DNA of 64,000 nt from Deltaproteobacteria bacterium (GCA_016935665.1 JAFGQN010000143.1:1-64000), one strand, 5' to 3'; numbered from the stretch's first letter, positions 1 through 64,000 are shown. Numbers and translations are program-made. The notes: generated from the letters alone by a model not told the origin.

Positions 1-71
1 AATCGACAAATAAGTGTATCAGCATTTTAATGCAGTTGAAAAATTGGACGGTGGGTCTGGGATTTTGTGAG

Positions 72-283
72 TTATACGGCTTCGGATGTGGTGTCGTTGT
101 CGGAATCGGCTGCGGCGGCTTTGGCGGCGGCTATTTTGGCGGATTTTTTACCGATGTTTTGATGATACTCACTCACATAGTTGGGGTACCGGTCCGTGCC
201 CTCGAAGGCGAAGCGGCCGGTTTCCATGCCATGAAGGTCTCGTACCATTTTTCATAAGCCTGTTCACTTGTAAGTTCAGCCAT
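72..283 (-). pseudogene. Small ORF split by a frameshift, function unknown
   Basis: An ATG at 283 has a good ribosome binding site (GAGAGGTAG about 6 bases upstream) and starts MAELTSEQAYEKWYETF, but that frame stops at 173 after 36 codons. The adjacent frame is open from 248 to a TAA at 72. It reads as protein: HGMETGRFAFEGTDRYPNYV, then an Ala/Lys stretch and an acidic tail ending DTTSEAV. Joining the two near 230-245 needs one extra base and gives a protein of about 70 residues. I infer a single-base deletion or a base-calling error. I do not recognise the family. Confidence 0.45.
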
Positions 284-550
284 TTAAGCTACCTCTCGGT
301 GATTGGTTCAACATCCTATCAATTTGCAATAGACGGAAATTGCGACAATATTGAAATACCTGTCAAGTGCCGATTAGAGAAAAAATAAACCCGCACTTCA
401 TGACAACTTCAGCTAATTATTCGAATTTCATAAGAGATCTGGTGTACATTTTTCTTTTCATCCCGTCTGCTCCCGGTTTAAAAGTTTTCAAAGACGGATT
501 CCCTTGCGGGGGGCAACGACGGATGTGCAAAAAGCAGAAAGTTTGAGTGA

Positions 551-1726
551 GTGTTTAGATCATACAAATTCGCCGGTATTTTTTCTGTGACGGCGCCGCA
601 TTGCCACAAGGGCTCTGCTTATCTCGAAACCAGCAGTTTATTATTGAATCAAGGGTGTCTCAACGCAATCATTTTTAGCCTTTGGACGCTGACATGTTTG
701 ATGGTGTTTGCACATCCGAGTGATGCACAGGACGACGCGGCTGAGAAACCCACTATTTTGATGCTGTTTATGGCATCGTCCGAAATTTCATCAATTGAAT
801 CCGCGTTGCGCAACGAACTGGAACTGAACATTGACACCCATCGCCTCAAAATCGAGCCGGATTTCATTTTCCAGACAGAAACGATAACTGAAAAAATCGG
901 TGAGATTCGAAAACTCGAAAGCGCGACGGATTGCGACGCTGTGGTGTGGGTTGAAAAAAGCGGCGAGCACGCGGTGACGCTGCAGATGGTTGTTTTGGCG
1001 CCGGGGCAATTCACGATTCAATCGGTGGAAGCCAATGTGGCGCGCGATGGCATTGGGGAGCTGATGATCGCCGCTCGCGAACTGCTCAATGACATTCAGA
1101 TTCCGGTGCACTCCCCAAAAGTGGAATCCCAAAAGCCACAACAAAATACACCAAACGATACGACGCCCCCGGGGCAACCGGTTCCCTCAGCACAGCGAGC
1201 GCACACGGCAAAGGCCTTTTTTTCCATCGATGGCGGCGCGGCCGGCGATTTCAAAAGGGGTGACAGTTCACCCCTTTTTTTAAACGGCTCCCTGAGCCTG
1301 GGCGCCCAATACTCATCCCGTATTCGTCTGGCACTCTTATTATCCGCATCTGGCGCATCGCCATGGGGTTCATCCGACAGCATTCGCAAATTCGTCGGCG
1401 TCGGTCCCGGAGTCCAGCTGGGTGTCACATGGACGACGGGAATGCTTGCACTGACACCATTTGTGACATTAACGATTCCCTACCAGGCCATCCGTATATC
1501 GCTGGAAAATGAATTTGAAACAAAAGATAAGTGGTGGAATGGCTGCGTATCTGGTGGCGTATCGATGCAGTTCCCATTGAGCAGGCATTTTCACATTTAC
1601 CTGCACCCGGCACTAAATGTGTATCTGGAACAAAAAGTATTCAAGCGAATGTCAGATGGATCTGCCGTATTCACCACTCCGCGGTTTATGGGAAATGTAG
1701 CGGTGGGGTTTCGCTATTTTTTATGA
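551..1726 (+). CDS. Secreted protein of unknown function, beta-barrel-like C-terminal half
   Basis: The 391-codon frame opens with GTG at 551. A hydrophobic segment at residues 38-56 followed by HPSDAQ looks like a signal peptide with cleavage after AQ. An in-frame TTG at 644 would place this segment at the very N-terminus and may be the true start; neither start has a strong ribosome binding site. Residues 65-180 form a mixed alpha/beta region, followed by a Pro/Gln/Thr linker near 190-215. The C-terminal 170 residues alternate polar and hydrophobic residues with many Gly and aromatics and end in GFRYFL. Such endings are typical of outer-membrane beta proteins. It lies upstream of an ECF sigma/anti-sigma pair on the same strand and may share their transcript. 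I do not recognise a named family. Confidence 0.6.
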   Translation: MFRSYKFAGIFSVTAPHCHKGSAYLETSSLLLNQGCLNAIIFSLWTLTCLMVFAHPSDAQDDAAEKPTILMLFMASSEISSIESALRNELELNIDTHRLKIEPDFIFQTETITEKIGEIRKLESATDCDAVVWVEKSGEHAVTLQMVVLAPGQFTIQSVEANVARDGIGELMIAARELLNDIQIPVHSPKVESQKPQQNTPNDTTPPGQPVPSAQRAHTAKAFFSIDGGAAGDFKRGDSSPLFLNGSLSLGAQYSSRIRLALLLSASGASPWGSSDSIRKFVGVGPGVQLGVTWTTGMLALTPFVTLTIPYQAIRISLENEFETKDKWWNGCVSGGVSMQFPLSRHFHIYLHPALNVYLEQKVFKRMSDGSAVFTTPRFMGNVAVGFRYFL

Positions 1727-1823
1727 ATCGCATCTTTTGTGAAAGCTTTTATGCCGCCCAAACGAATAGACAAAGTTAAGCTTGAATCTTCTGGCCACTG
1801 CATTCAGAATTAACAACGTGCTG

Positions 1824-2426
1824 ATGAATATACAGGGAAGCCGACAAACGAACAGCAGGGCCGACATTCAATCGCTTAGTGATAATGATTTAATGACGCT
1901 TTTGCAACGCGGGAACATGAAAGCGCTCGAAGAGCTGTATGTGCGGTATGGCAATATGGTTAAATCTGTGATTTTTCGAGTGGTCCCAAACATCAACGCC
2001 GTGGATGTCGATGATTTGACACAGGAAATATTTATTGCACTTTTAAAGTCGGCGGGGCAGTTCGACGGGGCCAAGCGGTTCAAACCGTGGTTGTATGGCA
2101 TCGCCGCCAACAAGGCGCTGGACAACAGACGAACGGATTGTCTTCATGCCAATTTGCTTGGCAGGCATAGTGAATCGGTTCAGGCGGCCCACAAAACGCA
2201 CTGCGAAAACGTGGATACAAAGATGGATGTGCGACACCAACTGGAAAGCGCATTTGCCGTGTTGCCCAAAGAACAGCATGATGTCATGATTCTCCATGCC
2301 GTTGAAGGATTCAAAGGCGCTGAAATTGCACATATTCTGGGAATTGAAATAAATACCGTGTGGGTCCGGCTACACCGCGCCAGAAAGGCGCTTTCAAACG
2401 CATTGAAAGATGTGACGGCAGGATAA
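1824..2426 (+). CDS. ECF-type RNA polymerase sigma factor (sigma-70 family)
   Basis: About 200 residues. Region 2 is visible in LEELYVRYGNMVKSVIFRVV and in DLTQEIFIALLKSAGQF, followed by the region 2.4 pattern FKPWLYGIAANKALDNRR. Region 4 is AVLPKEQHDVMILHAVEGF followed by the helix-turn-helix around GAEIAHILGIEINTVWVRLH. No region 1 or 3 is present, which is the ECF layout. An in-frame TTG at 1782 would add 14 residues outside the conserved part, so I prefer the ATG at 1824, although it has no clear ribosome binding site. The next gene starts 6 bases after the stop and encodes a zinc-finger anti-sigma/FecR protein. I infer that this pair forms a sigma/anti-sigma switch responding to an envelope signal. 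Confidence 0.88.
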   Translation: MNIQGSRQTNSRADIQSLSDNDLMTLLQRGNMKALEELYVRYGNMVKSVIFRVVPNINAVDVDDLTQEIFIALLKSAGQFDGAKRFKPWLYGIAANKALDNRRTDCLHANLLGRHSESVQAAHKTHCENVDTKMDVRHQLESAFAVLPKEQHDVMILHAVEGFKGAEIAHILGIEINTVWVRLHRARKALSNALKDVTAG

Positions 2427-2432
2427 ACAGTG

Positions 2433-3929
2433 ATGAACCCGGTAACAGATATTCAATGTTCGAAAAAAGAGGCATTCCTCGACGAAGAACTTGCCAACAG
2501 CGAACGCCTGCACTTCGAATTACATCTGGAAACATGCAATGAATGCAGAAATTACATCGAAAACTGGGAGTTGATAAAGCAAGGATATGCCAGGTGGACC
2601 ACGGGGCAAATGGACGAAATGGCCGCACAGCCCACACTGGCCGAGGCGTCGCTTTTTATCAACAGATTGCAAAGTAAGCTTGAGTCCGCTTCCCCGACAA
2701 AATCTCCCTCACCAATACTATTTCGCCGGGCTGTGCTTTTGGGTCTGGCGGCAGCGGTATTCATTACTGGCATCATTGCTTTTTTGTACGGACGCACTCC
2801 CCACCCCCAATCCCCCATATCCACTGCGGCATCGCGCGGCGCCGAATCCCATAAACCTGCGCCTTTGATGCGCCTGGATATGACGCTCAATCGGATATGG
2901 GGCAACTCGCATACGACGCGGACCGTACACGTAACGAACGCAACCGTTTTGGATACGCAAACGGATGACCGGGTGATTGTGAATCTCGCAAAAGACGCAA
3001 TCGGTCTGGATAGTCAAAGCCAACTGACAATTGAGAATATCAACGAGAAAAACGCCATTTTCAGTTTGCAGCGCGGAACGGCCGTATTTGATGTTTCACC
3101 GCGGATTTCCGGTCAACATTTCATCATTCACGTGCGGGACATCACTGTCAGCGTCATTGGGACGCGTTTTTCCGTGGAATCCATCAACGATAATGTTATC
3201 GTTTGTGTTCAGGAAGGAACCGTGAAGATTCAACGGGAAAATGACCAATTGATGTTGCACGCCGGACACTTGGCCAATCTCATCCCCCAACGCCCGCTGG
3301 CGCACGCATCCACCTTGTTGAGCGCGGAAAAATGGGCGTCGCTGGAGCAACTCTTTGTATTCAATGCGGATATTCAAACGGGCGATACAGATTCCATCTC
3401 TTCCAAAGTCGCCCCCCCTGCTCGCTCATTGCACCAACCATCACGGCGTGGCCAAAATCAAAAAAATATGGCGCAGTGGCGGCAAATGATCATCGAAAGA
3501 AAGTATTCGGAAGCGATATCCGAAATTCGCGCCTATCTGCGAGGTGCGCCTGGCGATACAGAAGTGTTGATGCTTTTGGCCACAGTTCAACAAAAAGAAG
3601 GCGCGTATGACGACGCGTTTCAAACCTATCAAAAGGTGATTTCGTCTTCAAACGCATCACAGGCCAATCAGGCCCGGTATTTGGCGGGAGAATTGGCGCA
3701 AAATCATTTAAAAAATAACAGACAGGCAATTATCCAGTTTGAAAATTATCTGTTAAATGCGTCTGAAACCTCACCCAACCGGGGTGAAGCAAAGTTCCGT
3801 TTATCCAAAGCGCTGCTGAGCGCGGGAGAAACAAAGAGAGCCAAAGCCATTTTGCAGGAAATTATCGACGAATACCGACGTGCCCCCGTGGCAAATCGTG
3901 CACGCAAACAGTTGGAAACGCTGCCATGA
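2433..3929 (+). CDS. Anti-sigma factor: zinc finger, one membrane helix, FecR domain, TPR tail
   Basis: The N-terminal 45 residues hold the H-x3-C-x2-C zinc-finger anti-sigma motif (HLETCNEC, about residues 31-38). A single transmembrane helix follows at about 100-119. Residues 140-285 match a FecR domain, with TVHVTNATVLDTQ, SQLTIENINE, SLQRGTAVFDV and VSVIGTRFSVE. The last 150 residues are TPR-like repeats (EAISEIRAYLRGAPGDTEVL and following). The predicted layout is a cytoplasmic sigma-binding domain with a periplasmic sensor and scaffold. The start is ATG 2433 with AGGA upstream; a GTG lies one codon earlier. It directly follows the ECF sigma gene and very probably controls that sigma factor. 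Confidence 0.85.
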   Translation: MNPVTDIQCSKKEAFLDEELANSERLHFELHLETCNECRNYIENWELIKQGYARWTTGQMDEMAAQPTLAEASLFINRLQSKLESASPTKSPSPILFRRAVLLGLAAAVFITGIIAFLYGRTPHPQSPISTAASRGAESHKPAPLMRLDMTLNRIWGNSHTTRTVHVTNATVLDTQTDDRVIVNLAKDAIGLDSQSQLTIENINEKNAIFSLQRGTAVFDVSPRISGQHFIIHVRDITVSVIGTRFSVESINDNVIVCVQEGTVKIQRENDQLMLHAGHLANLIPQRPLAHASTLLSAEKWASLEQLFVFNADIQTGDTDSISSKVAPPARSLHQPSRRGQNQKNMAQWRQMIIERKYSEAISEIRAYLRGAPGDTEVLMLLATVQQKEGAYDDAFQTYQKVISSSNASQANQARYLAGELAQNHLKNNRQAIIQFENYLLNASETSPNRGEAKFRLSKALLSAGETKRAKAILQEIIDEYRRAPVANRARKQLETLP

Positions 3930-3968
3930 TTGACAGTATCATTCGTTTGAACGATGCAGGATAGCAGA

Positions 3969-4784
3969 ATGAAACGTTTGTATTTTTATATGCGCATAAT
4001 TGCTATTGCTGTTTCTTCCGCATTTGGCTGGGCCGCGTGCCAGTCGGTGGTTTTTGTCAACGATCTCAATGGTGTCGATGACGATAAGGAATCCGACAAC
4101 GGGAATGACACATCCGAGACAGACAATGATCAATGTGCTCCCACAGGCACAACGCCCCTTGTCTGCGAGAATTTTGAATTAAATCCCCCCACGCCAAGCC
4201 AACTTCGAAACGGCGATGTTGCGTTGGAGCAAACCAATGTATTCGATGGAAATGCATCCATGCGATGCGAAACAACAGCAATTGAAAGTTTTGGTTACAT
4301 CTCAAACAGATTCGAACCCATCTCACAAGGCATCATTTATTTTCGCGTTCACATATTTATTCCAGAGGGCACCATCACCGGCACCACCAAAGTACTCAAT
4401 TTAACCTCCACTGCCAGCTCCGATCTGGAAACGAGCAGAGGCATCGATGTAAACATTTCCAGCAATCGACGCGTTGAGATTTACCAGCACGGCAATCAGC
4501 TCCGATTCCAGTCCGCTCCGGATGCCGTCCTGGAAAACATTTGGTTCTGTTTGCAGGGGAGCTACACTATCTCCGAAACCGCAGGAGAAACCAGCATCTG
4601 GATAGATAACAAGCTGGCCGTCAGCACAACCGCCACTATCGATTCCATCATCAACGGCGGCGTCAGCGAATTTCGAACCGGCATCGGCTGGACCGAACAG
4701 GGTCAGAATACTGCGGTTTTCTACTTTGACAATATTCTGGTGGACACGGCGCCAGTGCTTTGCGCCGTTCCGTCGAACGAATGA
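3969..4784 (+). CDS. Lipoprotein with lectin/lyase-like beta-sandwich
   Basis: 271 residues. The ATG at 3969 has AGGA seven bases upstream and is preferred over the ATG at 3954. The N-terminal hydrophobic segment ends in a lipobox-like FGWAAC, followed by a short Asp/Ser/Glu linker of the kind seen in other lipoproteins of this window. The rest is beta-rich, with FDGNASMRCET, GIIYFRVHIFIPEG, VEIYQHGNQLRFQ, TSIWIDNKLAVST and VFYFDNILVD. This pattern resembles concanavalin-like jelly-roll domains of polysaccharide-lyase-like surface proteins. It may form the last gene of the sigma/anti-sigma unit. The fold call is an inference from pattern only. Confidence 0.62.
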   Translation: MKRLYFYMRIIAIAVSSAFGWAACQSVVFVNDLNGVDDDKESDNGNDTSETDNDQCAPTGTTPLVCENFELNPPTPSQLRNGDVALEQTNVFDGNASMRCETTAIESFGYISNRFEPISQGIIYFRVHIFIPEGTITGTTKVLNLTSTASSDLETSRGIDVNISSNRRVEIYQHGNQLRFQSAPDAVLENIWFCLQGSYTISETAGETSIWIDNKLAVSTTATIDSIINGGVSEFRTGIGWTEQGQNTAVFYFDNILVDTAPVLCAVPSNE

Positions 4785-4909
4785 ATAGATGGCAAGTTCT
4801 CAATCCCGGGCAGACACGCGGGTCTGTCCCCACAATTGGATTCGCGACGTTCTCTCATGTGTTCTTCGGAAATACCAATCCACCTTGCAACCTGTTTCTT
4901 ATTGCTCCT

Positions 4910-5158
4910 TTACGATTGTGTCACCGCAAGCTCGATTTTGCCCCCCTCGGCGATGATGGATGAACCATGCATCACCCGACAATGCGGCCCAATCGTCACA
5001 TCCCCACAAATCGTTGCGGATGGCGCCACATCGGCTGACGGATATATTGGGGGTTCTTTTCCTGCGGCGGATAATCTATCATTCATGGCGGCCATGGGAA
5101 TCTTTTTTACCAGCCCCAGCCAATGTTGAGGTGTGATTGAAAACGGATATTGAGGTTT
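4910..5158 (-). pseudogene. Fragment of a left-handed beta-helix (gamma carbonic anhydrase-like) protein
   Basis: The open frame on the minus strand is bounded by TAA at 5161-5159 and the stop at 4910. It reads HWLGLVKKIPMAAMNDRL, then PPIYPSADVAPSATICGDV and TIGPHCRVMHGSSIIAEGG. This is the hexapeptide-repeat pattern of the N-terminal third of gamma-type carbonic anhydrase/acyltransferase-like proteins. It stops after KIELAVTQS, where the family would continue with many more coils, and no continuation is visible in the next 100 bases. There is also no convincing start codon. I read it as a truncated gene remnant. Confidence 0.55.
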
Positions 5159-5204
5159 TTAAGGAATTCGGTTTTATTGCACTATATTTCCATGGAGGAC
5201 AAAA

Positions 5205-5732
5205 ATGGCGCCTGAAAAGTGTTTTTGGCTGATTTGGTTTTACATCGTTGGAGTGACATTATTATCATGTACCCGTCAACAGGACGTTTTCAGTTCTGAT
5301 GCCGATACGGACATGGATTCCGACACCGACTCGGACGCCGATTCCGACACCGACTCAGATAGCGATACCGATACCGACTCGAACATCGATACCCGTAGCG
5401 ACACTGATACAGGCGCCGATTCGGCCACGGAAAGTGATACGGAATCAGAAATTGAAACAGAAGGGTTCACCGGATTCTGGGGATACTTATATGATATCGA
5501 CGGTACCCCTGTTCCAAATGCAACTGTGATAATTGCCACATCGATAGCATTCGTACCGGCCGTTTCTGACGATAACGGTCGATATCTGCTGAGTTTTCCA
5601 CATGCCGGCACCTATCGTATTGACGCCTTTACAGACGGTCTGCATGGGGAGGCGCAAGACATTCAACTGGTGGCGGGCCAGCTGACGCGCGCGGATATAA
5701 CCCTGTATGACCTGGCAGGGGATGCGCCTTAG
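5205..5732 (+). CDS. Lipoprotein with Asp-Ser-Thr repeat linker and carboxypeptidase-regulatory-like domain
   Basis: 175 residues, ATG preceded by GGAGG. The signal peptide ends in the lipobox LLSC (Cys at about residue 25). Residues 32-85 are an almost pure Asp/Ser/Thr repeat (DADTDMDSDTDSD and so on) encoded by near-repetitive DNA. The C-terminal domain GFWGYLYDIDGTPVPNATV ... DDNGRYLLSFPHAGTYRI is a typical carboxypeptidase-regulatory-like (CarboxypepD_reg) beta-sandwich. The acidic repeat is probably a flexible stalk that holds the domain away from the outer membrane. Function beyond surface display is unknown. Confidence 0.75.
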   Translation: MAPEKCFWLIWFYIVGVTLLSCTRQQDVFSSDADTDMDSDTDSDADSDTDSDSDTDTDSNIDTRSDTDTGADSATESDTESEIETEGFTGFWGYLYDIDGTPVPNATVIIATSIAFVPAVSDDNGRYLLSFPHAGTYRIDAFTDGLHGEAQDIQLVAGQLTRADITLYDLAGDAP

Positions 5733-5867
5733 GGAAATGGGTAAAGGGGGTCGGTCCCAGGATACCAGAAAGGAATGGGACGATAATTGGCGAAAGTGAC
5801 AGGGACGGAATACACTCTCGAACACATGAATTACAAATACAATGATTAAAACGAGGAGTCTTAAGGC

Positions 5868-6350
5868 ATGAAGGTTGTCTCATTATTGTTACTGATATTC
5901 ACAACAGCGGGCTGCACAGGTATCTACAATGGTAGTTATCTGGACAGGGATCATGCATATGTTTTTCATCCATGCCCGGCAGACAACATTGAAGATGTGC
6001 GTCAACACGCGTTTCTTGCTATTCAAAGTTCGCTGGCAGATACGGACTGGGTGATTGAAAAGAGAAATTCATCGCAGTTGCAGATTGCAGCAAGAAAATG
6101 CGTCAATTGTTTTAAAAAATCCGGAGATTTTCTCTCCCGATATGACGGTTGCTGTACATCCATCGAATTTTCTGTTGAGGATGACGCTCGAATATCCGCC
6201 GTTCGATACAATAAACGAGACCTGTATAAAGAGATGATAGATATAACAGAAGATTGGATTGTCACTCTTGAACGAAATTACGCAGAACTGCGTTGCTACA
6301 GTGATGAACTGTTGAAGGAAAGAATCGTGGGACAAAACGTACTGCGATAG
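5868..6350 (+). CDS. Small lipoprotein, unknown function
   Basis: 160 residues. MKVVSLLLLIFTTAGCTG is a clear lipoprotein signal with the lipobox TAGC. The mature part starts with an aromatic/Gly segment and contains a CVNC pair and a CC pair, which could form disulfides in the periplasm. A candidate AGGAG lies about nine bases before the ATG. No family is recognised. It is followed on the same strand by two small unrelated-looking genes. Confidence 0.6.
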   Translation: MKVVSLLLLIFTTAGCTGIYNGSYLDRDHAYVFHPCPADNIEDVRQHAFLAIQSSLADTDWVIEKRNSSQLQIAARKCVNCFKKSGDFLSRYDGCCTSIEFSVEDDARISAVRYNKRDLYKEMIDITEDWIVTLERNYAELRCYSDELLKERIVGQNVLR

Positions 6351-6475
6351 AGCAAAGAAGCAAAACGAAAAGGAAACTGTTTCCGGGAATGCCCGGTGTC
6401 GCGAAAAAACCAATGCCCGCCTTTGCAAATGCTTCGATGCGTTGGCGTTCGTGAAAAATGAATGGAGGGACACAA

Positions 6476-6847
6476 TTGCCAAAGTACAACACAATTGACG
6501 AGTACATTGACGCACAGGCACATCCGCAGGCGGAATTGCTGCGGGATTTAAGAAAAGCCATTTTGGAAGCAGTACCGGACGCGACAGAAACGTTTAACTA
6601 TGGTGTACCCGCATTCAGTCTTGTGAAAAACGGAAAAGGGGAGCAGCAAATTATGATTGGCGCGTTCAAAAATCACGTGGGGATTTATCCTCATCCAACG
6701 ACAATTGTGAAATATGAAAAGGAACTTTCGAAATACAAAAAGGGCAAAGGTTCGATTCAGTTTCCTTTAAATGAACCGATTCCCAGCAAGTTAATTGTAA
6801 AAATGATTAAGTATCGAAAAAAGTGTATTCAAAGTGAATTGCAATAG
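6476..6847 (+). CDS. DUF1801-family small protein
   Basis: 123 residues from a TTG at 6476. A strong GGAGGG lies six bases before this TTG, so it is preferred over an in-frame ATG at 6458 that has no ribosome binding site. The sequence TIDEYIDAQAHPQAELLRDL, VPDATETFNYGVPAFSL and MIGAFKNHVGIYPHPTTI follows the DUF1801 (YdhG-like) pattern of small cytoplasmic alpha/beta proteins. Biochemical function of the family is not established. The neighbours give no functional hint. Confidence 0.75.
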   Translation: MPKYNTIDEYIDAQAHPQAELLRDLRKAILEAVPDATETFNYGVPAFSLVKNGKGEQQIMIGAFKNHVGIYPHPTTIVKYEKELSKYKKGKGSIQFPLNEPIPSKLIVKMIKYRKKCIQSELQ

Positions 6848-6882
6848 ATTCGAAATGATCGGCAAACCAGAGCAGGAATAAA

Positions 6883-7254
6883 ATGAATGTAATCAAATTT
6901 CAATTCGGATCAAAGAATCGACGTGGCAAAATAGTGAAATTGTCGGAGGATTCCTTTCGATTCGATTATTACGATGTGAACGAGAAAGACAGTTCATATG
7001 AATTTTTAAGTTCCAGGGGGTTTCATGGCGGCGGGCCGAGTTGGGCAGGAATCATTTATGGATTAATCAAATTAAAGGATGAGAAAATATTCCGTCAAAT
7101 CGATTTTGATCCCGAATCGGATGGCTTAGCCATTTGGTCGAGCAAACGGTTGCCGTTGGAAAATATTTCAACGCTGATTGACGAGGTAAAAAACGATCCA
7201 TCACTGATGAACAAAGCAATCGAAATAGCGATGGCGGACTCCCAAATGGAATAA
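6883..7254 (+). CDS. Hypothetical protein
   Basis: 123 residues, ATG with AGGA about eight bases upstream. The protein is soluble, with no signal peptide and no cysteine. It has an N-terminal beta-rich stretch (MNVIKFQFGSKNRRGKIVKL), a Gly-rich turn GFHGGGPSWAGIIYGLI, and a C-terminal helix. The segment FRQIDFDPESDGLAIWSSKR resembles small immunity-type or domain-of-unknown-function proteins, but I cannot name a family. It lies 35 bases after the DUF1801 gene. Confidence 0.55.
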   Translation: MNVIKFQFGSKNRRGKIVKLSEDSFRFDYYDVNEKDSSYEFLSSRGFHGGGPSWAGIIYGLIKLKDEKIFRQIDFDPESDGLAIWSSKRLPLENISTLIDEVKNDPSLMNKAIEIAMADSQME

Positions 7255-7468
7255 AGGGAACATCCCCGATAAAATCAAAATTGGTATTGCTGTTCAAGAA
7301 GAGTTGGAAATAGTTGGCTTCAAACTGGATTGGTATGGCGCCACTGAAAACCGAAGCCGGATTGCGAAAATCGACTGGAAACGCCGATACACAAATAACG
7401 TACGGCAGCGATGTCTTCGCCGGTTAAAAAAAAACTTTAAGACGTTTTCTTTTTTTTCCACGGTTTAA
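7229..7468 (+). pseudogene. Possible C-terminal gene remnant
   Basis: A frame open from a TAG at 7226 reads as protein between about 7265 and 7425: KIKIGIAVQEELEIVGFKL, then DWYGATENRSRIAKIDWKRR. The pattern of a helix followed by 'hydrophobic-x-W-x-G ... R-I ... D-W-x-x-R' is that of a C-terminal end of a small soluble protein. There is no start codon or ribosome binding site, and the frame runs into the end of the convergent membrane-protein gene. I treat it as a degraded remnant. Confidence 0.3.
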
Positions 7469-7934
7469 AGATGGAAATGAAAATCGCAAACGTTAAAAGA
7501 AATACCTGAACAATTCCAAAGTACAGATTCAACTGCTTTGCTTCCACATATTCCGGAATCGTTAACGCATCCATCCCCGCCTGCAATGATATGGGCGCCA
7601 GGGAGTTCAGCCATGGCCCCAAAAAGAAGGTTCCAAACAGAATGCTGCCAACCGTGATGATCCATTTCACAATTATCCAGGTGTGACGAAACCAGCCCCA
7701 TTTTGTAAGCAGGGCATAAAAAATTCCAGTGACCAGGGTTATCATTGCACAGGGAATAATGATGAAATCATCGATAAATTTCATCGCGATGTTGTAGCCA
7801 TACAATTCCATCCCATCTTTGGCCCTCAATCCCAGATTCATTAAAAGTAAAATAAACCCCGCAGCCGCCCAGCCGCATGAAACCCACACATGAAACGCTT
7901 TTAACCACTTTTGTCCCCTGGAACTCAATTTCAT
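7437..7934 (-). CDS. Integral membrane protein, DUF2269-like
   Basis: 165 residues from the ATG at 7934, which has GGAG six to eight bases upstream; this start removes 22 poorly supported N-terminal residues. Four to five transmembrane helices are visible, for example HVWVSCGWAAAGFILLLMN, IIIPCAMITLVTGIFYALL, WIIVKWIITVGSILFG and YFGIVQVFLLTFAIFISI. The pattern K-x-F-H-V at the start, the small-residue-rich second helix and the GIFYALLTKWGW turn fit the DUF2269 family of small membrane proteins with no established role. It ends in a lysine-rich cytoplasmic tail. Confidence 0.65.
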   Translation of the reverse strand: MKLSSRGQKWLKAFHVWVSCGWAAAGFILLLMNLGLRAKDGMELYGYNIAMKFIDDFIIIPCAMITLVTGIFYALLTKWGWFRHTWIIVKWIITVGSILFGTFFLGPWLNSLAPISLQAGMDALTIPEYVEAKQLNLYFGIVQVFLLTFAIFISIFKPWKKKKTS

Positions 7935-8251
7935 TTCTGCTCCTGCCCAGACGAAGTAAACCTGGAACAATGTTATAAAAATGATGAAGCTAAAAGACAA
8001 CCCCCTTTCAAGTCAGCGATGGAGAAGAGTGGCCCAGTATTTCCATCCCGCGGTAATCATTTCAGGGCGCCCGGTGGTCCTGACTCCATTGGGAATCCAT
8101 CGGATGTACCACTCCCTGTTTCCGGTCATCGGATAGCCATTTGGTACATTTATTTTCCTTGAAAGCGGTCAGCGTATTCCGTAAGGTACGGGATATTCTG
8201 CCCCAGGCAATTGCTGTCACTTTAAATTTAATCGCGCAGAAAGGATACCGA
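7935..8251. other. Intergenic stretch without a supported gene
   Basis: This 317-base stretch lies between two minus-strand genes. I see no frame with both a ribosome binding site and protein-like composition, and no strong hairpin with a T run. It probably holds the promoter of the membrane-protein gene and the 3' untranslated end of the VWA lipoprotein gene. Confidence 0.4.
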
Positions 8252-9502
8252 TTACTCTACTTGCACCACAATTACTTCTTCTTCGGTGCACGCCAATTCA
8301 ACACTGACTTCATCCACAAATCCACCCTCAAGTGCGCCACAGGCATCGTCACAGAATTCGATGATGGTATGAGAGTCATCTTTCCAGGTCCATCCTGTTT
8401 TGGCAGCGCAATTGTCATCTCTCGGTACCTGGGCGCCGTCAAATGACACCATTACCTGATTGAAATTGATGTCTTCCTCAGAAAAGGAGCCCACCTCAAA
8501 TTCACAGCTCGCCACCACCTTTTCAGCGATTTCGCTGAGCGCCGCCTTAAGCTCTTCGCCGTCATTGGCCTGAAGATACTCGGTAAACATGGTTCCCCCG
8601 GCCCCCGCAATGGCGTTCAGCTGATCCGGATCCGCCCCCTCTCCGAACCCGATAACAATGGTCTGTACACCGATGTCAGCCAAACTCTGCGTAACGTCGG
8701 CCAGTTCCGCTGCGGTTGCCCCACCCCTCTGGTCGAACTGACCATTGGCGCCGCAACTGTCCCTACCATCTGAAATAACCACCAGATACCGATCCCCATC
8801 GCCTTCCATAAACAGTGGCGCATACGATGGATCCAGAAAATTCTGCATCCCGAGCAACAGCGGCGTGGCATCTGCGGGAGCCCAGTTGCCCAATTCATTC
8901 TTAATGGTATCCGCGTTGCCCACCGCAACATCGTGAATCACGGCGTCGCCAACGGCGCAGGACGCGCCTCCGCCTATCCCCCCGGGCCAGGTATTCTCAG
9001 TATCCGGTTCAGCGACCTCTGCCCCCCTTGCAAACAGGTCAAATCCAAACAGGATGTCATTTTCATAGGCGGTGACCATCTCGTCAATGGCGCCCAGCGC
9101 AAGAGTCCATTTGTTGTCTTCATTCATGCTTTGGGATTTGTCTTCCAGCAGCATCACTTTGCTGGCCACCCGCTCAATTTCCGTGGACAGCTTCTCGCAA
9201 ATTTCAATTTCACTGTCTTCGTCAGAATCTTCGAGCTCACTGTCTTTAACATCGTCGTCATCGTCGTCGTCGTCATCGTCATCGTCATCATCTGATGGCA
9301 TTTCTGTCACGTCATCATCATCATCATCATCATCGTCCCCTTTCTCACTATCCACATCATCCTCACTATCATCGAAGTCCCCCGAATCATCGGGGTCAAA
9401 GGATGAATCCCCATCGTTCCCGCTATTGGCGTTGTTGCCGCATCCTGCCCATGCGGCCGCAACGAGCAGGAAGATAATCGTACTGAGCCATTGCCTTTTC
9501 AT
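8252..9502 (-). CDS. Lipoprotein with poly-Asp linker and von Willebrand factor A domain
   Basis: 416 residues from the ATG at 9502 (AGGAG upstream); longer in-frame starts would bury the signal peptide. The signal ends in the lipobox AAWAGC. Residues 25-105 are dominated by Asp, including runs of nine and fourteen Asp interrupted by VTEMPSD. The VWA domain follows: a MIDAS D-x-S-x-S in LEDKSQSMNED, then GFDLFARG, RYLVVISDGRDSC and IGVQTIVIGFGEG. A Cys-containing beta domain with six or more cysteines closes the protein. The product is probably an outer-surface adhesin or metal-binding protein; the Asp run suggests a calcium-binding stalk. The function is inferred. Confidence 0.8.
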   Translation of the reverse strand: MKRQWLSTIIFLLVAAAWAGCGNNANSGNDGDSSFDPDDSGDFDDSEDDVDSEKGDDDDDDDDDVTEMPSDDDDDDDDDDDDDDVKDSELEDSDEDSEIEICEKLSTEIERVASKVMLLEDKSQSMNEDNKWTLALGAIDEMVTAYENDILFGFDLFARGAEVAEPDTENTWPGGIGGGASCAVGDAVIHDVAVGNADTIKNELGNWAPADATPLLLGMQNFLDPSYAPLFMEGDGDRYLVVISDGRDSCGANGQFDQRGGATAAELADVTQSLADIGVQTIVIGFGEGADPDQLNAIAGAGGTMFTEYLQANDGEELKAALSEIAEKVVASCEFEVGSFSEEDINFNQVMVSFDGAQVPRDDNCAAKTGWTWKDDSHTIIEFCDDACGALEGGFVDEVSVELACTEEEVIVVQVE

Positions 9503-9824
9503 CGTTATCTCCTGTCTATGCATATCAATATACGTCCTAAAACAAAACAACTGCCGTCCCTCTATAACCCGGTGAAACAGAAAACAAATTTCCACCACAT
9601 GCGACATTATTGGGCGGTCACAGGCTTTATTGACCTATTGCGAATCAATAAAGTATCGAAAATATCCAAAGATAAAGTACCGCCAGTCGTTTCTATACGC
9701 TCTACTGCCTTAAAGGATTCAATCCAGCGCAAAAGGAGAATATTTTTTTAGGAAAGTTTACTTACAAACGAAAACTCCAAATAGACCTGAGCAAAACACA
9801 CGATTTTAAAAGGGATTTACGAAT
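9503..9824. other. Intergenic stretch between fliW and a lipoprotein gene
   Basis: 322 bases, AT-richer than its surroundings. It holds the promoter region of the minus-strand lipoprotein gene and the untranslated end of the flagellar operon. I find no stem-loop followed by a T run that would clearly end the flagellar transcript, and no small gene that I can support. Confidence 0.4.
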
Positions 9825-10277
9825 TTACTTCGTACCTGTTTCAGAAGAAGGCTCTTCTTCCTGAACGATTACATGGCGAGTGGTGTAGTCGGTGCCATTG
9901 AGAATAACCTGCCGTCCGGTGCGCAATTCGGGATCAAGCGCCAGCGGAGCCAGAAGGTTTACAGTGATGGGATGGGGCGCCGGGGGTACCACAGCAATAA
10001 CGGCGGCGCCAATATCCTTTGGTGTTCGTTTATCTGTAGCAATGGCCTCCCTGACCTTGTCCATTGGATAGTCGGGATCCAGCAGGAGTGGATCCACCAC
10101 AACAAACGCCATTTCGGGTTCAGTGGTCGATTGAATCCATTTAAACGGCGAACCGGGATTGTGTTCCAGTACGACAAAGTACTGAAAATCAGGAAAGCCG
10201 ATGATCCCATCCGAAAAGTGAAACACATCCGCTTCATTCAACTCCAGCTCGCCAAATCGGGTCGTTGAAATCTTCAC
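9825..10277 (-). CDS. fliW: Flagellar assembly factor FliW
   Basis: 150 residues, typical FliW length. The family core is visible: TTRFGELELNEADVFHFSDG, then IIGFPDFQYFVVLEH, FKWIQSTTEPEMAFVVVDP and ITVNLLAPLALDP. FliW binds both flagellin and CsrA; when flagellin is exported, free FliW antagonises CsrA and so releases flagellin translation. Its ATG overlaps the csrA stop by four bases, so the two proteins are translationally coupled, as in many bacteria that use this partner switch. It is the last gene of the flagellar operon. Confidence 0.95.
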   Translation of the reverse strand: MKISTTRFGELELNEADVFHFSDGIIGFPDFQYFVVLEHNPGSPFKWIQSTTEPEMAFVVVDPLLLDPDYPMDKVREAIATDKRTPKDIGAAVIAVVPPAPHPITVNLLAPLALDPELRTGRQVILNGTDYTTRHVIVQEEEPSSETGTK

Positions 10278-10540
10278 TTTTTCTCTCCGTCCGAAGTCGG
10301 TTTCTTTTGAATCGACAGTTTGCCAATGGATAGCCGGCCGTCCAGTTGTTCCATGGCGGCGGTGGCAGCGCGTTTATTTTCTTCCATGATTTCCATGTGA
10401 ATTTCCATTCGATTCACCGGAATATTTCGCGGTGTATCGATGGCCAATCTGACATTTCTGCCTCTTATTTCTTTAACTGTTACAACGATATCGTTACCAA
10501 TAACGATACTTTCTCCTTTTTTTCTGCTTAAAACTAACAT
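10274..10540 (-). CDS. csrA: Carbon storage/translational regulator CsrA
   Basis: 88 residues. MLVLSRKKGESIVIGNDIVV followed by VKEIRGRNVRLAIDTPRN is the classic CsrA RNA-binding beta-sheet. The C-terminal tail (residues 48-88) is longer than in enterobacterial CsrA (about 61), as is usual for FliW-regulated CsrA, where FliW contacts the extension. It binds GGA-containing mRNA leaders, most likely the flagellin leader. It lies 34 bases downstream of flgL and overlaps fliW by four bases. Confidence 0.96.
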   Translation of the reverse strand: MLVLSRKKGESIVIGNDIVVTVKEIRGRNVRLAIDTPRNIPVNRMEIHMEIMEENKRAATAAMEQLDGRLSIGKLSIQKKPTSDGEKK

Positions 10541-10574
10541 ATGTGCCTCTCGCCTTCCTGGCTTTGCTCACGGG

Positions 10575-11453
10575 CTACAGATGAGTCAGCAGGGAGTTAT
10601 CGGTGACCTTTCGGGCAACGCTCATTGCTTCCTGTAACGCGCTGGCGGTTTCGTTCAACCTCATAAATGTATCCACTGGATCAATATCGATTACAGAAGA
10701 CTCTTCTTTCGTCAAGCTGTCTTCCAAAGTCTGGCGCACATTTTCAGATACGTCCAGTCGATTAAGCTTCAGACCCACATCGGTCCGGGATCGAGTCACC
10801 TGCGCGAGGCAGTCATCCAGTGTCCCAATTGCGTTTTGTATCCCTATATCGTCATCCGCCAAAAGCGCCGTCCTCAGCGCTTCGAGCTCGGCAAATACAT
10901 CAATGCCTCCGGCAATGGTGAACGCGTTTTCACCCGACACACCCACTTCCGCACGACTGGAAGGACCCACATCCACTTCCTTCAGATTGCTGTCGCCCAC
11001 ATAGGTCCCGTCCGATAAAAACGGCCGTGTATCGGTCATATAGCCGGCAAATATAAATTCACCCGCGGCCTCGGTATTGGCCACGTTCAACATCGATTCG
11101 TACAGACTCTCGATTTCCTGCGCGCTGATGGTGCGTTCCGGCGGAGCCGTCAATTCATTGCCCATGGCAAGGGCAATTTCCTTGGCGCGAATCAGCAGAT
11201 TCGTGGCTTCATCAAGCGCCGTGTCCGCCGTTGCCAATTGCGTTTTGGAGCGCGTGATATTGGTTTCATAATGGAGCGTCGCCTGTTTCGCTTCCCTAAG
11301 CATACGCACCCGCTCGGCGCCCACCGGGTCTTTATCGATGGACTGAAACTTCTGTCCGGTCGCCGACTGCTGCTGCAAATCAAACAGATTGCTGCGCTGA
11401 TTGGCCACATCCCGGGTCCCGCGCCGATATATCATTTGATCCGTAATTCTCAT
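10575..11453 (-). CDS. flgL: Flagellar hook-associated protein 3 (FlgL)
   Basis: 292 residues. The N-terminus MRITDQMIYRRGTRDVANQR and the D0/D1 coiled region QQQSATGQKFQSIDKDPVGA are typical of FlgL and flagellins. The C-terminal heptads (LNRLDVSENVRQTLEDSLTK, FMRLNETASALQEAMSVARK) complete the coiled-coil core. FlgL forms the junction between hook and filament with FlgK. It is encoded one base after flgK and so belongs to the same transcript. Confidence 0.93.
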   Translation of the reverse strand: MRITDQMIYRRGTRDVANQRSNLFDLQQQSATGQKFQSIDKDPVGAERVRMLREAKQATLHYETNITRSKTQLATADTALDEATNLLIRAKEIALAMGNELTAPPERTISAQEIESLYESMLNVANTEAAGEFIFAGYMTDTRPFLSDGTYVGDSNLKEVDVGPSSRAEVGVSGENAFTIAGGIDVFAELEALRTALLADDDIGIQNAIGTLDDCLAQVTRSRTDVGLKLNRLDVSENVRQTLEDSLTKEESSVIDIDPVDTFMRLNETASALQEAMSVARKVTDNSLLTHL

Positions 11454-11454
11454 T

Positions 11455-12855
11455 TTACGCTCCCAATCCCAGAATTACCTGAATCATCTGATCCGTTGTA
11501 TTGACCACGCGCGCCGATGCCTGGTACGCGCGCTGATACGCCAGCATGTACGTCAACTCTTCGTCCAGAGCCACCCCTGATGTAGAATCCCGAATGGTCT
11601 CCACATTTTGAATCGTGTTTTGCGTTACCTTCGTGGAGTCATTGGCCCGTCTGGCATCCACACCCACCGAGCCCACCAGATTCCCATACGCTTCATTGAA
11701 CGATAGCGTGCCACCGGTAGCCAGCAGTTGCTCGGGCAGATTGGCAAGGGCAATGGCGTTCACATTATCACCGGCGGCACCCGTGGCCGCGCCCGCTGCC
11801 GCTACATTTTCAGGAATACCGTCCACATCCGCCGACAGTGCCATGTTGGCGGCGGCATTGGCCACTACTCCGCCTAAATCCGCAAAGAAATTGCGTCCGC
11901 CCACCGCATCCAGGCCAAACCCGGCGGCATGTTGCGTATTGTATGCATCCACGATGTCGTAGGCCAACTGGTCCAGTTCCGTTTGGTACCCGGGAATGAT
12001 GTTATCGCGCAATTCAATGGTCCCGCCCATGCGGGATCCGCTCAGGCGATTGGTGACGTTAGTGCTGGCGCCGTTGGAAGAGACATACTCCACCTGGGCG
12101 GTTCCCGGCGCCGCATTGGGATTTACGTATAAAGTTGAAAAAGTGCTTCCCTCCACGAGAGGCATCCCACCTTCGAGAAACACCGTGTACTGGCCATCGC
12201 TGTTTTCGATAAAATTAACGTGCACATGCTCCGACAATTCAAGAATCAAACGGTCTCGGGTATCCTGATTGTCGGAGGCATCATGGCCAAGCGCCAGCTG
12301 CAGGGAAATCTGATTGTTCAGTTCCGCGATTTCCTCCACCCGCGAATTCACCTCCGATGCACTGGCTAAAAGCAAATCATCAAGACCGCGACGGACACTT
12401 TCCAGCTCACCGGCGACCCGGTTGAATGTTTCGCTCAATTCCTCGCCGCGCACCAGCACTTCCATTCGCGACGTTAAATCAGCGGGATTGGACTCCAGCG
12501 TTCGCATGGCGCCAAAGAAATTATCCATGGCGTTGCCAATGCCCGTATCCTGCAAATCGTTAAACAAATCACTTACATGCGCCAGAATCTCCGACTGTTG
12601 TTGAAAAAATCCCAGCGTGCTCTCTTCTTCCACCAGACGCGCGGATGCAAACTCATCGGTATATCGCTTAATCCCGGCCACATCCACGCCACCCCAGTAG
12701 CCCTGGGCTTCCAGCTGGAGCATTTTACGGGTGTAGCCATCCGTATTCACGTTGGCCACGTTCTGCCCCACCACATTCAGGCCCACCTGCTGGCTCATCA
12801 GCGACTGCCTGGCAATGTGAAGATTTGCGATGATATTGCTTGAAAGATACGTCAT
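11455..12855 (-). CDS. flgK: Flagellar hook-associated protein 1 (FlgK)
   Basis: 466 residues, in the usual size range for shorter FlgK proteins. The N-terminal rod/hook motif is IARQSLMSQQVGLNVVGQNV followed by ANVNTDGYTRK. The C-terminal motif is ALDEELTYMLAYQRAYQASA followed by RVVNTTDQMIQVILGL. The central part has the long helical D1 region (VEEIAELNNQISLQLALGHD). FlgK caps the hook and starts the filament junction. The flgN chaperone gene lies directly upstream. Confidence 0.95.
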   Translation of the reverse strand: MTYLSSNIIANLHIARQSLMSQQVGLNVVGQNVANVNTDGYTRKMLQLEAQGYWGGVDVAGIKRYTDEFASARLVEEESTLGFFQQQSEILAHVSDLFNDLQDTGIGNAMDNFFGAMRTLESNPADLTSRMEVLVRGEELSETFNRVAGELESVRRGLDDLLLASASEVNSRVEEIAELNNQISLQLALGHDASDNQDTRDRLILELSEHVHVNFIENSDGQYTVFLEGGMPLVEGSTFSTLYVNPNAAPGTAQVEYVSSNGASTNVTNRLSGSRMGGTIELRDNIIPGYQTELDQLAYDIVDAYNTQHAAGFGLDAVGGRNFFADLGGVVANAAANMALSADVDGIPENVAAAGAATGAAGDNVNAIALANLPEQLLATGGTLSFNEAYGNLVGSVGVDARRANDSTKVTQNTIQNVETIRDSTSGVALDEELTYMLAYQRAYQASARVVNTTDQMIQVILGLGA

Positions 12856-12875
12856 GGTGTTCCCGTCCGCATCCC

Positions 12876-13289
12876 CTATGCGATAATTTCCCGGCGCGTG
12901 GGCGCCTGGAGCGTTGTGGGTCTGTTCATACAGCCGTTTTGGCCATACGTTTGCGTATGGCCATTCATTTTCAGCATCATCGACAGGATGCCGGTGTAAT
13001 ATTGGTGCATGTGTTCAATCAGCATGTGATTGGAATTGGCCAAATCGCGCACCTGTCTGCCCAACTGGCGAATCTCCGCCGCCATGGTTTCTTTTGGCGA
13101 GGGTATCTGTTCCAGCATGGCCGACAATCGCAGCTTTTCGTCCGCCAGTTCACCCACGGTCCGCGCGTCTCCTTTAATCAGTGCACTGTTTTCCTGTTCC
13201 AGCACATCCCGCATCAACTGCAAAGCGTCAATCATCGTGGTGTCCGATGGGGCGAATCCGTTGTTACGGGTGGTCATATTGTTCTCCAT
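12876..13289 (-). CDS. flgN: FlgN-like flagellar export chaperone
   Basis: 137 residues, almost entirely helical: MIDALQLMRDVLEQENSALI, RTVGELADEKLRLSAMLEQI and MAAEIRQLGRQVRDLANSNH. Helical hairpin proteins of this size just before flgK are FlgN chaperones, which hold FlgK and FlgL for export. The ATG at 13289 has GGGAG upstream and overlaps the preceding gene by 26 bases. The assignment rests mainly on position and helical pattern because FlgN sequences are poorly conserved. Confidence 0.75.
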   Translation of the reverse strand: MENNMTTRNNGFAPSDTTMIDALQLMRDVLEQENSALIKGDARTVGELADEKLRLSAMLEQIPSPKETMAAEIRQLGRQVRDLANSNHMLIEHMHQYYTGILSMMLKMNGHTQTYGQNGCMNRPTTLQAPTRREIIA

Positions 13290-13587
13290 CTTTTGCTCCC
13301 TCTGTCAGATAGGTTGCCTTGAAAACGCGCTTCATTTCTTTTTCCAGCATCTTTTTACTGGTTTCGTATGGGTCTGGCATCGGTCCGTCCACTGTGGTTT
13401 CCACCGACTGCGTCGCTTCAACCGGATCCGCATGAGATGCCGCCTGTGCGGCGTCACTCAATTGCACCGAATCGACGTAGTCCACACTGTCCACCTTCCG
13501 CGGTTCACTCGATTTCACACCGGTTTTTCTTTGTGCGCCCCCGGTTTTCTTCACCGATGAGCTGCTGCCTGTTTTTGATACCTTCAC
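13264..13587 (-). CDS. flgM: FlgM-like negative regulator of flagellin synthesis (tentative)
   Basis: 107 residues from a GTG at 13587 with GGAGG six bases upstream. It has the disordered Ser/Lys-rich N-terminus usual in FlgM and the short motif DSVQLSDAAQAA, close to the 'D-x-V-x-L-S-x-x-A' motif that precedes the sigma-28-binding helices of FlgM. The C-terminal helix (KKMLEKEMKRVFKATYL) is not obviously the FlgM consensus. It lies between flgJ and flgN, the usual place for flgM, and fliA is in the same operon. I call it FlgM-like by position and motif; a different small flagellar protein remains possible. Confidence 0.55.
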   Translation of the reverse strand: MKVSKTGSSSSVKKTGGAQRKTGVKSSEPRKVDSVDYVDSVQLSDAAQAASHADPVEATQSVETTVDGPMPDPYETSKKMLEKEMKRVFKATYLTEGAKDGEQYDHP

Positions 13588-13625
13588 CTTGCACCTCCAG
13601 AGGTCTGCAAAAGGGTCTATCGTCT

Positions 13626-14720
13626 CTATTCTAATAAGTCGGTAATTCCACTCAATCCTTGAGACGAAACAGGTTTATCTGTAATGCTCGCTCCAGGACG
13701 ATGGCTCCCCACCGTCACATATGCTTCTGCTGTCCCCATTGATTTTTGAGGTTCCAGCACTTCTATTCGTTCAAGACCACCGCGACCGTTACCCGGCACG
13801 CCATCCACACGCCACATGCGACGACCATACGACGCACCATTGCCGGTTGCTTCCCACCCGGAATACTCAAGCGCCACAATAGCGCCATCGTCGTTGCGCT
13901 GCACATGATGAATCCGGTCGGCCACCGCCATGTGTCCCACACGGTCGCCGGCGCCACTTCCCGACAAAAGCAGCGGTGCGCCCGAAAACGCCTTGCCATC
14001 CAACTGGTCACGGGACAAGTCCGTCACCACTGTTGCCCAGTTCTCAGTCTGGCCACTGGTCGCCAAACCGGTTACCGTATCCGCTCCCATATATCCCCAA
14101 CCGTGACTGCGTCCCGTCACTGGCACCGTATATCCGGCGCGTCGCAACATTTCAAAGGCAAACAGATTGCATTTGGGAAATCCCTCGTAGCCATTGGCGT
14201 CATTCACGTTGAACGCCGCAATGCCATCCGTCTCACGAGTGGCAATGCTCGCGCCCAAATCCGAAGTGGACAGTACGCCGTCTTTCGACCAGCGTGACGC
14301 TGCTGCATCATCCACAAATGAAAGTGCCGTTTTGTACAACTCAATGTTGGATGGCGGCGTGCCCGTCTTTTTCGCCACCGCACGATACGCTCCCAGTGCC
14401 CCTGCTGCGCCAATACCGCGCAATCCATTCAGTTCATTCTCGCCTGCTTCACCCGTTGGCGTATTGCCGCCCAGCGCTTTTTGCAGCATATCGGAAATGC
14501 CCAAATGTCCCCCAGCCTGTTCCGCCATCACCGATGCATACATATCCTGGTACATTTCAGACTGAAATCCCGACCCAAAAAGGCCGGATTTCCCCACCGA
14601 TTCAGTCATGCTCTTCATCAATTCGCGAAAGAGCATGGCCTCCAGCGCGTTGGCCGCATCCTGGATATTGTTTATGTTGGGATTGTTCGCAAATCCCGCA
14701 CCTATGGCGCCAACGGGCAT
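13626..14720 (-). CDS. flgJ: FlgJ-type rod-binding protein fused to a NlpC/P60- or CHAP-like cysteine peptidase domain
   Basis: 364 residues. Residues 15-90 are the FlgJ rod-binding/capping domain (NALEAMLFRELMKSMTESVG, then SGFQSEMYQDMYASVMAEQA). After an Asn/Gly linker comes a second domain of about 230 residues that is not the GH73 muramidase of enterobacterial FlgJ. It has Cys184 in FPKCNLFAFEMLRRAGYTVP and His263 in GDRVGHMAVADRIHHV, followed by a beta strand IVALEYSGW. This is the Cys...His arrangement of papain-like peptidoglycan amidases (NlpC/P60 or CHAP). The likely role is local opening of peptidoglycan for the flagellar rod. The gene starts at the TAATG overlap with the flgI stop. 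The catalytic assignment is an inference. Confidence 0.82.
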   Translation of the reverse strand: MPVGAIGAGFANNPNINNIQDAANALEAMLFRELMKSMTESVGKSGLFGSGFQSEMYQDMYASVMAEQAGGHLGISDMLQKALGGNTPTGEAGENELNGLRGIGAAGALGAYRAVAKKTGTPPSNIELYKTALSFVDDAAASRWSKDGVLSTSDLGASIATRETDGIAAFNVNDANGYEGFPKCNLFAFEMLRRAGYTVPVTGRSHGWGYMGADTVTGLATSGQTENWATVVTDLSRDQLDGKAFSGAPLLLSGSGAGDRVGHMAVADRIHHVQRNDDGAIVALEYSGWEATGNGASYGRRMWRVDGVPGNGRGGLERIEVLEPQKSMGTAEAYVTVGSHRPGASITDKPVSSQGLSGITDLLE

Positions 14721-15841
14721 TACTGTACCTCTATTTCAGCGTTAATGGCTCCCGCCGATCGCAGCGACTGAAAAATGATAATCATATCTGCGGGCTTCAC
14801 GCCCAGTGTGTTTAATGCGTTGACCAAATCGCCCACAGATGTGGTCTGTGGCACGTAATGCAAATCTCCTGGCTCAAACGCAATGTCCACATCGGTGTTT
14901 TTGGTTTCCACGGTTTTCCCGCCCGCCAGGGGCGTATCCGGTTGCACCACGTCTTTTTCCCGGGTGATTTCAACCGTCAGTCCGCCGTGGGCAATAGCCG
15001 CTGGGCGCAGTCGCACTTCGGAGCCCGCCACCACCGTGCCGGTACGTTCGTTAATAACAATTTTGGCCAACCCTTCTGCCTGCACCTGGACATTTCCCAC
15101 TGTCGCAATCAATCCCACGGTGTTGTTTTTGAATTTTTTGGGTACCTTCACCGTGATATTTCCAGCATCATGTGCAACGGCATAATGCCCTTCCAGGGCT
15201 TCGTTGATTTTGATAACAGCGTCTGCCGCAACTGAAAAACTGGGCTGTTTCAGCGCAAATCGAATCACGTCTTCCCGGGCAAGGGATGTTTTGATTTCCC
15301 GCTCTATCAGCGCGCCACCAGGTACACGCCCCACAGTGGGATGATTGGCTGTTTTGCTGCTGCCGCCACCCGACACCGACACACCACCCACACTGACCGG
15401 GCCCTGGGCCACCGCGTAAATCTGCCGGTCCGCACCGCGCAACGGCGTTTGAATCAGAGTGCCGCCGCGAAGGCTTTTGGCATCTCCCAGCGACGAAACA
15501 GTCACATCAATTTCCTGTCCCATGGCGGCAAACGCCCGGATTTCCGCTGTCACAATTACCGCTGCCACATTTTTAATCTTGATGCGCGCCGGATCCACGC
15601 GAACCCCAAGTCGCCGCAGCATGGCGGCCACCGATTGCAATGTGAATTCCGCTTTGGCGCCATCACCCGTACCATCAAGACCAACCACTATCCCATACCC
15701 CACCAGCTGATTGGGACGAGCGCCAACGAGATCTGTCATATGCTTGAAGGAATCCGCGTCGGCCGGTCTGGCGGCACAGATAAATGCCCCCGTCATCAAT
15801 GTAAGCAGTATTGCGTTCAACCTTCGCATGCGTATTGCCAT
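14720..15841 (-). CDS. flgI: Flagellar P-ring protein FlgI
   Basis: 373 residues, standard FlgI length. A signal peptide ends near AARPADADS. Conserved blocks follow: GARPNQLVGYGIVVGLDGTG, LRRLGVRVDPARIKIKNVAA, VIVTAEIRAFAAMGQEIDVT and VIINERTGTVVAGSEVRLRP-like text (seen as KIVINERTGTVVAGSEV). The C-terminus LVNALNTLGVKPADMIIIFQ is diagnostic. FlgI forms the periplasmic bushing around the rod in peptidoglycan, confirming a Gram-negative envelope. The stop overlaps the flgJ start. Confidence 0.97.
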   Translation of the reverse strand: MAIRMRRLNAILLTLMTGAFICAARPADADSFKHMTDLVGARPNQLVGYGIVVGLDGTGDGAKAEFTLQSVAAMLRRLGVRVDPARIKIKNVAAVIVTAEIRAFAAMGQEIDVTVSSLGDAKSLRGGTLIQTPLRGADRQIYAVAQGPVSVGGVSVSGGGSSKTANHPTVGRVPGGALIEREIKTSLAREDVIRFALKQPSFSVAADAVIKINEALEGHYAVAHDAGNITVKVPKKFKNNTVGLIATVGNVQVQAEGLAKIVINERTGTVVAGSEVRLRPAAIAHGGLTVEITREKDVVQPDTPLAGGKTVETKNTDVDIAFEPGDLHYVPQTTSVGDLVNALNTLGVKPADMIIIFQSLRSAGAINAEIEVQ

Positions 15842-15847
15842 ACCTTT

Positions 15848-16582
15848 CTAAATGGGACTGTACTTATCCGCCAACTGCTGCAGCCATCCTGGAGACTGCT
15901 TGTCCGAGATCACGCCGCGGCCTGAGAATTCCACCTGTGCGTCGGCAATCAGTGACGACGACACAGAGTTGTCCGGACGCACGTCGCTTTGGCGGATGGC
16001 GCCGCTCACATAAAAATGCAATTCTTCGGCGTTAATTAAAATCACCTTGTGTCCCTCTACAAACAAATCGCCATTGGGCAACACTTTCTTTACGCGCACC
16101 GCAATGCGCCCTTCCAGCTGACTGCTGCGGGAAGTACTGCCATCGCCGGCAAAATCACTGTTGCTAAGGATGCCCATCAGCTTTTCAGATTCAATATCCG
16201 GATACGCGTCCACCAACGCGGTCATCAGGCCAAAAAATTTACTCATTCCCGCATCCATCGAAGATTCGTCAGACAAGGTTGTGGCCGCATCACCGGACCC
16301 TTTTTGTTTTTCGTCGATGACAACTGTGAGGATATCGCCAATGCGCGATGCCCGAAGATCTTCAAATAAACTGGGGCTGGAATCCGACCAGATGGATCCG
16401 GTGGATTCGGGACTGGCCATTTTTACTTCCTCATAGTCCTTGGGATCGTAAATGCGTTCCCTGGGCGTGTACGCGCGAATGTGACGCGGCTCACAGGCAG
16501 CAGACAGGAATGCCACCGCCATTGCCATACCTAAAAAATGTATGCATGAATTTCCATATAACATGTGCAATCCCAACTTCAT
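15848..16582 (-). CDS. flgH: Flagellar L-ring protein FlgH
   Basis: 244 residues. A lipoprotein signal ends in SAAC (Cys about residue 30). The conserved FlgH core is GSIWSDSSPSLFEDLRASRI, then GDILTVVIDEKQKGSGDAAT, GRIAVRVKKVLPNGDLFVEG and SSLIADAQVEFSGRGVISDK. It forms the outer-membrane ring. Its ATG overlaps the flgA stop by four bases (ATGA). The presence of flgH and flgI shows that the flagellum crosses an outer membrane. Confidence 0.95.
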   Translation of the reverse strand: MKLGLHMLYGNSCIHFLGMAMAVAFLSAACEPRHIRAYTPRERIYDPKDYEEVKMASPESTGSIWSDSSPSLFEDLRASRIGDILTVVIDEKQKGSGDAATTLSDESSMDAGMSKFFGLMTALVDAYPDIESEKLMGILSNSDFAGDGSTSRSSQLEGRIAVRVKKVLPNGDLFVEGHKVILINAEELHFYVSGAIRQSDVRPDNSVSSSLIADAQVEFSGRGVISDKQSPGWLQQLADKYSPI

Positions 16583-17484
16583 TGCTGAACCACTCCAAGT
16601 CCTGCAGATACGATTCTGACGAAAAGTACTTTTCCAACGGTTGGTATTTCAACAGCAATGCGATTTCCGCGCACGGCGTCCTGACGGGCGATTCCCCGCA
16701 CTGTTACACGAATACCATTGACCTGATTGATTAAAGTGACCATGTCTCCGCGGTGAACCACCGGTATTTCCTCCAGATCGCGCAGTTCAAATGGACTTCC
16801 CTGCCGAATCACACCGCGACTCTTCTTGCCAATGATTTTGTCTGCATCCAGCACCACATTTCTAAGAGGTGTATCCATTTTCATTTTTTTCAGCACGATG
16901 GCGCCCGAACGTATCACTTCGTCTCGCCGTATATCCATTGCAGCCACTGGCACGTTCACCACATACGACATGCGGCACAGCACAAACGCTTTGCGAAACG
17001 GCACACCATCCGCCAGAAAAACAACAGCGATACTGCGCGTTCGCTGTGCGCCAGTGGATTCTTCGTAGATGGCTCTGGCTTCCCACTCACCGGTGGGAAC
17101 CTCACCACCATGCACTTTTCCCATCTGTTCCAGCACCACACCCTCGGGCAGCACATCCATAATGGCCCCACGCGCGGCTTCTGTCATTTGCGCGGCATTC
17201 ACGCTTTTGGAAACGCGCACAATGCGGAATGATCTGGGAAGACGCTGCTGAGTTACTTTATAACCCGCCGCATCCAGAGATGTGATAATCTCACGCGCGT
17301 AGATAGTGGCTTTTTGCCCTGGCGCCGGCGATTTGGCCAACTGCACGTGACAGAAGTCACTGCATTTGGAGATAAGATCTTTGGCGTAAACAAAAGGCGT
17401 TTCCACCGGTTTCACCGCTGCTTCGCCGTCAAGGGACATCATCAGCAGCATGGTGACTGTCAATCCTGTGAAAACCGTTTTCAT
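16579..17484 (-). CDS. flgA: Flagellar P-ring assembly chaperone FlgA
   Basis: 301 residues with a Sec signal peptide (MKTVFTGLTVTMLLMMSLDG). The C-terminal SAF/FlgA domain is clear: VAAMDIRRDEVIRSGAIVLK, VIGKKSRGVIRQGSPFELRD, GDMVTLINQVNGIRVTVRG and GNRIAVEIPTVGKVLFVRI. The N-terminal half carries two cysteines in CSDFCHV. FlgA is the periplasmic chaperone for P-ring assembly. It lies between flgG and flgH, a common deltaproteobacterial order. Confidence 0.92.
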   Translation of the reverse strand: MKTVFTGLTVTMLLMMSLDGEAAVKPVETPFVYAKDLISKCSDFCHVQLAKSPAPGQKATIYAREIITSLDAAGYKVTQQRLPRSFRIVRVSKSVNAAQMTEAARGAIMDVLPEGVVLEQMGKVHGGEVPTGEWEARAIYEESTGAQRTRSIAVVFLADGVPFRKAFVLCRMSYVVNVPVAAMDIRRDEVIRSGAIVLKKMKMDTPLRNVVLDADKIIGKKSRGVIRQGSPFELRDLEEIPVVHRGDMVTLINQVNGIRVTVRGIARQDAVRGNRIAVEIPTVGKVLFVRIVSAGLGVVQQ

Positions 17485-17497
17485 TTTAACCTGACTC

Positions 17498-18289
17498 CTA
17501 TGCTCTTCCGAGACGCGTGGCCTGTCCCAGCATCTCGTCCGACGCTTTAATTACTTTTGAATTGATTTCATATGCGCGCTGTGCCGAAATCAAATCGATC
17601 ATCTCACTCACGACGCGGACATTGGACATTTCCAAAAATCCCTGCAGCAATCGCCCCGAGCCTTCCTCGCCAGGTGTCGTCGTCAGTGCCTGCCCCGAAG
17701 CGGAAGTGGCGCCAAACAGGTTGCGTCCCATGGAAATCATTCCGGCGGGATTGGCGAACGTGGCGATTTGAATCTGGCCCACATCCACCTGAGTGGTGTC
17801 GTTTCCCAACGTCACACTCACCGTTCCCGACTCCGAAATGCTGATGGAAGTGGCATCCGCGGGAATAGAAATGGAGGGCGACAAAGGATACCCATCGGAA
17901 TTGACCAGTTCCCCTTCCGAGTTGGTCTTGAAATTACCGGCGCGCGTATACGCGGTATTACCGTCCGGCAACAACACCTGGAAAAAGCCCTTGCCTTCAA
18001 TGGTCATATCCAGCGGATTGGACGTCTCTTTCATTTCGCCATTGGTAAAGCTTTTGTATGTGGCCACAGTGCGAACACCATTTCCAATTTCCTCTCCCAC
18101 CGGCAGAGGTGTGCCTGTACCGGAATTGCCACCCGCCATTTGTTGCTGGCTGTACAGCAGGTCGGCGAACTCCGCACGCGCACGCTTGTACCCGGAGGTA
18201 TTCACGTTGGCCAGATTGTTTGAGAGAACGTCAATATTGGTTTCCTGGGCTCTCATTCCGCTGGCGGCGTTGGATAGTGCTCTTATCAT
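17498..18289 (-). CDS. flgG: Flagellar distal rod protein FlgG
   Basis: 263 residues, standard FlgG length. The N-terminal motif MIRALSNAASGMRAQETNID followed by VLSNNLANVNTSGYKRARAE, the central LDMTIEGKGFFQVLLPDG and the C-terminal LEMSNVRVVSEMIDLISAQR are diagnostic. FlgG forms the distal rod. Six-base spacing class to its neighbours and the same strand place it in the main flagellar operon, directly after flgF. Confidence 0.97.
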   Translation of the reverse strand: MIRALSNAASGMRAQETNIDVLSNNLANVNTSGYKRARAEFADLLYSQQQMAGGNSGTGTPLPVGEEIGNGVRTVATYKSFTNGEMKETSNPLDMTIEGKGFFQVLLPDGNTAYTRAGNFKTNSEGELVNSDGYPLSPSISIPADATSISISESGTVSVTLGNDTTQVDVGQIQIATFANPAGMISMGRNLFGATSASGQALTTTPGEEGSGRLLQGFLEMSNVRVVSEMIDLISAQRAYEINSKVIKASDEMLGQATRLGRA

Positions 18290-18310
18290 GGCGTAACTCC
18301 TCTAAAAACG

Positions 18311-19030
18311 TCAGCCAATAAGGCCGGACGCGGCTTTCTTTTCAAGGGCGTCGAATTGTTCAATGACCTTAATTGCGGCCGAATATGAATGCTGTGCTGA
18401 AATTAAATCCGTCATGCTTTTCACGGCATTTACATTTGCCATTTCCAGGTACCCGGGCATGATGGGCTGTGGTACATCAGCGGGTCTGACTCCGGCGTTT
18501 CCTCTATCGACTATCAGTCGTCCGGCTTCCTGTTTCAAATTGGCGATATTGTCAAACTGCACCAGATTCAGCCGACCCGCATCAGCGCCATCCGCAAAGA
18601 CCGTGCCGTCGGCCAGAATCTGAATGTCTCGCGCGCCACTCGGAATCGCTATCGGTTCACCGTCGCTGTTTAATACCACCTGCCCCTGCGCGGTCAGCAA
18701 ACGGCCATCTTCTGTGGGAACCAGTGTGGCCCCGCGAACATAGCCCTGTCTATCGCCTTGCGTCACCCGCATGTATACATCGCTGGAGAGACTAATATCG
18801 AGTGGGTTGCCCGTGTTTACGATGGGACCCGCCGTGGTATCGGTCGCAATAGCGGAGGGACCGGCGAAAACCAATTCATTATTGTTTACTTTTCCCTTCG
18901 CTGTCTCCAGCGCCACTTTGAACCCCTGAAATCCTACCGTGTTCGCATTGGCAAGATTGTGCGAGAGAACATCCACACGGGTTTCATTGGCCACCGCACC
19001 GGACAACGCTGTATAAATTCCACTACCCAT
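18311..19030 (-). CDS. flgF: Flagellar proximal rod protein FlgF
   Basis: 239 residues from the ATG at 19030 (AGGAAG upstream), which gives MGSGIYTALSGAVANETRVD. This start overlaps the fliA stop by eight bases. The rod motif VLSHNLANANTVGFQGFKVA, the central VRGATLVPTEDGRLLTAQG and the C-terminal LEMANVNAVKSMTDLISAQH identify a flagellar basal-body rod protein; position before flgG makes it FlgF. It builds the proximal rod. Confidence 0.92.
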   Translation of the reverse strand: MGSGIYTALSGAVANETRVDVLSHNLANANTVGFQGFKVALETAKGKVNNNELVFAGPSAIATDTTAGPIVNTGNPLDISLSSDVYMRVTQGDRQGYVRGATLVPTEDGRLLTAQGQVVLNSDGEPIAIPSGARDIQILADGTVFADGADAGRLNLVQFDNIANLKQEAGRLIVDRGNAGVRPADVPQPIMPGYLEMANVNAVKSMTDLISAQHSYSAAIKVIEQFDALEKKAASGLIG

Positions 19031-19757
19031 TATCTTCCTCGTCAATCAATGCCTTGAGGCGGTGAATCGCCTGGGTGCGAATCTGGCAGGCCCGTGAATC
19101 GGTCACACCAAAACGATCGCCAATTTCTTTAAGAGACAATTCGTCTTTGTAGTACATGGAGAGAACGCGCTGTTCCTTTTCGCTCAATTTCGCAATGGCC
19201 CTGGCAAGGCGACCGGTCAACTCTGAGAACAGATAATTGTCCTGAGGATTTCCAGGTGCGGTATCGAGAAGTCCCTTCGATGCCTCCAGTGCCTGCTCCA
19301 CATTCACCGGCGACAAAAAAGTGGCCTGCTGCAATTGTACCAGCAATGTAAAGTACTCATGCAACCCAATCCCCATCTTGTCGGCGATTTCCTCTTCGGA
19401 TGGCTGCCGACCTATCTCATGGGTGAGATTGTGAATGGTTTTGGTCAGCGCATTGGATTTATGACGCAAGTCTCTCGACAACGGATCATTGTTGCGCAGT
19501 TCGTCAATCATGGCGCCACGCACGCGGGTGGCTACAAATGCGCCAAACTGATCCCGCTTTTCGGGGTCGAAGCGGCTGGCCGCATCCATCAGTCCAATCA
19601 ATCCCGCGCCCACAAGGTCATCAAAGCTCACACTGGACGGCGCCTTTGTTGACAAACCCATGGCGATTTTCCGAACGATAGGAAGATAACTGGTGGCCAG
19701 TTCATTCCGCTTTTCAATGGAAACCTTGGTTTCGTTTTTTGGAGGGGCCTTGGTCAT
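19023..19757 (-). CDS. fliA: Flagellar sigma factor FliA (sigma-28)
   Basis: 244 residues. Regions 2-4 of sigma-28 are present: VGAGLIGLMDAASRFDPEKR, VRGAMIDELRNNDPLSRDLR, GRQPSEEEIADKMGIGLHEY and LSEKEQRVLSMYYKDELSLK with the helix-turn-helix IGDRFGVTDSRACQIRTQAI. FliA directs late flagellar genes such as flagellin and chemotaxis genes and is held by FlgM, for which a candidate lies 6 kb downstream in the same operon. It follows flhG by three bases. Confidence 0.96.
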   Translation of the reverse strand: MTKAPPKNETKVSIEKRNELATSYLPIVRKIAMGLSTKAPSSVSFDDLVGAGLIGLMDAASRFDPEKRDQFGAFVATRVRGAMIDELRNNDPLSRDLRHKSNALTKTIHNLTHEIGRQPSEEEIADKMGIGLHEYFTLLVQLQQATFLSPVNVEQALEASKGLLDTAPGNPQDNYLFSELTGRLARAIAKLSEKEQRVLSMYYKDELSLKEIGDRFGVTDSRACQIRTQAIHRLKALIDEEDNG

Positions 19758-19760
19758 CGC

Positions 19761-20609
19761 TCACTCCTTTTCCCCGATGATACTTTGCTCGGTCTGCATT
19801 TCTCTTTCCAGGGTGACCAGATGACTGGCCAGCTTTGAGATCTGTCTACTTGATATTGCCTCGGGATACATGCTCAACACGGGAAGTCGTTCCCGAATCG
19901 CCTTTTGCATGGACGGATCTTTTATAATGATGCCGCCCAGTCCAAGAGACAGCGGCAGAAATCGCGATGCCACCCCGGAGACGCGTTTATACAAATCAAC
20001 ACCTTCACCATTGGAGGAAACCATATTGGCAACCAGATGAATGCGCTTAACGCCCTTGTCTTTCGACAGGACTTTCATTATTGCGAACACATCGCGCACG
20101 CTGGCGGGATCTGGCGTGGCCACAGCCAATACCAGGTCCGCCGCTGCGGCAAAGTCAATGGAAACGCCGCCAATACCAGCGGGTGTATCGATAACAACGT
20201 AGTCGAATTTCCGGCCCAATTCACGAACACGATCCAACAGCGCATTGCGGACAGATTCATCAAGCTCCGCCATTTCCTTACGGCCGGAACTGGCGCAAAG
20301 CAGCGAGACGCCCCATGGGGTCTGAACCACGGAATCCTCCAGGCTGACTTCGCCCTGAATCACATTCCACAAGGTGGTGGGCACATGAACGCCGAGCATC
20401 TGATCCGCATTGGCCATGGCCAAATCGCCATCGAGCAGCAACACGCGCCCGCCCAGATGCGACAACGCGATGGCGAGATTGGCAGATACAGAACTCTTTC
20501 CGACGCCGCCTTTGCCGCCGGTGACAGAGATAAGACTCAATCCCTTGCCGCGAAATACTCGGGGCAACTGTATGGGCTCGTTGACTGGCTCGGAGAAACT
20601 GTTCATCAT
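19761..20609 (-). CDS. flhG: FlhG/FleN, MinD-like ATPase that sets flagellar number
   Basis: 282 residues. The deviant Walker A is ISVTGGKGGVGKSSVSANLA. Further MinD/ParA motifs are VLLLDGDLAMANADQMLGV, DYVVIDTPAGIGGVSIDFAA and LVLAVATPDPASVRDVFAIM. FlhG works with FlhF to limit flagella number and place them. It begins directly after the flhF stop. An amphipathic C-terminal helix of the kind used for membrane binding in MinD is possible but not clear. Confidence 0.93.
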   Translation of the reverse strand: MMNSFSEPVNEPIQLPRVFRGKGLSLISVTGGKGGVGKSSVSANLAIALSHLGGRVLLLDGDLAMANADQMLGVHVPTTLWNVIQGEVSLEDSVVQTPWGVSLLCASSGRKEMAELDESVRNALLDRVRELGRKFDYVVIDTPAGIGGVSIDFAAAADLVLAVATPDPASVRDVFAIMKVLSKDKGVKRIHLVANMVSSNGEGVDLYKRVSGVASRFLPLSLGLGGIIIKDPSMQKAIRERLPVLSMYPEAISSRQISKLASHLVTLEREMQTEQSIIGEKE

Positions 20610-21821
20610 TTACTCCATAATCGTCCTGAAAAGAAGCTGAGCGATACGCCCGGCTCCGGCAACTTCAATATCTTCGGGAACGCGATGACCGCGGGTCAGA
20701 TAGGAGAAAGGCAAATCGGTCATCTGCTGTATATTCACCAGAGATCCCAGTTCCACGCATTCATCGATTTTGGTCATAATTAAACGGCTGGGGCGCATTG
20801 GCGCAAAATTGCGAATCACCGCTTCCTGCTGCGATGTGGAATAGGTGGCACTCACCAGCAAATGTGTTTCCATGGGTTCGCCCGTGGCAAACAGAACATC
20901 CTGCAGCATGGTGCGCACCTGCTCGTTCTCAAACGCGCGCCCGGGAGTATCAATCAGCAGAACATCTGCGCTGGAATAGGAACGCAGCGCGGCGGCCATG
21001 GTTTCGGGTCTGTCGGCCACCACCAGCGGTACTCCAATTAATTCCGCATAGCGACGGGACTGATCGATGGAGCCCACCCGGTAGGTGTCCGTAGTAATGA
21101 TGACCACGTCCAGCCCTTCGGAGAGCGCCATGCGTGAAGCCACCTTGGCCAGCGTCGTTGTTTTGCCAACGCCGCTCGGGCCGGCAAACACGAAAATCCG
21201 ACTGCCTTCTCCCGCCACCATGGGACCCGCCAGTCTGATGCGCTGGGTAATCAGTTCCCGCACCATGCCTCTGGCCAGGTTCATCCAATCTTTGCGATCG
21301 ACCGTTTTGAGTCCCAGCTTCATTTCGGCGGTGCGCACCAAATCCCGTGCAACCTCGGGCAACAGTCCCAGCGACAGCAACTCCGTGTACACCGGGCCCA
21401 GCAATCTGGATGCTTCCTGCTCCTGGGACGCCTCCAGTATTAATGTTCTAAGATCATTGAATCCGGGCAGAACGGCCTGACTGGTGATTTGACTGAGGTC
21501 CGCGATCATTTTTCGAAGCGACATCATTTCTCGCTTCAACGGTTCGAGACTCTTTTGAATCTGTTCTTCATTCACCAGTTGTGGTGAGATATTGTCGTTG
21601 GGCGCAGCACTCTGGTCCGCCTTTTTTCCAATTCCATATTTCCCGGCCAGACCGGAATTCTTTTTATTCTGTTCCCCATTCCCGACAGCAGTGACCTCCA
21701 CATACCCGGATGGCCCTTCCATGGTTCGAGCGGAAATAATCATGGCTTCCGCTCCAAGCGCCTTCCTGGTTTCACGCAGTGCTTCACTCATTGTCTTTGC
21801 CCGGAATTGTCTGGTTTCCAT
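20610..21821 (-). CDS. flhF: FlhF, SRP-family GTPase for flagellar placement
   Basis: 403 residues from the ATG at 21821 (AGGTGAG upstream, overlapping the end of flhA); the GTG-side start three codons earlier lacks this spacing. The N-terminus METRQFRAKTMSEALRETRK is typical. The G domain has VFAGPSGVGKTTTLAKVASR (P-loop), DVVIITTDTYRVGSIDQSR, DVLLIDTPGRAFENEQVRTM and RLIMTKIDECVELGSLVNIQ. FlhF recruits early flagellar components to the cell pole and pairs with FlhG. Confidence 0.95.
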   Translation of the reverse strand: METRQFRAKTMSEALRETRKALGAEAMIISARTMEGPSGYVEVTAVGNGEQNKKNSGLAGKYGIGKKADQSAAPNDNISPQLVNEEQIQKSLEPLKREMMSLRKMIADLSQITSQAVLPGFNDLRTLILEASQEQEASRLLGPVYTELLSLGLLPEVARDLVRTAEMKLGLKTVDRKDWMNLARGMVRELITQRIRLAGPMVAGEGSRIFVFAGPSGVGKTTTLAKVASRMALSEGLDVVIITTDTYRVGSIDQSRRYAELIGVPLVVADRPETMAAALRSYSSADVLLIDTPGRAFENEQVRTMLQDVLFATGEPMETHLLVSATYSTSQQEAVIRNFAPMRPSRLIMTKIDECVELGSLVNIQQMTDLPFSYLTRGHRVPEDIEVAGAGRIAQLLFRTIME

Positions 21822-21826
21822 GTTTC

Positions 21827-23905
21827 TCACCTGCTAATCTGCCCGTCGGGTAGCCCGACAACACCCAGAGGTACAATTTCCGTACCAGTTGTGACTTCGG
21901 CGTACGAAATCACGGAAAGGCCCGGAACCCTTGGTTTTATAAAATCGGAGATGCCTTTTCGAACGTCTGGAGACGTCACTAAAACCGGTGGCGCCGTCGA
22001 ACGGCTGAACTCGACCGCCAATTTTTCAACATGTTCAAGCAATCTTCTGCCCAGTCGCGGCTCCACGCCCACAAGGTGCAGAGGCTTACCGGCAGAAGAT
22101 TGACGCAACTCATTTTCCAAACCGCCATCGAGCACCAGCCCCAGCACTTTCCGATTCTCACTGACAAACTTCTCTGTAATGGTGCGTGCGAGACGCGCGC
22201 GAACGTACTCGGTCAGTTCTGTTGTATCCTTTGTATGGGGGGCGAACTCCGCCAGCACTTCAAAAATAGATCTAAGATCTCGAATACTGATACCTTCCGC
22301 CAGAAGATTGCGCAAAACACGAATCACATCGGTGGCGCTCATGACTGCGGGAATCAGTTCCTCCACCAGCCGTGGATGAGATCTCGCCAGAATATCGAAG
22401 AGATCCTGCGCTTCGGCGCGGCCAAGCAATTCATGGGCATTGGTTTTCACCAACTCGGTAATATGAGTCACCATAACGGTGGCGGGATCCACAACCGTGT
22501 AGCCCATGTTCTCGGCGCGGGCCCGATTGACAGTCGGAATCCACCAGGCCGCGAGACCAAAGGCCGGCTCTGTGGTGCGTTCGCCGTCAATGTGCGGGGC
22601 GCCGCCACCGGGATCAATGGCCAGCAGTTGATTGGGACGCACATCGCCTCTGCCTATTTCCGTACCGGACAGCAGGAAACGATATTCTTTAGGCGACAGT
22701 TGCAGATTGTCACGAACGTGAATGGGAGGCAGAATAATCCCCATCTCGGTCACCAGATTTCGACGCAGTCCGCCAATACGATCGGTCAGTTCGCCCCCCT
22801 GAGAAACATCCACCAGAGGCACCAGCTCATAGCCCACTTCGATTTCCAGCATATCGAGCGGCAACAGCGCGGCAAGACGTTCCCCTTCGGTAACAGGTTC
22901 ACTTGTTTCAGCAGCCTCTTGCAGTTCTTCGGCTTCTTTTGCCCGAGGTTTGCGGGCATAGTAAAACATGATTCCCCCCAGTGTCACAAATGGCACTGCC
23001 GGCAATCCGGGAACCAGCGCCAACCCAACCAGCACAATTCCTGAAATATTAAGTGCGCGTTTATGGGAAAAAATCTGGCGACCCATTTCGCTGCCCAGCT
23101 GTTTGCCAGAGCTGGACCGCGTAACCACAATACCGGCGGCAGTACTAATCAGAAGCGCGGGTATCTGAGAGACAAGGCCATCGCCTACGGTTAAAATCGT
23201 ATATGTGGCCCCGGATTCTGCCGCGGTCATTTCGAACTGCGCAACACCGATAATAAATCCCGCAACGATATTAATGCCGGTGATCAACAGACCAGCCATG
23301 GCGTCCCCGCGAACGAACTTGCTGGCGCCGTCCATGGATCCGTAGAAATCCGCTTCTTCCTGAATATCCAGACGTCGGCGGACGGCCTCCTGTTCGGTTA
23401 AGATACCGGCGGCGAGATCCGCGTCAATGGCCATCTGTTTGCCAGGCATGGAATCCAGCATAAAGCGGGCGCCCACTTCTGCCACACGACCAGATCCCTT
23501 GGTGATAACAACAAAATTAATAATCACCAGCACCAGAAAGATGATGATACCCACCACATAGTTGCCCCCCACCACGAATTCGCCAAATGTACGGATTACG
23601 TGCCCAGCAGCATCCGCGCCCTCACCGCCTTTGAGCAAAATCGCCCGCGTGGTCGCCACGTTGATGCTCAATCGCACCAGTGTGGATACCAACAGAAGTG
23701 TGGGAAACAAAGAAAGTTCCATGGGGCGAAAGGAGTACACGGACGCCATGAAAATCATCAGCGAAAACCCGATACTCAGCGTGAGAAAAAAATCGATGAT
23801 GAACGCCGGAATAGGCAGCACCATCATCAGAAGTACGCATACCAGCAGAATTGGCAATGCGTATTCGCCCTTGTTTCCTTTTTCTGGTACATCCAAAGCA
23901 GCCAT
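21827..23905 (-). CDS. flhA: Flagellar export gate protein FlhA
   Basis: 692 residues from the ATG at 23905 (AAGGTG just upstream); an ATG at 23932 would add nine residues. Eight N-terminal transmembrane helices start at ALPILLVCVLLMMVLPIPAF. The conserved FHIPEP region is present: RPMELSLFPTLLLVSTLVRL, GSGRVAEVGARFMLDSMPGK and QMAIDADLAAGILTEQEAVR. The cytoplasmic domain ends with GLSVISYAEVTTGTEIVPLG. FlhA forms the nonameric ring that docks export substrates. It is the first gene of the operon; flhB and the fli export genes must lie elsewhere. Confidence 0.96.
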   Translation of the reverse strand: MAALDVPEKGNKGEYALPILLVCVLLMMVLPIPAFIIDFFLTLSIGFSLMIFMASVYSFRPMELSLFPTLLLVSTLVRLSINVATTRAILLKGGEGADAAGHVIRTFGEFVVGGNYVVGIIIFLVLVIINFVVITKGSGRVAEVGARFMLDSMPGKQMAIDADLAAGILTEQEAVRRRLDIQEEADFYGSMDGASKFVRGDAMAGLLITGINIVAGFIIGVAQFEMTAAESGATYTILTVGDGLVSQIPALLISTAAGIVVTRSSSGKQLGSEMGRQIFSHKRALNISGIVLVGLALVPGLPAVPFVTLGGIMFYYARKPRAKEAEELQEAAETSEPVTEGERLAALLPLDMLEIEVGYELVPLVDVSQGGELTDRIGGLRRNLVTEMGIILPPIHVRDNLQLSPKEYRFLLSGTEIGRGDVRPNQLLAIDPGGGAPHIDGERTTEPAFGLAAWWIPTVNRARAENMGYTVVDPATVMVTHITELVKTNAHELLGRAEAQDLFDILARSHPRLVEELIPAVMSATDVIRVLRNLLAEGISIRDLRSIFEVLAEFAPHTKDTTELTEYVRARLARTITEKFVSENRKVLGLVLDGGLENELRQSSAGKPLHLVGVEPRLGRRLLEHVEKLAVEFSRSTAPPVLVTSPDVRKGISDFIKPRVPGLSVISYAEVTTGTEIVPLGVVGLPDGQISR

Positions 23906-23961
23906 AATCACCTTGCGTTCCCGGCGCGACATCTCGGGATCCGTCTTCGTCGAATAGTGAA

Positions 23962-23977
23962 TACAATTGACATGCCA
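23962..23977 (-). promoter_or_regulatory. Weak sigma-54-like element before flhA
   Basis: On the minus strand the sequence TGGCATGTCAATTGTA lies about 57 bases upstream of the chosen flhA start. It resembles the -24/-12 consensus TGGCACG-N4-TTGCW, but the -12 GC reads GT, a position that is usually required. It would fit sigma-54 control of early flagellar genes, yet the mismatch keeps confidence low. Confidence 0.25.
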
Positions 23978-24058
23978 GCTGATTCATCATGTAAGCTGTT
24001 GAATTAACGTTGTTTTAAAATTGCCTCCGACATGAGACTGTCAGTGGACTGACGGAAC

Positions 24059-24088
24059 CAGCGCCAGAATACCGACCCGCTGGCGCTG
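24059..24088. repeat. Perfect inverted repeat in the flhA upstream region
   Basis: CAGCGCCAG (24059-24067) is the exact reverse complement of CTGGCGCTG (24080-24088), with a 12-base spacer. No T run follows on either strand. The surrounding region between the divergent flhA and lipoprotein genes (23906-24403) is otherwise AT-rich and holds no gene that I can support. The repeat could be an operator or an mRNA hairpin. Confidence 0.55.
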
Positions 24089-24403
24089 ATTTCGATAAAA
24101 AGGGAAACAGTATAATTAAAATCGCTGTGATGTATCACTAATAGAAAGAGACAAAAATGTTACTACCGGGAGCGAATGTGGCTGATTTGATAAAATCCGA
24201 TCACGATATAGAGACCCTGTTTATCATTATATGACAACTATCTCTTTAAAAAGCGACTGTTTCGCTCAGCGTACCATCCACGGCGCTTCATTTTTGTGCT
24301 ATGTTCGTCGTGAAGCAAACAACCCAATAACCAAAGGATCGGGCACTCGCTGGTTTCACCGACAGCTGCAGCAACTGGCGCGAGCATCCCACGAAGGAGA
24401 CCT

Positions 24404-24991
24404 ATGACAAGATCAATGATATTTCGGACCGTTATCTGGACTCGTCTGGCTATTTTACCCGTTCTTGTACTGTTCATCGCCTGCGACCACGTGGAAGACC
24501 CGGCATATGACAGCTCAACCACTGCCGATGGCGATACCGATTCTGACGGGGATGGAGATGGGGATGGGGACAGTGACGGCGACAGTGATGGGGATAGCGA
24601 CGCGGATGGTGATTCAGACGGAGACAGCCAACCGGGCGGCCCCTGTGACGGCAAAAATGTGGACTGCGATGACTGCTGGGAGTGCGCCGCGCTGGGAACA
24701 AAATGTCAAAAGTATATCGACAAATGTTACAATGACTCTTCCAAAAACGGGTGCGCTCAAACGCTCGACTGTCTGACCCAGAGCGTCTGCAGGACGGATG
24801 ATATCGCCGAATGCATAATCAGCGCCGACCTGTTGTATTCGCCGGCAACCATTCTCGCCTGCGGCAGTCTCACCAGGTACAGTACCGTCAGCGAGATACT
24901 GGATATTGCCACCTGTCTGCCCTGCAAAGCGTGTTCAACCGCCTGTGGGGAAAACGAATCCAAAAAATTCATGTATTGCAATCAGCGATAA
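24404..24991 (+). CDS. Lipoprotein with Asp/Gly/Ser repeat linker and cysteine-rich module
   Basis: 195 residues, ATG with AGGAG upstream. The lipobox is VLFIAC. Residues 42-75 are an Asp-Gly/Asp-Ser repeat. The mature C-terminal 120 residues carry about 16 cysteines, beginning CDGKNVDCDDCWECAALGTK and including NGCAQTLDCLTQSVC and CLPCKACSTAC. The same cysteine spacing recurs at the C-terminus of the lipoprotein at 26162-27481. The module probably folds by disulfides outside the inner membrane. Its ligand is unknown. Confidence 0.72.
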   Translation: MTRSMIFRTVIWTRLAILPVLVLFIACDHVEDPAYDSSTTADGDTDSDGDGDGDGDSDGDSDGDSDADGDSDGDSQPGGPCDGKNVDCDDCWECAALGTKCQKYIDKCYNDSSKNGCAQTLDCLTQSVCRTDDIAECIISADLLYSPATILACGSLTRYSTVSEILDIATCLPCKACSTACGENESKKFMYCNQR

Positions 24992-25022
24992 GCGCCAGAC
25001 GAAGCGCCCCTTCTCGAATTCC

Positions 25023-25616
25023 CTAATCGCCCCGAAGAATCCATGAGCGCACATCTGTCGCTTTCATTCCGGCGCGCCGTGCCCCTTCCAGGCCGGCGTC
25101 ACCGTCCTCAAACACTTCGCAGTGGGAAGGCGCAACCCCCATGATAGATGCGGCGGTTAAGAAGCATTCCGGATGCGGTTTAGAGTGTATCACATCATCT
25201 CCATAAACCACGCCCTTAAAAAACTTCATTAAATCAAGCTGTCTCAGCAGAGGTTCCGTTAAATTTCGCGAATTTCCCGTGGCGACGGCCATGGGAATCT
25301 TATGGAAATATTTTTCAATAACATTGAATACTTCTGGAATAACACGGGTTCTGGATAAATATTTTTTATGGGCCAAATCCTTTTGGGCAATCACCCCCTC
25401 CGGATCCAGTGTTGTACCGTACTCCCGGTTGTAATTCATCACGACACCAGGGAGAGACACTCCGGCATGTCTGTAGAAAAAAGATTCGGAAAACGTTGCA
25501 TTATAATGCTCGAATGCTTCTTTCCAGGACAACATATGGATGGGCATACTGTCGACGATTGTGCCATCGAAATCAAAAATCAAACCGCGAATATCTTCTG
25601 AGATAGTATAGTTCAT
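25023..25616 (-). CDS. HAD-superfamily phosphatase, beta-phosphoglucomutase-like
   Basis: 197 residues from the ATG at 25616; longer in-frame starts add a Cys-rich, non-conserved extension. HAD motif I is LIFDFDGTIVDSMPIHMLSW (nucleophile Asp in DFDGT). Motif II is AVATGNSRN, and motif III/IV is HSKPHPECFLTAASIMGV with FEDGDAGLEGARRAGM. The cap insertion between motif I and II is the small helical cap of the beta-phosphoglucomutase/sugar phosphatase branch. It most likely dephosphorylates a sugar phosphate. There are no coupled neighbours. Confidence 0.85.
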   Translation of the reverse strand: MNYTISEDIRGLIFDFDGTIVDSMPIHMLSWKEAFEHYNATFSESFFYRHAGVSLPGVVMNYNREYGTTLDPEGVIAQKDLAHKKYLSRTRVIPEVFNVIEKYFHKIPMAVATGNSRNLTEPLLRQLDLMKFFKGVVYGDDVIHSKPHPECFLTAASIMGVAPSHCEVFEDGDAGLEGARRAGMKATDVRSWILRGD

Positions 25617-26161
25617 ATGGCACATATACCAGAATAGCAACCCGGCACAATAGGATATATTCAGGCAACAAAGAGTGGTCTGCGGGACCGAACCGATGCA
25701 ATCGTCCTGCGGTACAATCACAGCCATCCATTTCGTCCCCCAAACCTCATTTTTTTCACTCTGGATGACAGGTTTGATTCAAAGTCATTTGTCCTGAAGC
25801 AGTTATCCGTGGAAACAGTCGGGATTTCCCGCGTGCTCCGTTGAGTTCATCAACTGGACATAAATTCGCAAAAAGAGAAAAGAGGTCTGGCGATGAGGAG
25901 AAAGCCTGGCATTCCAGGACGAATATCGGATACGACAATGCGAAATACGATAGCGAGACTGTCGCGAAATGGCGAAGCGCCGTATATGCAGGATTTCTCG
26001 GAATCTGAGCAGCGTGCTGTGGATGCTACTGCGAAAAATCTACCAAAATATCTTTTGAGCATCTACATCTTTTGAAATTTTACCCATAGATTTCGTGGGA
26101 GAGCCCAAATTTAAGGAATACCGAGTTCGGAAACGAATCACACCACTTGCGAACAGGAGCA
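25617..26161. other. Intergenic stretch with one doubtful small ORF
   Basis: 545 bases between two minus-strand genes. The plus-strand frame 25893-26075 (60 codons, AGAGGT before the ATG) starts MRRKPGIPGRISDTTMRNTI. The piece GRISDTTMRNTIARL recalls the N-terminal region of some DDE transposases, so this could be the remnant of a lost insertion sequence. I see no inverted terminal repeats or target duplication. Nothing else in the stretch is gene-like. Confidence 0.25.
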
Positions 26162-27481
26162 TCAGTATTCCGGCGCCCCAAAGGTGCTTCGAAAATTTTC
26201 GTCGTCGAAGCAATTGAAATCGTTAAAGCAGCTTTTGGGGCATGCATCACACATCACACATCGGCGCAATGCCACGAAATCATCCCGTCCCTTCGGATGC
26301 CGGTCGAAACAGTCCCCATAGCAGTCCCAGGAAACGGAATTTTGTCGTCGGTTGCACCGGTTATCCAGGCAGTCGTATATGGCCTGGCATTCCGGGTTGT
26401 AGAGGCAGGTATCCTCCTGCATCGCGCAATATCCACCAATGGCACACTCCCAGCAACCGTTGTAGCAATCTTCCTCAAGCTGGCATTCCAAAAGATCTTC
26501 GTTCAATTCAGCAAACGTTCGCGTCGATAACTCCAACCAGTCAAGATTGCCGCTGGCCAAAGGAGCGACGCCAAAGCTTCCTGTCACATACAGGTTGTGA
26601 ACCCCCGTCACCTCCACCAGATCGCTTGAGACCGTGTGAAATACCGTCAACGAACTGTTATACGGATCTATACTGGCAATCTCAGTACCTGCGAGGGGAT
26701 CGTCCAACAGGAATGTAATTTTGCCGGATGGCTGATTAGAGGCCACCTTCAGTGTAAGCGAATTATATCCGTTGAAATCAATCTGCTCGTACATCAACCA
26801 GGTCCCCGGCATCAGATGAACCACGACCTGACAATTGGCATTATTACATCGAGGCACTCTGCCCAGTCCAAATGCGCTTACCATATCCAGATAATCACCT
26901 TCAACCACACCGTTGCAGTCGCCCTGATTTGCACCAAACGCGCACTCCGCTTGAATTCGCAAGGTTTTGGTCTGATCGCTATCCGAATCGGTATCGTTTT
27001 CCAGCGATTCCGAATCACTCTTTTCACTGGGCCAAAGAATCAGCGTTTCCCTGATATCCTCACCGCTCGGTAAACTCAGAATGACGGTATACTCAACGTC
27101 CACTTCGCCCTTGAATTCGTCCAAACTTACCCAGACTTCCTGAGTGGCAAAACTGACCCTATCAACCTTTTGTTCGTTATCCACATCCACCGATTTGCCG
27201 TTGGCGACAATGAAGGCGCGAACCGTCGAGTCCAAATCGATAGCAGTCTCGCCGCAACTCAGATTGCGATACGCCACGGGAAAATATCCACGGGTTTGGA
27301 TGGTTAAATGAGTGCTTGTTTCGGGACTGGAAGTGTTTGGTCTGATTCCACTGATTGTTGCGCCATCCGGTGTGTCCGCCTGATCTTCACACGTCACCAG
27401 AAGCGCAATGACAGCGCTCAAGAGGCCGACTCGAAATAAATATTTAAAGACCGTTTTGCCCCCAGACTTTTGTTTGACCAA
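26162..27481 (-). CDS. Lipoprotein with C-terminal cysteine-rich module
   Basis: 439 residues from a TTG at 27481, chosen because GGAGG lies five bases upstream; the frame also opens at an earlier TTG (27496) that includes this ribosome binding site. The lipobox is LLVTC. The N-terminal half contains an IPT/Ig-like beta domain (TISGIRPNTSSPETSTHLTI). A DSDSDQ linker follows, then a beta region, and the last 110 residues hold about 16 cysteines: ECQLEEDCYNGCWECAIGGY ... CVMCDACPKSCFNDFNCF. This last module matches the cysteine spacing of the lipoprotein at 24404. It is probably surface exposed. Confidence 0.7.
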   Translation of the reverse strand: MVKQKSGGKTVFKYLFRVGLLSAVIALLVTCEDQADTPDGATISGIRPNTSSPETSTHLTIQTRGYFPVAYRNLSCGETAIDLDSTVRAFIVANGKSVDVDNEQKVDRVSFATQEVWVSLDEFKGEVDVEYTVILSLPSGEDIRETLILWPSEKSDSESLENDTDSDSDQTKTLRIQAECAFGANQGDCNGVVEGDYLDMVSAFGLGRVPRCNNANCQVVVHLMPGTWLMYEQIDFNGYNSLTLKVASNQPSGKITFLLDDPLAGTEIASIDPYNSSLTVFHTVSSDLVEVTGVHNLYVTGSFGVAPLASGNLDWLELSTRTFAELNEDLLECQLEEDCYNGCWECAIGGYCAMQEDTCLYNPECQAIYDCLDNRCNRRQNSVSWDCYGDCFDRHPKGRDDFVALRRCVMCDACPKSCFNDFNCFDDENFRSTFGAPEY

Positions 27482-27651
27482 TCTCACCTCCAGCAATGGC
27501 GGAAAAGTACAATGTGGCGACTATAGCATACAACCATTTGCGGCGTCCATTTGAAGCGCGAAATTTCCCCAAAAAAGGCGGGACGCAGCATATTACATCG
27601 TAACAATATCAATCTTGATGCAACAAATAAAATAATCACAAGTTGTACGGA

Positions 27652-27942
27652 TTATGCTGGGCTGCTCATATTATCCGATTCGTGATCGAATACAATTTTC
27701 TGAACTTCAACTCCGACTATATTTTCGATTTCAGCCACCATGCTGTCCGCTTTGGACTCATTGCCAAGCATTTCCAGAATAATAATCCCATTGGTTGAAC
27801 AATACGAATCACTGGCCTCATGAAGACCCAACCGGGTTTTGATATAGCAGCCGTATTGAGAGAGTATCTGTTGCAACTCTCCCGCATGGCGAATACGGTC
27901 CGTGATATGGATGGCCACAATAATGTGCAGTTCACGATTCAT
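27652..27942 (-). CDS. TM1266-like putative regulator of the [FeFe]-hydrogenase system (ACT-like fold)
   Basis: 96 residues from the ATG at 27942, with AGGGAGA upstream. The pattern VAIHITDRIRHAGELQQILS, YGCYIKTRLGLHEASDSYCS and GIIILEMLGN ... IVGVEVQKIVF matches the short ACT/ferredoxin-like proteins typified by TM1266, usually found near [FeFe]-hydrogenase maturation genes. No hydrogenase gene is in this window. It lies about 100 bases downstream of cysG on the same strand, so co-transcription with the cofactor genes is possible. Its ligand is unknown. Confidence 0.72.
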   Translation of the reverse strand: MNRELHIIVAIHITDRIRHAGELQQILSQYGCYIKTRLGLHEASDSYCSTNGIIILEMLGNESKADSMVAEIENIVGVEVQKIVFDHESDNMSSPA

Positions 27943-28044
27943 CGTCACGTCTCCCTGTGTTTGAAAGGTTAATGCGTTACTATAGCACGCGATTATGCGG
28001 GGGCAGCGCGTCCGGTGCCTTTTCGCCACTCGACTCGCCGTTGA

Positions 28045-29457
28045 CTATCGATACCACTTCAGCTGCCGGCGCAATCGAACCACATCCCCCACCACGATAA
28101 GTGCGGGCCTTTGCATGTCCGGAATCGCGATGGATGGGTTATTTGCTTCTCCAAGAGTGGTTTCAAACACAGCCTGAGTGGGCAGGGTTCCGTGGGAAAT
28201 AATGGCCACCGGCGTTTCCGGAGGCTTACCATTGGCAATCAGTTTGGAAGCAATATCCGTCAGTCGATGCACGCCCATCAGAAAAACAACTGTTCCCTTG
28301 CTCGATGCAATATCCTGCCAGTTGACACGGCTCTCGGTTTTCAAAGGCGATTCGTGGCCGGTGACCACCTGAAAAACCGATGCCGCATCTCTGTCGGTAA
28401 TGGGTATTCCCGCATAGGCCAAAGCGCCAATGGCAGATGATACCCCCGGTACAATTTCAAACGGAATATTATGCTGTGCCAGGGCACGCGCCTCGGACGT
28501 CAGTCGACCGAAAACGCACGGGTCGCCGCCTTTTAGACGACAAACGGTTTTACCCGCCTGTGCCAGGTTGACCATCAGATCGTTAATTTCGTCCTGACTT
28601 CTCAATGCACACCCGGCACGTTTGGACGTATCAAAGCGTTCCACGCTGGGAGAAATACTGTCGAGCACTTTGGGATTAACGAGTCCGTCGAAAAGAACCG
28701 CGTCGGCGCTGGCCAGAACCCGCAGCCCCTTAACAGATATCAGACCTGGATCACCCGGCCCGGCCCCCACCAGATAAACTGTCCCGACGGGAGAAGTGTC
28801 GGTCTCTGCGACAGCCATCTGTGCAGCAAGTTCACTTTCAAACCAGTCCTGACGTGCTTCTTTTGGCAGCTGTTCGAGCTGATTGGCCACCCGCTCCGAT
28901 GCCATGTGTTTTAAAATGGTCGCTCGTTTAGCCTCCTCTTTGATAACTTTTCGAACACGACTGCGCGCGTCTGCCAGCCAATCCACATAGGTTTGGTAAA
29001 ATGGCGGGGCCAACGCCTCCACCTCCTTACGAAGACGCCTGCACAACGCCGGCGCGTCACCGTTGCTGGCAATGGTCATCTGAAGCCGTCCGCGGGAAAT
29101 CACTGACGACACAAAGAATGTGCACATTTCCGGCACATCCACCACATTTACAGGAATCGATTTGGCGCGGGCATCCCTAAAAACCGCACGATTTACGGAT
29201 TCGTCGTTTGTGGCGGCAATGACCAGGGCCAACCCTTCATCGAGGCCGTCGTATGGTTTGCGCTGCAAACGAATGGTGCCTGCCTTTGCCAAAGCGTCTA
29301 TTTCTTCTCGCACGTCCGTGGCAACCACATTCACCGCCATATTAAATTTGAGGAGCCACTCAATCTTCTGCAGCGCGATATGGCCTCCCCCCACCACCAG
29401 CGCCCGATTATTGTGAGTGACATTTAATGAAACGGGAATCGTCTGATAGGCGGTCAT
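28045..29457 (-). CDS. cysG: Siroheme synthase CysG-type fusion (precorrin-2 dehydrogenase + uroporphyrinogen-III methyltransferase)
   Basis: 470 residues. The N-terminal 210 residues are the NAD-dependent precorrin-2 dehydrogenase/ferrochelatase: NRALVVGGGHIALQKIEWLL, PVNVVDVPEMCTFFVSSVIS and ASNGDAPALCRRLRKEVE. The C-terminal 250 residues are the SAM-dependent methyltransferase (SUMT): VYLVGAGPGDPGLISVKGLR, ADAVLFDGLV, VCRLKGGDPCVFGR and VPGVSSAIGALAYAGIPIT. The fusion can convert uroporphyrinogen III to siroheme. Siroheme serves sulfite and nitrite reductases. It follows the MOSC-MogA gene by 18 bases, in the same direction. Confidence 0.95.
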   Translation of the reverse strand: MTAYQTIPVSLNVTHNNRALVVGGGHIALQKIEWLLKFNMAVNVVATDVREEIDALAKAGTIRLQRKPYDGLDEGLALVIAATNDESVNRAVFRDARAKSIPVNVVDVPEMCTFFVSSVISRGRLQMTIASNGDAPALCRRLRKEVEALAPPFYQTYVDWLADARSRVRKVIKEEAKRATILKHMASERVANQLEQLPKEARQDWFESELAAQMAVAETDTSPVGTVYLVGAGPGDPGLISVKGLRVLASADAVLFDGLVNPKVLDSISPSVERFDTSKRAGCALRSQDEINDLMVNLAQAGKTVCRLKGGDPCVFGRLTSEARALAQHNIPFEIVPGVSSAIGALAYAGIPITDRDAASVFQVVTGHESPLKTESRVNWQDIASSKGTVVFLMGVHRLTDIASKLIANGKPPETPVAIISHGTLPTQAVFETTLGEANNPSIAIPDMQRPALIVVGDVVRLRRQLKWYR

Positions 29458-29475
29458 ATCACTCCAAACAGCAGT

Positions 29476-30402
29476 TCAATGCGCATCAATGCCCCACAGC
29501 ATCAACATGTTGTGCTCAAGTACCCGTAAAATTTCGTTCATGTATTCTCTTGCGGCTTTCACACTACCGGGAAGTGCAAAAACCTGCGTTTCATTTATCA
29601 CACCGGCCACTGACCGGCTGATGAGCGCCTGCGGCAAATCGGCCCCGTACTTCATGCGTATAAAATCCATAATGCCAGGAATTTCCTTGTGAAAAAGTGA
29701 CAACAGTGTCTCTGGTGTGATGTCTCTTTTGCCGATTCCCGTCCCACCGGTGGTCAACAGCACATCCACTTCCCGGGCGACACAATCGTTCACTTTGTAA
29801 CGCAACAACGTGGCGTCATCGCCAATAATGGCGGTGTCCACCTGTAAATGCCAAGGGGTTGACGAAAAAAACGACTTCAGCATTTCAACAATGGCGGGGC
29901 CGCTGCGATCTTTGTATTCCCCCTGGCTGGCGCGATCACTCAATGTGAGTACCATGATTTTCAACGGCCTTTGATGATGTGCCAGCGCGTCCCCCACCCT
30001 CAATCTTCCCGGCTCAACCACCCTGCAAAACACCCCATGTTGTGGCATGATACATTTTCCAGCCTCCGAAAAAATGGCGCATTCTGTCCCATGACATGTC
30101 TTGCCCAGCTGGGTGACTTCCAGCACCACGTCCCCCAGAGTCAATGTGTCTCTCACGGCGATTTGAGAAAAGTCGATGCCTTCAGTCGTAATATTCTCGC
30201 CAAACTCCCCCGATAAAAGCGACCGCCCCAACTCCGTCTCAAAATCGCGTATCTGCTCAATGGGCAACAGACTTATCTGTCGATGCCAATTGCCCGCGTG
30301 GGCATCGTCCACAATTCCCATCTGTGAAACGCGCACTTCGGACACAGGGGTCTTAGCCACCCCTTTTACTTTCGAGATATTCAAAGATACAACAGACGCC
30401 AA
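29476..30402 (-). CDS. MOSC domain fused to MogA/MoaB-type molybdopterin adenylyltransferase
   Basis: 308 residues from a TTG at 30402. GGGAG at the very end of moaC lies six bases before it, so it is preferred over an ATG at 30456 that would overlap moaC by about 50 bases. The N-terminal 140 residues are a MOSC domain: VAKTPVSEVRVSQMGIVDDA, LSGEFGENITTEGIDF, LGDVVLEVTQLGKTCH and MPQHGVFCRVVEPG. The C-terminal 160 residues are MogA/MoaB-like: VLTLSDRASQGEYKDRSGPA, DVLLTTGGTGIGKRDITPET and FALPGSVKAAREYMNEIL. The second part adenylylates molybdopterin; the MOSC part probably handles sulfur or the finished cofactor. Confidence 0.9.
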   Translation of the reverse strand: MASVVSLNISKVKGVAKTPVSEVRVSQMGIVDDAHAGNWHRQISLLPIEQIRDFETELGRSLLSGEFGENITTEGIDFSQIAVRDTLTLGDVVLEVTQLGKTCHGTECAIFSEAGKCIMPQHGVFCRVVEPGRLRVGDALAHHQRPLKIMVLTLSDRASQGEYKDRSGPAIVEMLKSFFSSTPWHLQVDTAIIGDDATLLRYKVNDCVAREVDVLLTTGGTGIGKRDITPETLLSLFHKEIPGIMDFIRMKYGADLPQALISRSVAGVINETQVFALPGSVKAAREYMNEILRVLEHNMLMLWGIDAH

Positions 30403-30403
30403 T

Positions 30404-30868
30404 TCAGTCTCCCTCTGCCGATGTTTTGTTTTTTTCCAAAAGGCGAATATCCTCAATCACCATGGATTTATCCACCGCCTTGCACATATCGTACACCGTA
30501 AGCAGGGCGACACTCACGGCGGTGAGCGCTTCCATTTCCACGCCCGTTTGCCCCACGCATTTTGCGGTGGCCACCACGTCCACCCCTGTATCGGTCAATG
30601 TGGCCTCTACATCCACCTTTGTGAGCTGCAGACTGTGACACAGCGGAATCAATTCCGGCGTTCGTTTGGCCGCCATGACCCCCGCCAATTCCGCAGTGAT
30701 ACACACATTCCCCTTTTTAACCGTGTTCTGCGCAATCTGGGCACGCGCCTTTGCGCCAAGCAAAATGCGACCTGCGGCTCTGGCCTGACGCACACTCTGC
30801 TCCTTCCGGGTTACGTCCACCATTTCCGGCCTGTTTTGCGCGTTGATATGCGACAATCGATTTTTCAT
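30404..30868 (-). CDS. moaC: Cyclic pyranopterin monophosphate synthase MoaC
   Basis: 154 residues, normal MoaC length. Motifs: MVDVTRKEQSVRQARAAGRI, GNVCITAELAGVMAAKRTPE, LIPLCHSLQLTKVDVEATL and VGQTGVEMEALTAVSVALLT with YDMCKAVDKSMVIEDIRLL. It converts the MoaA product to cyclic pyranopterin monophosphate. It starts directly after the moaA stop and carries the ribosome binding site of the next gene in its last codons. Confidence 0.97.
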   Translation of the reverse strand: MKNRLSHINAQNRPEMVDVTRKEQSVRQARAAGRILLGAKARAQIAQNTVKKGNVCITAELAGVMAAKRTPELIPLCHSLQLTKVDVEATLTDTGVDVVATAKCVGQTGVEMEALTAVSVALLTVYDMCKAVDKSMVIEDIRLLEKNKTSAEGD

Positions 30869-31666
30869 TCACCCCCCTATCTGATAAAATCGATGGCCAC
30901 TTTTGAGGCCGCATTCCGGTTTATGCTGCAACGCCATTTTAAACGCATTTTCAATTCCCAGCTGCCTCACTGAAAACGATTCATCACTAAAAAGGCAGGG
31001 AAAAATCACTCCGGCACTGCTCAACCGGAGTCGATTGCAGCGATCGCAATTGCCCCCTTCCCCGCCCATTACCGGCCAGAATTCACCTGTTTCGGTATTC
31101 ATCCTGCGAATGTAGCGCACATCAAATCCTTTATCTTGCCCATATGCGGCCACCGACTGGGCATGGGGTTCGCGGGGAGATTCCGTGACCACACAATTCA
31201 GTTTGATGCCTGTAAAACCGGCACGTACCGCAGCATCAATTCCTTCCAGCACGTGAGACAAATTACCGCCGCGAGTGATTTGCGCGTAGGCGCCGGCATC
31301 CAGTGTATCCAGACTGATATTCAGGCGTTGAAGTCCGGCGCGAATCAACGGGTCAGCGTACTGCCCCAAAAGCTGACCATTGGTGGTCATGGCCATATCC
31401 GAAATTCCATTGATGTCTGCCAGCTTTTTAACCAACGTTACAATGCCTCGGCGCACCAGCGGTTCTCCTCCTGTCAAACGCACTTTGCGAATGCCCAGTC
31501 TGGCCCCAAAAGCAACAACGTTTTCGATTTCCTCCAGGCTCAAAATGGCCGCACGCGGACTGGTCGCGATTCCTTCTGCGGGCATGCAGTAGGTGCATTT
31601 TAAATTACATCTATCGGTCACTGACACCCTCAGATATGTGATGGCGCGGCTATAGGCATCGAACAT
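30869..31666 (-). CDS. moaA: GTP 3',8-cyclase MoaA, short form
   Basis: 265 residues from the ATG at 31666, which overlaps the moeA end by 17 bases. The radical-SAM cluster motif is SVTDRCNLKCTYCMPAEG; RLTGGEPLVRRG and NISLDTLDAG follow. The second cluster motif is C-x2-C-x13-C in NCDRCNRLRLSSAGVIFPCL, and the protein ends in the conserved double Gly (FYQIGG). It is about 60 residues shorter than the usual 325. The stretch between the strand RYIRRMNTETG and the second cluster is much reduced. All catalytic motifs remain, so I take it as an active short variant acting first in molybdopterin synthesis. Confidence 0.92.
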   Translation of the reverse strand: MFDAYSRAITYLRVSVTDRCNLKCTYCMPAEGIATSPRAAILSLEEIENVVAFGARLGIRKVRLTGGEPLVRRGIVTLVKKLADINGISDMAMTTNGQLLGQYADPLIRAGLQRLNISLDTLDAGAYAQITRGGNLSHVLEGIDAAVRAGFTGIKLNCVVTESPREPHAQSVAAYGQDKGFDVRYIRRMNTETGEFWPVMGGEGGNCDRCNRLRLSSAGVIFPCLFSDESFSVRQLGIENAFKMALQHKPECGLKSGHRFYQIGG

Positions 31667-32918
31667 GGACCACTGTTCCCTTCTCAATTTCCTTCACGCC
31701 TTTTGGCACCGTTAAAATACCATCCGCATCACAAAAAGCACCGATGTGCGCAGACCCATGATAGTCGACAAGGGCCACTTTTCCCGGCCCGGTGAATCGC
31801 ACCGGAAGGCTGCTTTGCCGTTTGGCTTTTTTCCGGCGGAATGTGTCTGACAATTTTGCCATTATAATTGCGGGAGCAAAGTCATGTCCCATAAGCCTGT
31901 ACAGAAAGGGTTTTATAATCAATTCAAAAACCACCAGCGCGGACACCGGATTTCCAGGCAGCCCAAAGCAATACCGACCATTTTTTGACGTACCGAACAA
32001 GGTGGGCTTTCCCGGCTGCATCGCCACACTTTTATACTCAAAACGATAGCCTTCCGCCAACAGTGCCTCTGGAACAAAATCATAGGCGCCCATAGATACA
32101 CCGCCGGAAACAATGACCACATCGCACGCCTCCCGGGCTCTGGCAATGGCACTGCGGATTGCCTCAAGTGTGTCATCCACGATGCCATAATAATTTGGAA
32201 GCGCGTTCATCTGCTGCGTCTGGGCCACCACCTGGCAGCTGTTGCTGTTGCGAATCATCGCTCCTCCAATTGCTTTTTCGGGTTCCACCAGCTCACTCCC
32301 CGTGGCAATAATACCCACCACTGGACGGCGAATGACCGGAACATCGGCAAACCCCACCGCCGCAAGCATGGCAATATGGGGTGGTCCAAGCCGAATCCCC
32401 CGCTTTAGCACTATGTCGCCTTTGTGCACATCCTCTCCCTTTGTGCAAATATTGTCTTTGGTGCACTGGCCATCCGGTGCGACAACCATCACATCGCCAT
32501 CATCGGATAACTGTGTATGTTCCACCATTACCACACAATCCGCGCCGGTGGGCACCGGAGCTCCCGTCATTATTCGGACACACTGGCCCTCTCCGACAAC
32601 GATAGTGGGAACCTGGCCCGCTGGCACCTCCCCTGCAACGGTCAACGGTTTCGTTATATCCACACGCCGACAGGCGAAACCATCCATGGCGGATTTGGCA
32701 AACGGCGGCATATCCATATCGGATGCCACATCGGAGGCTAAAATACGATGCAACGCCTCACAGAGTGGCACCCGCTCCAACGGTAAGGTCACCGCTGCAC
32801 GCAGCGTAGCAGCCAGGGCTTCATTCAGAGATATATTCGCAGGAATCACATTACTCGCATTCTTTTTGGCGTCCACTGCAATTGCAAACGGCGCTGTCAG
32901 CCGATGACTTATTACCAT
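31650..32918 (-). CDS. moeA: Molybdopterin molybdenumtransferase MoeA
   Basis: 422 residues. Motifs: LPLERVPLCEALHRILASDV, DMPPFAKSAMDGFACR, CVRIMTGAPVPTGADCVVMV, VGIIATGSELVEP, CDVVIVSGGVSMGAYDFVPE and CFGLPGNPVSALVVFELIIK. MoeA inserts molybdate into adenylylated molybdopterin. It is the first gene of the operon moeA-moaA-moaC-MOSC/mogA-cysG. Genes for MoaD, MoaE and MobA are not in the window. Confidence 0.96.
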   Translation of the reverse strand: MVISHRLTAPFAIAVDAKKNASNVIPANISLNEALAATLRAAVTLPLERVPLCEALHRILASDVASDMDMPPFAKSAMDGFACRRVDITKPLTVAGEVPAGQVPTIVVGEGQCVRIMTGAPVPTGADCVVMVEHTQLSDDGDVMVVAPDGQCTKDNICTKGEDVHKGDIVLKRGIRLGPPHIAMLAAVGFADVPVIRRPVVGIIATGSELVEPEKAIGGAMIRNSNSCQVVAQTQQMNALPNYYGIVDDTLEAIRSAIARAREACDVVIVSGGVSMGAYDFVPEALLAEGYRFEYKSVAMQPGKPTLFGTSKNGRYCFGLPGNPVSALVVFELIIKPFLYRLMGHDFAPAIIMAKLSDTFRRKKAKRQSSLPVRFTGPGKVALVDYHGSAHIGAFCDADGILTVPKGVKEIEKGTVVHVRCL

Positions 32919-33264
32919 TGATAACGTCTATTTAAAACATCTCAACCTTTTTTCCATCACTGAGTATCCACATTACTGCGTAAATAAATTTGCAATCATT
33001 CAGATGCTGGCAGAGAAGGCCGCATGGGCGGCATTCCACCCTTGATTTCACTTCGCTTTTCCTGAAAAAAGAATCTCTGTTTTCGCTCACAACTGCACAA
33101 CAAGCTGTTGGTTCGTTCAGTGGTTCCCCAAAAAAAGATAAATTTTCACTGTAAAAATCCTATAAAATTGAATTTGTTCGTAAATATTGTAAATTTCCAT
33201 AATCTAATTTCCACAATCGTGACTTTTGTTGCGAGCAAAGTTGCGAACAAGAAGGAGGAAACCG
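32919..33264. other. Divergent intergenic region between moeA and a surface lipoprotein gene
   Basis: 346 bases, strongly AT-rich toward the right end (about 33150-33225). It must contain the promoters of both divergent genes. I could not identify a convincing sigma-70 or sigma-54 element or a recognisable riboswitch core; a molybdenum-cofactor riboswitch cannot be judged by eye. No gene is supported. Confidence 0.4.
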
Positions 33265-35124
33265 ATGAAACAATATTTGTGGTGGGCAGTACTGGTAATT
33301 GCAATTGGGTGTTCGGACCCCAGCAATAGCGGAAGTTCAGGAACAGATTCTTCGAACGATTCGAACACTATCTCAGGCAGTGATTCCTCCAGCGATACAG
33401 CAACATCATCTGATACGACAACATCAACAATGGCGAATGGGACGGATAATCAATCAACAGATTCCGCAGCCAATGGAACCGATTCCACAGCCAATGGCCC
33501 AGACGGCGATAACGACGGCGCCGCCGATTTGCAGGACAACTGCCCCTCCATCGCCAACCCGGATCAGGCTGACGTGGACGCGGATGGCGTTGGCGATGCG
33601 TGCGACAATTGCCCCACATGGGGGAATTCCAGCCAGACCGATACGGACAGCAATGGAACAGGTGATGCCTGCCAGCTCCTGGCGCCCGGCGATCCGGATG
33701 GCGACAGCGTGGCGGCGGGCGACAATTGTTCGCTCATTGACAATGCGGATCAGTTGGACGCCGACAGCGACGGCATGGGGGATGCCTGTGACAATTGCGT
33801 CAACACCTGGAACCCGTTCCAGGAGGATTTGGATGCAAACGGCACCGGTGACCATTGTGAAGAAGCGCTGGTCATCCCGCTGGGCACGCCCATCTGTGCA
33901 TCCGGCTCAACGGAAAGTGTGCGCCTTGCCTCCAATCTGTACATCCTTCTTGATTTATCCACTTCAATGACATTTGATGCACAGGGCGGAACATCTACCC
34001 GGTGGGAGGTTGTAACGACGGCATTGGATGGCGTCAGTGATGATTTGGCAGCAGGATTCAATATTGGCCTTGGCACCTTCCCGGCGCGCTGTGAGAACCA
34101 GTCCGGTTCCTACACATGTGACGATACTCCCAGTGCCTGCAGTGCCGCAAAACTTCCGGACGAAATTCTGCCAATGCAGGCTGGTCGCGCGGGACAGGTC
34201 ATTCGAGATACCTATGCATCCATCACACCGTTTGGGACCACCCCAACTGCAACAGCGCTGACTCAGGTTCTGGCCAACCGCGTGTTTGAACTGGATGGCG
34301 ACACCTTCGCCGCTCAGCGATCAAGTGCTGTCGTGCTAATAACCGATGGCGACCCCAACTCCGGAGGGGACACCTGCAACCTCAGCGGTGACATGACTAA
34401 TACCGTTGCGGCAGCCGAAGCCCTCGCAGACGCCGGCGTGCCGGTATATGTTATTGGTATGACCGGCGTGAACGAAAATAATATGGAGAGCATTGCTGTT
34501 GCGGGTGGCGGTGACAATCCAAATGATCCGGATAGAACATGGTTTCCCGCCGAAGACGTGGAAAGTCTGAGCGCGGCGCTGATGGTCATTGCCGGCGCCT
34601 CGATTGGTTGTTCGCTGTCTGTGGCGGCCGATGCATCCACTCCACCGGACTGGGAAAGAGCCAGCGTGGTGATGACTCTCTCCCCCACAGAAGAACGGGT
34701 TTTAGCCGATACCGAATACACCATCAACACCACGGCGCCGGTAACCATGGCGCTTGCCGGAATCGCCTGCGACGAACTCAAGGCATCCGCGGGCAGCGGC
34801 CAGGAAGTGGGATTGGAAATTCGGGTGGCCTGCCAGGAAACCTGTGACACAGTTGAAACATGCGGCGACGGTATCGATAACAACTGCAATGGCGTCATTG
34901 ATGAAGAATGCGATGCCTGGTGCGTGTGCGTTACCGGTAGCACCGCCTGCGGTGATTGTCCCGCTGATTGCATTCCCGCAGTTGAGATTTGTGACGGCAA
35001 AGACAACAACTGCGACGGCACAATTGATGAAGGATGCTGCGTTCCGCAAACAGAAGAATGCGACGATGTGGATAACGACTGCGACGGCATCATTGATGAA
35101 GGGTGCAATGTTATAGTCGAATAA
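33265..35124 (+). CDS. Large surface lipoprotein: TSP type-3 repeats, VWA domain, MopE-type repeats
   Basis: 619 residues from the ATG at 33265 (AAGGAGG upstream). The lipobox is VIAIGC. A Ser/Thr/Asn/Asp-rich linker is followed by thrombospondin type-3 calcium repeats (DGDNDGAADLQDNCPSIANP, ADGVGDACDNC and three more). The VWA domain has the MIDAS sequence LLDLSTSMTFDAQ and VLITDGDPNSGGDTC. A beta domain follows, then three MopE-type repeats at the C-terminus (CGDGIDNNCNGVIDEEC, CDGKDNNCDGTIDEGC, CDDVDNDCDGIIDEGC). Calcium binding and a role in adhesion or surface copper/metal binding are plausible from these modules but not proven. Confidence 0.86.
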   Translation: MKQYLWWAVLVIAIGCSDPSNSGSSGTDSSNDSNTISGSDSSSDTATSSDTTTSTMANGTDNQSTDSAANGTDSTANGPDGDNDGAADLQDNCPSIANPDQADVDADGVGDACDNCPTWGNSSQTDTDSNGTGDACQLLAPGDPDGDSVAAGDNCSLIDNADQLDADSDGMGDACDNCVNTWNPFQEDLDANGTGDHCEEALVIPLGTPICASGSTESVRLASNLYILLDLSTSMTFDAQGGTSTRWEVVTTALDGVSDDLAAGFNIGLGTFPARCENQSGSYTCDDTPSACSAAKLPDEILPMQAGRAGQVIRDTYASITPFGTTPTATALTQVLANRVFELDGDTFAAQRSSAVVLITDGDPNSGGDTCNLSGDMTNTVAAAEALADAGVPVYVIGMTGVNENNMESIAVAGGGDNPNDPDRTWFPAEDVESLSAALMVIAGASIGCSLSVAADASTPPDWERASVVMTLSPTEERVLADTEYTINTTAPVTMALAGIACDELKASAGSGQEVGLEIRVACQETCDTVETCGDGIDNNCNGVIDEECDAWCVCVTGSTACGDCPADCIPAVEICDGKDNNCDGTIDEGCCVPQTEECDDVDNDCDGIIDEGCNVIVE

Positions 35125-35250
35125 CCCGCGGACTTATTATCAGGATTTCCTGCACGTCATATATCCCAACGATTCTGATGCAACCATCATTGCGGTGTGA
35201 CCTCATTTTTTCGAAGCAATTAAAAGTGGTCGGAATTTCTACTCGCAGAT

Positions 35251-36295
35251 TCAGGCGTCATTTGAATCCGATGTGACGGGCGTCGCTGCAGGATTGGCAG
35301 ATGGCGAATCGGCGGATGGCGTATGACTTGCGCCTTCCTGAGGCGTGCTGTCTATCGGAGTCTTCTGGTCGTCTGCCAAATCACTGTCCATGCTGGGAGT
35401 TCCTTCTGCTGCGGGAAAAACATATGGCGGGAATGTCACCCATTTCAATGCGGCCACTTCTCCCTGACGGGCATAGTCGATGGCATCGCCCAGAATGCGT
35501 GCGGCCTCCTGAGGAGCATGAAATCCCATGGAATTTTCTGCGGCAATAAAATCGATACGCCATTGCGCTTTTCGCTGCAGCTCCAAAGATGCTTTAAGTT
35601 GTTCCTCGGTGGCACCATCTTTTTTGGCTTTTAGAATGGCATCAATCTGGTCCATCAGCGCCGCCCCGACCCGTTGCAGCAGCTTGTAGTTTTTATCCTG
35701 AATACCGTCGACTCTTGCCAGCAGTTCCTTTTCGCTCACGTGGTGGCAATTCTGACAGGCCCGATTTACGTTCAGCAACGGACTGCGCACCCAGTGATCG
35801 GAAATTTTTGTGGCGCCATTGCGCATGTACGGCAAGTGACAATCCGCGCAGGTAACGCCGCTGCGCGCATGAATTCCCTGAGACCACAACTCGAACTCCG
35901 GGTGCTGGGCTTTGAGAATCGGTGCGCCGGTCTCCTTGTGCTTATAATCAAAGAAACACTCACCCTAAAAACATGCGTTTGAGCCAGGGGTCGCGCTCAA
36001 TTTTTTCCTCAGGCAATGATTCTGATCCCCCATGACCGCCAAATCGGGTTTGGGTGGGTTGCGTCGTGCGTTTATACATATCGTACTGCCTGGGCCAGTT
36101 CTTCCCCCACTGTGCCGGGTCCGTCGTGTCTTCTGTCACTTCCTGCACACGAACGTACGGCGTGAGTGCTTCGTTTTTACGCTCAAAGATATTTACCAGC
36201 AACGCGGTAATGGATGCGGAAAGCACAGCAGTCACAATCAGCACACCGCCAATGACCAATCGAAAGTTCTGTTTCTTGTCGGCATCCGAAGTCAT
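35251..36295 (-). pseudogene. nrfA: nrfA (ammonia-forming cytochrome c nitrite reductase), internally deleted
   Basis: The minus strand opens with ATG 36295 (AAGGAG upstream) and encodes 111 residues matching the NrfA N-terminus: a signal anchor, then NPYVRV-type text ([20 protein letters not shown]), [20 protein letters not shown] and [12 protein letters not shown], where a TGA follows at 35962. Sequence matching the NrfA C-terminal half resumes in another frame at once: [37 protein letters not shown] and [20 protein letters not shown]. The central roughly 200 residues, with the catalytic CxxCK heme and two CxxCH hemes, are absent. The last two hemes remain. A Ser/Pro/Asp-rich tail closes the frame at 35251. 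The product cannot reduce nitrite. Confidence 0.85.
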
Positions 36296-36331
36296 TTGTT
36301 CTCCTTGTCCATAGATACGTTATCCACCGAT

Positions 36332-36469
36332 TCATTGAATGGCCCCCCCCAGGCCCACCTGTTCACCGTGCCCTACGGTCACGTGGCAGTGGATACAGCG
36401 AACAGCGTCCTCATCGGTTGACGCATGGTGTCGCAAAGGTGATGCAATAAAATAGCATTTCGATATGTG
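36332..36469 (-). pseudogene. nrfH: nrfH C-terminal remnant
   Basis: Directly upstream of the nrfA remnant, a 45-codon minus-strand frame between TAA (36472-36470) and TGA (36334-36332) reads [20 protein letters not shown] then [14 protein letters not shown]. This is the end of the tetraheme quinol dehydrogenase NrfH, with its last heme motif CIHCH. No start codon and none of the other three heme motifs are present. With the nrfA deletion it shows that the whole nrfHA operon has decayed. Confidence 0.7.
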
Positions 36470-36545
36470 TTAAATCTTCACAGGGTCTCAATCTGCGCTG
36501 TTTCAATGCAACGTTATTTCTGCCAAATACCTTTATGAGGAGTCC

Positions 36546-36561
36546 TGGTACGCTGTTTGCT
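36546..36561 (+). promoter_or_regulatory. Sigma-54 (-24/-12) promoter for the cyclitol operon
   Basis: TGGTACGCTGTTTGCT matches the sigma-54 consensus TGGCACG-N4-TTGCW at all but one defined position. GG and GC are separated by exactly ten bases. The predicted start of transcription is near 36572, leaving about 64 bases of leader before the ATG at 36636. It implies activation by a bacterial enhancer-binding protein; no enhancer-binding protein gene is in the window. Confidence 0.7.
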
Positions 36562-36635
36562 CAAGTAACCCGTTGACACAAAGCGCTCTGCAAACTGACA
36601 AATGAATGCATTGAAAAACAGAGGAGAGAGTAAGC

Positions 36636-38591
36636 ATGAAACAGGCTTTGATTCTTGCGGCAGGCCGGGGTGCGCGCCTTGATAGACCCAATACTCCCAA
36701 GCCGCTGGTGGAAGTGGGCGGGCAGCCGATGATTGTCCGTCTGATAAATCAACTGAAACAACAGAACGTGGAGCGTATTCACATTGCCGTCGGGTACGAA
36801 TCCAAACGCATCATGCATGCGCTATCCAGCTATTTCGGGTACGAGACCGGACTGGCGTTTCACAAAGTGGAAGATTGGCAAAAAGGAAGTGCCCGAAGTA
36901 TACTGGCCGCCAGAAAATGGATTCCCGGCAATTTTATACTGGCGATGGCCGACCACGTATTTGACGATTCACTTATCGCTGAAATAACGAATGCGGCCCC
37001 GGGGGCCAACGAAGTTCTGGCCATGGTGGACAATCGTCCCATCCCCCCGCAAATATTCAAAACAGCGCTGAAAGTGCGACAAACAGAATGGGGAAGCATC
37101 GAGGATGTTGGCGTTTCACTGACGGATGCGACGGGCATTGACGCGGGTCTTTTCGCAGCGTCCAATGTACTATTCGATGTACTCTCCACCCTCACCCGCC
37201 ACGGAAGAAAAGGCGAACTGATGGATGGACTCCGCGTCCTGGCGCGAACAGAAAGTCTGTGTGCGCGTCTCATCAGCGATGCAAACTGGTTTGATGTGGA
37301 TACACCGGCCGATGTCATTCGCGCGGAAATGCACCTTCGTAAAATCAAACGTGAACACAGCGTGCGCCCAGTTGCACGCGACCCGCAGGTCCCGATGTCC
37401 GCCGGCATGGATTACCGGCTGAAAACCGATCATTGCACACAGATGATTGTCCAAAATGGACTGGTGGAAAGTCCCGAAAAGTATAACATCATTCCGCGCC
37501 AGAGTGCATCGTCGCCTGTTTTTCTGTTCACCGATGAAACTGTTTCGACGTTGTATGGCCAGGCATTTGCGGCACGGTTGCGCGAACAGGGATATGATAT
37601 TCATTCAATCGTTTTGCCAGATGGTGAGGAATCCAAAACCATTTCAAATTATGTCTATCTTGTGGAACGGGTCCTCAGCCGGGGCGTGGATGAACGTTCC
37701 GTCTTCATTTCACTGGGGGGCGGTGTGGTTTGCAACGTATGTGGTTTTGTCGCATCCACTATTTATCGAGGTCTGTCATTGATTCACATTCCAACTACTC
37801 TCATGGCGCAGGGAGATGCCGCCATCAGCCACAAGCAGGCCATCAACGGGCATTTTGGCAAAAACATGGTGGGCGCCTACTATCCGCCCGATAAAGTAAT
37901 CATCGATATAAACGTACTTAAAACGCTTTACAAAAGACAAATACAGGATGGCTTTGCAGAAATTGTCAAACACGCACTGGGACAGGATCCATCACTTGCC
38001 GAATATCTTTTGTCTTACGGAGATGATATTTGTTCGCTGCCATTTCTCGATTATGTCATTCAGCGGAACATTGCCCTCAAATGTGAGCTGGTACGCGAGG
38101 ATCCCAGGGAATTGAATGACGCCATGGTGCTGCAATATGGACATACCGCGGGACACCCACTGGAGCATCTGTCGGGCTATGCGTTGTACCACGGAGAAGC
38201 GGTTGCCATGGGCATGATGGTTGCTGTCCGAGTGGCACGTCACCTGGGCGCCTGCGATGATCGGCTTGTACATCTGCACATGGAATTACTTCAAAAATTT
38301 GGATTACCAACAGAGATTCCCCGCGAAATAGAGGTATCCGACTTCATAGACGCATTGCGGTTTAACAAACGACACCTCATGGAAGGCTCTCAAATGGTGT
38401 TATTGCAGGATATTGGCCGACTTTGGAAAGTGGATGGGAATACTGCCATTCCCGTTTGTGAAAATGTAATTCGAAAGGCGTTTTTAGAGACTCAAAATTC
38501 CCAATGCTCTCTTGAATTTTGGTCCCGCAGCGATTCGCGAACGGATGCATTTCATCATACAGCTGCCCAATGGAACGCAGTTGGATCATGA
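36636..38591 (+). CDS. Fusion: cyclitol/inositol-phosphate cytidylyltransferase-like domain + sugar-phosphate cyclase (2-deoxy-scyllo-inosose synthase-like)
   Basis: 651 residues. Residues 1-240 are a nucleotidyltransferase: MKQALILAAGRGARL, TPKPLVEVGGQPMIVRLIN, FILAMADHVFDDSLI, GIDAGLFAASNVLFD and NWFDVDTPADVIRAEMHL. The pattern is closest to the inositol-1-phosphate cytidylyltransferase half of DIPP synthases. Residues 265-620 are a dehydroquinate-synthase-superfamily cyclase. Its signatures GGGVVCNVCGF (361-371, Asn where dehydroquinate synthases have Asp) and HKQAIN...GKNMVGAYYPP (from 399) resemble 2-deoxy-scyllo-inosose synthase. Candidate metal ligands Glu442, His503 (GHTAGH) and His519 (YHGEAVAMGM) are kept. 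The stop overlaps the next ATG (ATGA). The exact substrate is inferred. Confidence 0.85.
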   Translation: MKQALILAAGRGARLDRPNTPKPLVEVGGQPMIVRLINQLKQQNVERIHIAVGYESKRIMHALSSYFGYETGLAFHKVEDWQKGSARSILAARKWIPGNFILAMADHVFDDSLIAEITNAAPGANEVLAMVDNRPIPPQIFKTALKVRQTEWGSIEDVGVSLTDATGIDAGLFAASNVLFDVLSTLTRHGRKGELMDGLRVLARTESLCARLISDANWFDVDTPADVIRAEMHLRKIKREHSVRPVARDPQVPMSAGMDYRLKTDHCTQMIVQNGLVESPEKYNIIPRQSASSPVFLFTDETVSTLYGQAFAARLREQGYDIHSIVLPDGEESKTISNYVYLVERVLSRGVDERSVFISLGGGVVCNVCGFVASTIYRGLSLIHIPTTLMAQGDAAISHKQAINGHFGKNMVGAYYPPDKVIIDINVLKTLYKRQIQDGFAEIVKHALGQDPSLAEYLLSYGDDICSLPFLDYVIQRNIALKCELVREDPRELNDAMVLQYGHTAGHPLEHLSGYALYHGEAVAMGMMVAVRVARHLGACDDRLVHLHMELLQKFGLPTEIPREIEVSDFIDALRFNKRHLMEGSQMVLLQDIGRLWKVDGNTAIPVCENVIRKAFLETQNSQCSLEFWSRSDSRTDAFHHTAAQWNAVGS

Positions 38592-39340
38592 AACGATCAA
38601 CAGCAGTGGTAACCGGCGCGGGTAGCGGTATTGGTCGAGAAACGGCGTTATGGCTCGCGCGAAAAGGCGTACAGGTATTTGCAGTTGGCAGAAAACCCGC
38701 CATGCTGAACGGGACTGCATCGTTGGATACTACCCATTCATTCATTTTTCCACTTTGCGCGGATGTAACTTTGGAAGAGGAATTGGAAGCGGCGTTTACC
38801 CCATTGAAAAAAGTAGATATTGTAGTAGTAAACGCGGGCATTTGTGAAACAGCAGCCATTAACGCCTCGAAGGCTGCAACCGTCTGGCAGCGTGTCATTC
38901 ACACCAATCTCACGGGAAGCTGGAACACGCTGCATACACTGGCGGACAAACTAACAGATGGCGCCCGAGTTGTTCTGGTATCATCGGGCCTTGGAAAACT
39001 GGGTCGGGCGCACTATACGGCATACTCCGCCAGCAAACACGGCATGCTCGGAGTAATGAAATCTCTTGCACTGGAATGGGCCCCAAAACAGATTCGAGTT
39101 AACGCGGTATGTCCAGGATGGGTAGAAACAGAAATGGCGATGGCCGATTTAAGGCGAGCTGCTAAACGCAATAAAACCAGTATAGACATCGAAGGTATTC
39201 GTGCCACAGAGCGCATCCCCATCGGCCGTTTCGTCCAGGCAAAGGAAGTGGCCAATCTTATTGGCTGGCTATGCAGCGACGAGTCGTCTGGAATAACCGG
39301 TCAGGCTTACAATATTTCAGGAGGAGAATTTGGATTATGA
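38588..39340 (+). CDS. Short-chain dehydrogenase/reductase
   Basis: 250 residues from the ATG at 38588, which overlaps the cyclase stop as ATGA. Classical SDR motifs: VVTGAGSGIGRETALWLARK (cofactor binding), VVVNAGICETAAIN (NAG), VVLVSSGLGKLGRAHYTAY with catalytic Ser and YSASK, and VNAVCPGWVETEMAM. It ends SSGITGQAYNISGGEFGL. In this operon it most likely reduces the keto group of the cyclase product to a cyclitol or oxidises a ring hydroxyl. The direction and the cofactor preference cannot be read from the sequence with certainty. Confidence 0.88.
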   Translation: MKRSTAVVTGAGSGIGRETALWLARKGVQVFAVGRKPAMLNGTASLDTTHSFIFPLCADVTLEEELEAAFTPLKKVDIVVVNAGICETAAINASKAATVWQRVIHTNLTGSWNTLHTLADKLTDGARVVLVSSGLGKLGRAHYTAYSASKHGMLGVMKSLALEWAPKQIRVNAVCPGWVETEMAMADLRRAAKRNKTSIDIEGIRATERIPIGRFVQAKEVANLIGWLCSDESSGITGQAYNISGGEFGL

Positions 39341-40266
39341 AACGCTTACAGCTTGCCACAACACACTCACCATTTGGTGAAAGCAACGTCACTGTTATTG
39401 GGCAGGTGACGCACGATCGCTATGACCAGCTCTATCCCGGCGGATGTGCATACTACGCTGCCATCGCGCTTAAGGGACTGGGAGCCAATGTGTCTCTTGT
39501 CAGCAGTGTTGGTCAGGACTTCCTTTTTGCACGCCACCTGGAAGGATTGCGTTGCATCATGCGGATTGGTGATAAAACAACCGAGTTTTGCAATGTGTAT
39601 CCATCCGTGGGTCCGCGAATTCAATACGTTCAGAATTGCGCTCCCAATATCACTGATGAGCTTCTGCCCCAGGGATGGCGCAGTGCTGACTTATGCATTC
39701 TCGCACCGGTCATGGGTGAACTGAATGAGGTGGTCTGGTCAAAAATTCGCGGGGCTCGGCATACTGCAATATTTCTTCAGGGCTATTTGAAAAAGGCCCA
39801 TACACAAGTTCGAAACGGACGACGTCTTGTCGTTCCATTTGATGGAGAATTCAATTGGGAGATGGTCAGGGATGTCGATTCTGCATTTTTAAGCAGGGAA
39901 GATATCGAGCTGTTCGCGTCCACTGAATTCCTCAGAAAATTAACGACCAGGGTGCGAACAGTTGCGGTCACAGATGGCGAAAGAGGCTGCAGAATATATC
40001 ATGAAGACACCCTTGTTGACGTTGACATATTTCCGGTAGATGCAGTGGATTCAACTGGCGCAGGAGATACGTTTGGTGCTGCAACTGCCATGGCACTGGC
40101 CCACGGATATCCGATTGAATCCGCTGCCAGACTCGGTTCCGCTGCTGCATCAGTTGTGGTTGAAGGTGTGGGGGGAACGCGGCTGGACCGAATCAAATAT
40201 GCCTTTGAGCGACAACATTGCATTTTTGCCAAAACCAGCAGCAATTCACACTCTCTGGCCGTCTAA
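39337..40266 (+). CDS. PfkB-family sugar/cyclitol kinase
   Basis: 309 residues from the ATG at 39337, again an ATGA overlap with the upstream stop; the Shine-Dalgarno AGGAGG lies at the end of the SDR gene. PfkB family features are the N-terminal PGGCAYYAAIALKGLGANVS glycine patch and the C-terminal catalytic motif VDAVDSTGAGDTFGAATAMA with the base Asp in GAGD. It probably phosphorylates the cyclitol made by the two upstream enzymes, which would give the substrate for the cytidylyltransferase domain. A role with another sugar is possible. Confidence 0.85.
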   Translation: MKRLQLATTHSPFGESNVTVIGQVTHDRYDQLYPGGCAYYAAIALKGLGANVSLVSSVGQDFLFARHLEGLRCIMRIGDKTTEFCNVYPSVGPRIQYVQNCAPNITDELLPQGWRSADLCILAPVMGELNEVVWSKIRGARHTAIFLQGYLKKAHTQVRNGRRLVVPFDGEFNWEMVRDVDSAFLSREDIELFASTEFLRKLTTRVRTVAVTDGERGCRIYHEDTLVDVDIFPVDAVDSTGAGDTFGAATAMALAHGYPIESAARLGSAAASVVVEGVGGTRLDRIKYAFERQHCIFAKTSSNSHSLAV

Positions 40267-40323
40267 TTTGCTTGCATGGCGTTTGACTTTACCGTTACAA
40301 AAATGGCTGGTTCCCAAGGATGC

Positions 40324-42063
40324 CTAATCTCGTAGCGTCGCTGACGGCGATCTATCCAGAATGGATCGTATCCTTTGGGCCAAACGGTCTTTCCTGAGCG
40401 GTTTGTTGCATATCTCCACAATTCCAGATGACTTTATATCCTCGGGAGATGACGCTTCGGCGTAGCCGGTGCAAAGTACAATGGGCAAATCTCGAATCTG
40501 TTTAACTTTTCGCGCCAGTTCCAATCCGGTAATGTGGGGCATCGCCTGGTCTGTAATCAACAGATCATACTTATTGGGATCTGCCTGGAAACAGGCCAAC
40601 GCTTCCTCTGGTTCGGTATGGCATTCAACTGTATAACCGTACTCTTCGAGAATTCTTTTCCCGAGCTGAGCCAGCATCTCTTCGTCATCCACCAGCAGAA
40701 TTCGCTCGGTGCCACGATCTGCCACACAGATTGGTTGCGCAGGATGTCTGGAAAACGTGCGTGTACTTTTGGGGATATAAACTTCGAAAAGAGACCCATT
40801 GCCCAAAGAACTTTCAACCACAATATTTCCATCATGCTGTCGCACCAGCCCGAACACAACGGAAAGCCCCATCCCGGAACCCGTGCCATGCTTGCGTGTG
40901 GTAAAATACGGCTCAAAAATATGCTTCATGGTTTCTTCCTGCATACCACTGCCCGTGTCACGCACGGTAATACGCGTATACTTACCGGCAGGACTTTCGC
41001 CAAGGCGTCCTCTGAACGGCGTTTTTCGTTCAACATCCTCCAGCCCGATATGCAGGGTTCCCTTTTCTCCCATGGCATATACCGCATTTGTTCCCAGATT
41101 CATAAGGATCTCGTGAATCGCTGTAACGTCTGCCTCAGTGGTTGTGTTCTCCGGTCGTAAATCTATGTGAAAAGTAATAGAGGGTGGTGTGGCGCCGCGC
41201 AACAGTGTTGCGGTTTCCCGGATAACATTGGAGAGGTACACCGACTGGCGGCTTCCTTTTTGAGGTCGACCGAAAGTGAGTATCTGACGTACCAGATCTC
41301 TGGCTCGTTCTGACGCTGAAATAATCATATTCATATTTTCGTAAAGCTCCGAGCCGGACTCAACCACATCGCGGGATAAATCCGCATATCCCAAAATAGC
41401 GGCAAGAATATTGTTAAAATCATGGGCGATACCGCCTGCGAGATGCCCTATTGCCTCCATCTTTTCTGCCTGCCTAAGCTGCTGCTCCCGTTCCTCCACC
41501 AGATTGTAGGCTTTTCTGGTCTCCGTGATATCGATGACAGCCACAAGCAATTCGAGGTTGTTAGCTTCGTTGGCGGGCGGATGAGAAGCTTCAATACGAA
41601 CAAACGTCGTCCCGGATTGATTGGGTTTCAACTCAAGCTCAAACGTTTTTTGATGGGGAGTTTCAAAAAAAGATCGATATCGACTGCGAAAAAGCTGTTC
41701 GCTGTCTCTGGTCAGAAATCTTGAAAACGGCGCTCCGATGAGAGCGTAGGCAGGCGTATTCAGATATTTCTCCAGCAGGATATTGGCATCGACTATCATT
41801 GCCGAAGAATTGAGTACCATGTATCCCACTGGTGCACTTTCAAACAGGTTCTGATATCGGGCTCTCGTTGTCTCAAGCGAATGCTGGGTTATCCTCAGTT
41901 CCTCGTTTTGCAGTTCCAGTTCCATCTGATAAATCTGAAGTTCGGAGACCAGGCTTTCAATTTCCGGAGCGACTAGTGTTTTAGGGCCTGAACTGCAGGA
42001 AAGCGCGAGAAGATGCATTGCTTTGTCTCGAAGCTCTCGGGAACGGCTATTGGTCGGTTCCAT
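40324..42063 (-). CDS. Hybrid sensor histidine kinase (PAS, HisKA, HATPase, receiver)
   Basis: 579 residues from the ATG at 42063, which overlaps the degraded upstream gene by 17 bases. The N-terminal helix RELRDKAMHLLALS ... LVSELQIYQMELELQNEELR leads into a PAS domain (QNLFESAPVGYMVLNSSAMI). The phosphoacceptor is His214 in GGIAHDFNNILAAILGYADL. ATPase boxes are LMNLGTNAVYAM (N box), VRDTGSGMQEE (G1) and GTGSGMGLSVVFGLVRQHDG (G2). A receiver closes the protein with LLVDDEEMLAQLGKR and the phosphoacceptor Asp in DLLITDQAMPHITG. No membrane segment is visible, so it is a cytoplasmic sensor. No output partner is adjacent. Confidence 0.9.
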   Translation of the reverse strand: MEPTNSRSRELRDKAMHLLALSCSSGPKTLVAPEIESLVSELQIYQMELELQNEELRITQHSLETTRARYQNLFESAPVGYMVLNSSAMIVDANILLEKYLNTPAYALIGAPFSRFLTRDSEQLFRSRYRSFFETPHQKTFELELKPNQSGTTFVRIEASHPPANEANNLELLVAVIDITETRKAYNLVEEREQQLRQAEKMEAIGHLAGGIAHDFNNILAAILGYADLSRDVVESGSELYENMNMIISASERARDLVRQILTFGRPQKGSRQSVYLSNVIRETATLLRGATPPSITFHIDLRPENTTTEADVTAIHEILMNLGTNAVYAMGEKGTLHIGLEDVERKTPFRGRLGESPAGKYTRITVRDTGSGMQEETMKHIFEPYFTTRKHGTGSGMGLSVVFGLVRQHDGNIVVESSLGNGSLFEVYIPKSTRTFSRHPAQPICVADRGTERILLVDDEEMLAQLGKRILEEYGYTVECHTEPEEALACFQADPNKYDLLITDQAMPHITGLELARKVKQIRDLPIVLCTGYAEASSPEDIKSSGIVEICNKPLRKDRLAQRIRSILDRSPSATLRD

Positions 42064-42969
42064 GATCTTTGACCTTTGGCGAAGCAGTTGTATCTGCGAT
42101 ATCTGTGATATTTGAAAATGTAGTATATACCTCGTACAGGTCAAATGTTCCTTGTTTAAAAAGTGGCACCGAGTTTACCATTAACCAGCGCATCTCATCC
42201 TGTTCACTTTTGCGAATACCCATTATGCGATTGCGTACTGGCGCTGTTGTGTCCAATGCAACCGTAGATGGATGCGCCAACTTCAAGCAATTCGTTATCT
42301 GCATTAAAGGCCTGTAATCCGCTAACCAGTGATGCAATATCGGAAAATTCGCTCAGTCGGGCGTTAAACAGTCGCAAAGCGGCGGGGTTTATATCAACAA
42401 TTTTTCCGCTTGCATCCTGAAAGATAGTTAGTTCAGACAGTGTGTCAAATATTACCCGGCATCGCGATTTACCACTGTTCTTTTTTCAAAAGTCAGAATT
42501 TCTAACCGCACAACACTCTGAATCAACCGTATTTCGATCTGTGTTCCAACGGACATCCATCAATGAATGGGTCGCATGCTGCAACGCGGTTAAGTCGACA
42601 AACGTTGCCAGCACACCGAAGTATGCCTCAGGTCCAATTCGATAGGGCAGAATACGCATCAGGTACTGCCGATGGTCTTTGGTATGCACCACTTTTTCAC
42701 GCGCGATACCTTCGTTATGAACCGACGTCATTTCATCAACGGGAAAGACATCGATCAAATGATGGGCCAAATGAGTTACCGGACGACCAACGTCTGTTTC
42801 GAGAAGCTAAAAAAACATTTCTGATTTCCGCAAAGAATCGGCGAATCGAAAGATTCTCATCCAGACCGACGGCAGACGCACCGACTCCAATATAGTGCCC
42901 TGGCGAAACAGCCATGGATGTGTTTTCAAGCGCCATTTCAGCGTCCCTGAACTTGTTGCTTTTATTCAT
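42047..42969 (-). pseudogene. Degraded CheB/CheR/PAS fusion gene
   Basis: Pieces of one chemotaxis-type fusion protein lie in several frames. The first (ATG 42969) has the start of a CheB methylesterase, HYIGVGASAVG, joined directly to PAS text LDENLSIRRFFAEIRNVF, so the CheB and CheR bodies are deleted. A frameshift at the A7 run near 42809 follows, then DVGRPVTHLAHHLIDVF and QYLMRILPYRIGPEAYFGVL. After a stop near 42486 another frame reads IFQDASGKIVDINPAALRLF, and a further shift leads to ALDTTAPVRNRIMGIRKSEQ, ending at 42047. At least three frame breaks and one large deletion make it a pseudogene. The downstream hybrid kinase is intact. Confidence 0.75.
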
Positions 42970-43163
42970 AAGTTCGTCCTATCCGTCTGGCCAAAAACCT
43001 AAAGGCGGAAATAGCGCACAAGAGGTACACCATTGCGCGTTCGTCTCTCCAGAGTATGGTTATAGTAATTCTATTACCGTAAACGTTGATGTAAAACCAA
43101 TTGAGTTAAATTGTTGCGACTTGCCTGGCGGGAAACGCAAGCTCCTGTCGCTGGTATGAGAAA

Positions 43164-43970
43164 TTGATTGACATGAAATCCGTGCACGACAATACCCCGG
43201 AGGCGATTCTTGAACTTTCTGTGCTCAAGCACATGGTTGACAAAAAAACCATTGCACTGGAGGCGGCTCTGACTGAAGTAACTCGTTCAAACACTGAACT
43301 GGAGCAATTCGCGTTTATCGCATCCCACGAACTTCAGGAGCCTTTACGCAAAATTGTCTCATTCGGAAACCTGCTTTCCGAATACTATGGACATCAATTG
43401 GATGCAAAGGGAACAGACTATCTTGACAGAATGAAAAGTGCTGCAAAGAGAATGCAATCGCAAATCGACAATCTTCTGCGGTATTCCCGCATATCCACGG
43501 AGGATATAACCTTCGAGCCTGTGAATTTGAACGAGTTGGTAAAAAAAATGGCCATTGATTTTGATGAAGAAATACGGTCTGACGGCGGCATACTGAATAT
43601 TGACCAACTTCCCGAGATTCAGGGAGACGCTTTGCAGCTGCGGCAGCTCTTTTTAAATCTTATCGGCAATGCCATCAAATTTCGTCACCGCAATAGACCG
43701 CTTGTCATCAATATAAACACAACGTTCCATGACAAAGAGGTTATCATTAAAATTTCTGACAATGGTATTGGATTTGAACAGTCTCAGTCCGAAAGTATTT
43801 TTGGGATATTCCATCGCCTACATGGGGACACCAGGTATTCCGGTTCGGGTATTGGGCTGGCCATTTGTCGTCGAATTGTGAGAAGACATTCGGGCGCCAT
43901 ATGTGCATTTGGCAATCCGGGCAAGGGCGCCTGCTTCCATATAACATTCAGCAAATATCCAATTCGCTAA
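43164..43970 (+). CDS. Sensor histidine kinase, phytochrome-type HisKA, no sensor domain
   Basis: 268 residues from a TTG at 43164; an ATG at 43173 is equally possible. The phosphoacceptor is His55 in FIASHELQEPLRKIVSFGNL, the motif of bacteriophytochrome and light/redox kinases. The ATPase part has QLRQLFLNLIGNAIKFRH (N box), IKISDNGIGFEQSQSESIFG (G1/F) and GSGIGLAICRRIVRRHSGAI (G2). There is no N-terminal sensor domain; it could be cut off by rearrangement or work with a separate partner. The receiver gene at 44118, 150 bases downstream, is a likely partner, since phytochrome-type kinases are often encoded next to small receivers of that kind. Confidence 0.82.
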   Translation: MIDMKSVHDNTPEAILELSVLKHMVDKKTIALEAALTEVTRSNTELEQFAFIASHELQEPLRKIVSFGNLLSEYYGHQLDAKGTDYLDRMKSAAKRMQSQIDNLLRYSRISTEDITFEPVNLNELVKKMAIDFDEEIRSDGGILNIDQLPEIQGDALQLRQLFLNLIGNAIKFRHRNRPLVININTTFHDKEVIIKISDNGIGFEQSQSESIFGIFHRLHGDTRYSGSGIGLAICRRIVRRHSGAICAFGNPGKGACFHITFSKYPIR

Positions 43971-44117
43971 CGTTACAGAAAAAAGAAAATTGTCGGATTT
44001 CTGCATTATTCATTCCGTACGTTCGATTCGTTGCACACCGCGGGCCAACAGGTATATTTAATTGTATTCATAATGCTCCAAACTGCGCCATTTCGTTTTG
44101 TTCAGGGGGAAACAAAA

Positions 44118-44732
44118 ATGCCACGCGAAAAGACCATTCTGCTCAGAGTACTTGCCGTGGAAGACGATTGTGATGACAAGGTATTACTGCAGGAATTGTT
44201 TAAACAGTCAACGGCTCACAATTATAGAGTGACGTATACGACTTCACTGCATGAGGCAGTTGAAATGCTGAATATGGCGCTCTTTGATGTGATACTTTGT
44301 GATTTGAATCTGACCGATTCCACAGGTATGGATACCTGCATGAAAATCCACGAAAAGGCACACAATACCCCCGTATTGATACTTACAGGATATGACGATG
44401 TGGATTGGGCCAAAAAAGCATTGCGATGCGGAGTTCAGGACTATGTTGTCAAATCCGATCTCAATCTGCGCTGTCTTGAGCGGGCGATAACATTTGCCAT
44501 AGAAAGAAACGCGCTGATGGCCAGGCAAAAAAAAGCACGCGAGGAGATTCAGTCTCCAAAGGGCATGTTACCCATATGCGCCTACTGCAAAAAAATTCGA
44601 GATGAGGATGGGTACTGGGAGCAAATAGAAACGTATATCGCCAACCGTTCAGGTGCTTTTTTTACCCATAGCATCTGCCCAGAATGCGCAGAACGGGAAT
44701 ATGGAATAACAGATATGGCAGAGAACAAATAA
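44118..44732 (+). CDS. Response regulator: receiver domain with C-terminal Cys4 (zinc-type) tail
   Basis: 204 residues from the ATG at 44118 (AGGGGGA upstream); the frame has an earlier ATG at 44031 with no ribosome binding site. The receiver has acidic EDDCDD, the phosphoacceptor Asp in VILCDLNLTDS and a Thr/Lys pair in LILTGYDD and VVKSDL. The type is close to the small Rcp1-like receivers. The C-terminal 50 residues hold LPICAYCKKIRDEDGYWEQI and HSICPECAEREYG, that is Cys154, Cys157, Cys187 and Cys190. This tail is common on deltaproteobacterial signalling proteins and probably binds a metal. It probably pairs with the kinase at 43164. Confidence 0.88.
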   Translation: MPREKTILLRVLAVEDDCDDKVLLQELFKQSTAHNYRVTYTTSLHEAVEMLNMALFDVILCDLNLTDSTGMDTCMKIHEKAHNTPVLILTGYDDVDWAKKALRCGVQDYVVKSDLNLRCLERAITFAIERNALMARQKKAREEIQSPKGMLPICAYCKKIRDEDGYWEQIETYIANRSGAFFTHSICPECAEREYGITDMAENK

Positions 44733-44997
44733 AAAGCAACCATCCCAAAAAAATACCAGGCAGCACAATGATATTTCTCTCACTATCTACCTGACACAGA
44801 TTTGGGTTTCTAATTTGCATGGGTTGCAAAGCCCATTGGCACTTGGAAGGAATTGCCACCAGTCTGGATGTTACCCAGCTTCGTCAATCGGTGAGCATAA
44901 AACCGAAACACCATTGCACTGAAAAAAAAAATTTGCAGGCAATGCATCGCTGTATAACAGCAACACTTAAGGCTATTTGACATGCCTTTGCCTTTGC

Positions 44998-46179
44998 TCA
45001 ATGTGGTTTAATCTCGAATTTTCTGCGAAGAATCTGAATAGGTTCCTGAATACCAACAAGGCGTCGATAATTATGAAGACGCGCCAGATATACGTCCGTG
45101 ATTTTCGTCCCTTTGCTTAGCAATAATCTTTCATCCTGCGATTCGACATTCTGATTCAGAATATCCCCATTGATGAGATGTTTTACTCGCACCTCAAGGC
45201 ATTGCATGTTTTCCATTGCCTGTTTGACTTTGTACTCCTCCAGAATCTGTTCAATTCGTTGGGTGATTGTAATATCATAAATTGTATTTCTGGTTCGCAA
45301 CACGCCAAATGCGTCTTTGTCACTCATTCCCCGCAGTTCCAGCTCCACCAGATCGGCAAGGGTTTTCATCACTTTTATGTCAAAAGGCAGCGTGTCAACC
45401 TGCTGAGAGGAATACTCGATTTCTGGAATCCCGGCCGCAACTGCTGTTAGCCTGGATATATTTTCCATGCGGGGGATATGCGCCAGTAATCGACCGCTCA
45501 ATTCGGGAATGTCCATAACCGCATCCTTCTCCGCTTCACTCAAAGTTGCAATATCCCTCATCTTCTGCCGAAGCTCAGGAGGTTGAGTCAGTGCACCCAA
45601 TGGCGCCATCATCGCCGCCACTTCCAGTTCCCATGCATTTTCCACTTCCAGGATCTTTGATGTCAATTGAACGTAATCCCTGATCTTCTCCGCCTTTGCT
45701 ATCAGGACCGGCTCCGAAATGGAAAGCAGTTCCGTAAGTAATTTTATACTACCGGACAGCGTTTTCTCCATAATTTCCTTCTCGGCAGTAACCAATCTGT
45801 ATTGTCGAACGCCGAGCGCCAATGCGGCAAGCAAATCTGTGGCTGGACACGGTTTGGTCAGAAATCGAAAGATAGCGCCCACGTTCACCGCTTGCATTGC
45901 TGTTTCCTGATCAGCATTTCCCGTAAGCATCATTCGGGTAGATTCGGGAGCGATTCGTTTTACCTTCTTTAAAAACTTTACTCCATCCATCACCGGCATT
46001 CTCATATCGGCAACAATCACTGCAAAAGGCCCGGATTCTTCAATTGTCTCCAGTCCCTTCACTCCTCCCTCTGCAGTGAAAACATTGTATCTCTGCCGCA
46101 ATCCCCTGACATATCCAGCAAGGACGTTGGGTTCGTCATCCACCAGCAGTATCTTTTCTTTTCTTGTCGAATAATCCAT
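44998..46179 (-). CDS. Response regulator with degenerate HD-GYP-like output
   Basis: 393 residues. The receiver has LLVDDEPNVLAGYVRGLRQR and phosphoacceptor Asp in VIVADMRMPVMDGVKF, with LTGNADQETAMQAVNVGAIF and the KPC motif (FLTKPC). The C-terminal domain has the length and helix pattern of RpfG-type HD proteins. The metal-binding His-Asp pair is missing: the site expected to read HD reads AMMAPLGALTQPP. It is therefore unlikely to hydrolyse cyclic di-GMP and may act by protein contact. It follows the receiver-HDOD gene by 16 bases. Confidence 0.78.
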   Translation of the reverse strand: MDYSTRKEKILLVDDEPNVLAGYVRGLRQRYNVFTAEGGVKGLETIEESGPFAVIVADMRMPVMDGVKFLKKVKRIAPESTRMMLTGNADQETAMQAVNVGAIFRFLTKPCPATDLLAALALGVRQYRLVTAEKEIMEKTLSGSIKLLTELLSISEPVLIAKAEKIRDYVQLTSKILEVENAWELEVAAMMAPLGALTQPPELRQKMRDIATLSEAEKDAVMDIPELSGRLLAHIPRMENISRLTAVAAGIPEIEYSSQQVDTLPFDIKVMKTLADLVELELRGMSDKDAFGVLRTRNTIYDITITQRIEQILEEYKVKQAMENMQCLEVRVKHLINGDILNQNVESQDERLLLSKGTKITDVYLARLHNYRRLVGIQEPIQILRRKFEIKPH

Positions 46180-46194
46180 CCAATAGTCTCCTGG

Positions 46195-47373
46195 TCAATT
46201 GGATATACTCGCCAACCAGCGCTGAACGTTCTCGCCAAGGCCACATTCTTCAATATACGCCATATTAATTGACCCTGCTCCGTCCATCTCGTGACATGCC
46301 CCATTCGCGACGTGTACCGCAGTCAATGCGGAGCATCCAACAGAAGGACAGAATTCAGGATTGTGATGAAACGCCACTGCCTCAACTATGGCGTCCGGCA
46401 ATCCCCATACTCCTAAAAGATACGCCCCAATTACAGAGTGATTTGTCCCAATGATTTTTTCCTCCGCTTCAATCAGGGATATTTTTTCCGATTCCAAAAG
46501 TCGCAGTACCTCACTGTATTTTTCAGGAAGATTCGCTGCAAAAATGATTTTCCCGCAGTCGTGCAGCAAACCGGCAGTCATGGCGTCGTCCACCTCTTCT
46601 TTGGTTTTATCCTCCAGTTTGACTATGGTCTGTGCATTGCGGCCAACTTTGCCACTGTGGCTCCATAACGCTTCGAGAGAAAAACCTCTTATTGGTATAT
46701 CCGTATTGAACTGACTAAAAACATTGGCAGCCAATACCAACGAACTGACATTCTCCAGTCCAAGGTAGTTGACCGCCATGTCAACGGTAGTAATACGTCG
46801 TCGAATGCCAAAAAAAGCGGAGTTCACCAGTTGAAGTATCTTGGCTGTCATTGCAACGTCTTTTGCAATCAATCTGGAAATCAATTGCATTGAGGGACTC
46901 TCTTCTTTTAGCTCTTCAATCAGTTCGAGATATATTTTCGGCATGCTGGGCATTTGCTCCATCCTGGACGACAGGGATTTTAGAGCTTCATCGGACAACA
47001 AATCCCGAAGATTGCAAGCTCTCGCGACCGTTTGTTTCAAAATCTCGGGATTACATGGTTTAGATAAATATTGATGTGTTTTGCCGATAGCCTTGAAAAC
47101 AGCTTCCTTTTCCGATTGTCCCGACAAAACAATTCTCACAGTATTGGGAAATCGACGTGTCACTTCTGTCAGCAGTTGAGCCCCGTCCATCCCGGGCATT
47201 CGCATATCGGAGACAATGACATCGTAGGGCGCTTCTGCTTCTTCCATCAGCCTCAATGCCTCCTCTCCGCCGCCGGCATACGACATATCCCATTCTTTTC
47301 GCATCGAACGCAGCATCCGCTTAAGGCCCTGCAATACATTGGGCTCATCATCGACAAACAGAATCCGTTTCAT
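46195..47373 (-). CDS. Response regulator: receiver + HDOD domain
   Basis: 392 residues. The receiver starts ILFVDDEPNVLQGLKRMLRS with the phosphoacceptor Asp in VIVSDMRMPGMDGAQLL and the FLSKPC-type motif (QYLSKPCNPEILK). The HDOD domain follows: LPSMPKIYLELIEEL-like text, ISRLIAKDVAMTAKILQLVN, AVNYLGLENVSSLVLAANVF and AGLLHDCGKIIFAANLPEKY. HDOD proteins act in signalling without known enzymatic activity. The start is two bases downstream of the interrupted kinase gene, so the two belong together. Confidence 0.88.
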   Translation of the reverse strand: MKRILFVDDEPNVLQGLKRMLRSMRKEWDMSYAGGGEEALRLMEEAEAPYDVIVSDMRMPGMDGAQLLTEVTRRFPNTVRIVLSGQSEKEAVFKAIGKTHQYLSKPCNPEILKQTVARACNLRDLLSDEALKSLSSRMEQMPSMPKIYLELIEELKEESPSMQLISRLIAKDVAMTAKILQLVNSAFFGIRRRITTVDMAVNYLGLENVSSLVLAANVFSQFNTDIPIRGFSLEALWSHSGKVGRNAQTIVKLEDKTKEEVDDAMTAGLLHDCGKIIFAANLPEKYSEVLRLLESEKISLIEAEEKIIGTNHSVIGAYLLGVWGLPDAIVEAVAFHHNPEFCPSVGCSALTAVHVANGACHEMDGAGSINMAYIEECGLGENVQRWLASISN

Positions 47374-47374
47374 T

Positions 47375-49096
47375 TCAAGCCTCCTTCAAGCCATCCGCTT
47401 CCGCAGAAGGCAGGGTTATCGTGAATTTGGTTCCCTCGCCCACAATAGAACTCACTTTAACAGTACCATTGTGCTTATCCACGATAGCGGAATGTGCAAT
47501 CGCCAGCCCCTGTCACGTTCCCTTGCCAACACCTTTGGTGGTAAAAAATGGGTCAAAAATCCGATTTTGAATATCCTCTGGAATGCCAATGGCATTGTCC
47601 TTAATTTCTACAACGACATTTCCGTTGCGCTGATACGTCTTAACTGAAATAGTGCCTTTCCAATTCTGGTTTTCACTACTTTTCGCTTCGATGGCGTGAG
47701 CGGCATTCACAATCATATTTAAAATTGTTTGATTGAACTCGCCAGGATACCCTCTCACCAGGGGCAGTTTAAACCCAAACTCCAATTCCACACGAGATAC
47801 ATATTTCCATTCGTTCCTCGCCACAGTAACCGTATTCTGTATGTTCTGATTAACACTGAATAACTCCGCATCCTCCGAACCCGGATGAGAAAACTCTTTC
47901 ATCGCCTTCACAATGCTCGAAATACGGCCGATTCCATCTTCTGATTGAGCCAATGCCTGGGGAATTTCTTCTTTTAAATAATCGAGGTCCGCATTTTCTT
48001 TCGCGTCATCCAACGGCTGCCACAACGCATCATTCATTTCACCATTTCGCACCTGCTCAATAGTTGCCTCGTATTGGTTCAATAGGTTGACCAATTCAGA
48101 AAAACCTTCTTTTAAAAAGGAAATATTATCTCCCACAAATTGAGTCGGTGTATTAATTTCATGAGCAATTCCCGCAGCGAGCTGGCCAATGGATTCCATC
48201 TTTTGCGCGTGTAAAATCTGTCGTTGCATTTGTTGCCACTGTGTCACATCTTTCAGGTTTTCAACTATTCCATCCACTTCGCCGTGCTGGCCAATCAATG
48301 CAGATACACTCAGCACATACTGCCTCTCATCGCCATCAGACCCCGTTAACTGAATTTGATCTTCAATCTTCGTCTCACCACCTAGTGCGCGTTTCAAGGC
48401 ACAGTGGTTCGTATTGCACCATTCTCTTGGCGTGAAATCATAACATTTTCCTTCACAACTCTCATTCTCTGAACACGCCGTGAATTTCAAATAATTGGCA
48501 TTGACTCTAAGAACGTTAAAATCCTTATCTATCACCCGTATCCCATCCGGCGAGCTTTCGAATACTTTATTTAACTGAGACAACAGAGAATTGGCGCGTG
48601 CTTCTGCATCCCTGACCTTTTCAAGCGCTTTTGCAAGTGCCTGCCTTTCCATGTCAATGTTGTTAATTTCTGTTCTAAGCTGAGTGCGTTCTCTTATATG
48701 ACGAAGGGCTATCAACTCTTTGGAAACAGTGGCAGTTAAATGCTTGTAATCAACTTTGTTCACCACATCTTTGGCCCCTGCCTTCATCACTTCCACGGCG
48801 GCTTTCTCACCAATCATGTGTGAAACGACAATCACAGGAAGTCCCGGGTAATCCTGTTGCACCAGTTCAAGAACATTTAACGCACTGGAATTATGCAGAT
48901 TGTAATCGCTGATTATCAAATCCAACTGCTCTGTCCTGGCATATTTTACAAACGCATCAATACTGCTGACCCAGTGAATCTGCACTCCAGTTCCCACATG
49001 TTGCAATACCCTGGAAAGAATTATCGCGTCATTCTCGTCGTTTTCAACGATTACAATACGGGGAGTAAACATCTCTAATATGTCATTCGGCGTCAC
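47375..49096 (-). pseudogene. Receiver-PAS-histidine kinase interrupted by an in-frame TGA
   Basis: 573 codons if read through. Receiver (IVIVENDENDAIILSRVLQH, Asp in LDLIISDYNLHNSS), a coiled coil, and a PAS domain with a Cys cluster (CSENESCEGKCYDFTPREWC, then NTNHC). HisKA has [18 protein letters not shown] and the ATPase has EIKDNAIGIPEDIQNRIFDP. At 47515-47513 a TGA replaces the second Gly of the G2 box (GKGT-stop-QGLAIAHSAI). The frame then continues normally for 45 codons to a natural TGA at 47375. The paralogous kinase next door has GKGTGQGLA at this point, so one G-to-T change (GGA to TGA) explains it. Read as a recent nonsense mutation or sequence error. Confidence 0.75.
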
Positions 49097-50780
49097 TGGA
49101 TACCTCCACCTTTTTCAACGGGAGTAAAATGGAAACTGTCGTTCCCTTTCCCACGTTCGATTCCACTCGAATTTGGCCGTGATGCCGTTCGGTGATTGTG
49201 GTGAACGCCATGGCCAGCCCCTGGCCAGTGCCCTTTCCAACTTCTTTGGTAGTAAAAAACGGATCAAAGATTTTGTCGCGTATGCCTTCCGGAATCCCAC
49301 ATCCGGTATCCGAAATGTCGATACGAACAAATGGCTCCTCCAGGAGCGTCTTTATCCGAATGTTCCCCTTTTCACCTCCTTTATCTGCAATAGTATGAGC
49401 CGCATTGACAATCACATTCAAAAACACCTGATTCATCTCTCCCACAAAACACGGAATAAGGGGTAAATCATTTGCCAGTTCCATTTCAACAGAAGCCACA
49501 TATTTCCATTCATTGGAGGCAACCGTAACGGTACTCTTCAATGCTTTATTAATATCGTGAATGGTCATTTGCTCTGTTCCGGGATGAGAAAATTCTTTCA
49601 TGGCCAACACAATTTTTGAAATGCGTTCAATTCCTTCCAGAGACTGAGCGATTGCAACAGGGGCTTCCTCCAGCAAAAAATCCAAATCCACATTCTCTTT
49701 TACTTTGTTTAACGCCTGAACCCCGTCATCCGTTTTGAGTTCCGGATACAATTCACCTGTCAGTTTTTCATACTCTGCCAACACTTCCACAAAACCATCC
49801 ACCGCTTCCTGCAGAAAGCGCACGTTGTCTCCCACATATTGCGCCGGTGTGTTTATTTCATGGGCAATACCAGCGGCCAACTGCCCGATGGTTTGCATCT
49901 TTCGCGACTGAATCAGCTGCATTTCAAGTGCGGCTTCATGAGTAATATCCTTCTTCACAGCCACATAATTTGTCACAACGCCAGCCGTGTTTTTGACACT
50001 GGATATTCGCGCGTCCTCCTCAAAAATCGTTCCATCTTTTTTGCGATTCTTTATTCGCCCCTGCCATATCCCTGTTGTCTTGAGGCAATTCCACAACTCT
50101 CTGTAAAAGGCGTCATCGTGAAGGCCGCTTTTAAGTAGCCGTGGATTTTGACCAATGGTCTCGGCTACAGTATATCCAGTGAGATCTTCAAATGATTTAT
50201 TGGCATAGAGAATCGTTCCGTCAGTGTCGGTAATCACAACCGTTTCAACAGACTGTTCAATGGCGGTGGTCAACAGTCTTCCCCGTGCGATTTCCTTTTC
50301 CAAATTCTGGTTTGCCTTGTCCAACGCTGCCAGCATTCGCTGTGATCGCAAAACAGCTTCTTTCATTTGAAGCTCGTCGGCTTCACTCGCGATTTTTGAC
50401 GCATGTCGCTCCAACGCATAGCGAACAGACTTTTCCAAAATTAACAAATTGACCTGGCCTTTCACCAGATAGTCCTGTGCCCCGATTCGCAAAGCATGCT
50501 TTGCCAGTTCCATGTCTTTGTCAGCGGCAAGTACAATAGTTGGTGTTTTAATGAGCAACGTCGAAAAGTTCTCAAGCGGACTATTACCTGAGCTATCGGG
50601 CAGTCCCAAATCGAGAAGAACCAAATCAAACTGGTGTGATGCCATCTTGTCAACGGCGTCACTGCCATTCCCAACGAGTCGGCAATCAAAATCGAACAGT
50701 GTCGATTTCGCCATCAACCCCTGAAGTATCAGTGCATCCGGTCGGGAATCCTCTACTATCAGTGTGTGAATATGCTGCAT
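49083..50780 (-). CDS. Receiver-PAS-histidine kinase
   Basis: 565 residues from the ATG at 50780 (AGAGG upstream). Receiver: [16 protein letters not shown], phosphoacceptor Asp in [15 protein letters not shown]. Coiled coil near 130-165. [43 protein letters not shown] and the PAC ending [20 protein letters not shown]. Kinase: [20 protein letters not shown] (His), [15 protein letters not shown] (N), [20 protein letters not shown] (G1/F) and [15 protein letters not shown] (G2). It ends 14 bases inside the start of the next kinase, its close paralog. Together with the receiver-HDOD and receiver-HD genes they form a minus-strand signalling operon. Confidence 0.9.
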
Positions 50781-51206
50781 ATAATGCCTCTGCAAAAAAA
50801 ATTTAAATCCCATTCAGTTTTGTAACATTTCCCGCAAATTGCACCTTTTTTCATTCGCTCCGCAATTCTCAACCCAAAAAGGCCAACAAAAAAGGTAGCG
50901 GTGTCCATTGTCTGAGGGGTACCTCTTAGAGCACAAGGAACTACAAGTTGTTCTAACGTCCATCGGAGAAGCTACTTTATATGCTCCATAAAAATGGATA
51001 CCCGTCGTGTGCCGCAACACTGAAACGGTTGGGGGACTGCGCGAAATTGAGCGCAACAGGATGCGCCGTTTCCACCCGCAAATCGCTCTGGCTTTTTGTC
51101 GCATAAAAAAAATGCGTCACAGTATGCTAAGTTTTTCAACGCCTCGGCCGTCACATTTCAGCAAGAATACATAGACGAACTTTTGACGCCGCATAAGGAG
51201 CTGAAT
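50781..51206. other. Divergent intergenic region
   Basis: 426 bases between the signalling operon (minus) and the STAS-like gene (plus). It holds a weak sigma-54-like element (50861-50876, minus strand) and a T-rich stretch. The plus-strand frame of the downstream gene is open back to 51096 but has no ribosome binding site before 51207. No RNA gene or further protein gene is supported. Confidence 0.4.
50861..50876 (-). promoter_or_regulatory. Weak sigma-54-like element upstream of the signalling operon
   Basis: The minus-strand sequence TGGGTTGAGAATTGCG has GG and GC ten bases apart and an intact TTGC box, but the -24 box departs from TGGCAC at three positions. It lies about 80 bases before the kinase start at 50780. 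Low confidence. Confidence 0.25.
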
Positions 51207-51602
51207 ATGTACAAAATAGAGAAAGATCGTGTCGGGAATATGGATGTGTATCGCCTGGAATTTGGCGGACTCGTCAAAGCAGACGAAATGGAACAGTGGA
51301 TTGCGGATTCCCGCAGTGAATTATCCAATTGCCCCAGCCAGTTTGCTGTGGCTGTGGACATGCATGACCTGAAGCCACTTTCCAAAGACGCTCAGGATAA
51401 GATGGAAGAAGGCCAAAAGCTCTACAAGGAAAAAGGTATGGTTCGTTCCGCTGTACTTGTTCCCAATGCTCTGGTAAAAATTCAGTTTGAACGCATCGCC
51501 AAAGAGTCGGGCATCATTGAGTGGGAGCGGTATTTTGCAGCGGACGATCCGGACTGGCAAAACGAAATGAACAGATGGGTTGAAAAAGGCGTTGTTAACT
51601 GA
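51207..51602 (+). CDS. STAS/SpoIIAA-like small protein
   Basis: 131 residues from the ATG at 51207 (AAGGAG upstream). The alternating pattern YKIEKDRVGNMDVYRLEFGG, then QFAVAVDMHDLKPLSKDAQD and VRSAVLVPNALVKIQFERIA suggests an alpha/beta STAS-like (SpoIIAA-like) fold, in which a loop near the D-M-H-D segment would correspond to the regulatory site. No phosphorylatable Ser is obvious there. It lies beside a signalling operon. The family call is moderate. Confidence 0.6.
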   Translation: MYKIEKDRVGNMDVYRLEFGGLVKADEMEQWIADSRSELSNCPSQFAVAVDMHDLKPLSKDAQDKMEEGQKLYKEKGMVRSAVLVPNALVKIQFERIAKESGIIEWERYFAADDPDWQNEMNRWVEKGVVN

Positions 51603-51863
51603 AACGAAACATCTCTCCCACTTCCCATCCTTTGTCTGTATCAGCCCATTTCCGCTGGTTACATCACACCAATTGCGACTTTGAATACTCTGCAACACGA
51701 AACCAGTCACGGCAATTTTACCGTTTACCGTACTGCAATGCCGCATGTCGTGAAACACAACGCAAATAAATCGAAAATCGTCTTTTATGACCTTAAGATC
51801 AGTGCCATTCGACCGATAGTATAGTTACAAACCGCTGATGAACGGAATCACAGGGAATAACCA

Positions 51864-52151
51864 ATGCGAAATATAAACATATATCAGGTTGACGTAGAAG
51901 CGAAGACGGAAGTGTCCATGAAACGACCCAACGGAGCAGAGGCCATTTATTGCGAAAACAACTGTACCTTTCTGGCGCTGGCATTTGCCAACGACGTACC
52001 CCTCTGTGCCAAATGCCTCAGAGAAGTGCTCATGCTGGTTCCGGAACGTCAAATACACATCACTCCAATATTTGAATCGTTGGATGAAAAGGACGAGACC
52101 ACTACACTCACCATAGAGTTTGATCTCTCCACCTCCGAATGCAGAGTATAG
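51864..52151 (+). CDS. Small Cys4 protein, paralog of the gene at 53197
   Basis: 95 residues. Cys30, Cys34, Cys48 and Cys51 form C-x3-C-x13-C-x2-C in IYCENNCTFLALAFANDVPL followed by CAKC. This spacing and the flanking text (PLCA-C ... R-I-T-P) recur in the 87-residue protein at 53197. A single metal ion, probably zinc, could be bound. The acidic C-terminus follows a beta hairpin (RQIHITPIF). It has no signal peptide. I do not know a named family. Confidence 0.6.
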   Translation: MRNINIYQVDVEAKTEVSMKRPNGAEAIYCENNCTFLALAFANDVPLCAKCLREVLMLVPERQIHITPIFESLDEKDETTTLTIEFDLSTSECRV

Positions 52152-52206
52152 CAGCACTCACAGGTGAAAGCACCGCTGCAGCAGACAATGACAAGTGGTT
52201 TAGCCG

Positions 52207-52632
52207 TTATCCTACGGCTTTCAATTGCATAATGGCCTTTACGGGGGAGTTAATCTGAATCAGATTTAGCAGGTTAATGGCCTCATCCACTGTATAGTGC
52301 AACCAGATTCGCCTTCGTTTTTTGGCAATGACCGATGGAAACGCCACCGCCATTCCCTGGTGCAGCGGACTGTCCGCGGGAATCAGGAGCAGCATTTCAC
52401 AATCGCGCCAGGAGAGAATTTTTTTGGCAAAATCCACGAGATCTTCAGGATCCACCGATTCGGCCACTTCCAGTCGACGACAATCCACAATCTCCTGGAG
52501 GCAATCGGACTCAAACGCAACATCCGGCGTATTCAGTTCGTCCCCTGCCATTTGAGGGTCAGTGATTTCTCCCTCAAGGGTAAATAGCAACAACCGGTTC
52601 TGTTCAAAGTAGTTTTTCTTTACTTGCAACAT
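52207..52632 (-). CDS. STAS-like small protein, unknown function
   Basis: 141 residues from the ATG at 52632, with GGAGAGG upstream; a longer frame to 52731 lacks support. The sequence LLLFTLEGEITDPQMAGDEL, CLQEIVDCRRLEVAESVDPE and CEMLLLIPADSPLHQGMAVA has the beta-alpha-beta pattern of STAS-like proteins. It is convergent with the Cys4 gene at 51864. The two Cys-containing motifs are not arranged as a metal site. Function unknown. Confidence 0.55.
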   Translation of the reverse strand: MLQVKKNYFEQNRLLLFTLEGEITDPQMAGDELNTPDVAFESDCLQEIVDCRRLEVAESVDPEDLVDFAKKILSWRDCEMLLLIPADSPLHQGMAVAFPSVIAKKRRRIWLHYTVDEAINLLNLIQINSPVKAIMQLKAVG

Positions 52633-53196
52633 GGGCAAACCTCTCCTTCGGAACACAAAAACGGATAATGTCCCGTCGCAGACGAATGAGGCCAAATATG
52701 TTGGAAAGGAATTGAATTTTGGCATTTGCAACTGGTCACAGAGCGCCTCGTTAAAACCGTCAGGGTTGTCCGCGACAACCTTTGAGAAACAATTGGCAAA
52801 AGCGAATAGATACCCGCTTTAATCTCGGACAAAGTCCGTCCGAGCGTTCATGAGCCGAGTGTCAAAACAATATGTAACAATTTTATCCCTGCTCAACTCC
52901 CCCAACGCATTTTATGCAACAAATCCATGTTTTTCTTTCGCATACCTGCACGGTAAGTGGAATGACACCTCAAAACAACTGTCAGACGTTCAGGTGATTT
53001 GGGTCCCGAATGGCACACATTTATGTAAGATTTCATACGTTGAGACGGCACATTTTACATCAACAATCCAATAAAAAAATCGTTGGCCCTTGATTCTTAT
53101 AAAACGTCAATATTTGGCACACTTTTCGCTAGGATTTGCGGACAAATAGACTTTGCTCCCAACTGAGTCACTTGAAAGGAATCAACGTTAACCGCC
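52633..53196. other. Intergenic stretch with no firm gene
   Basis: 564 bases. A plus-strand frame at 52850-53074 (74 codons, MSRVSKQYVTILSLLNSPNA) has no ribosome binding site and no clear protein-like composition, so I do not call it. The right end carries the sigma-54-like element at 53115. Nothing else is recognised. Confidence 0.4.
53115..53130 (+). promoter_or_regulatory. Sigma-54 (-24/-12) promoter candidate for the Cys4 gene
   Basis: TGGCACACTTTTCGCT has a perfect -24 box (TGGCAC) and a -12 box TCGCT with the GC exactly ten bases after GG. Two positions differ from consensus. The predicted start is near 53141, about 55 bases before the ATG at 53197. Confidence 0.5.
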
Positions 53197-53460
53197 ATGA
53201 AAAAAATCAATCTCTCCAGCATATTCAAACTGAAAGACGCATTTGCTGATTCGAACGTGCATCCAACGGCTATCCCTGCGGTATATTGCGCCCTGGGGTG
53301 TGATTCGCTGGCGCTGGCCCTGGTGGCGGACCAACCATTGTGTGCCAATTGCGTACACAGCCGGCTGACAACCATCCAGCAGCGGAAAATTCGGGTAACG
53401 CCTGTTTTAGAGACACGCACGGGCACTTTTTTCTTTGGTGATTGTGAAGTCCCCGCCTGA
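53197..53460 (+). CDS. Small Cys4 protein, paralog of the gene at 51864
   Basis: 87 residues; the ATG follows a weak GAAAGGA-containing leader. Cys31, Cys35, Cys49 and Cys52 form the same C-x3-C-x13-C-x2-C unit as in the protein at 51864 (VYCALGCDSLALALVADQPL then CANC), followed by the shared hairpin RKIRVTPVLETR. The two proteins are about one-third identical over this core. It is probably a zinc-binding mini-protein. The preceding sigma-54-like element suggests regulated expression. Confidence 0.62.
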   Translation: MKKINLSSIFKLKDAFADSNVHPTAIPAVYCALGCDSLALALVADQPLCANCVHSRLTTIQQRKIRVTPVLETRTGTFFFGDCEVPA

Positions 53461-53743
53461 GTTTCACCCCGTTTTCAGTACATTTTAAACGATGCAGTTG
53501 ACGGCCTATACACCAGGTCTTTACCATTGTTGTGCGCATGGAGTGCTCTGAAGGCGCATCCCGGATACACCATCGGCAAAAGATATTGCCAGAACGCCGA
53601 ACTTTTTCCACGTGGGTGTCCCAATCGCACCCTAACGGTTATCAAGCATTGCGTCTGTGCACATGGAGAGATAATACATTGCGCAGGCTTTATTGCAGCA
53701 GGCGTTTTCTGAACATGACCGGCGCGCAAATATAAGGAGCAGA

Positions 53744-56176
53744 ATGAACGGAATAAAATGGTTATGGTGCGTCTGGACCATTCTTGTTTTCTGTGGCGGA
53801 TGTACCGCTTGCACGAGTAAAGGCAAAAACGAATCTGTAACGGATACGGACACAACGGTATCCGCTCCTGTAGAACTCCATCTTTCATTGGACAATGCAA
53901 CGCTGCCCAAAAGCTACGTGGTTACGGCAGTTTCAAAGGATGGTCGAACCCTGCGAGCGGCATGCGGTGACACCAGGGGACAGACGTCCGAGGGTATTAC
54001 CTGCGAATCATATGGCATAAAACTGGATGCCGTTAAGGGTGCAATACAATTGACGGCAAAAGCCAAAGGTTATCGCTTTGGGTCGGAAACCATCCAGGTG
54101 GCGTCGCTGCCCGCTAATGGTCACAGCCGTGTTCACCATGCAACGCTTGCCGCGCTGGCGCCATTTGAAGTCGCCGAACACTATCGCACCGGATTTGCGT
54201 CAGATGAGATCGATGCATTTTTAAACATGGCGTTTCGCACCAAATCCGAGACAGGCGCGGTGGACGCGGTGAAATTCATTGTGATGAATCCACACACCAC
54301 CCCCACCGTGTATTTTATGGATACAAAGAATTTTGCCATACATTACTTCTTTGCACGGGACGTACTCCATTTACCACTCAGTTCCACAGAATTTACAAAG
54401 AAAGTGTATGCCGATGGCGACAGGGAAATCATGGCGGGCGCCATTATGTATCACGCCAATGTGGAAGCCGAAAGTGAGCGGTTTGGGGGTGCTATAACCA
54501 GTCCATTCGAACTGAGCTTCTTTCCCAGTGACGACTTATCCGTCACCGAGGCGCGTCTCGTCCATCGACTCATCGAAGAAAGACTTGGCGTGGCATCGCT
54601 CACGGGGAACACTCGCCGACTGTATTACATGCCTGCGGGAGAGAAAAAGGAAACTGAACTGGAAACGGATGCCGAGCTGTTCCAGCAGTGGGACGCGGAG
54701 TGGGTATTGCGCCGTGAGATTTACCGGCAGAAATCATGGCAGATCATGAACACCGGTGTGGCCTATGGCACGCTGCGTCTGGCGGATTTGGCGGAGCTGG
54801 AAGCGGAGGCGTTTTCGTTTAAGGATATTGTATTGTTACCAGGGCTGCCCATTCAACTGCCCATTGTGGGCGGCACCATCACTGAGGAGTTCCAGACCCC
54901 GCTGTCTCATGTCAACGTCATGGCAAAGAATCGCGGCACCCCCAATCTCACATTGGCAGAGGCTTCGGCCAAACCCGAGATACAGGCGCTGCTGGGCAGG
55001 CTGGTGCGATTCGAAGTCACCGACGAAAGCTACACGCTCAAAGAAACCACCCTCGAAGAAGCCGAGGCGTTCTGGACGTCCCAATCGAAAGACCCCATCA
55101 CTCTAAAAAGCGACACCAGCTACAACGCGCTGCCGCTCTTTTCTGAAATCGGCTTCAAAGACTGGATTACCGTGGGGGCCAAGGCAGCCAATCTGGCGGA
55201 GCTGCACCAGATTCCGGGAGCGGGTGGCCCGCGCGGTTTTGCCATTCCGTTCCACTATTATCAGAGATTCATGGCAGGCAACACGGTGGACACAGACACC
55301 TGCGCAAACGCGCAAACCGACTGTGTGTCTGACAACCGGGACGCGGCCACCTGTGCGGAAGCACACACACTCTGCACTGCCCATGCCGGTGAAACGCTGG
55401 CGACGTATGTGAGAAAACTGCTTGAGACCAACACATTTAGTCAGGATACCAAAATCCGGGAAGCCACTCTTTCGGGACTGCGCTACCTGATGGTTCAGGG
55501 AACCACAGATGCCGATTTTGCAGAGGCGTTAAACGCCAAAGTGGCCAACGTGTTTGGCGATTCCAAAGTACGCCTGCGTTCGAGCACCAACACCGAAGAT
55601 ATTCCCGGTTTTTCAGGCGCCGGCCTGTACGACTCCAAATCCGCTTATGCCCAGGGAGAAGAGCGGGCCTCAGAAGTTATTCGCAAAGTCTGGGCGTCCG
55701 TATGGAACTGGCGCGCCTTTGAAGAACGCAGCTTTTGGCACATCGATCACCTGTCCACACAAATGGGTGTGGCGGTCAATCAGTCGTTTGGCGAAGAGGC
55801 GGTCAACGGCGTGCTCATCACACAAAACATTGAGAATCCCACACTGGAGGGGATGTACGTCAACGTGCAGTTGGGCGAAATTTCGGTGACCAACCCCGAA
55901 GGCATGACCACGCCCGAGATATTCACCATCATCCGCGGCACCGAAGTGGGCAGCATTCAACCCGCAGTTATTGCGTATTCATCGCTCTCTCCCGGCAAAC
56001 CCATCATGACCGACCCGGAAATCCGAGCGCTCTTTGATGCTGCCACAATTGTTCAAAAGCATTTTGCCCCCCTCTACGAAATCAACGAATACAACCTGGC
56101 GCTGGACATGGAATTCAAACTGCGGGCAGGCGACCGCGCTCTGGTCATCAAACAGGCTCGTCCGTACACCCATTAA
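53744..56176 (+). CDS. Lipoprotein with phosphohistidine swivel and PPDK-type ATP-grasp domain (glucan-water-dikinase-like order)
   Basis: 810 residues from the ATG at 53744 (AAGGAG upstream). The lipobox is VFCGGC. Residues 25-120 are a beta-rich domain. Residues 120-330 are a domain I cannot name. Next comes a phosphohistidine swivel with His389 in FQTPLSHVNVMAKNRGTPN. The C-terminal 330 residues are a PPDK N-terminal ATP-grasp: VGAKAANLAELHQIPG (Lys480), RLRSSTNTEDIPGFSGAGLY (Arg612 region) and VWNWRAFEERSFWHID. There is no PEP-binding barrel. This order, swivel before ATP-grasp, is that of plant glucan water dikinases and opposite to PEP synthase. An extracytoplasmic site for an ATP-using enzyme is odd. 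Confidence 0.8.
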   Translation: MNGIKWLWCVWTILVFCGGCTACTSKGKNESVTDTDTTVSAPVELHLSLDNATLPKSYVVTAVSKDGRTLRAACGDTRGQTSEGITCESYGIKLDAVKGAIQLTAKAKGYRFGSETIQVASLPANGHSRVHHATLAALAPFEVAEHYRTGFASDEIDAFLNMAFRTKSETGAVDAVKFIVMNPHTTPTVYFMDTKNFAIHYFFARDVLHLPLSSTEFTKKVYADGDREIMAGAIMYHANVEAESERFGGAITSPFELSFFPSDDLSVTEARLVHRLIEERLGVASLTGNTRRLYYMPAGEKKETELETDAELFQQWDAEWVLRREIYRQKSWQIMNTGVAYGTLRLADLAELEAEAFSFKDIVLLPGLPIQLPIVGGTITEEFQTPLSHVNVMAKNRGTPNLTLAEASAKPEIQALLGRLVRFEVTDESYTLKETTLEEAEAFWTSQSKDPITLKSDTSYNALPLFSEIGFKDWITVGAKAANLAELHQIPGAGGPRGFAIPFHYYQRFMAGNTVDTDTCANAQTDCVSDNRDAATCAEAHTLCTAHAGETLATYVRKLLETNTFSQDTKIREATLSGLRYLMVQGTTDADFAEALNAKVANVFGDSKVRLRSSTNTEDIPGFSGAGLYDSKSAYAQGEERASEVIRKVWASVWNWRAFEERSFWHIDHLSTQMGVAVNQSFGEEAVNGVLITQNIENPTLEGMYVNVQLGEISVTNPEGMTTPEIFTIIRGTEVGSIQPAVIAYSSLSPGKPIMTDPEIRALFDAATIVQKHFAPLYEINEYNLALDMEFKLRAGDRALVIKQARPYTH

Positions 56177-56185
56177 TCGCATTTA

Positions 56186-56210
56186 AAATGGTAACAATGA
56201 TGTACCATTT
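56186..56210. repeat. Inverted repeat after the swivel/ATP-grasp gene
   Basis: AAATGGTA and TACCATTT are exact reverse complements separated by nine bases. No T run follows. The repeat lies in the 199-base gap before the next operon and may be an operator or a weak terminator. Confidence 0.4.
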
Positions 56211-56311
56211 GGAGGGACACATTCCCCGCAAAACGACATTTTTGTAGTCTCCCATGCCTCCCCCATTCCGGCAGGCGCCCTAACGGTGCGACATTTGAGG
56301 GCGCAGCGCCA

Positions 56312-56327
56312 TGGCACACCCTTTGCT
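56312..56327 (+). promoter_or_regulatory. Sigma-54 (-24/-12) promoter for the GTPase/ABC operon
   Basis: TGGCACACCCTTTGCT differs from the consensus TGGCACG-N4-TTGCW at one position only, and GG and GC are ten bases apart. The predicted start is near 56338, 38 bases before the ATG at 56376. Confidence 0.7.
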
Positions 56328-56375
56328 CAGTGTTATGAATTGACAGTTAACTATCCAAATTGAAAGGCGCCGTCC

Positions 56376-57611
56376 ATGACCGTCCAGCTTGAAGAGATGA
56401 CCATCCAGCAATTGCTTTCGCAATATCCGTATCTGATTGATGTGTTTAAACAAAATGGCCTTGGAAAATTTGAAAAACCGGACGTGCTGCAAAAGCTGGG
56501 TCCATTTTTAAAACTGGGCACTGCCATGCGCGCTCTGTCCATTCACAAAGACACTTTTTTGTCGCTGCTGAACGAAGCTATCAGCGAACATGCGGACAGC
56601 AGCACGCCCACGCTCATGGACGCGCCGCACCTGCAACGGAATCTCACCGTTTTAGCCCTTTTGCCCTGCGGCATGAAAATGCCGTTCAATCGGGCATTTG
56701 ATGAATTCATCCAGCAATACAACGCCAAACACCAAACCCGGCTGCACTATCTGGTGGAAGGCAATGTAAACCACGAAGTGTCATATTACGCATACATCGA
56801 ATCCATTGAGCGCATCGAAGAGCTGCCGGACATTATCATCAGTTCCGACATCAACAGTTTTTATCATGAGTCTTTTAAACAGCGCTTTCTAAGCCAACAT
56901 TATTTTGCAGACCTGACCCCGGCCGACCTCAACAGCGACATGGCCACCATTGATTTCTCCGATCCCCGCAAGCAGTTCACCATGCTCAGCGCCAATCTGC
57001 TGGTACTGGTGGCCATCAAAGATAAAGTACCGGATTTCCCGGCGTCGCCATCATGGGCAGATATTCTGGAGGAAAAATACACCAACAGTGTGGTGATGCG
57101 CGGTCAAAAAGATTTTTTTTGCAACGGCGTGCTCATGCCATTTTACAAGATATGGAAAGAAGACGGAGTGCGTCAAATGGGCCGTTCGGTGAAAACCGGC
57201 GTACATCCCTCCGAAATGGTCAAGATGATTGACAGCAGTGACAATGATGTGGCCCCTCTCTACATCATGCCTTACTTTTTCGCGCAGAAAATCAAACACA
57301 AAGAGCGGGTGACCATTCACGTCCCCAAAGAAGGCGCCATCGTCAGCCCGGTACAGATGCTGGTCAAAAAAGACAAACTGAACGACGTATCCGAGATTAC
57401 CGATTTTCTGCTAAGCCAATCCCTGGGACAAGTGTGCGCGGATGCGTACTTTCCGTCGGTTCATCCAAAGGTGCACAACCCCACCGCCCACATATCTCCC
57501 CTGTTGTGGCTGGGATGGGATTACATCGGCAGCGTGGACGTGGGGAAAACCAAAAAGGACATCGAAGCAGTGTTCATGCAAAGTTTTTATGAAAGCGGTG
57601 GCGCGGTATGA
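56376..57611 (+). CDS. Cytoplasmic periplasmic-binding-protein-like fold with DUF1858-type N-terminus
   Basis: 411 residues, no signal peptide. Residues 5-60 (EEMTIQQLLSQYPYLIDVF, then KQNGLGKFEKPDVLQKLGPF) resemble the DUF1858 domain found on hybrid-cluster and iron-handling proteins. Residues 85-400 have the pattern of a type-II solute-binding protein: LTVLALLPCGMKMPFNRAF, DIIISSDINSFYHESF, NLLVLVAIKDKVPDFPASPS with a W-ADIL segment, and GAIVSPVQMLVKKDKLNDVS. The lack of a signal peptide means it acts in the cytoplasm, which is unusual for this fold. The stop overlaps the GTPase ATG (ATGA). Confidence 0.72.
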   Translation: MTVQLEEMTIQQLLSQYPYLIDVFKQNGLGKFEKPDVLQKLGPFLKLGTAMRALSIHKDTFLSLLNEAISEHADSSTPTLMDAPHLQRNLTVLALLPCGMKMPFNRAFDEFIQQYNAKHQTRLHYLVEGNVNHEVSYYAYIESIERIEELPDIIISSDINSFYHESFKQRFLSQHYFADLTPADLNSDMATIDFSDPRKQFTMLSANLLVLVAIKDKVPDFPASPSWADILEEKYTNSVVMRGQKDFFCNGVLMPFYKIWKEDGVRQMGRSVKTGVHPSEMVKMIDSSDNDVAPLYIMPYFFAQKIKHKERVTIHVPKEGAIVSPVQMLVKKDKLNDVSEITDFLLSQSLGQVCADAYFPSVHPKVHNPTAHISPLLWLGWDYIGSVDVGKTKKDIEAVFMQSFYESGGAV

Positions 57612-58297
57612 AACTGATTACCGTGGCCGGCCCGCCGTCGTGCGGCAAAACCAGTGTCATCATTCATGCGCTCAAGGAATTGCAACAGCAAAGCGCCACA
57701 TCAGGTGTGGTCAAGTTTGACTGTTTAACCGCGCAGGACGCCGCCGACTACCACCGCATGGCCATTCCCGTGAAAACGGGCATATCGGGGGGCCTGTGCC
57801 CGGATCACTTCTTTGTCAGCAACATCGAAGCCGCGCTGGAATGGGCTCGCCAAAAAGAGTTTGATTATCTGGTGACCGAAAGCGCGGGCCTTTGCAACCG
57901 ATGTTCCCCCCACATCCGGGACGTGTTGGCCATCTGCGTCATTGACAACCTCTCAGGCGTGAACACACCCAAAAAAATTGGCCCCATGCTGCGTTCCGCC
58001 GACGTGGTGGTCATTACCCGGGGCGATATTGTGTCGCAGGCCGAACGCGAGGTGTTTGCCTTTAAAGTCCGTCAGGTCAATCCCCGCGCACGCATTATTT
58101 CAATGAATGGCATTACCGGTCAGGGCGCGTTTTATCTGGCACGTGTGTTTTCAGAAGCGCCAGAGGTAAAAACATTGCTGGAAGCGACGTTGCGATTCAC
58201 CATGCCTGGCGCGTTGTGTTCATATTGCCTTGGCGAACGCAAAATCGGCCCCGATAAACAGATTGGCATATCCAAACTAATGGATTTTTCGAGATAG
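57608..58297 (+). CDS. HypB/UreG-like GTPase with Cys pairs
   Basis: 229 residues. The P-loop GPPSCGKTS (residues 8-16) and the fold pattern VKFDCLTAQDAADYHRM, DYLVTESAGLCNRC and VVVITRGDIVSQAEREVFAF are those of SIMIBI GTPases of the HypB/UreG/CooC type, which load nickel or other metals. Two Cys pairs are present: LCNRCSP in the middle and LCSYCLGERK near the C-terminus. They could carry a metal. It is coupled by ATGA to the upstream gene and lies five bases before the ABC ATPase. Confidence 0.8.
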   Translation: MKLITVAGPPSCGKTSVIIHALKELQQQSATSGVVKFDCLTAQDAADYHRMAIPVKTGISGGLCPDHFFVSNIEAALEWARQKEFDYLVTESAGLCNRCSPHIRDVLAICVIDNLSGVNTPKKIGPMLRSADVVVITRGDIVSQAEREVFAFKVRQVNPRARIISMNGITGQGAFYLARVFSEAPEVKTLLEATLRFTMPGALCSYCLGERKIGPDKQIGISKLMDFSR

Positions 58298-58301
58298 GCC
58301 C

Positions 58302-59309
58302 ATGACGTATCAATTGCTCAACCACACCATCGCCGAACTGTATCGCCGCTGCCCCGCCATCGCCGATTTTTTTGCATCCCACAATATGCAGGCCCACGCA
58401 AAGATGTCCATTACCCTTGGTGACCTTATGGATTCCCAAAAAGAACATCTTTTTACGGAGTCCGCCACAGCCCGGGATTCTTTTGTGGCAGATTTGGCGT
58501 CCTTCATGGTGCAGATGCAACTGCTTAAAAGTGATGCTTCCGCAAAGGTGGAATCCATCACGGTCATTCCCGGTGTGGACAAATCCGGGACGCCCGAACC
58601 CTGTGGCGTTACCTTGAAAACCGGTGAGATTACAGCAGTGGTGGGTCCCACCGGTTCGGGAAAAAGTCGTCTGCTCGAGGATTTGGAATGTCTGGCGCAA
58701 AAAGATACACCTACCAAACGCCGGATTCTCATCAACAACGTCGTGCCAGACGAAGAAACCCGCTTTGGCGCCGAAGGCATGGTGGCCCAGCTCTCTCAAA
58801 ACATGAACTTTGTGATGGACCTCCAGGTGTCTGACTTTCTCACCATGCATGCAGAAAGCCGCATGGTGGAAAACGTGTCGAACATCGTGCAGCAGATTTT
58901 TGCCACCGCCAATGAACTGTCCGGTGAAGCATTCACCATGACCACCGCCGTGACCCAGCTCAGCGGCGGTCAAAGCCGAGCCCTGATGATTGCCGACACC
59001 GCCCTGCTCAGCGCCGCGCCCATTATTCTCATCGACGAAATCGAGAACGCCGGCGTCGACAAAATCAAAGCGCTGGCCCTGCTGATTAAAAGCAACAAAA
59101 TCGTCCTCATCTCAACCCACGACCCACTGCTGGCATTAAACGCCCACCGCCGTGTGGTCATCCGCAACGGCGGCATCCACAAAGTGGTGACCACCACAAA
59201 AAAAGAACGCGCCAACGTGCACACCCTGCAACAGCTCGATGCCCTCATTGCAGACATTCGCTGGAAACTGCGAAACGGCGAGGAGATTGTGACGATACCA
59301 GCGCTTTAA
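58302..59309 (+). CDS. ABC-type ATPase with DUF1858-like N-terminus, no transmembrane partner
   Basis: 335 residues. Residues 1-75 (LLNHTIAELYRRCPAIADFF, then ASHNMQAHAKMSITLGDLMD) resemble the N-terminal domain of the first gene of this operon. The ABC domain has Walker A GPTGSGKS (115-122), signature LSGGQ (220-224), Walker B IILIDEIE and the switch His in LISTHDP. The DEIE in place of DEPT is also seen in the DNA-repair type of ABC proteins. No membrane domain gene is nearby, so import is unlikely unless a partner lies elsewhere. It probably works with the GTPase in the cytoplasm. Confidence 0.82.
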   Translation: MTYQLLNHTIAELYRRCPAIADFFASHNMQAHAKMSITLGDLMDSQKEHLFTESATARDSFVADLASFMVQMQLLKSDASAKVESITVIPGVDKSGTPEPCGVTLKTGEITAVVGPTGSGKSRLLEDLECLAQKDTPTKRRILINNVVPDEETRFGAEGMVAQLSQNMNFVMDLQVSDFLTMHAESRMVENVSNIVQQIFATANELSGEAFTMTTAVTQLSGGQSRALMIADTALLSAAPIILIDEIENAGVDKIKALALLIKSNKIVLISTHDPLLALNAHRRVVIRNGGIHKVVTTTKKERANVHTLQQLDALIADIRWKLRNGEEIVTIPAL

Positions 59310-59348
59310 AAAGCAACGCCCACCCGGACCGGATGGCTCAACCTTTTG

Positions 59349-60779
59349 TTACTTGTATTCTGAAGAATGGGGCCGGCTTTGGGGTTGATTGGGAAGGCCT
59401 TCCAAACGAATGACCTCAGAGGTGTGGTCGACGTACGCTTCGAACACGTATTCGGGCCAGTACAGAAATCCGGGGCCGTACTTCATATAGGATTGATAAT
59501 CGGTGCACCGGCCAAATGTGCGCGTGCGCTGAATTTCATTGGCGATGCATGCTTCCCATTTCACCGCTGAAGTTTCGCACATCACGTATGGCGTGCCAAA
59601 CACCACATGCGGATCTTTGCCCGCAAAATCGTGCGGTGGCAGAATCCTGGCGAACCACACTTCGCCCTTTCGACCTTTGTATCCGGCGGGACAACGGGCG
59701 GTAAATTCCCGCTGAATGAACAACTCTCTAAATTTAATGGTGTCGCCGCGCCGCCCCATATGTTCATGCAGCCCCATCCTGGAGCCATGAAAAATCCGCT
59801 GAATGCGCAACATATCCGGGTCCGGATTCAATGATTCGTAAATGGCGGTGGACACCGATCCCAATGTTTCCCGGGATGCGCCTTTACACATATCGAATGT
59901 GGACCAGCAAAAGAAGTACGAGGGAGAGAGTGGACTCATGGGTGGGCCGCTGGGCCTATATTCTTCTTCGGCTTTATCGATCGCATCCCGAAACCAGGAC
60001 ATTTGCGGCAGCATCAGCACCTGTTCGGATATAACCGACATTTGATTTTGCACAAACGTATACACCGCATGATCGATTTCATTTGTCTCCAAAGCGTCAT
60101 TCACGGCAGCAGTGTTTCGCAGCGCTTCTGAGTTGGACATGTCGGTTTTATATGTGCTCAAATTCACCACGTCGGTTTTACGAAACGGACCTGCCTCGCG
60201 GACTATCTTTTTGGCCAGCGGCCCGGTTTCAGCGCGTCTGGCAATGGCAAGACAGTCCGAAAGAGTGTTTCCTTCACGCAATTTTTCAATTCCCCCGTAT
60301 GCCCATGAGACATTGATACGCCCTGCATTTTCAGAATCCGCATAGCCGTCGGCGTCCACCATCGCAGCGAGAATGCGGCGATTATCGTCCGAAAAATGCC
60401 GTTTTTTGTACTTCACCAGCTGCGATATCGCCCGCTCCGGATCTTTAATTTTAAACTCGTTCTGGATAACCGACCTGGATGGCCCCGCAACGCTATCATC
60501 AATGACCGCCTTCAGCTCCAAATCACTTTCCAAAGCTGCATCGTCGTCATTGGCCAGGTTCCAGGAAATTTGCGCGAAACGCACTGCAACCCGCATTGCA
60601 TCGATGCCAAACGCCTCTGTATCGTTCAGGAGCTGAATTGCCATGACTTCAATTTTCTTCGACAATTTGTCTTCTGTCGACGACGTCGGCAACCCATGGG
60701 ATCGTCGCTGTGCTGAAGTAAATCCGCCGCTCAGTGTCGATTCTACTGATTCTGTTCGTTTTCGTTTTTTTCGGCTCAT
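59349..60779 (-). CDS. Hypothetical protein, 476 residues
   Basis: A Lys/Arg-rich N-terminus (MSRKKRKRTESVESTLSGGF) precedes a helical region around 40-130 and a mixed C-terminal half with several aromatic and Cys residues (FARILPPHDFAGKDPHVVFG, WPEYVFEAYVDHTSEVIRLE). There is no signal peptide and no membrane segment. I do not recognise a family. It is convergent with the ABC ATPase gene and upstream of the desaturase gene only by position; no shared function is evident. Confidence 0.6.
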   Translation of the reverse strand: MSRKKRKRTESVESTLSGGFTSAQRRSHGLPTSSTEDKLSKKIEVMAIQLLNDTEAFGIDAMRVAVRFAQISWNLANDDDAALESDLELKAVIDDSVAGPSRSVIQNEFKIKDPERAISQLVKYKKRHFSDDNRRILAAMVDADGYADSENAGRINVSWAYGGIEKLREGNTLSDCLAIARRAETGPLAKKIVREAGPFRKTDVVNLSTYKTDMSNSEALRNTAAVNDALETNEIDHAVYTFVQNQMSVISEQVLMLPQMSWFRDAIDKAEEEYRPSGPPMSPLSPSYFFCWSTFDMCKGASRETLGSVSTAIYESLNPDPDMLRIQRIFHGSRMGLHEHMGRRGDTIKFRELFIQREFTARCPAGYKGRKGEVWFARILPPHDFAGKDPHVVFGTPYVMCETSAVKWEACIANEIQRTRTFGRCTDYQSYMKYGPGFLYWPEYVFEAYVDHTSEVIRLEGLPNQPQSRPHSSEYK

Positions 60780-61104
60780 GTGGTCTCTTCATTTTCCCGG
60801 TAGCGACATCAACTGGCCCTTCCGTTTTCATTTGCCCAATCCGTGAGTCATCGCAACCATGTGTTGGCTCCTTCCCGTGTCTCACGACCCGGTTCTCTAA
60901 AGTGTCCGAGCAATTTACGGGCCATTCGCTCCGCTCTTATCGACAATTATTTGATGTCACGGTTTCCAGCGCGAAAGTCAACTGTTTTCATTCGTTGGCT
61001 CTTCGAGTAACAACAACCCGTGCATATCGGAACTATCCAGAATTTAATGGATTTCATCGAAAATGATATCGGCGAGCGGACTACATTTCAGAGGAAAAGA
61101 CCCT
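60780..61104. other. Intergenic stretch upstream of the 476-residue gene
   Basis: 325 bases between two minus-strand genes. It should contain the promoter of the 476-residue gene and the end of the desaturase transcript. I see no gene with a ribosome binding site, no T-run hairpin and no sigma-54 element. Confidence 0.4.
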
Positions 61105-62100
61105 CTATGCGGCCGGGCGAGACGACACGGAACTGTTGACGCCAACCGTCGAAGTCTTCGCAACCAATGAACCGTCTTTCGGATGAGACGTTTTCTGACG
61201 TCTACGATGCACCTGCGGGGTGGCCGTTCGCAGGTCGCGGGTCAGGCCGAAAAACGAGAGGAATCGAATGGCCCATTTGGAGGGATCCCAATGCCAGAAT
61301 CGAATACCATTTCGATAGTCACCCGGGTGGGCGTGATGGTAGTTATGGTACCCTTCCCCAAATGTGAGCAGTGCCAGAATGAAATTATCTCTGGCCGTAT
61401 TGCCGGTGGACCAGGGGCGACGGCCAATGATATGCGCCAGCGAGTTGATAAAAAATGTGGTGTGATGGGTCACGATCAATCTAAAAAAACCGGCCACCAA
61501 AAACATTTCAAGTACATTGCCAAAACCAAACCCCAAACCAAGCGGAACCCCAACGTTCAGCCCCACCGCCAGCGGCAGGTAATATTTATGCTGCCACATC
61601 ACAATGGGTTCTTTTTCCAAATCCTTTACATTGGAAAAATCCATGGGCGCGCTGGAATAGTCTCTGAGCATCCAACCCATGTGGGAAAACCAGAAGCCTC
61701 GGGTAGCCGCATATGGATCTTTATAAGGGTCGTCCACATGCCCGTGATGACGCCGATGGTCGGACACCCACTTTAAAATCGAATTTTCAAGAGCCAACGC
61801 TCCGGTGAGCATTAAAAAGACGCGCACTGACCAATGGGCATTAAATGTTTTATGGCTCCACAGCCGGTGATATCCGGTGGTAATAGCCATATTGCACATG
61901 ACAAACAGTACCCCAAACGCTATCCACGCCGATGCCGTGAATCCGTAAAAATAGCCATACAACGGCACCCCAATCAACGCCACCGCTGTGGTGCCCGCAA
62001 ACATCCCAATAATATCCCACCGTTTATTCGCTTTACGAAATTCAACTTCCCGCGCTGCATCAAATACCGGATTCGCCTTCATATCCTGCTCCTGTTTCAT
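61105..62100 (-). CDS. Acyl-CoA/lipid delta-9-type fatty-acid desaturase
   Basis: 331 residues with four transmembrane helices. The three histidine boxes of the stearoyl-CoA-desaturase type are present: HRLWSHKTF, HRRHHGHVDDPYKDPYAA and, near the C-terminus, GEGYHNYHHAHPGDYRNG. WDPSKWAIRF follows, as is usual for the family. The enzyme introduces a double bond into saturated acyl chains and normally needs oxygen, so it suggests at least transient exposure to oxygen in an otherwise anaerobe-like gene set. Confidence 0.93.
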   Translation of the reverse strand: MKQEQDMKANPVFDAAREVEFRKANKRWDIIGMFAGTTAVALIGVPLYGYFYGFTASAWIAFGVLFVMCNMAITTGYHRLWSHKTFNAHWSVRVFLMLTGALALENSILKWVSDHRRHHGHVDDPYKDPYAATRGFWFSHMGWMLRDYSSAPMDFSNVKDLEKEPIVMWQHKYYLPLAVGLNVGVPLGLGFGFGNVLEMFLVAGFFRLIVTHHTTFFINSLAHIIGRRPWSTGNTARDNFILALLTFGEGYHNYHHAHPGDYRNGIRFWHWDPSKWAIRFLSFFGLTRDLRTATPQVHRRRQKTSHPKDGSLVAKTSTVGVNSSVSSRPAA

Positions 62101-62280
62101 GGCCGTCCCTACACCGTTACACGGTCACGGACGGGTGTCCTATCTGAACAGGTAGGCACAGAAAGTCACAGTTTCGTCAGCAATTTCGACTTTTTTGTCA
62201 CTAAACTGTCATACCAATACCAGTTTAATTAAAACCGAGTAAATGTTTAAAAATATCGGGGACAGGCGCGGGCGGGGAGA

Positions 62281-63462
62281 CTACGGTTGTTCGCAGATAG
62301 TGTAAATATCAATTCCATCCGGTGTGACGACGTACATTTCGGACGGGTTGACTTTGTCCAGTGCAATCCCCACAGAAATGCCCGATGGTTCCAAAAAGCC
62401 ATACGGTTTTATGGACGTTTTACTCGAGATATCCACAATATGAACCTCATGCCCGACGGTCGTCAGATAAGCCAGGTTGCCGGAGAGTTGAATATCGGTA
62501 ACGTTCGAATCAAATGTTATCGAATCAATCCGTTTTGGAGATGAATCGTCACTGATTTCGTATATTGCGAAATTGTCTTCATCTCTGTCAAAACCGGCAA
62601 ACGCGTATTCGCCATCAAATTCCAGCGCCACAACGGGATCGTCAACCTCCAGCCACTGAACAGAAGCATCCGGATTGTTGGAACGGTATCGCAGTTCATG
62701 CACTGGTGGAAGCTCATCGATAAAACGCGCGTAGATGTAAGCCCCTTTATTCCCCGCAATTGCAGTAATAACTGAGTCTTCCAAAATGGCATCCGTGATC
62801 TGCGGGTTGGAGAGCGTGCTGAAATCGGCAGTCCAGCGCTGGCCGGTGTAGTCAGTTGCGAAGGTATTCGAAAATTTCCCATCGCTACCGCCATAGATGG
62901 CCATCACAGTTGTGTCATCCACCAGTTTCAGTTGTCGAGACGAGCCAAAATCCCAGGTTCCATTCGGATAGGCCAATGAGAGATTGGTTCGATGGGTCGC
63001 CTCTACAAAAAGCAAATACGATCCGTCACTTCCATAACTTCTATCTTCAAGAACCAGAAGCGTGTCACCGACGATTTCAATATCATAAACCGTTGAAAAG
63101 TCTTTCATGCCGCCAATCCATTCGGGTTCCTCGGTTCCAAGATCGATGACATTGACCTCACCGGACGATGTCGACGCGGATGTTCGCGTGTACAAATAGC
63201 CACCGGCGACCACCGCTCCTCCAAGGGTCCCGCCGGGCTTAAAATCCTCTATGGCGCCAATACGTTGCGGGGTGCATTCACATTGCCTGGCGCCACACAT
63301 GATAGCGGTGTCGCTATCATCGTTATTTTCAGTGTTGCTGTCGTTTTTTTCACTTTCTTCATTGGTTCCACCATAAAAATCCGGATCCTGTTCAAGCATC
63401 AGACATCCCTGAAAAGGCAGCGAAAAGAGTATGGTGGCAATTAACATATACATGTTCTTCAT
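62281..63462 (-). CDS. Lipoprotein with LVIVD-type beta-propeller repeats
   Basis: 393 residues from the ATG at 63462, chosen for signal-peptide geometry; ATGs at 63477 and 63519 are in frame. The lipobox is LPFQGC. A short Asn/Ser/Asp linker precedes CGARQCECTP. The remainder has repeated propeller-type strands (GYLYTRTSAS, NVIDLGTEEPEWIGGM, YDIEIVGDTLLVLED, VVALEFDGEYAFAG, HIVDISSKTSIKPYG, SEMYVVTPDGIDIYTI). This pattern of 'observed value, label, LVIVD' is that of LVIVD-repeat surface proteins of deltaproteobacteria. It directly follows the partial gene at 63516. Confidence 0.72.
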   Translation of the reverse strand: MKNMYMLIATILFSLPFQGCLMLEQDPDFYGGTNEESEKNDSNTENNDDSDTAIMCGARQCECTPQRIGAIEDFKPGGTLGGAVVAGGYLYTRTSASTSSGEVNVIDLGTEEPEWIGGMKDFSTVYDIEIVGDTLLVLEDRSYGSDGSYLLFVEATHRTNLSLAYPNGTWDFGSSRQLKLVDDTTVMAIYGGSDGKFSNTFATDYTGQRWTADFSTLSNPQITDAILEDSVITAIAGNKGAYIYARFIDELPPVHELRYRSNNPDASVQWLEVDDPVVALEFDGEYAFAGFDRDEDNFAIYEISDDSSPKRIDSITFDSNVTDIQLSGNLAYLTTVGHEVHIVDISSKTSIKPYGFLEPSGISVGIALDKVNPSEMYVVTPDGIDIYTICEQP

Positions 63463-63515
63463 CGTCAGTAACCTCATGGCCCAAGTCTCCGTTTTTCCAG
63501 TACAGACATTCATCA

Positions 63516-64000
63516 TCAAAACTCCCCGCTCAATAGAATCCCGTTTCCGGCAAATCCCAGGCGAATCTGTCTGTCCCAGGATGCGTCCCTTAGGCCGCCG
63601 GCGTGTTCCCTTCGGTAGTCTTTGATAATGGTGCCGCGACGTTTCGGGGTGGAAATGAACACGGTGGCAACAGCAGTGCCCACTCCCATCATGATCAGCC
63701 CAACCTTGTTCATCATCGTGTATTTGTCGTAATCCGCCTTTGATAACGAAGTGCCTTCGTCATCGACTCCAAAGCTCCCTTCCAGGGTCATTTTTGAATC
63801 CGAAACTTTTTTCCATGATACTGCGGTCATAATACCACCGGTAACGAACAGCGCGGGTCCCGATACCAGCAGCAACCACCTGCCGAAGCTGTGCAGATAG
63901 CGGTCTCTGGCATGAATTCTGGGAACCTTCACATCTCTGGTGGGCACCAGCTGCAGTTGGCTGATGGGAGGATCATTCGTATCCCGGATGGTCGGGCCCG
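63516..64000 (-). CDS. Partial membrane-anchored hypothetical protein (runs off the right edge)
   Basis: The minus-strand frame is open from the right edge of the window to a TGA at 63518-63516. A GTG at 63947 could start a 143-residue protein, but the frame continues upstream as TIRDTNDPPISQLQLVPTRD with no stop, so the gene is probably longer. Two hydrophobic segments are present (WLLLVSGPALFVTGGIMTAV, KVGLIMMGVGTAVATVFIS) with a charged loop between them. The end overlaps an ATG run that could start the next gene. I cannot assign a family. Confidence 0.5.
   Translation of the reverse strand, partial: GPTIRDTNDPPISQLQLVPTRDVKVPRIHARDRYLHSFGRWLLLVSGPALFVTGGIMTAVSWKKVSDSKMTLEGSFGVDDEGTSLSKADYDKYTMMNKVGLIMMGVGTAVATVFISTPKRRGTIIKDYRREHAGGLRDASWDRQIRLGFAGNGILLSGEF

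Follow-up and report, generated by a model that had tools for sequence, protein, structure and literature searches.

To our knowledge, 2-deoxy-scyllo-inosose (DOI) synthases (DOIS) are known only from the pathways of 2-deoxystreptamine aminoglycoside antibiotics. Activation of cyclitols by nucleotides has been described for acarbose and validamycin, where AcbC/AcbL/AcbU/AcbR and ValA/ValB/ValC, respectively, lead to an NDP-cyclitol (PMC9200736). For the inositol lipids of Bacteroidetes, a set consisting of MIPS, an IPCT-type nucleotidyltransferase and a CDP-alcohol phosphotransferase has been proposed (PMC9246714); since MIPS keeps the phosphate, this system needs neither an SDR nor a kinase. 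Here, we describe an operon of three genes which combines a DOIS-related cyclase with an inositol-1-phosphate cytidylyltransferase (IPCT)-like domain, an SDR oxidoreductase and a PfkB-family kinase.

The operon was found in a window of 64 kb, i.e. the whole stretch of deltaproteobacterial DNA that was analyzed (Table 1). All three genes lie on the plus strand and ATGA is present at both junctions, so that the start codons of genes 2 and 3 are each situated within the stop of the preceding gene. The coupling by ATGA overlaps noted in the first-pass annotation was recovered with all of its elements.

Table 1. Position of the operon, its promoter and its protein domains within the 64-kb window
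Feature	Position	Strand	Basis or remark
Sigma-54 (RpoN) type promoter, TGGTACG-N4-TTGCT (-24/-12), TGGTACGCTGTTTGCT	36546..36561	+	consensus match
Shine-Dalgarno GGAG, gene 1	36623..36626	+	direct sequence reading
Gene 1, whole fusion gene, 651 aa	36636..38591	+	residues beyond ~620 without conservation
IPCT-like domain, aa 1-245	36636..37370	+	Pfam PF12804/PF00483, PDB matches, catalytic residues
Sugar-phosphate cyclase domain, ~aa 269-618	37440..38489	+	Pfam PF01761 and PF24621, active-site table, trees, AlphaFold model
Gene 2, classical SDR oxidoreductase, proposed ketone reductase	38588..39340	+	Pfam, alignment, linkage
Shine-Dalgarno AGGAGGAG, gene 3	39319..39326	+	direct sequence reading
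Gene 3, PfkB/ribokinase-family kinase, proposed cyclitol kinase	39337..40266	+	Pfam, predicted structure

Upstream of the operon, GG and GC elements occur at the fixed -24/-12 spacing of sigma-54 promoters. The site is the sole match without mismatch to TGGYACGN4TTGC in the window (12/12 positions), and shuffling the upstream 250 bp 5000 times never reproduced its score. The same perfect score was obtained in two genomes of the same genus (G001 and G002), the distance to the start codon of gene 1 being 60-90 nt in all three cases and 60 nt in G001 and G002, and RpoN is encoded in the host genome. Outside this genus the site is not conserved and was not seen in most other families, with candidates of 11/12 positions at two loci (L063 and L065).

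The first-pass annotation had suggested searching for the same fusion elsewhere. At least 36 Myxococcota genomes, from predatory-type soil and marine bacteria, were found to contain it, including those of the cultured predatory bradymonads Bradymonas sediminis, Persicimonas caeni and Microvenator marinus. The SDR gene directly followed the fusion in all 32 assessable loci, and PfkB was adjoining in 28 of 31, its ortholog being located elsewhere in the genome in the other three. The fused architecture and the order of the genes are seen again in further families, and in other classes, of Myxococcota and are not a chance arrangement. An insensitive pattern scan of genome contigs returned fusions from the two congeners only, no match in a plasmid collection extended over 80% of the fusion length, and our literature search found no publication on this fusion.

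In the N-terminal part of gene 1, Pfam detected NTP_transf_3/NTP_transferase at aa 4-145. When the profile of this domain (A2) was compared with the PDB, the three best matches were all IPCTs, namely 2xme (2.2e-36) and 4mnd (1.1e-35) from A. fulgidus, followed by 4jd0 (1.5e-22) from T. maritima, in agreement with the original assignment. The motifs GxGxRL...PKPLV, MxDH, DxGxF and WxDVDT are all present in the alignment with 2xme. Residues R14, K22 and D106, which are invariant, are the counterparts of the catalytic Arg, Lys and Asp of IPCT (PMC12275187).

The C-terminal part of gene 1 matched Pfam DHQ_synthase (aa 325-437) and DHQS_C (aa 439-578). Active-site positions R264 and N268 are given in the numbering of A. 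nidulans dehydroquinate synthase (DHQS). The cyclase retains the NAD, zinc and phosphate residues R130, D146, K152, K161, N162, E194, K197, K250, H271, H275 and H287, while R264 is changed to Gly or Ala and N268 to Gln in every fusion copy covering these sites. Arg and Asn were present here in 29/29 DHQS compared, and DOIS have Gly or Ala together with Glu. At position 268, the invariant Gln of the fusion (LQYGHT) thus stands against Glu in BtrC (FEYGHT) and Asn in DHQS. The GGK motif of DHQS is replaced by S/G-H-K in fusion copies. Asn367 (in GGGVVCN), Ser398 and Gln401 are of DOIS type; other residues occupy these sites in the DHQS, aminoDHQS, EEVS and EboD sequences used for comparison. The SxK motif, the exchange of the DHQS Asp for Asn at 367, the loss of R264 and the retention of K250 are all features of DOIS. 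For segment RGLSLIHIPTTLMAQGDAAISHKQAINGHFGKNMVGAYYPP, the best PDB match was the DOI synthase BtrC, above every DHQS; the BtrC sequence itself was obtained by a PDB search with BtrC segments placed in the window cyclase, a query used solely for that purpose. The DOIS signatures initially noticed (GGGVVCN and HKQAIN...GKNMVGAYYPP) accordingly proved to be shared with this class. Likewise, the best match in the plasmid collection was an annotated DOI synthase, with AroB scoring lower.

In phylogenetic trees, the fusion cyclases and DOIS formed one clade (support 100/100), and the grouping persisted when active-site columns were removed (97/92). Placement with ordinary dehydroquinate synthases, named in the first-pass annotation as the outcome that would speak against its reading, was thus not obtained. 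The fusion cyclases are the sister clade of DOIS, outside the DOIS clade itself, with long branches in between. One could still regard the cyclase as an unusual second DHQS in the service of shikimate synthesis, with its fusion and operon context as incidental. Pfam/NCBIfam similarity is indeed highest to DHQS, with TIGR01357 (aroB) scoring 285 bits by hmmscan and 259-292 bits against those fusion copies which the genome search listed, but all of these values are below the curated cut-off of 305 bits. A fold search with the AlphaFold model of the fusion (pLDDT 86.6, DHQS/DOIS fold) was also headed by DHQS structures, although DHQS and DOIS are not separable by this measure (TMt 0.85-0.90 for both). 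Against this stand the tree and the absence from all fusion copies of the two residues common to DHQS. Furthermore, the host genome carries an AroB gene separate from the fusion, as do 17/18 fusion genomes tested, where aroB accompanies chorismate synthase; in the remaining one (G012), neither AroB nor chorismate synthase was found. The loss of R264/N268, the grouping with DOIS and the separate aroB show by sequence criteria that we are not dealing with a dehydroquinate synthase, and a second DHQS is scarcely credible.

As for the substrate, the cyclase might act on sedoheptulose 7-phosphate, as an EEVS/EVS-like C7-cyclitol synthase whose product would become a CDP-carbasugar analogous to GDP-valienol. 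The succession of cyclase, reductase, kinase and nucleotidyltransferase known for acarbose and validamycin fits such a scheme, and an EVS was reportedly found in a myxobacterium (Asamizu, 2012). The residues point elsewhere, as EEVS and EboD differ from the fusion at K250, R264 and N268, and EEVS at H275 as well: the marks of sedoheptulose 7-phosphate cyclases (K250 substituted, Asp at 268, and Pro at 275 in EEVS) are absent from the fusion, which has K250, H275 and Gln268. EEVS and EboD also branch far from the fusion in a tree built without EVS sequences, and ValA scores far lower against the cyclase than DOIS does (129 vs 205 bits). The EVS clade has been described as one that would be taken for DHQS (PMC5133447). 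We therefore consider a C7 substrate improbable. Another hexose 6-phosphate, such as an epimer or an amino derivative, leading to another CDP-cyclitol, is a less remote option, if still an unlikely one. The substrate may differ from glucose 6-phosphate because of the Gln at 268 and the long branches to DOIS, and the separate clade is consistent with this, but no particular alternative substrate is positively indicated. The probability of this option overlaps that of our preferred explanation, of which it is a variant.

Gene 2 was assigned to the classical SDRs by Pfam (adh_short_C2, 2.5e-47) and by the motifs TGAGSGIG and YSASK (alignment A5), gene 3 to the PfkB family (PF00294, 3.4e-26). The PfkB assignment of the first-pass annotation could be refined, since the kinase model (pLDDT 91.5) is nearest to myo-inositol kinases: the best PDB match was the T. 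kodakarensis enzyme (3w4s, 2.7e-19) and the highest TM-score was to that of T. maritima. Identity to inositol kinases is only ~19%, and other ribokinase-family folds are nearly as similar. Residues D27, Q148-x3-K152 and D244 are invariant, D244 being the catalytic Asp in GAGD. The inositol contacts of the archaeal myo-inositol kinase are D12, Q136-x3-R140 and D219 (PMC5931981); the Asp and Gln correspond by motif spacing alone, and Lys takes the place of Arg.

From the observed gene content, protein families, co-conservation, phylogeny and residue pattern, we infer the reactions together with their substrate, nucleotide, stereochemistry and acceptor. As judged from sequence, the operon probably encodes a pathway complete in itself, by which a cyclitol, probably a deoxy-cyclitol, is made and activated with CDP, and the pathway type is well supported. 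The substrate of the cyclase domain would be a hexose 6-phosphate, with glucose 6-phosphate as the likeliest one, and NAD- and zinc-dependent phosphate elimination as in DOI synthase would turn it into a deoxy-inosose. The SDR would then reduce the ketone to give a deoxy-inositol, the PfkB kinase would phosphorylate it to deoxy-inositol phosphate, and the N-terminal domain of the fusion would transfer CMP from CTP onto the phosphate, yielding CDP-(deoxy)inositol. Both an SDR and a kinase would be required here because cyclization of the DOIS type drops the phosphate and leaves a ketone. Since the cyclase, the IPCT-like domain and the kinase each separately indicate a cyclitol, the initially suggested order of cyclization, reduction, phosphorylation and cytidylylation gains support. 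The CDP-cyclitol would probably be used by a CDP-alcohol phosphotransferase encoded elsewhere, giving a lipid or glycan head group of the envelope.

Reading of ORF lists in the flanks of ~35 loci revealed no linked transferase or other consumer of a CDP-cyclitol, and flanking genes were not conserved. At none of the loci could a gene for an aminotransferase, a glycosyltransferase, a transporter or resistance be recognised. The resemblance to aminocyclitol antibiotic pathways drawn in the first-pass annotation is consequently limited to the cyclase. The operon could be what is left of an aminocyclitol antibiotic cluster, or a module from which one arose, given the sister-group relationship between its cyclase and the DOI synthases of antibiotic pathways. 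But the three genes are maintained as a unit in different families and classes, with flanks that vary by genome, and the plasmid DOIS loci (Sodalis, Streptomyces SAT1 and NBC_00853) do have aminotransferase, glycosyltransferase, PIG-L or radical SAM genes, making this origin very improbable.

Candidates for the acceptor enzyme were also sought elsewhere. In the three genomes with an unlinked PfkB gene, its neighbours were unrelated genes, and the profile of CDP-alcohol phosphotransferases (PF01066) was not discriminating, as it was present in 144/144 relatives. A DIPPS-like protein (P0004, C11 in the host genome) had matches in 19/19 fusion genomes; it is merely a candidate because it was also matched in 95/125 genomes without the fusion. 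Its N-terminal nucleotidyltransferase half is without recognisable motifs, in the relatives as well. The host genome additionally has MIPS and a second IPCT-like gene (L004), and would in principle already be able to make CDP-inositol.

Tentatively, and with slightly less than even confidence, we suggest that the fusion produces, from glucose 6-phosphate, CDP-2-deoxy-inositol or a near analogue of it, which Myxococcota use as donor of a membrane or glycan head group. If so, the nucleotide itself would be undescribed and chemistry of the DOI synthase type would exist beyond antibiotics, in cell-envelope metabolism. Provided that the operon makes a CDP-cyclitol of whichever kind, it would provide, next to MIPS/IPCT, another way of obtaining nucleotide-activated cyclitols, predict a nucleotide and an envelope component that are both new, and bear on the origin of antibiotic DOI synthases, whose sister lineage is kept in a minimal operon across Myxococcota families and classes with no antibiotic genes recognised nearby.

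Individual parts of the system have counterparts in known enzymes. Among solved structures, the IPCTs of the bifunctional IPCT/DIPPS enzymes come nearest to the N-terminal domain along its whole length; they share both the catalytic residues and the fused architecture, but their partner is the CDP-alcohol phosphotransferase DIPPS and not a cyclase. In the PntC-type nucleotidyltransferase-aminotransferase fusion (PDB 6pd1), too, a nucleotidyltransferase belonging to this broad family is combined with a second enzyme from its own pathway, with a different fusion partner and substrate. A PntC-type fusion is also encoded in the host genome (L003). The myo-inositol kinases (T. kodakarensis MI3K and T. 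maritima TM0415), the best structural matches of the kinase model, resemble the kinase of the operon in the Q-x3-K/R acceptor-site motif and the catalytic Asp; the acceptor of the latter would be the cyclase product after reduction. With DOIS (BtrC and relatives), the cyclase has in common the SxKQAxN...GKN motif besides the residues at 367, 264 and 250; it differs by its own sister clade and the Gln at 268, and by being fused to a cytidylyltransferase and adjoined by SDR and PfkB genes instead of an aminotransferase, outside any antibiotic cluster.

Among whole pathways, the activation in acarbose and validamycin biosynthesis (PMC9200736) proceeds by cyclization, reduction, phosphorylation and nucleotidylation in the same order, but starts from a C7 substrate, ends in a GDP product, employs other nucleotidyltransferase and kinase families and belongs to an antibiotic context with glycosyltransferases. 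The MIPS system of Bacteroidetes (PMC9246714) likewise leads from glucose 6-phosphate to a CDP-cyclitol by means of a cyclase and an IPCT-like enzyme, whereas its genes are separate and the CDP-alcohol phosphotransferase is linked to them.

The operon was examined gene by gene. The three genes and the sigma-54 promoter reported by the first-pass annotation were recovered together with their ATGA overlaps. In both other genomes of the genus the promoter is also perfect, 60 nt 5' of gene 1, and RpoN is encoded by the window's genome; beyond the genus, the site is not generally conserved.

Coordinates of the operon and of other features in the window and at further loci (G000, the window's own genome)
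Feature	Position	Strand	Description
Sigma-54 site	36546	+	sole perfect match within the window
Gene 1, fusion	36636-38591	+	651 residues: nucleotidyltransferase domain and cyclase domain of the dehydroquinate synthase (DHQS) superfamily
Gene 2	38588-39340	+	classical SDR; start within ATGA overlap
Gene 3	39337-40266	+	PfkB-family kinase; start within ATGA overlap
Region just 3' of operon	40324-49096		dense histidine kinase, hybrid sensor and response-regulator type genes
nrfA-like gene	35251-36295	-	cytochrome c nitrite reductase, broken
MoaA-like gene	30869-31687	-	272 aa only
ORF adjoining MoaA-like gene	29476-30456		MOSC-type and MoaB-type domains joined
L003	325-2337 (G000:C133:46368-47054)	-	nucleotidyltransferase fused to class V aminotransferase
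L004	1348-2199 (G000:C45)	+	solitary IPCT-like gene in divergent orientation to a lipid kinase gene of the diacylglycerol-kinase type
L145	1240-2322 (G000:C11)	-	CDP-alcohol phosphotransferase nearest the DIPPS half; N-terminal half without nucleotidyltransferase motifs
L191	772-2376 (G352:C386)	-	bifunctional gene of a Myxococcota genome, apparently complete: IPCT joined to a DIPPS-like CDP-alcohol phosphotransferase
L130	2330-5318 (Streptomyces sp. NBC_01454 plasmid)		DHQS-family gene with thiamine-dependent enzyme, BadF-type ATPase and inositol monophosphatase

In the cyclase domain, the DHQS fingerprint residues for NAD, Zn and phosphate are all retained. In every copy covering both sites, however, Arg264 and Asn268 (A. 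nidulans numbering), present in the 29 DHQS compared, are replaced by Gly/Ala and Gln, respectively. The 2-deoxy-scyllo-inosose synthases (DOIS; BtrC, PDB 2d2x, and four plasmid-borne relatives) carry Gly/Ala at 264 and Glu at 268, and share Asn367, Ser398 and Gln401 with the fusion cyclase, in contrast to the other groups compared; the sedoheptulose 7-phosphate cyclases EEVS and EboD depart from it at further fingerprint positions. Placement among dehydroquinate synthases would have spoken against the original proposal. In a maximum-likelihood tree, fusion cyclases, two unfused cyclases and DOIS were joined at 100/100, DOIS and fusion cyclases forming sister clades, and the grouping persisted (97/92) when active-site columns were taken out. 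On sequence grounds, the fusion cyclase is not the host's dehydroquinate synthase, because of these residues, its position with DOIS, and the separate AroB found in the window's genome and in 17/18 fusion genomes tested. In the eighteenth (G012, 95% complete), neither AroB nor chorismate synthase was found beside the fusion. In bradymonads (G264, G150, G213 and further f36 genomes), the AroB match falls within open frames of some 730-780 aa, a length that suggests probable multi-domain proteins; some of these genomes have it near chorismate synthase. The Streptomyces gene set at L130 resembles a cyclitol cluster and is uncharacterised.

With a profile of the nucleotidyltransferase domain as query, the best solved structures were inositol-1-phosphate cytidylyltransferases (IPCTs) of Archaeoglobus (2e-36 and 1e-35), followed by that of Thermotoga (1.5e-22). 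Its invariant R14, K22 and D106 match the catalytic Arg, Lys and Asp of the IPCT family (PMC12275187), and the domain presumably uses CTP and a cyclitol phosphate. The L003 fusion resembles PntC-type enzymes (cf. PDB 6pd1), a possible phosphonate head-group route in the window's genome. As for the kinase, its AlphaFold model (pLDDT 91.5) matched Thermococcus myo-inositol kinase best by E-value (2.7e-19; best other family member in PDB, 3.0e-16) and the Thermotoga enzyme best by TM-score. The invariant D27, Q148-x3-K152 and D244 appear to resemble, by motif and spacing rather than residue-level alignment, the inositol contacts D12, Q136-x3-R140 and D219 of myo-inositol kinase (PMC5931981). SDRs are too diverse a family for gene 2 to say anything on a cyclitol.

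A search for the fusion architecture in other genomes, suggested at first pass, detected it in 36 genomes of Myxococcota (19 from the class-level set, 17 more from the phylum sample; some loci end at contig edges). Its carriers include the cultured predators Bradymonas sediminis FA350, Persicimonas caeni YN101 and Microvenator marinus V1718 (PMC7188933, PMC11509652). The SDR lies directly 3' of the cyclase gene in all 32 loci where the contig continues, two unfused cyclase loci included. PfkB follows in 28/31; the remaining three genomes have a clear ortholog at another site (313, 233 and 216 bits), their other PfkB genes scoring <=42 bits. In the two unfused loci (L112 and L113), cyclase, SDR and PfkB occur without the nucleotidyltransferase domain. 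As read from translations, one of these genomes (G352) has a bifunctional IPCT-DIPPS gene elsewhere, and in the other (G299) an IPCT-like gene adjoins MIPS. Operon flanks differ between genomes and are alike only among close relatives.

Within the window, the N-terminal part of the nrfA-like gene ends in frame at '...KRMFLG', then the frame shifts before the C-terminal part sets in again, and the central portion of the protein is missing; this is a pseudogene or an assembly collapse. Two stretches of the MoaA-like gene match its 336-position model, which suggests an internal deletion.

No transferase linked to the operon was found. Of the four CDP-alcohol phosphotransferases that the window's genome encodes, two are PgsA-like, one is PssA, and the fourth has its best family match in the DIPPS half of IPCT/DIPPS enzymes. 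This fourth enzyme is a plausible user of the predicted CDP-cyclitol; most fusion-free genomes have it too, and CDP-inositol could equally be its substrate. Degenerate bifunctional proteins like that of L145 are widespread in the class.

Separate evidence for cyclase, kinase and nucleotidyltransferase all points to a cyclitol, and the original reading as a CDP-cyclitol operon stands. Cyclisation of the DOIS type releases the substrate's phosphate, by the superfamily mechanism. DOIS itself acts on glucose 6-phosphate and yields a ketone (PMC6170601). With phosphate lost and a ketone left, the way to a CDP-activated cyclitol calls for ketone reduction, phosphorylation of the cyclitol and cytidylylation, and the operon adds precisely one enzyme or domain for each. 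Thus the cyclase would convert glucose 6-phosphate or a near relative into a cyclic ketone, the SDR would reduce it, the PfkB kinase would phosphorylate the cyclitol, and the cytidylyltransferase domain would yield the CDP-activated product; we infer this substrate, the stereochemistry and the nucleotide. No earlier description of the fusion operon was found in the literature searched, itself limited by licence. It is known chemistry in a new form, with a cyclase from the sister clade of DOIS and an IPCT-like domain joined in one protein, and with an operon that is conserved in Myxococcota and not of the antibiotic kind. Unlike this route, that of MIPS, also encoded in the window's genome, retains the phosphate and requires neither reductase nor kinase.
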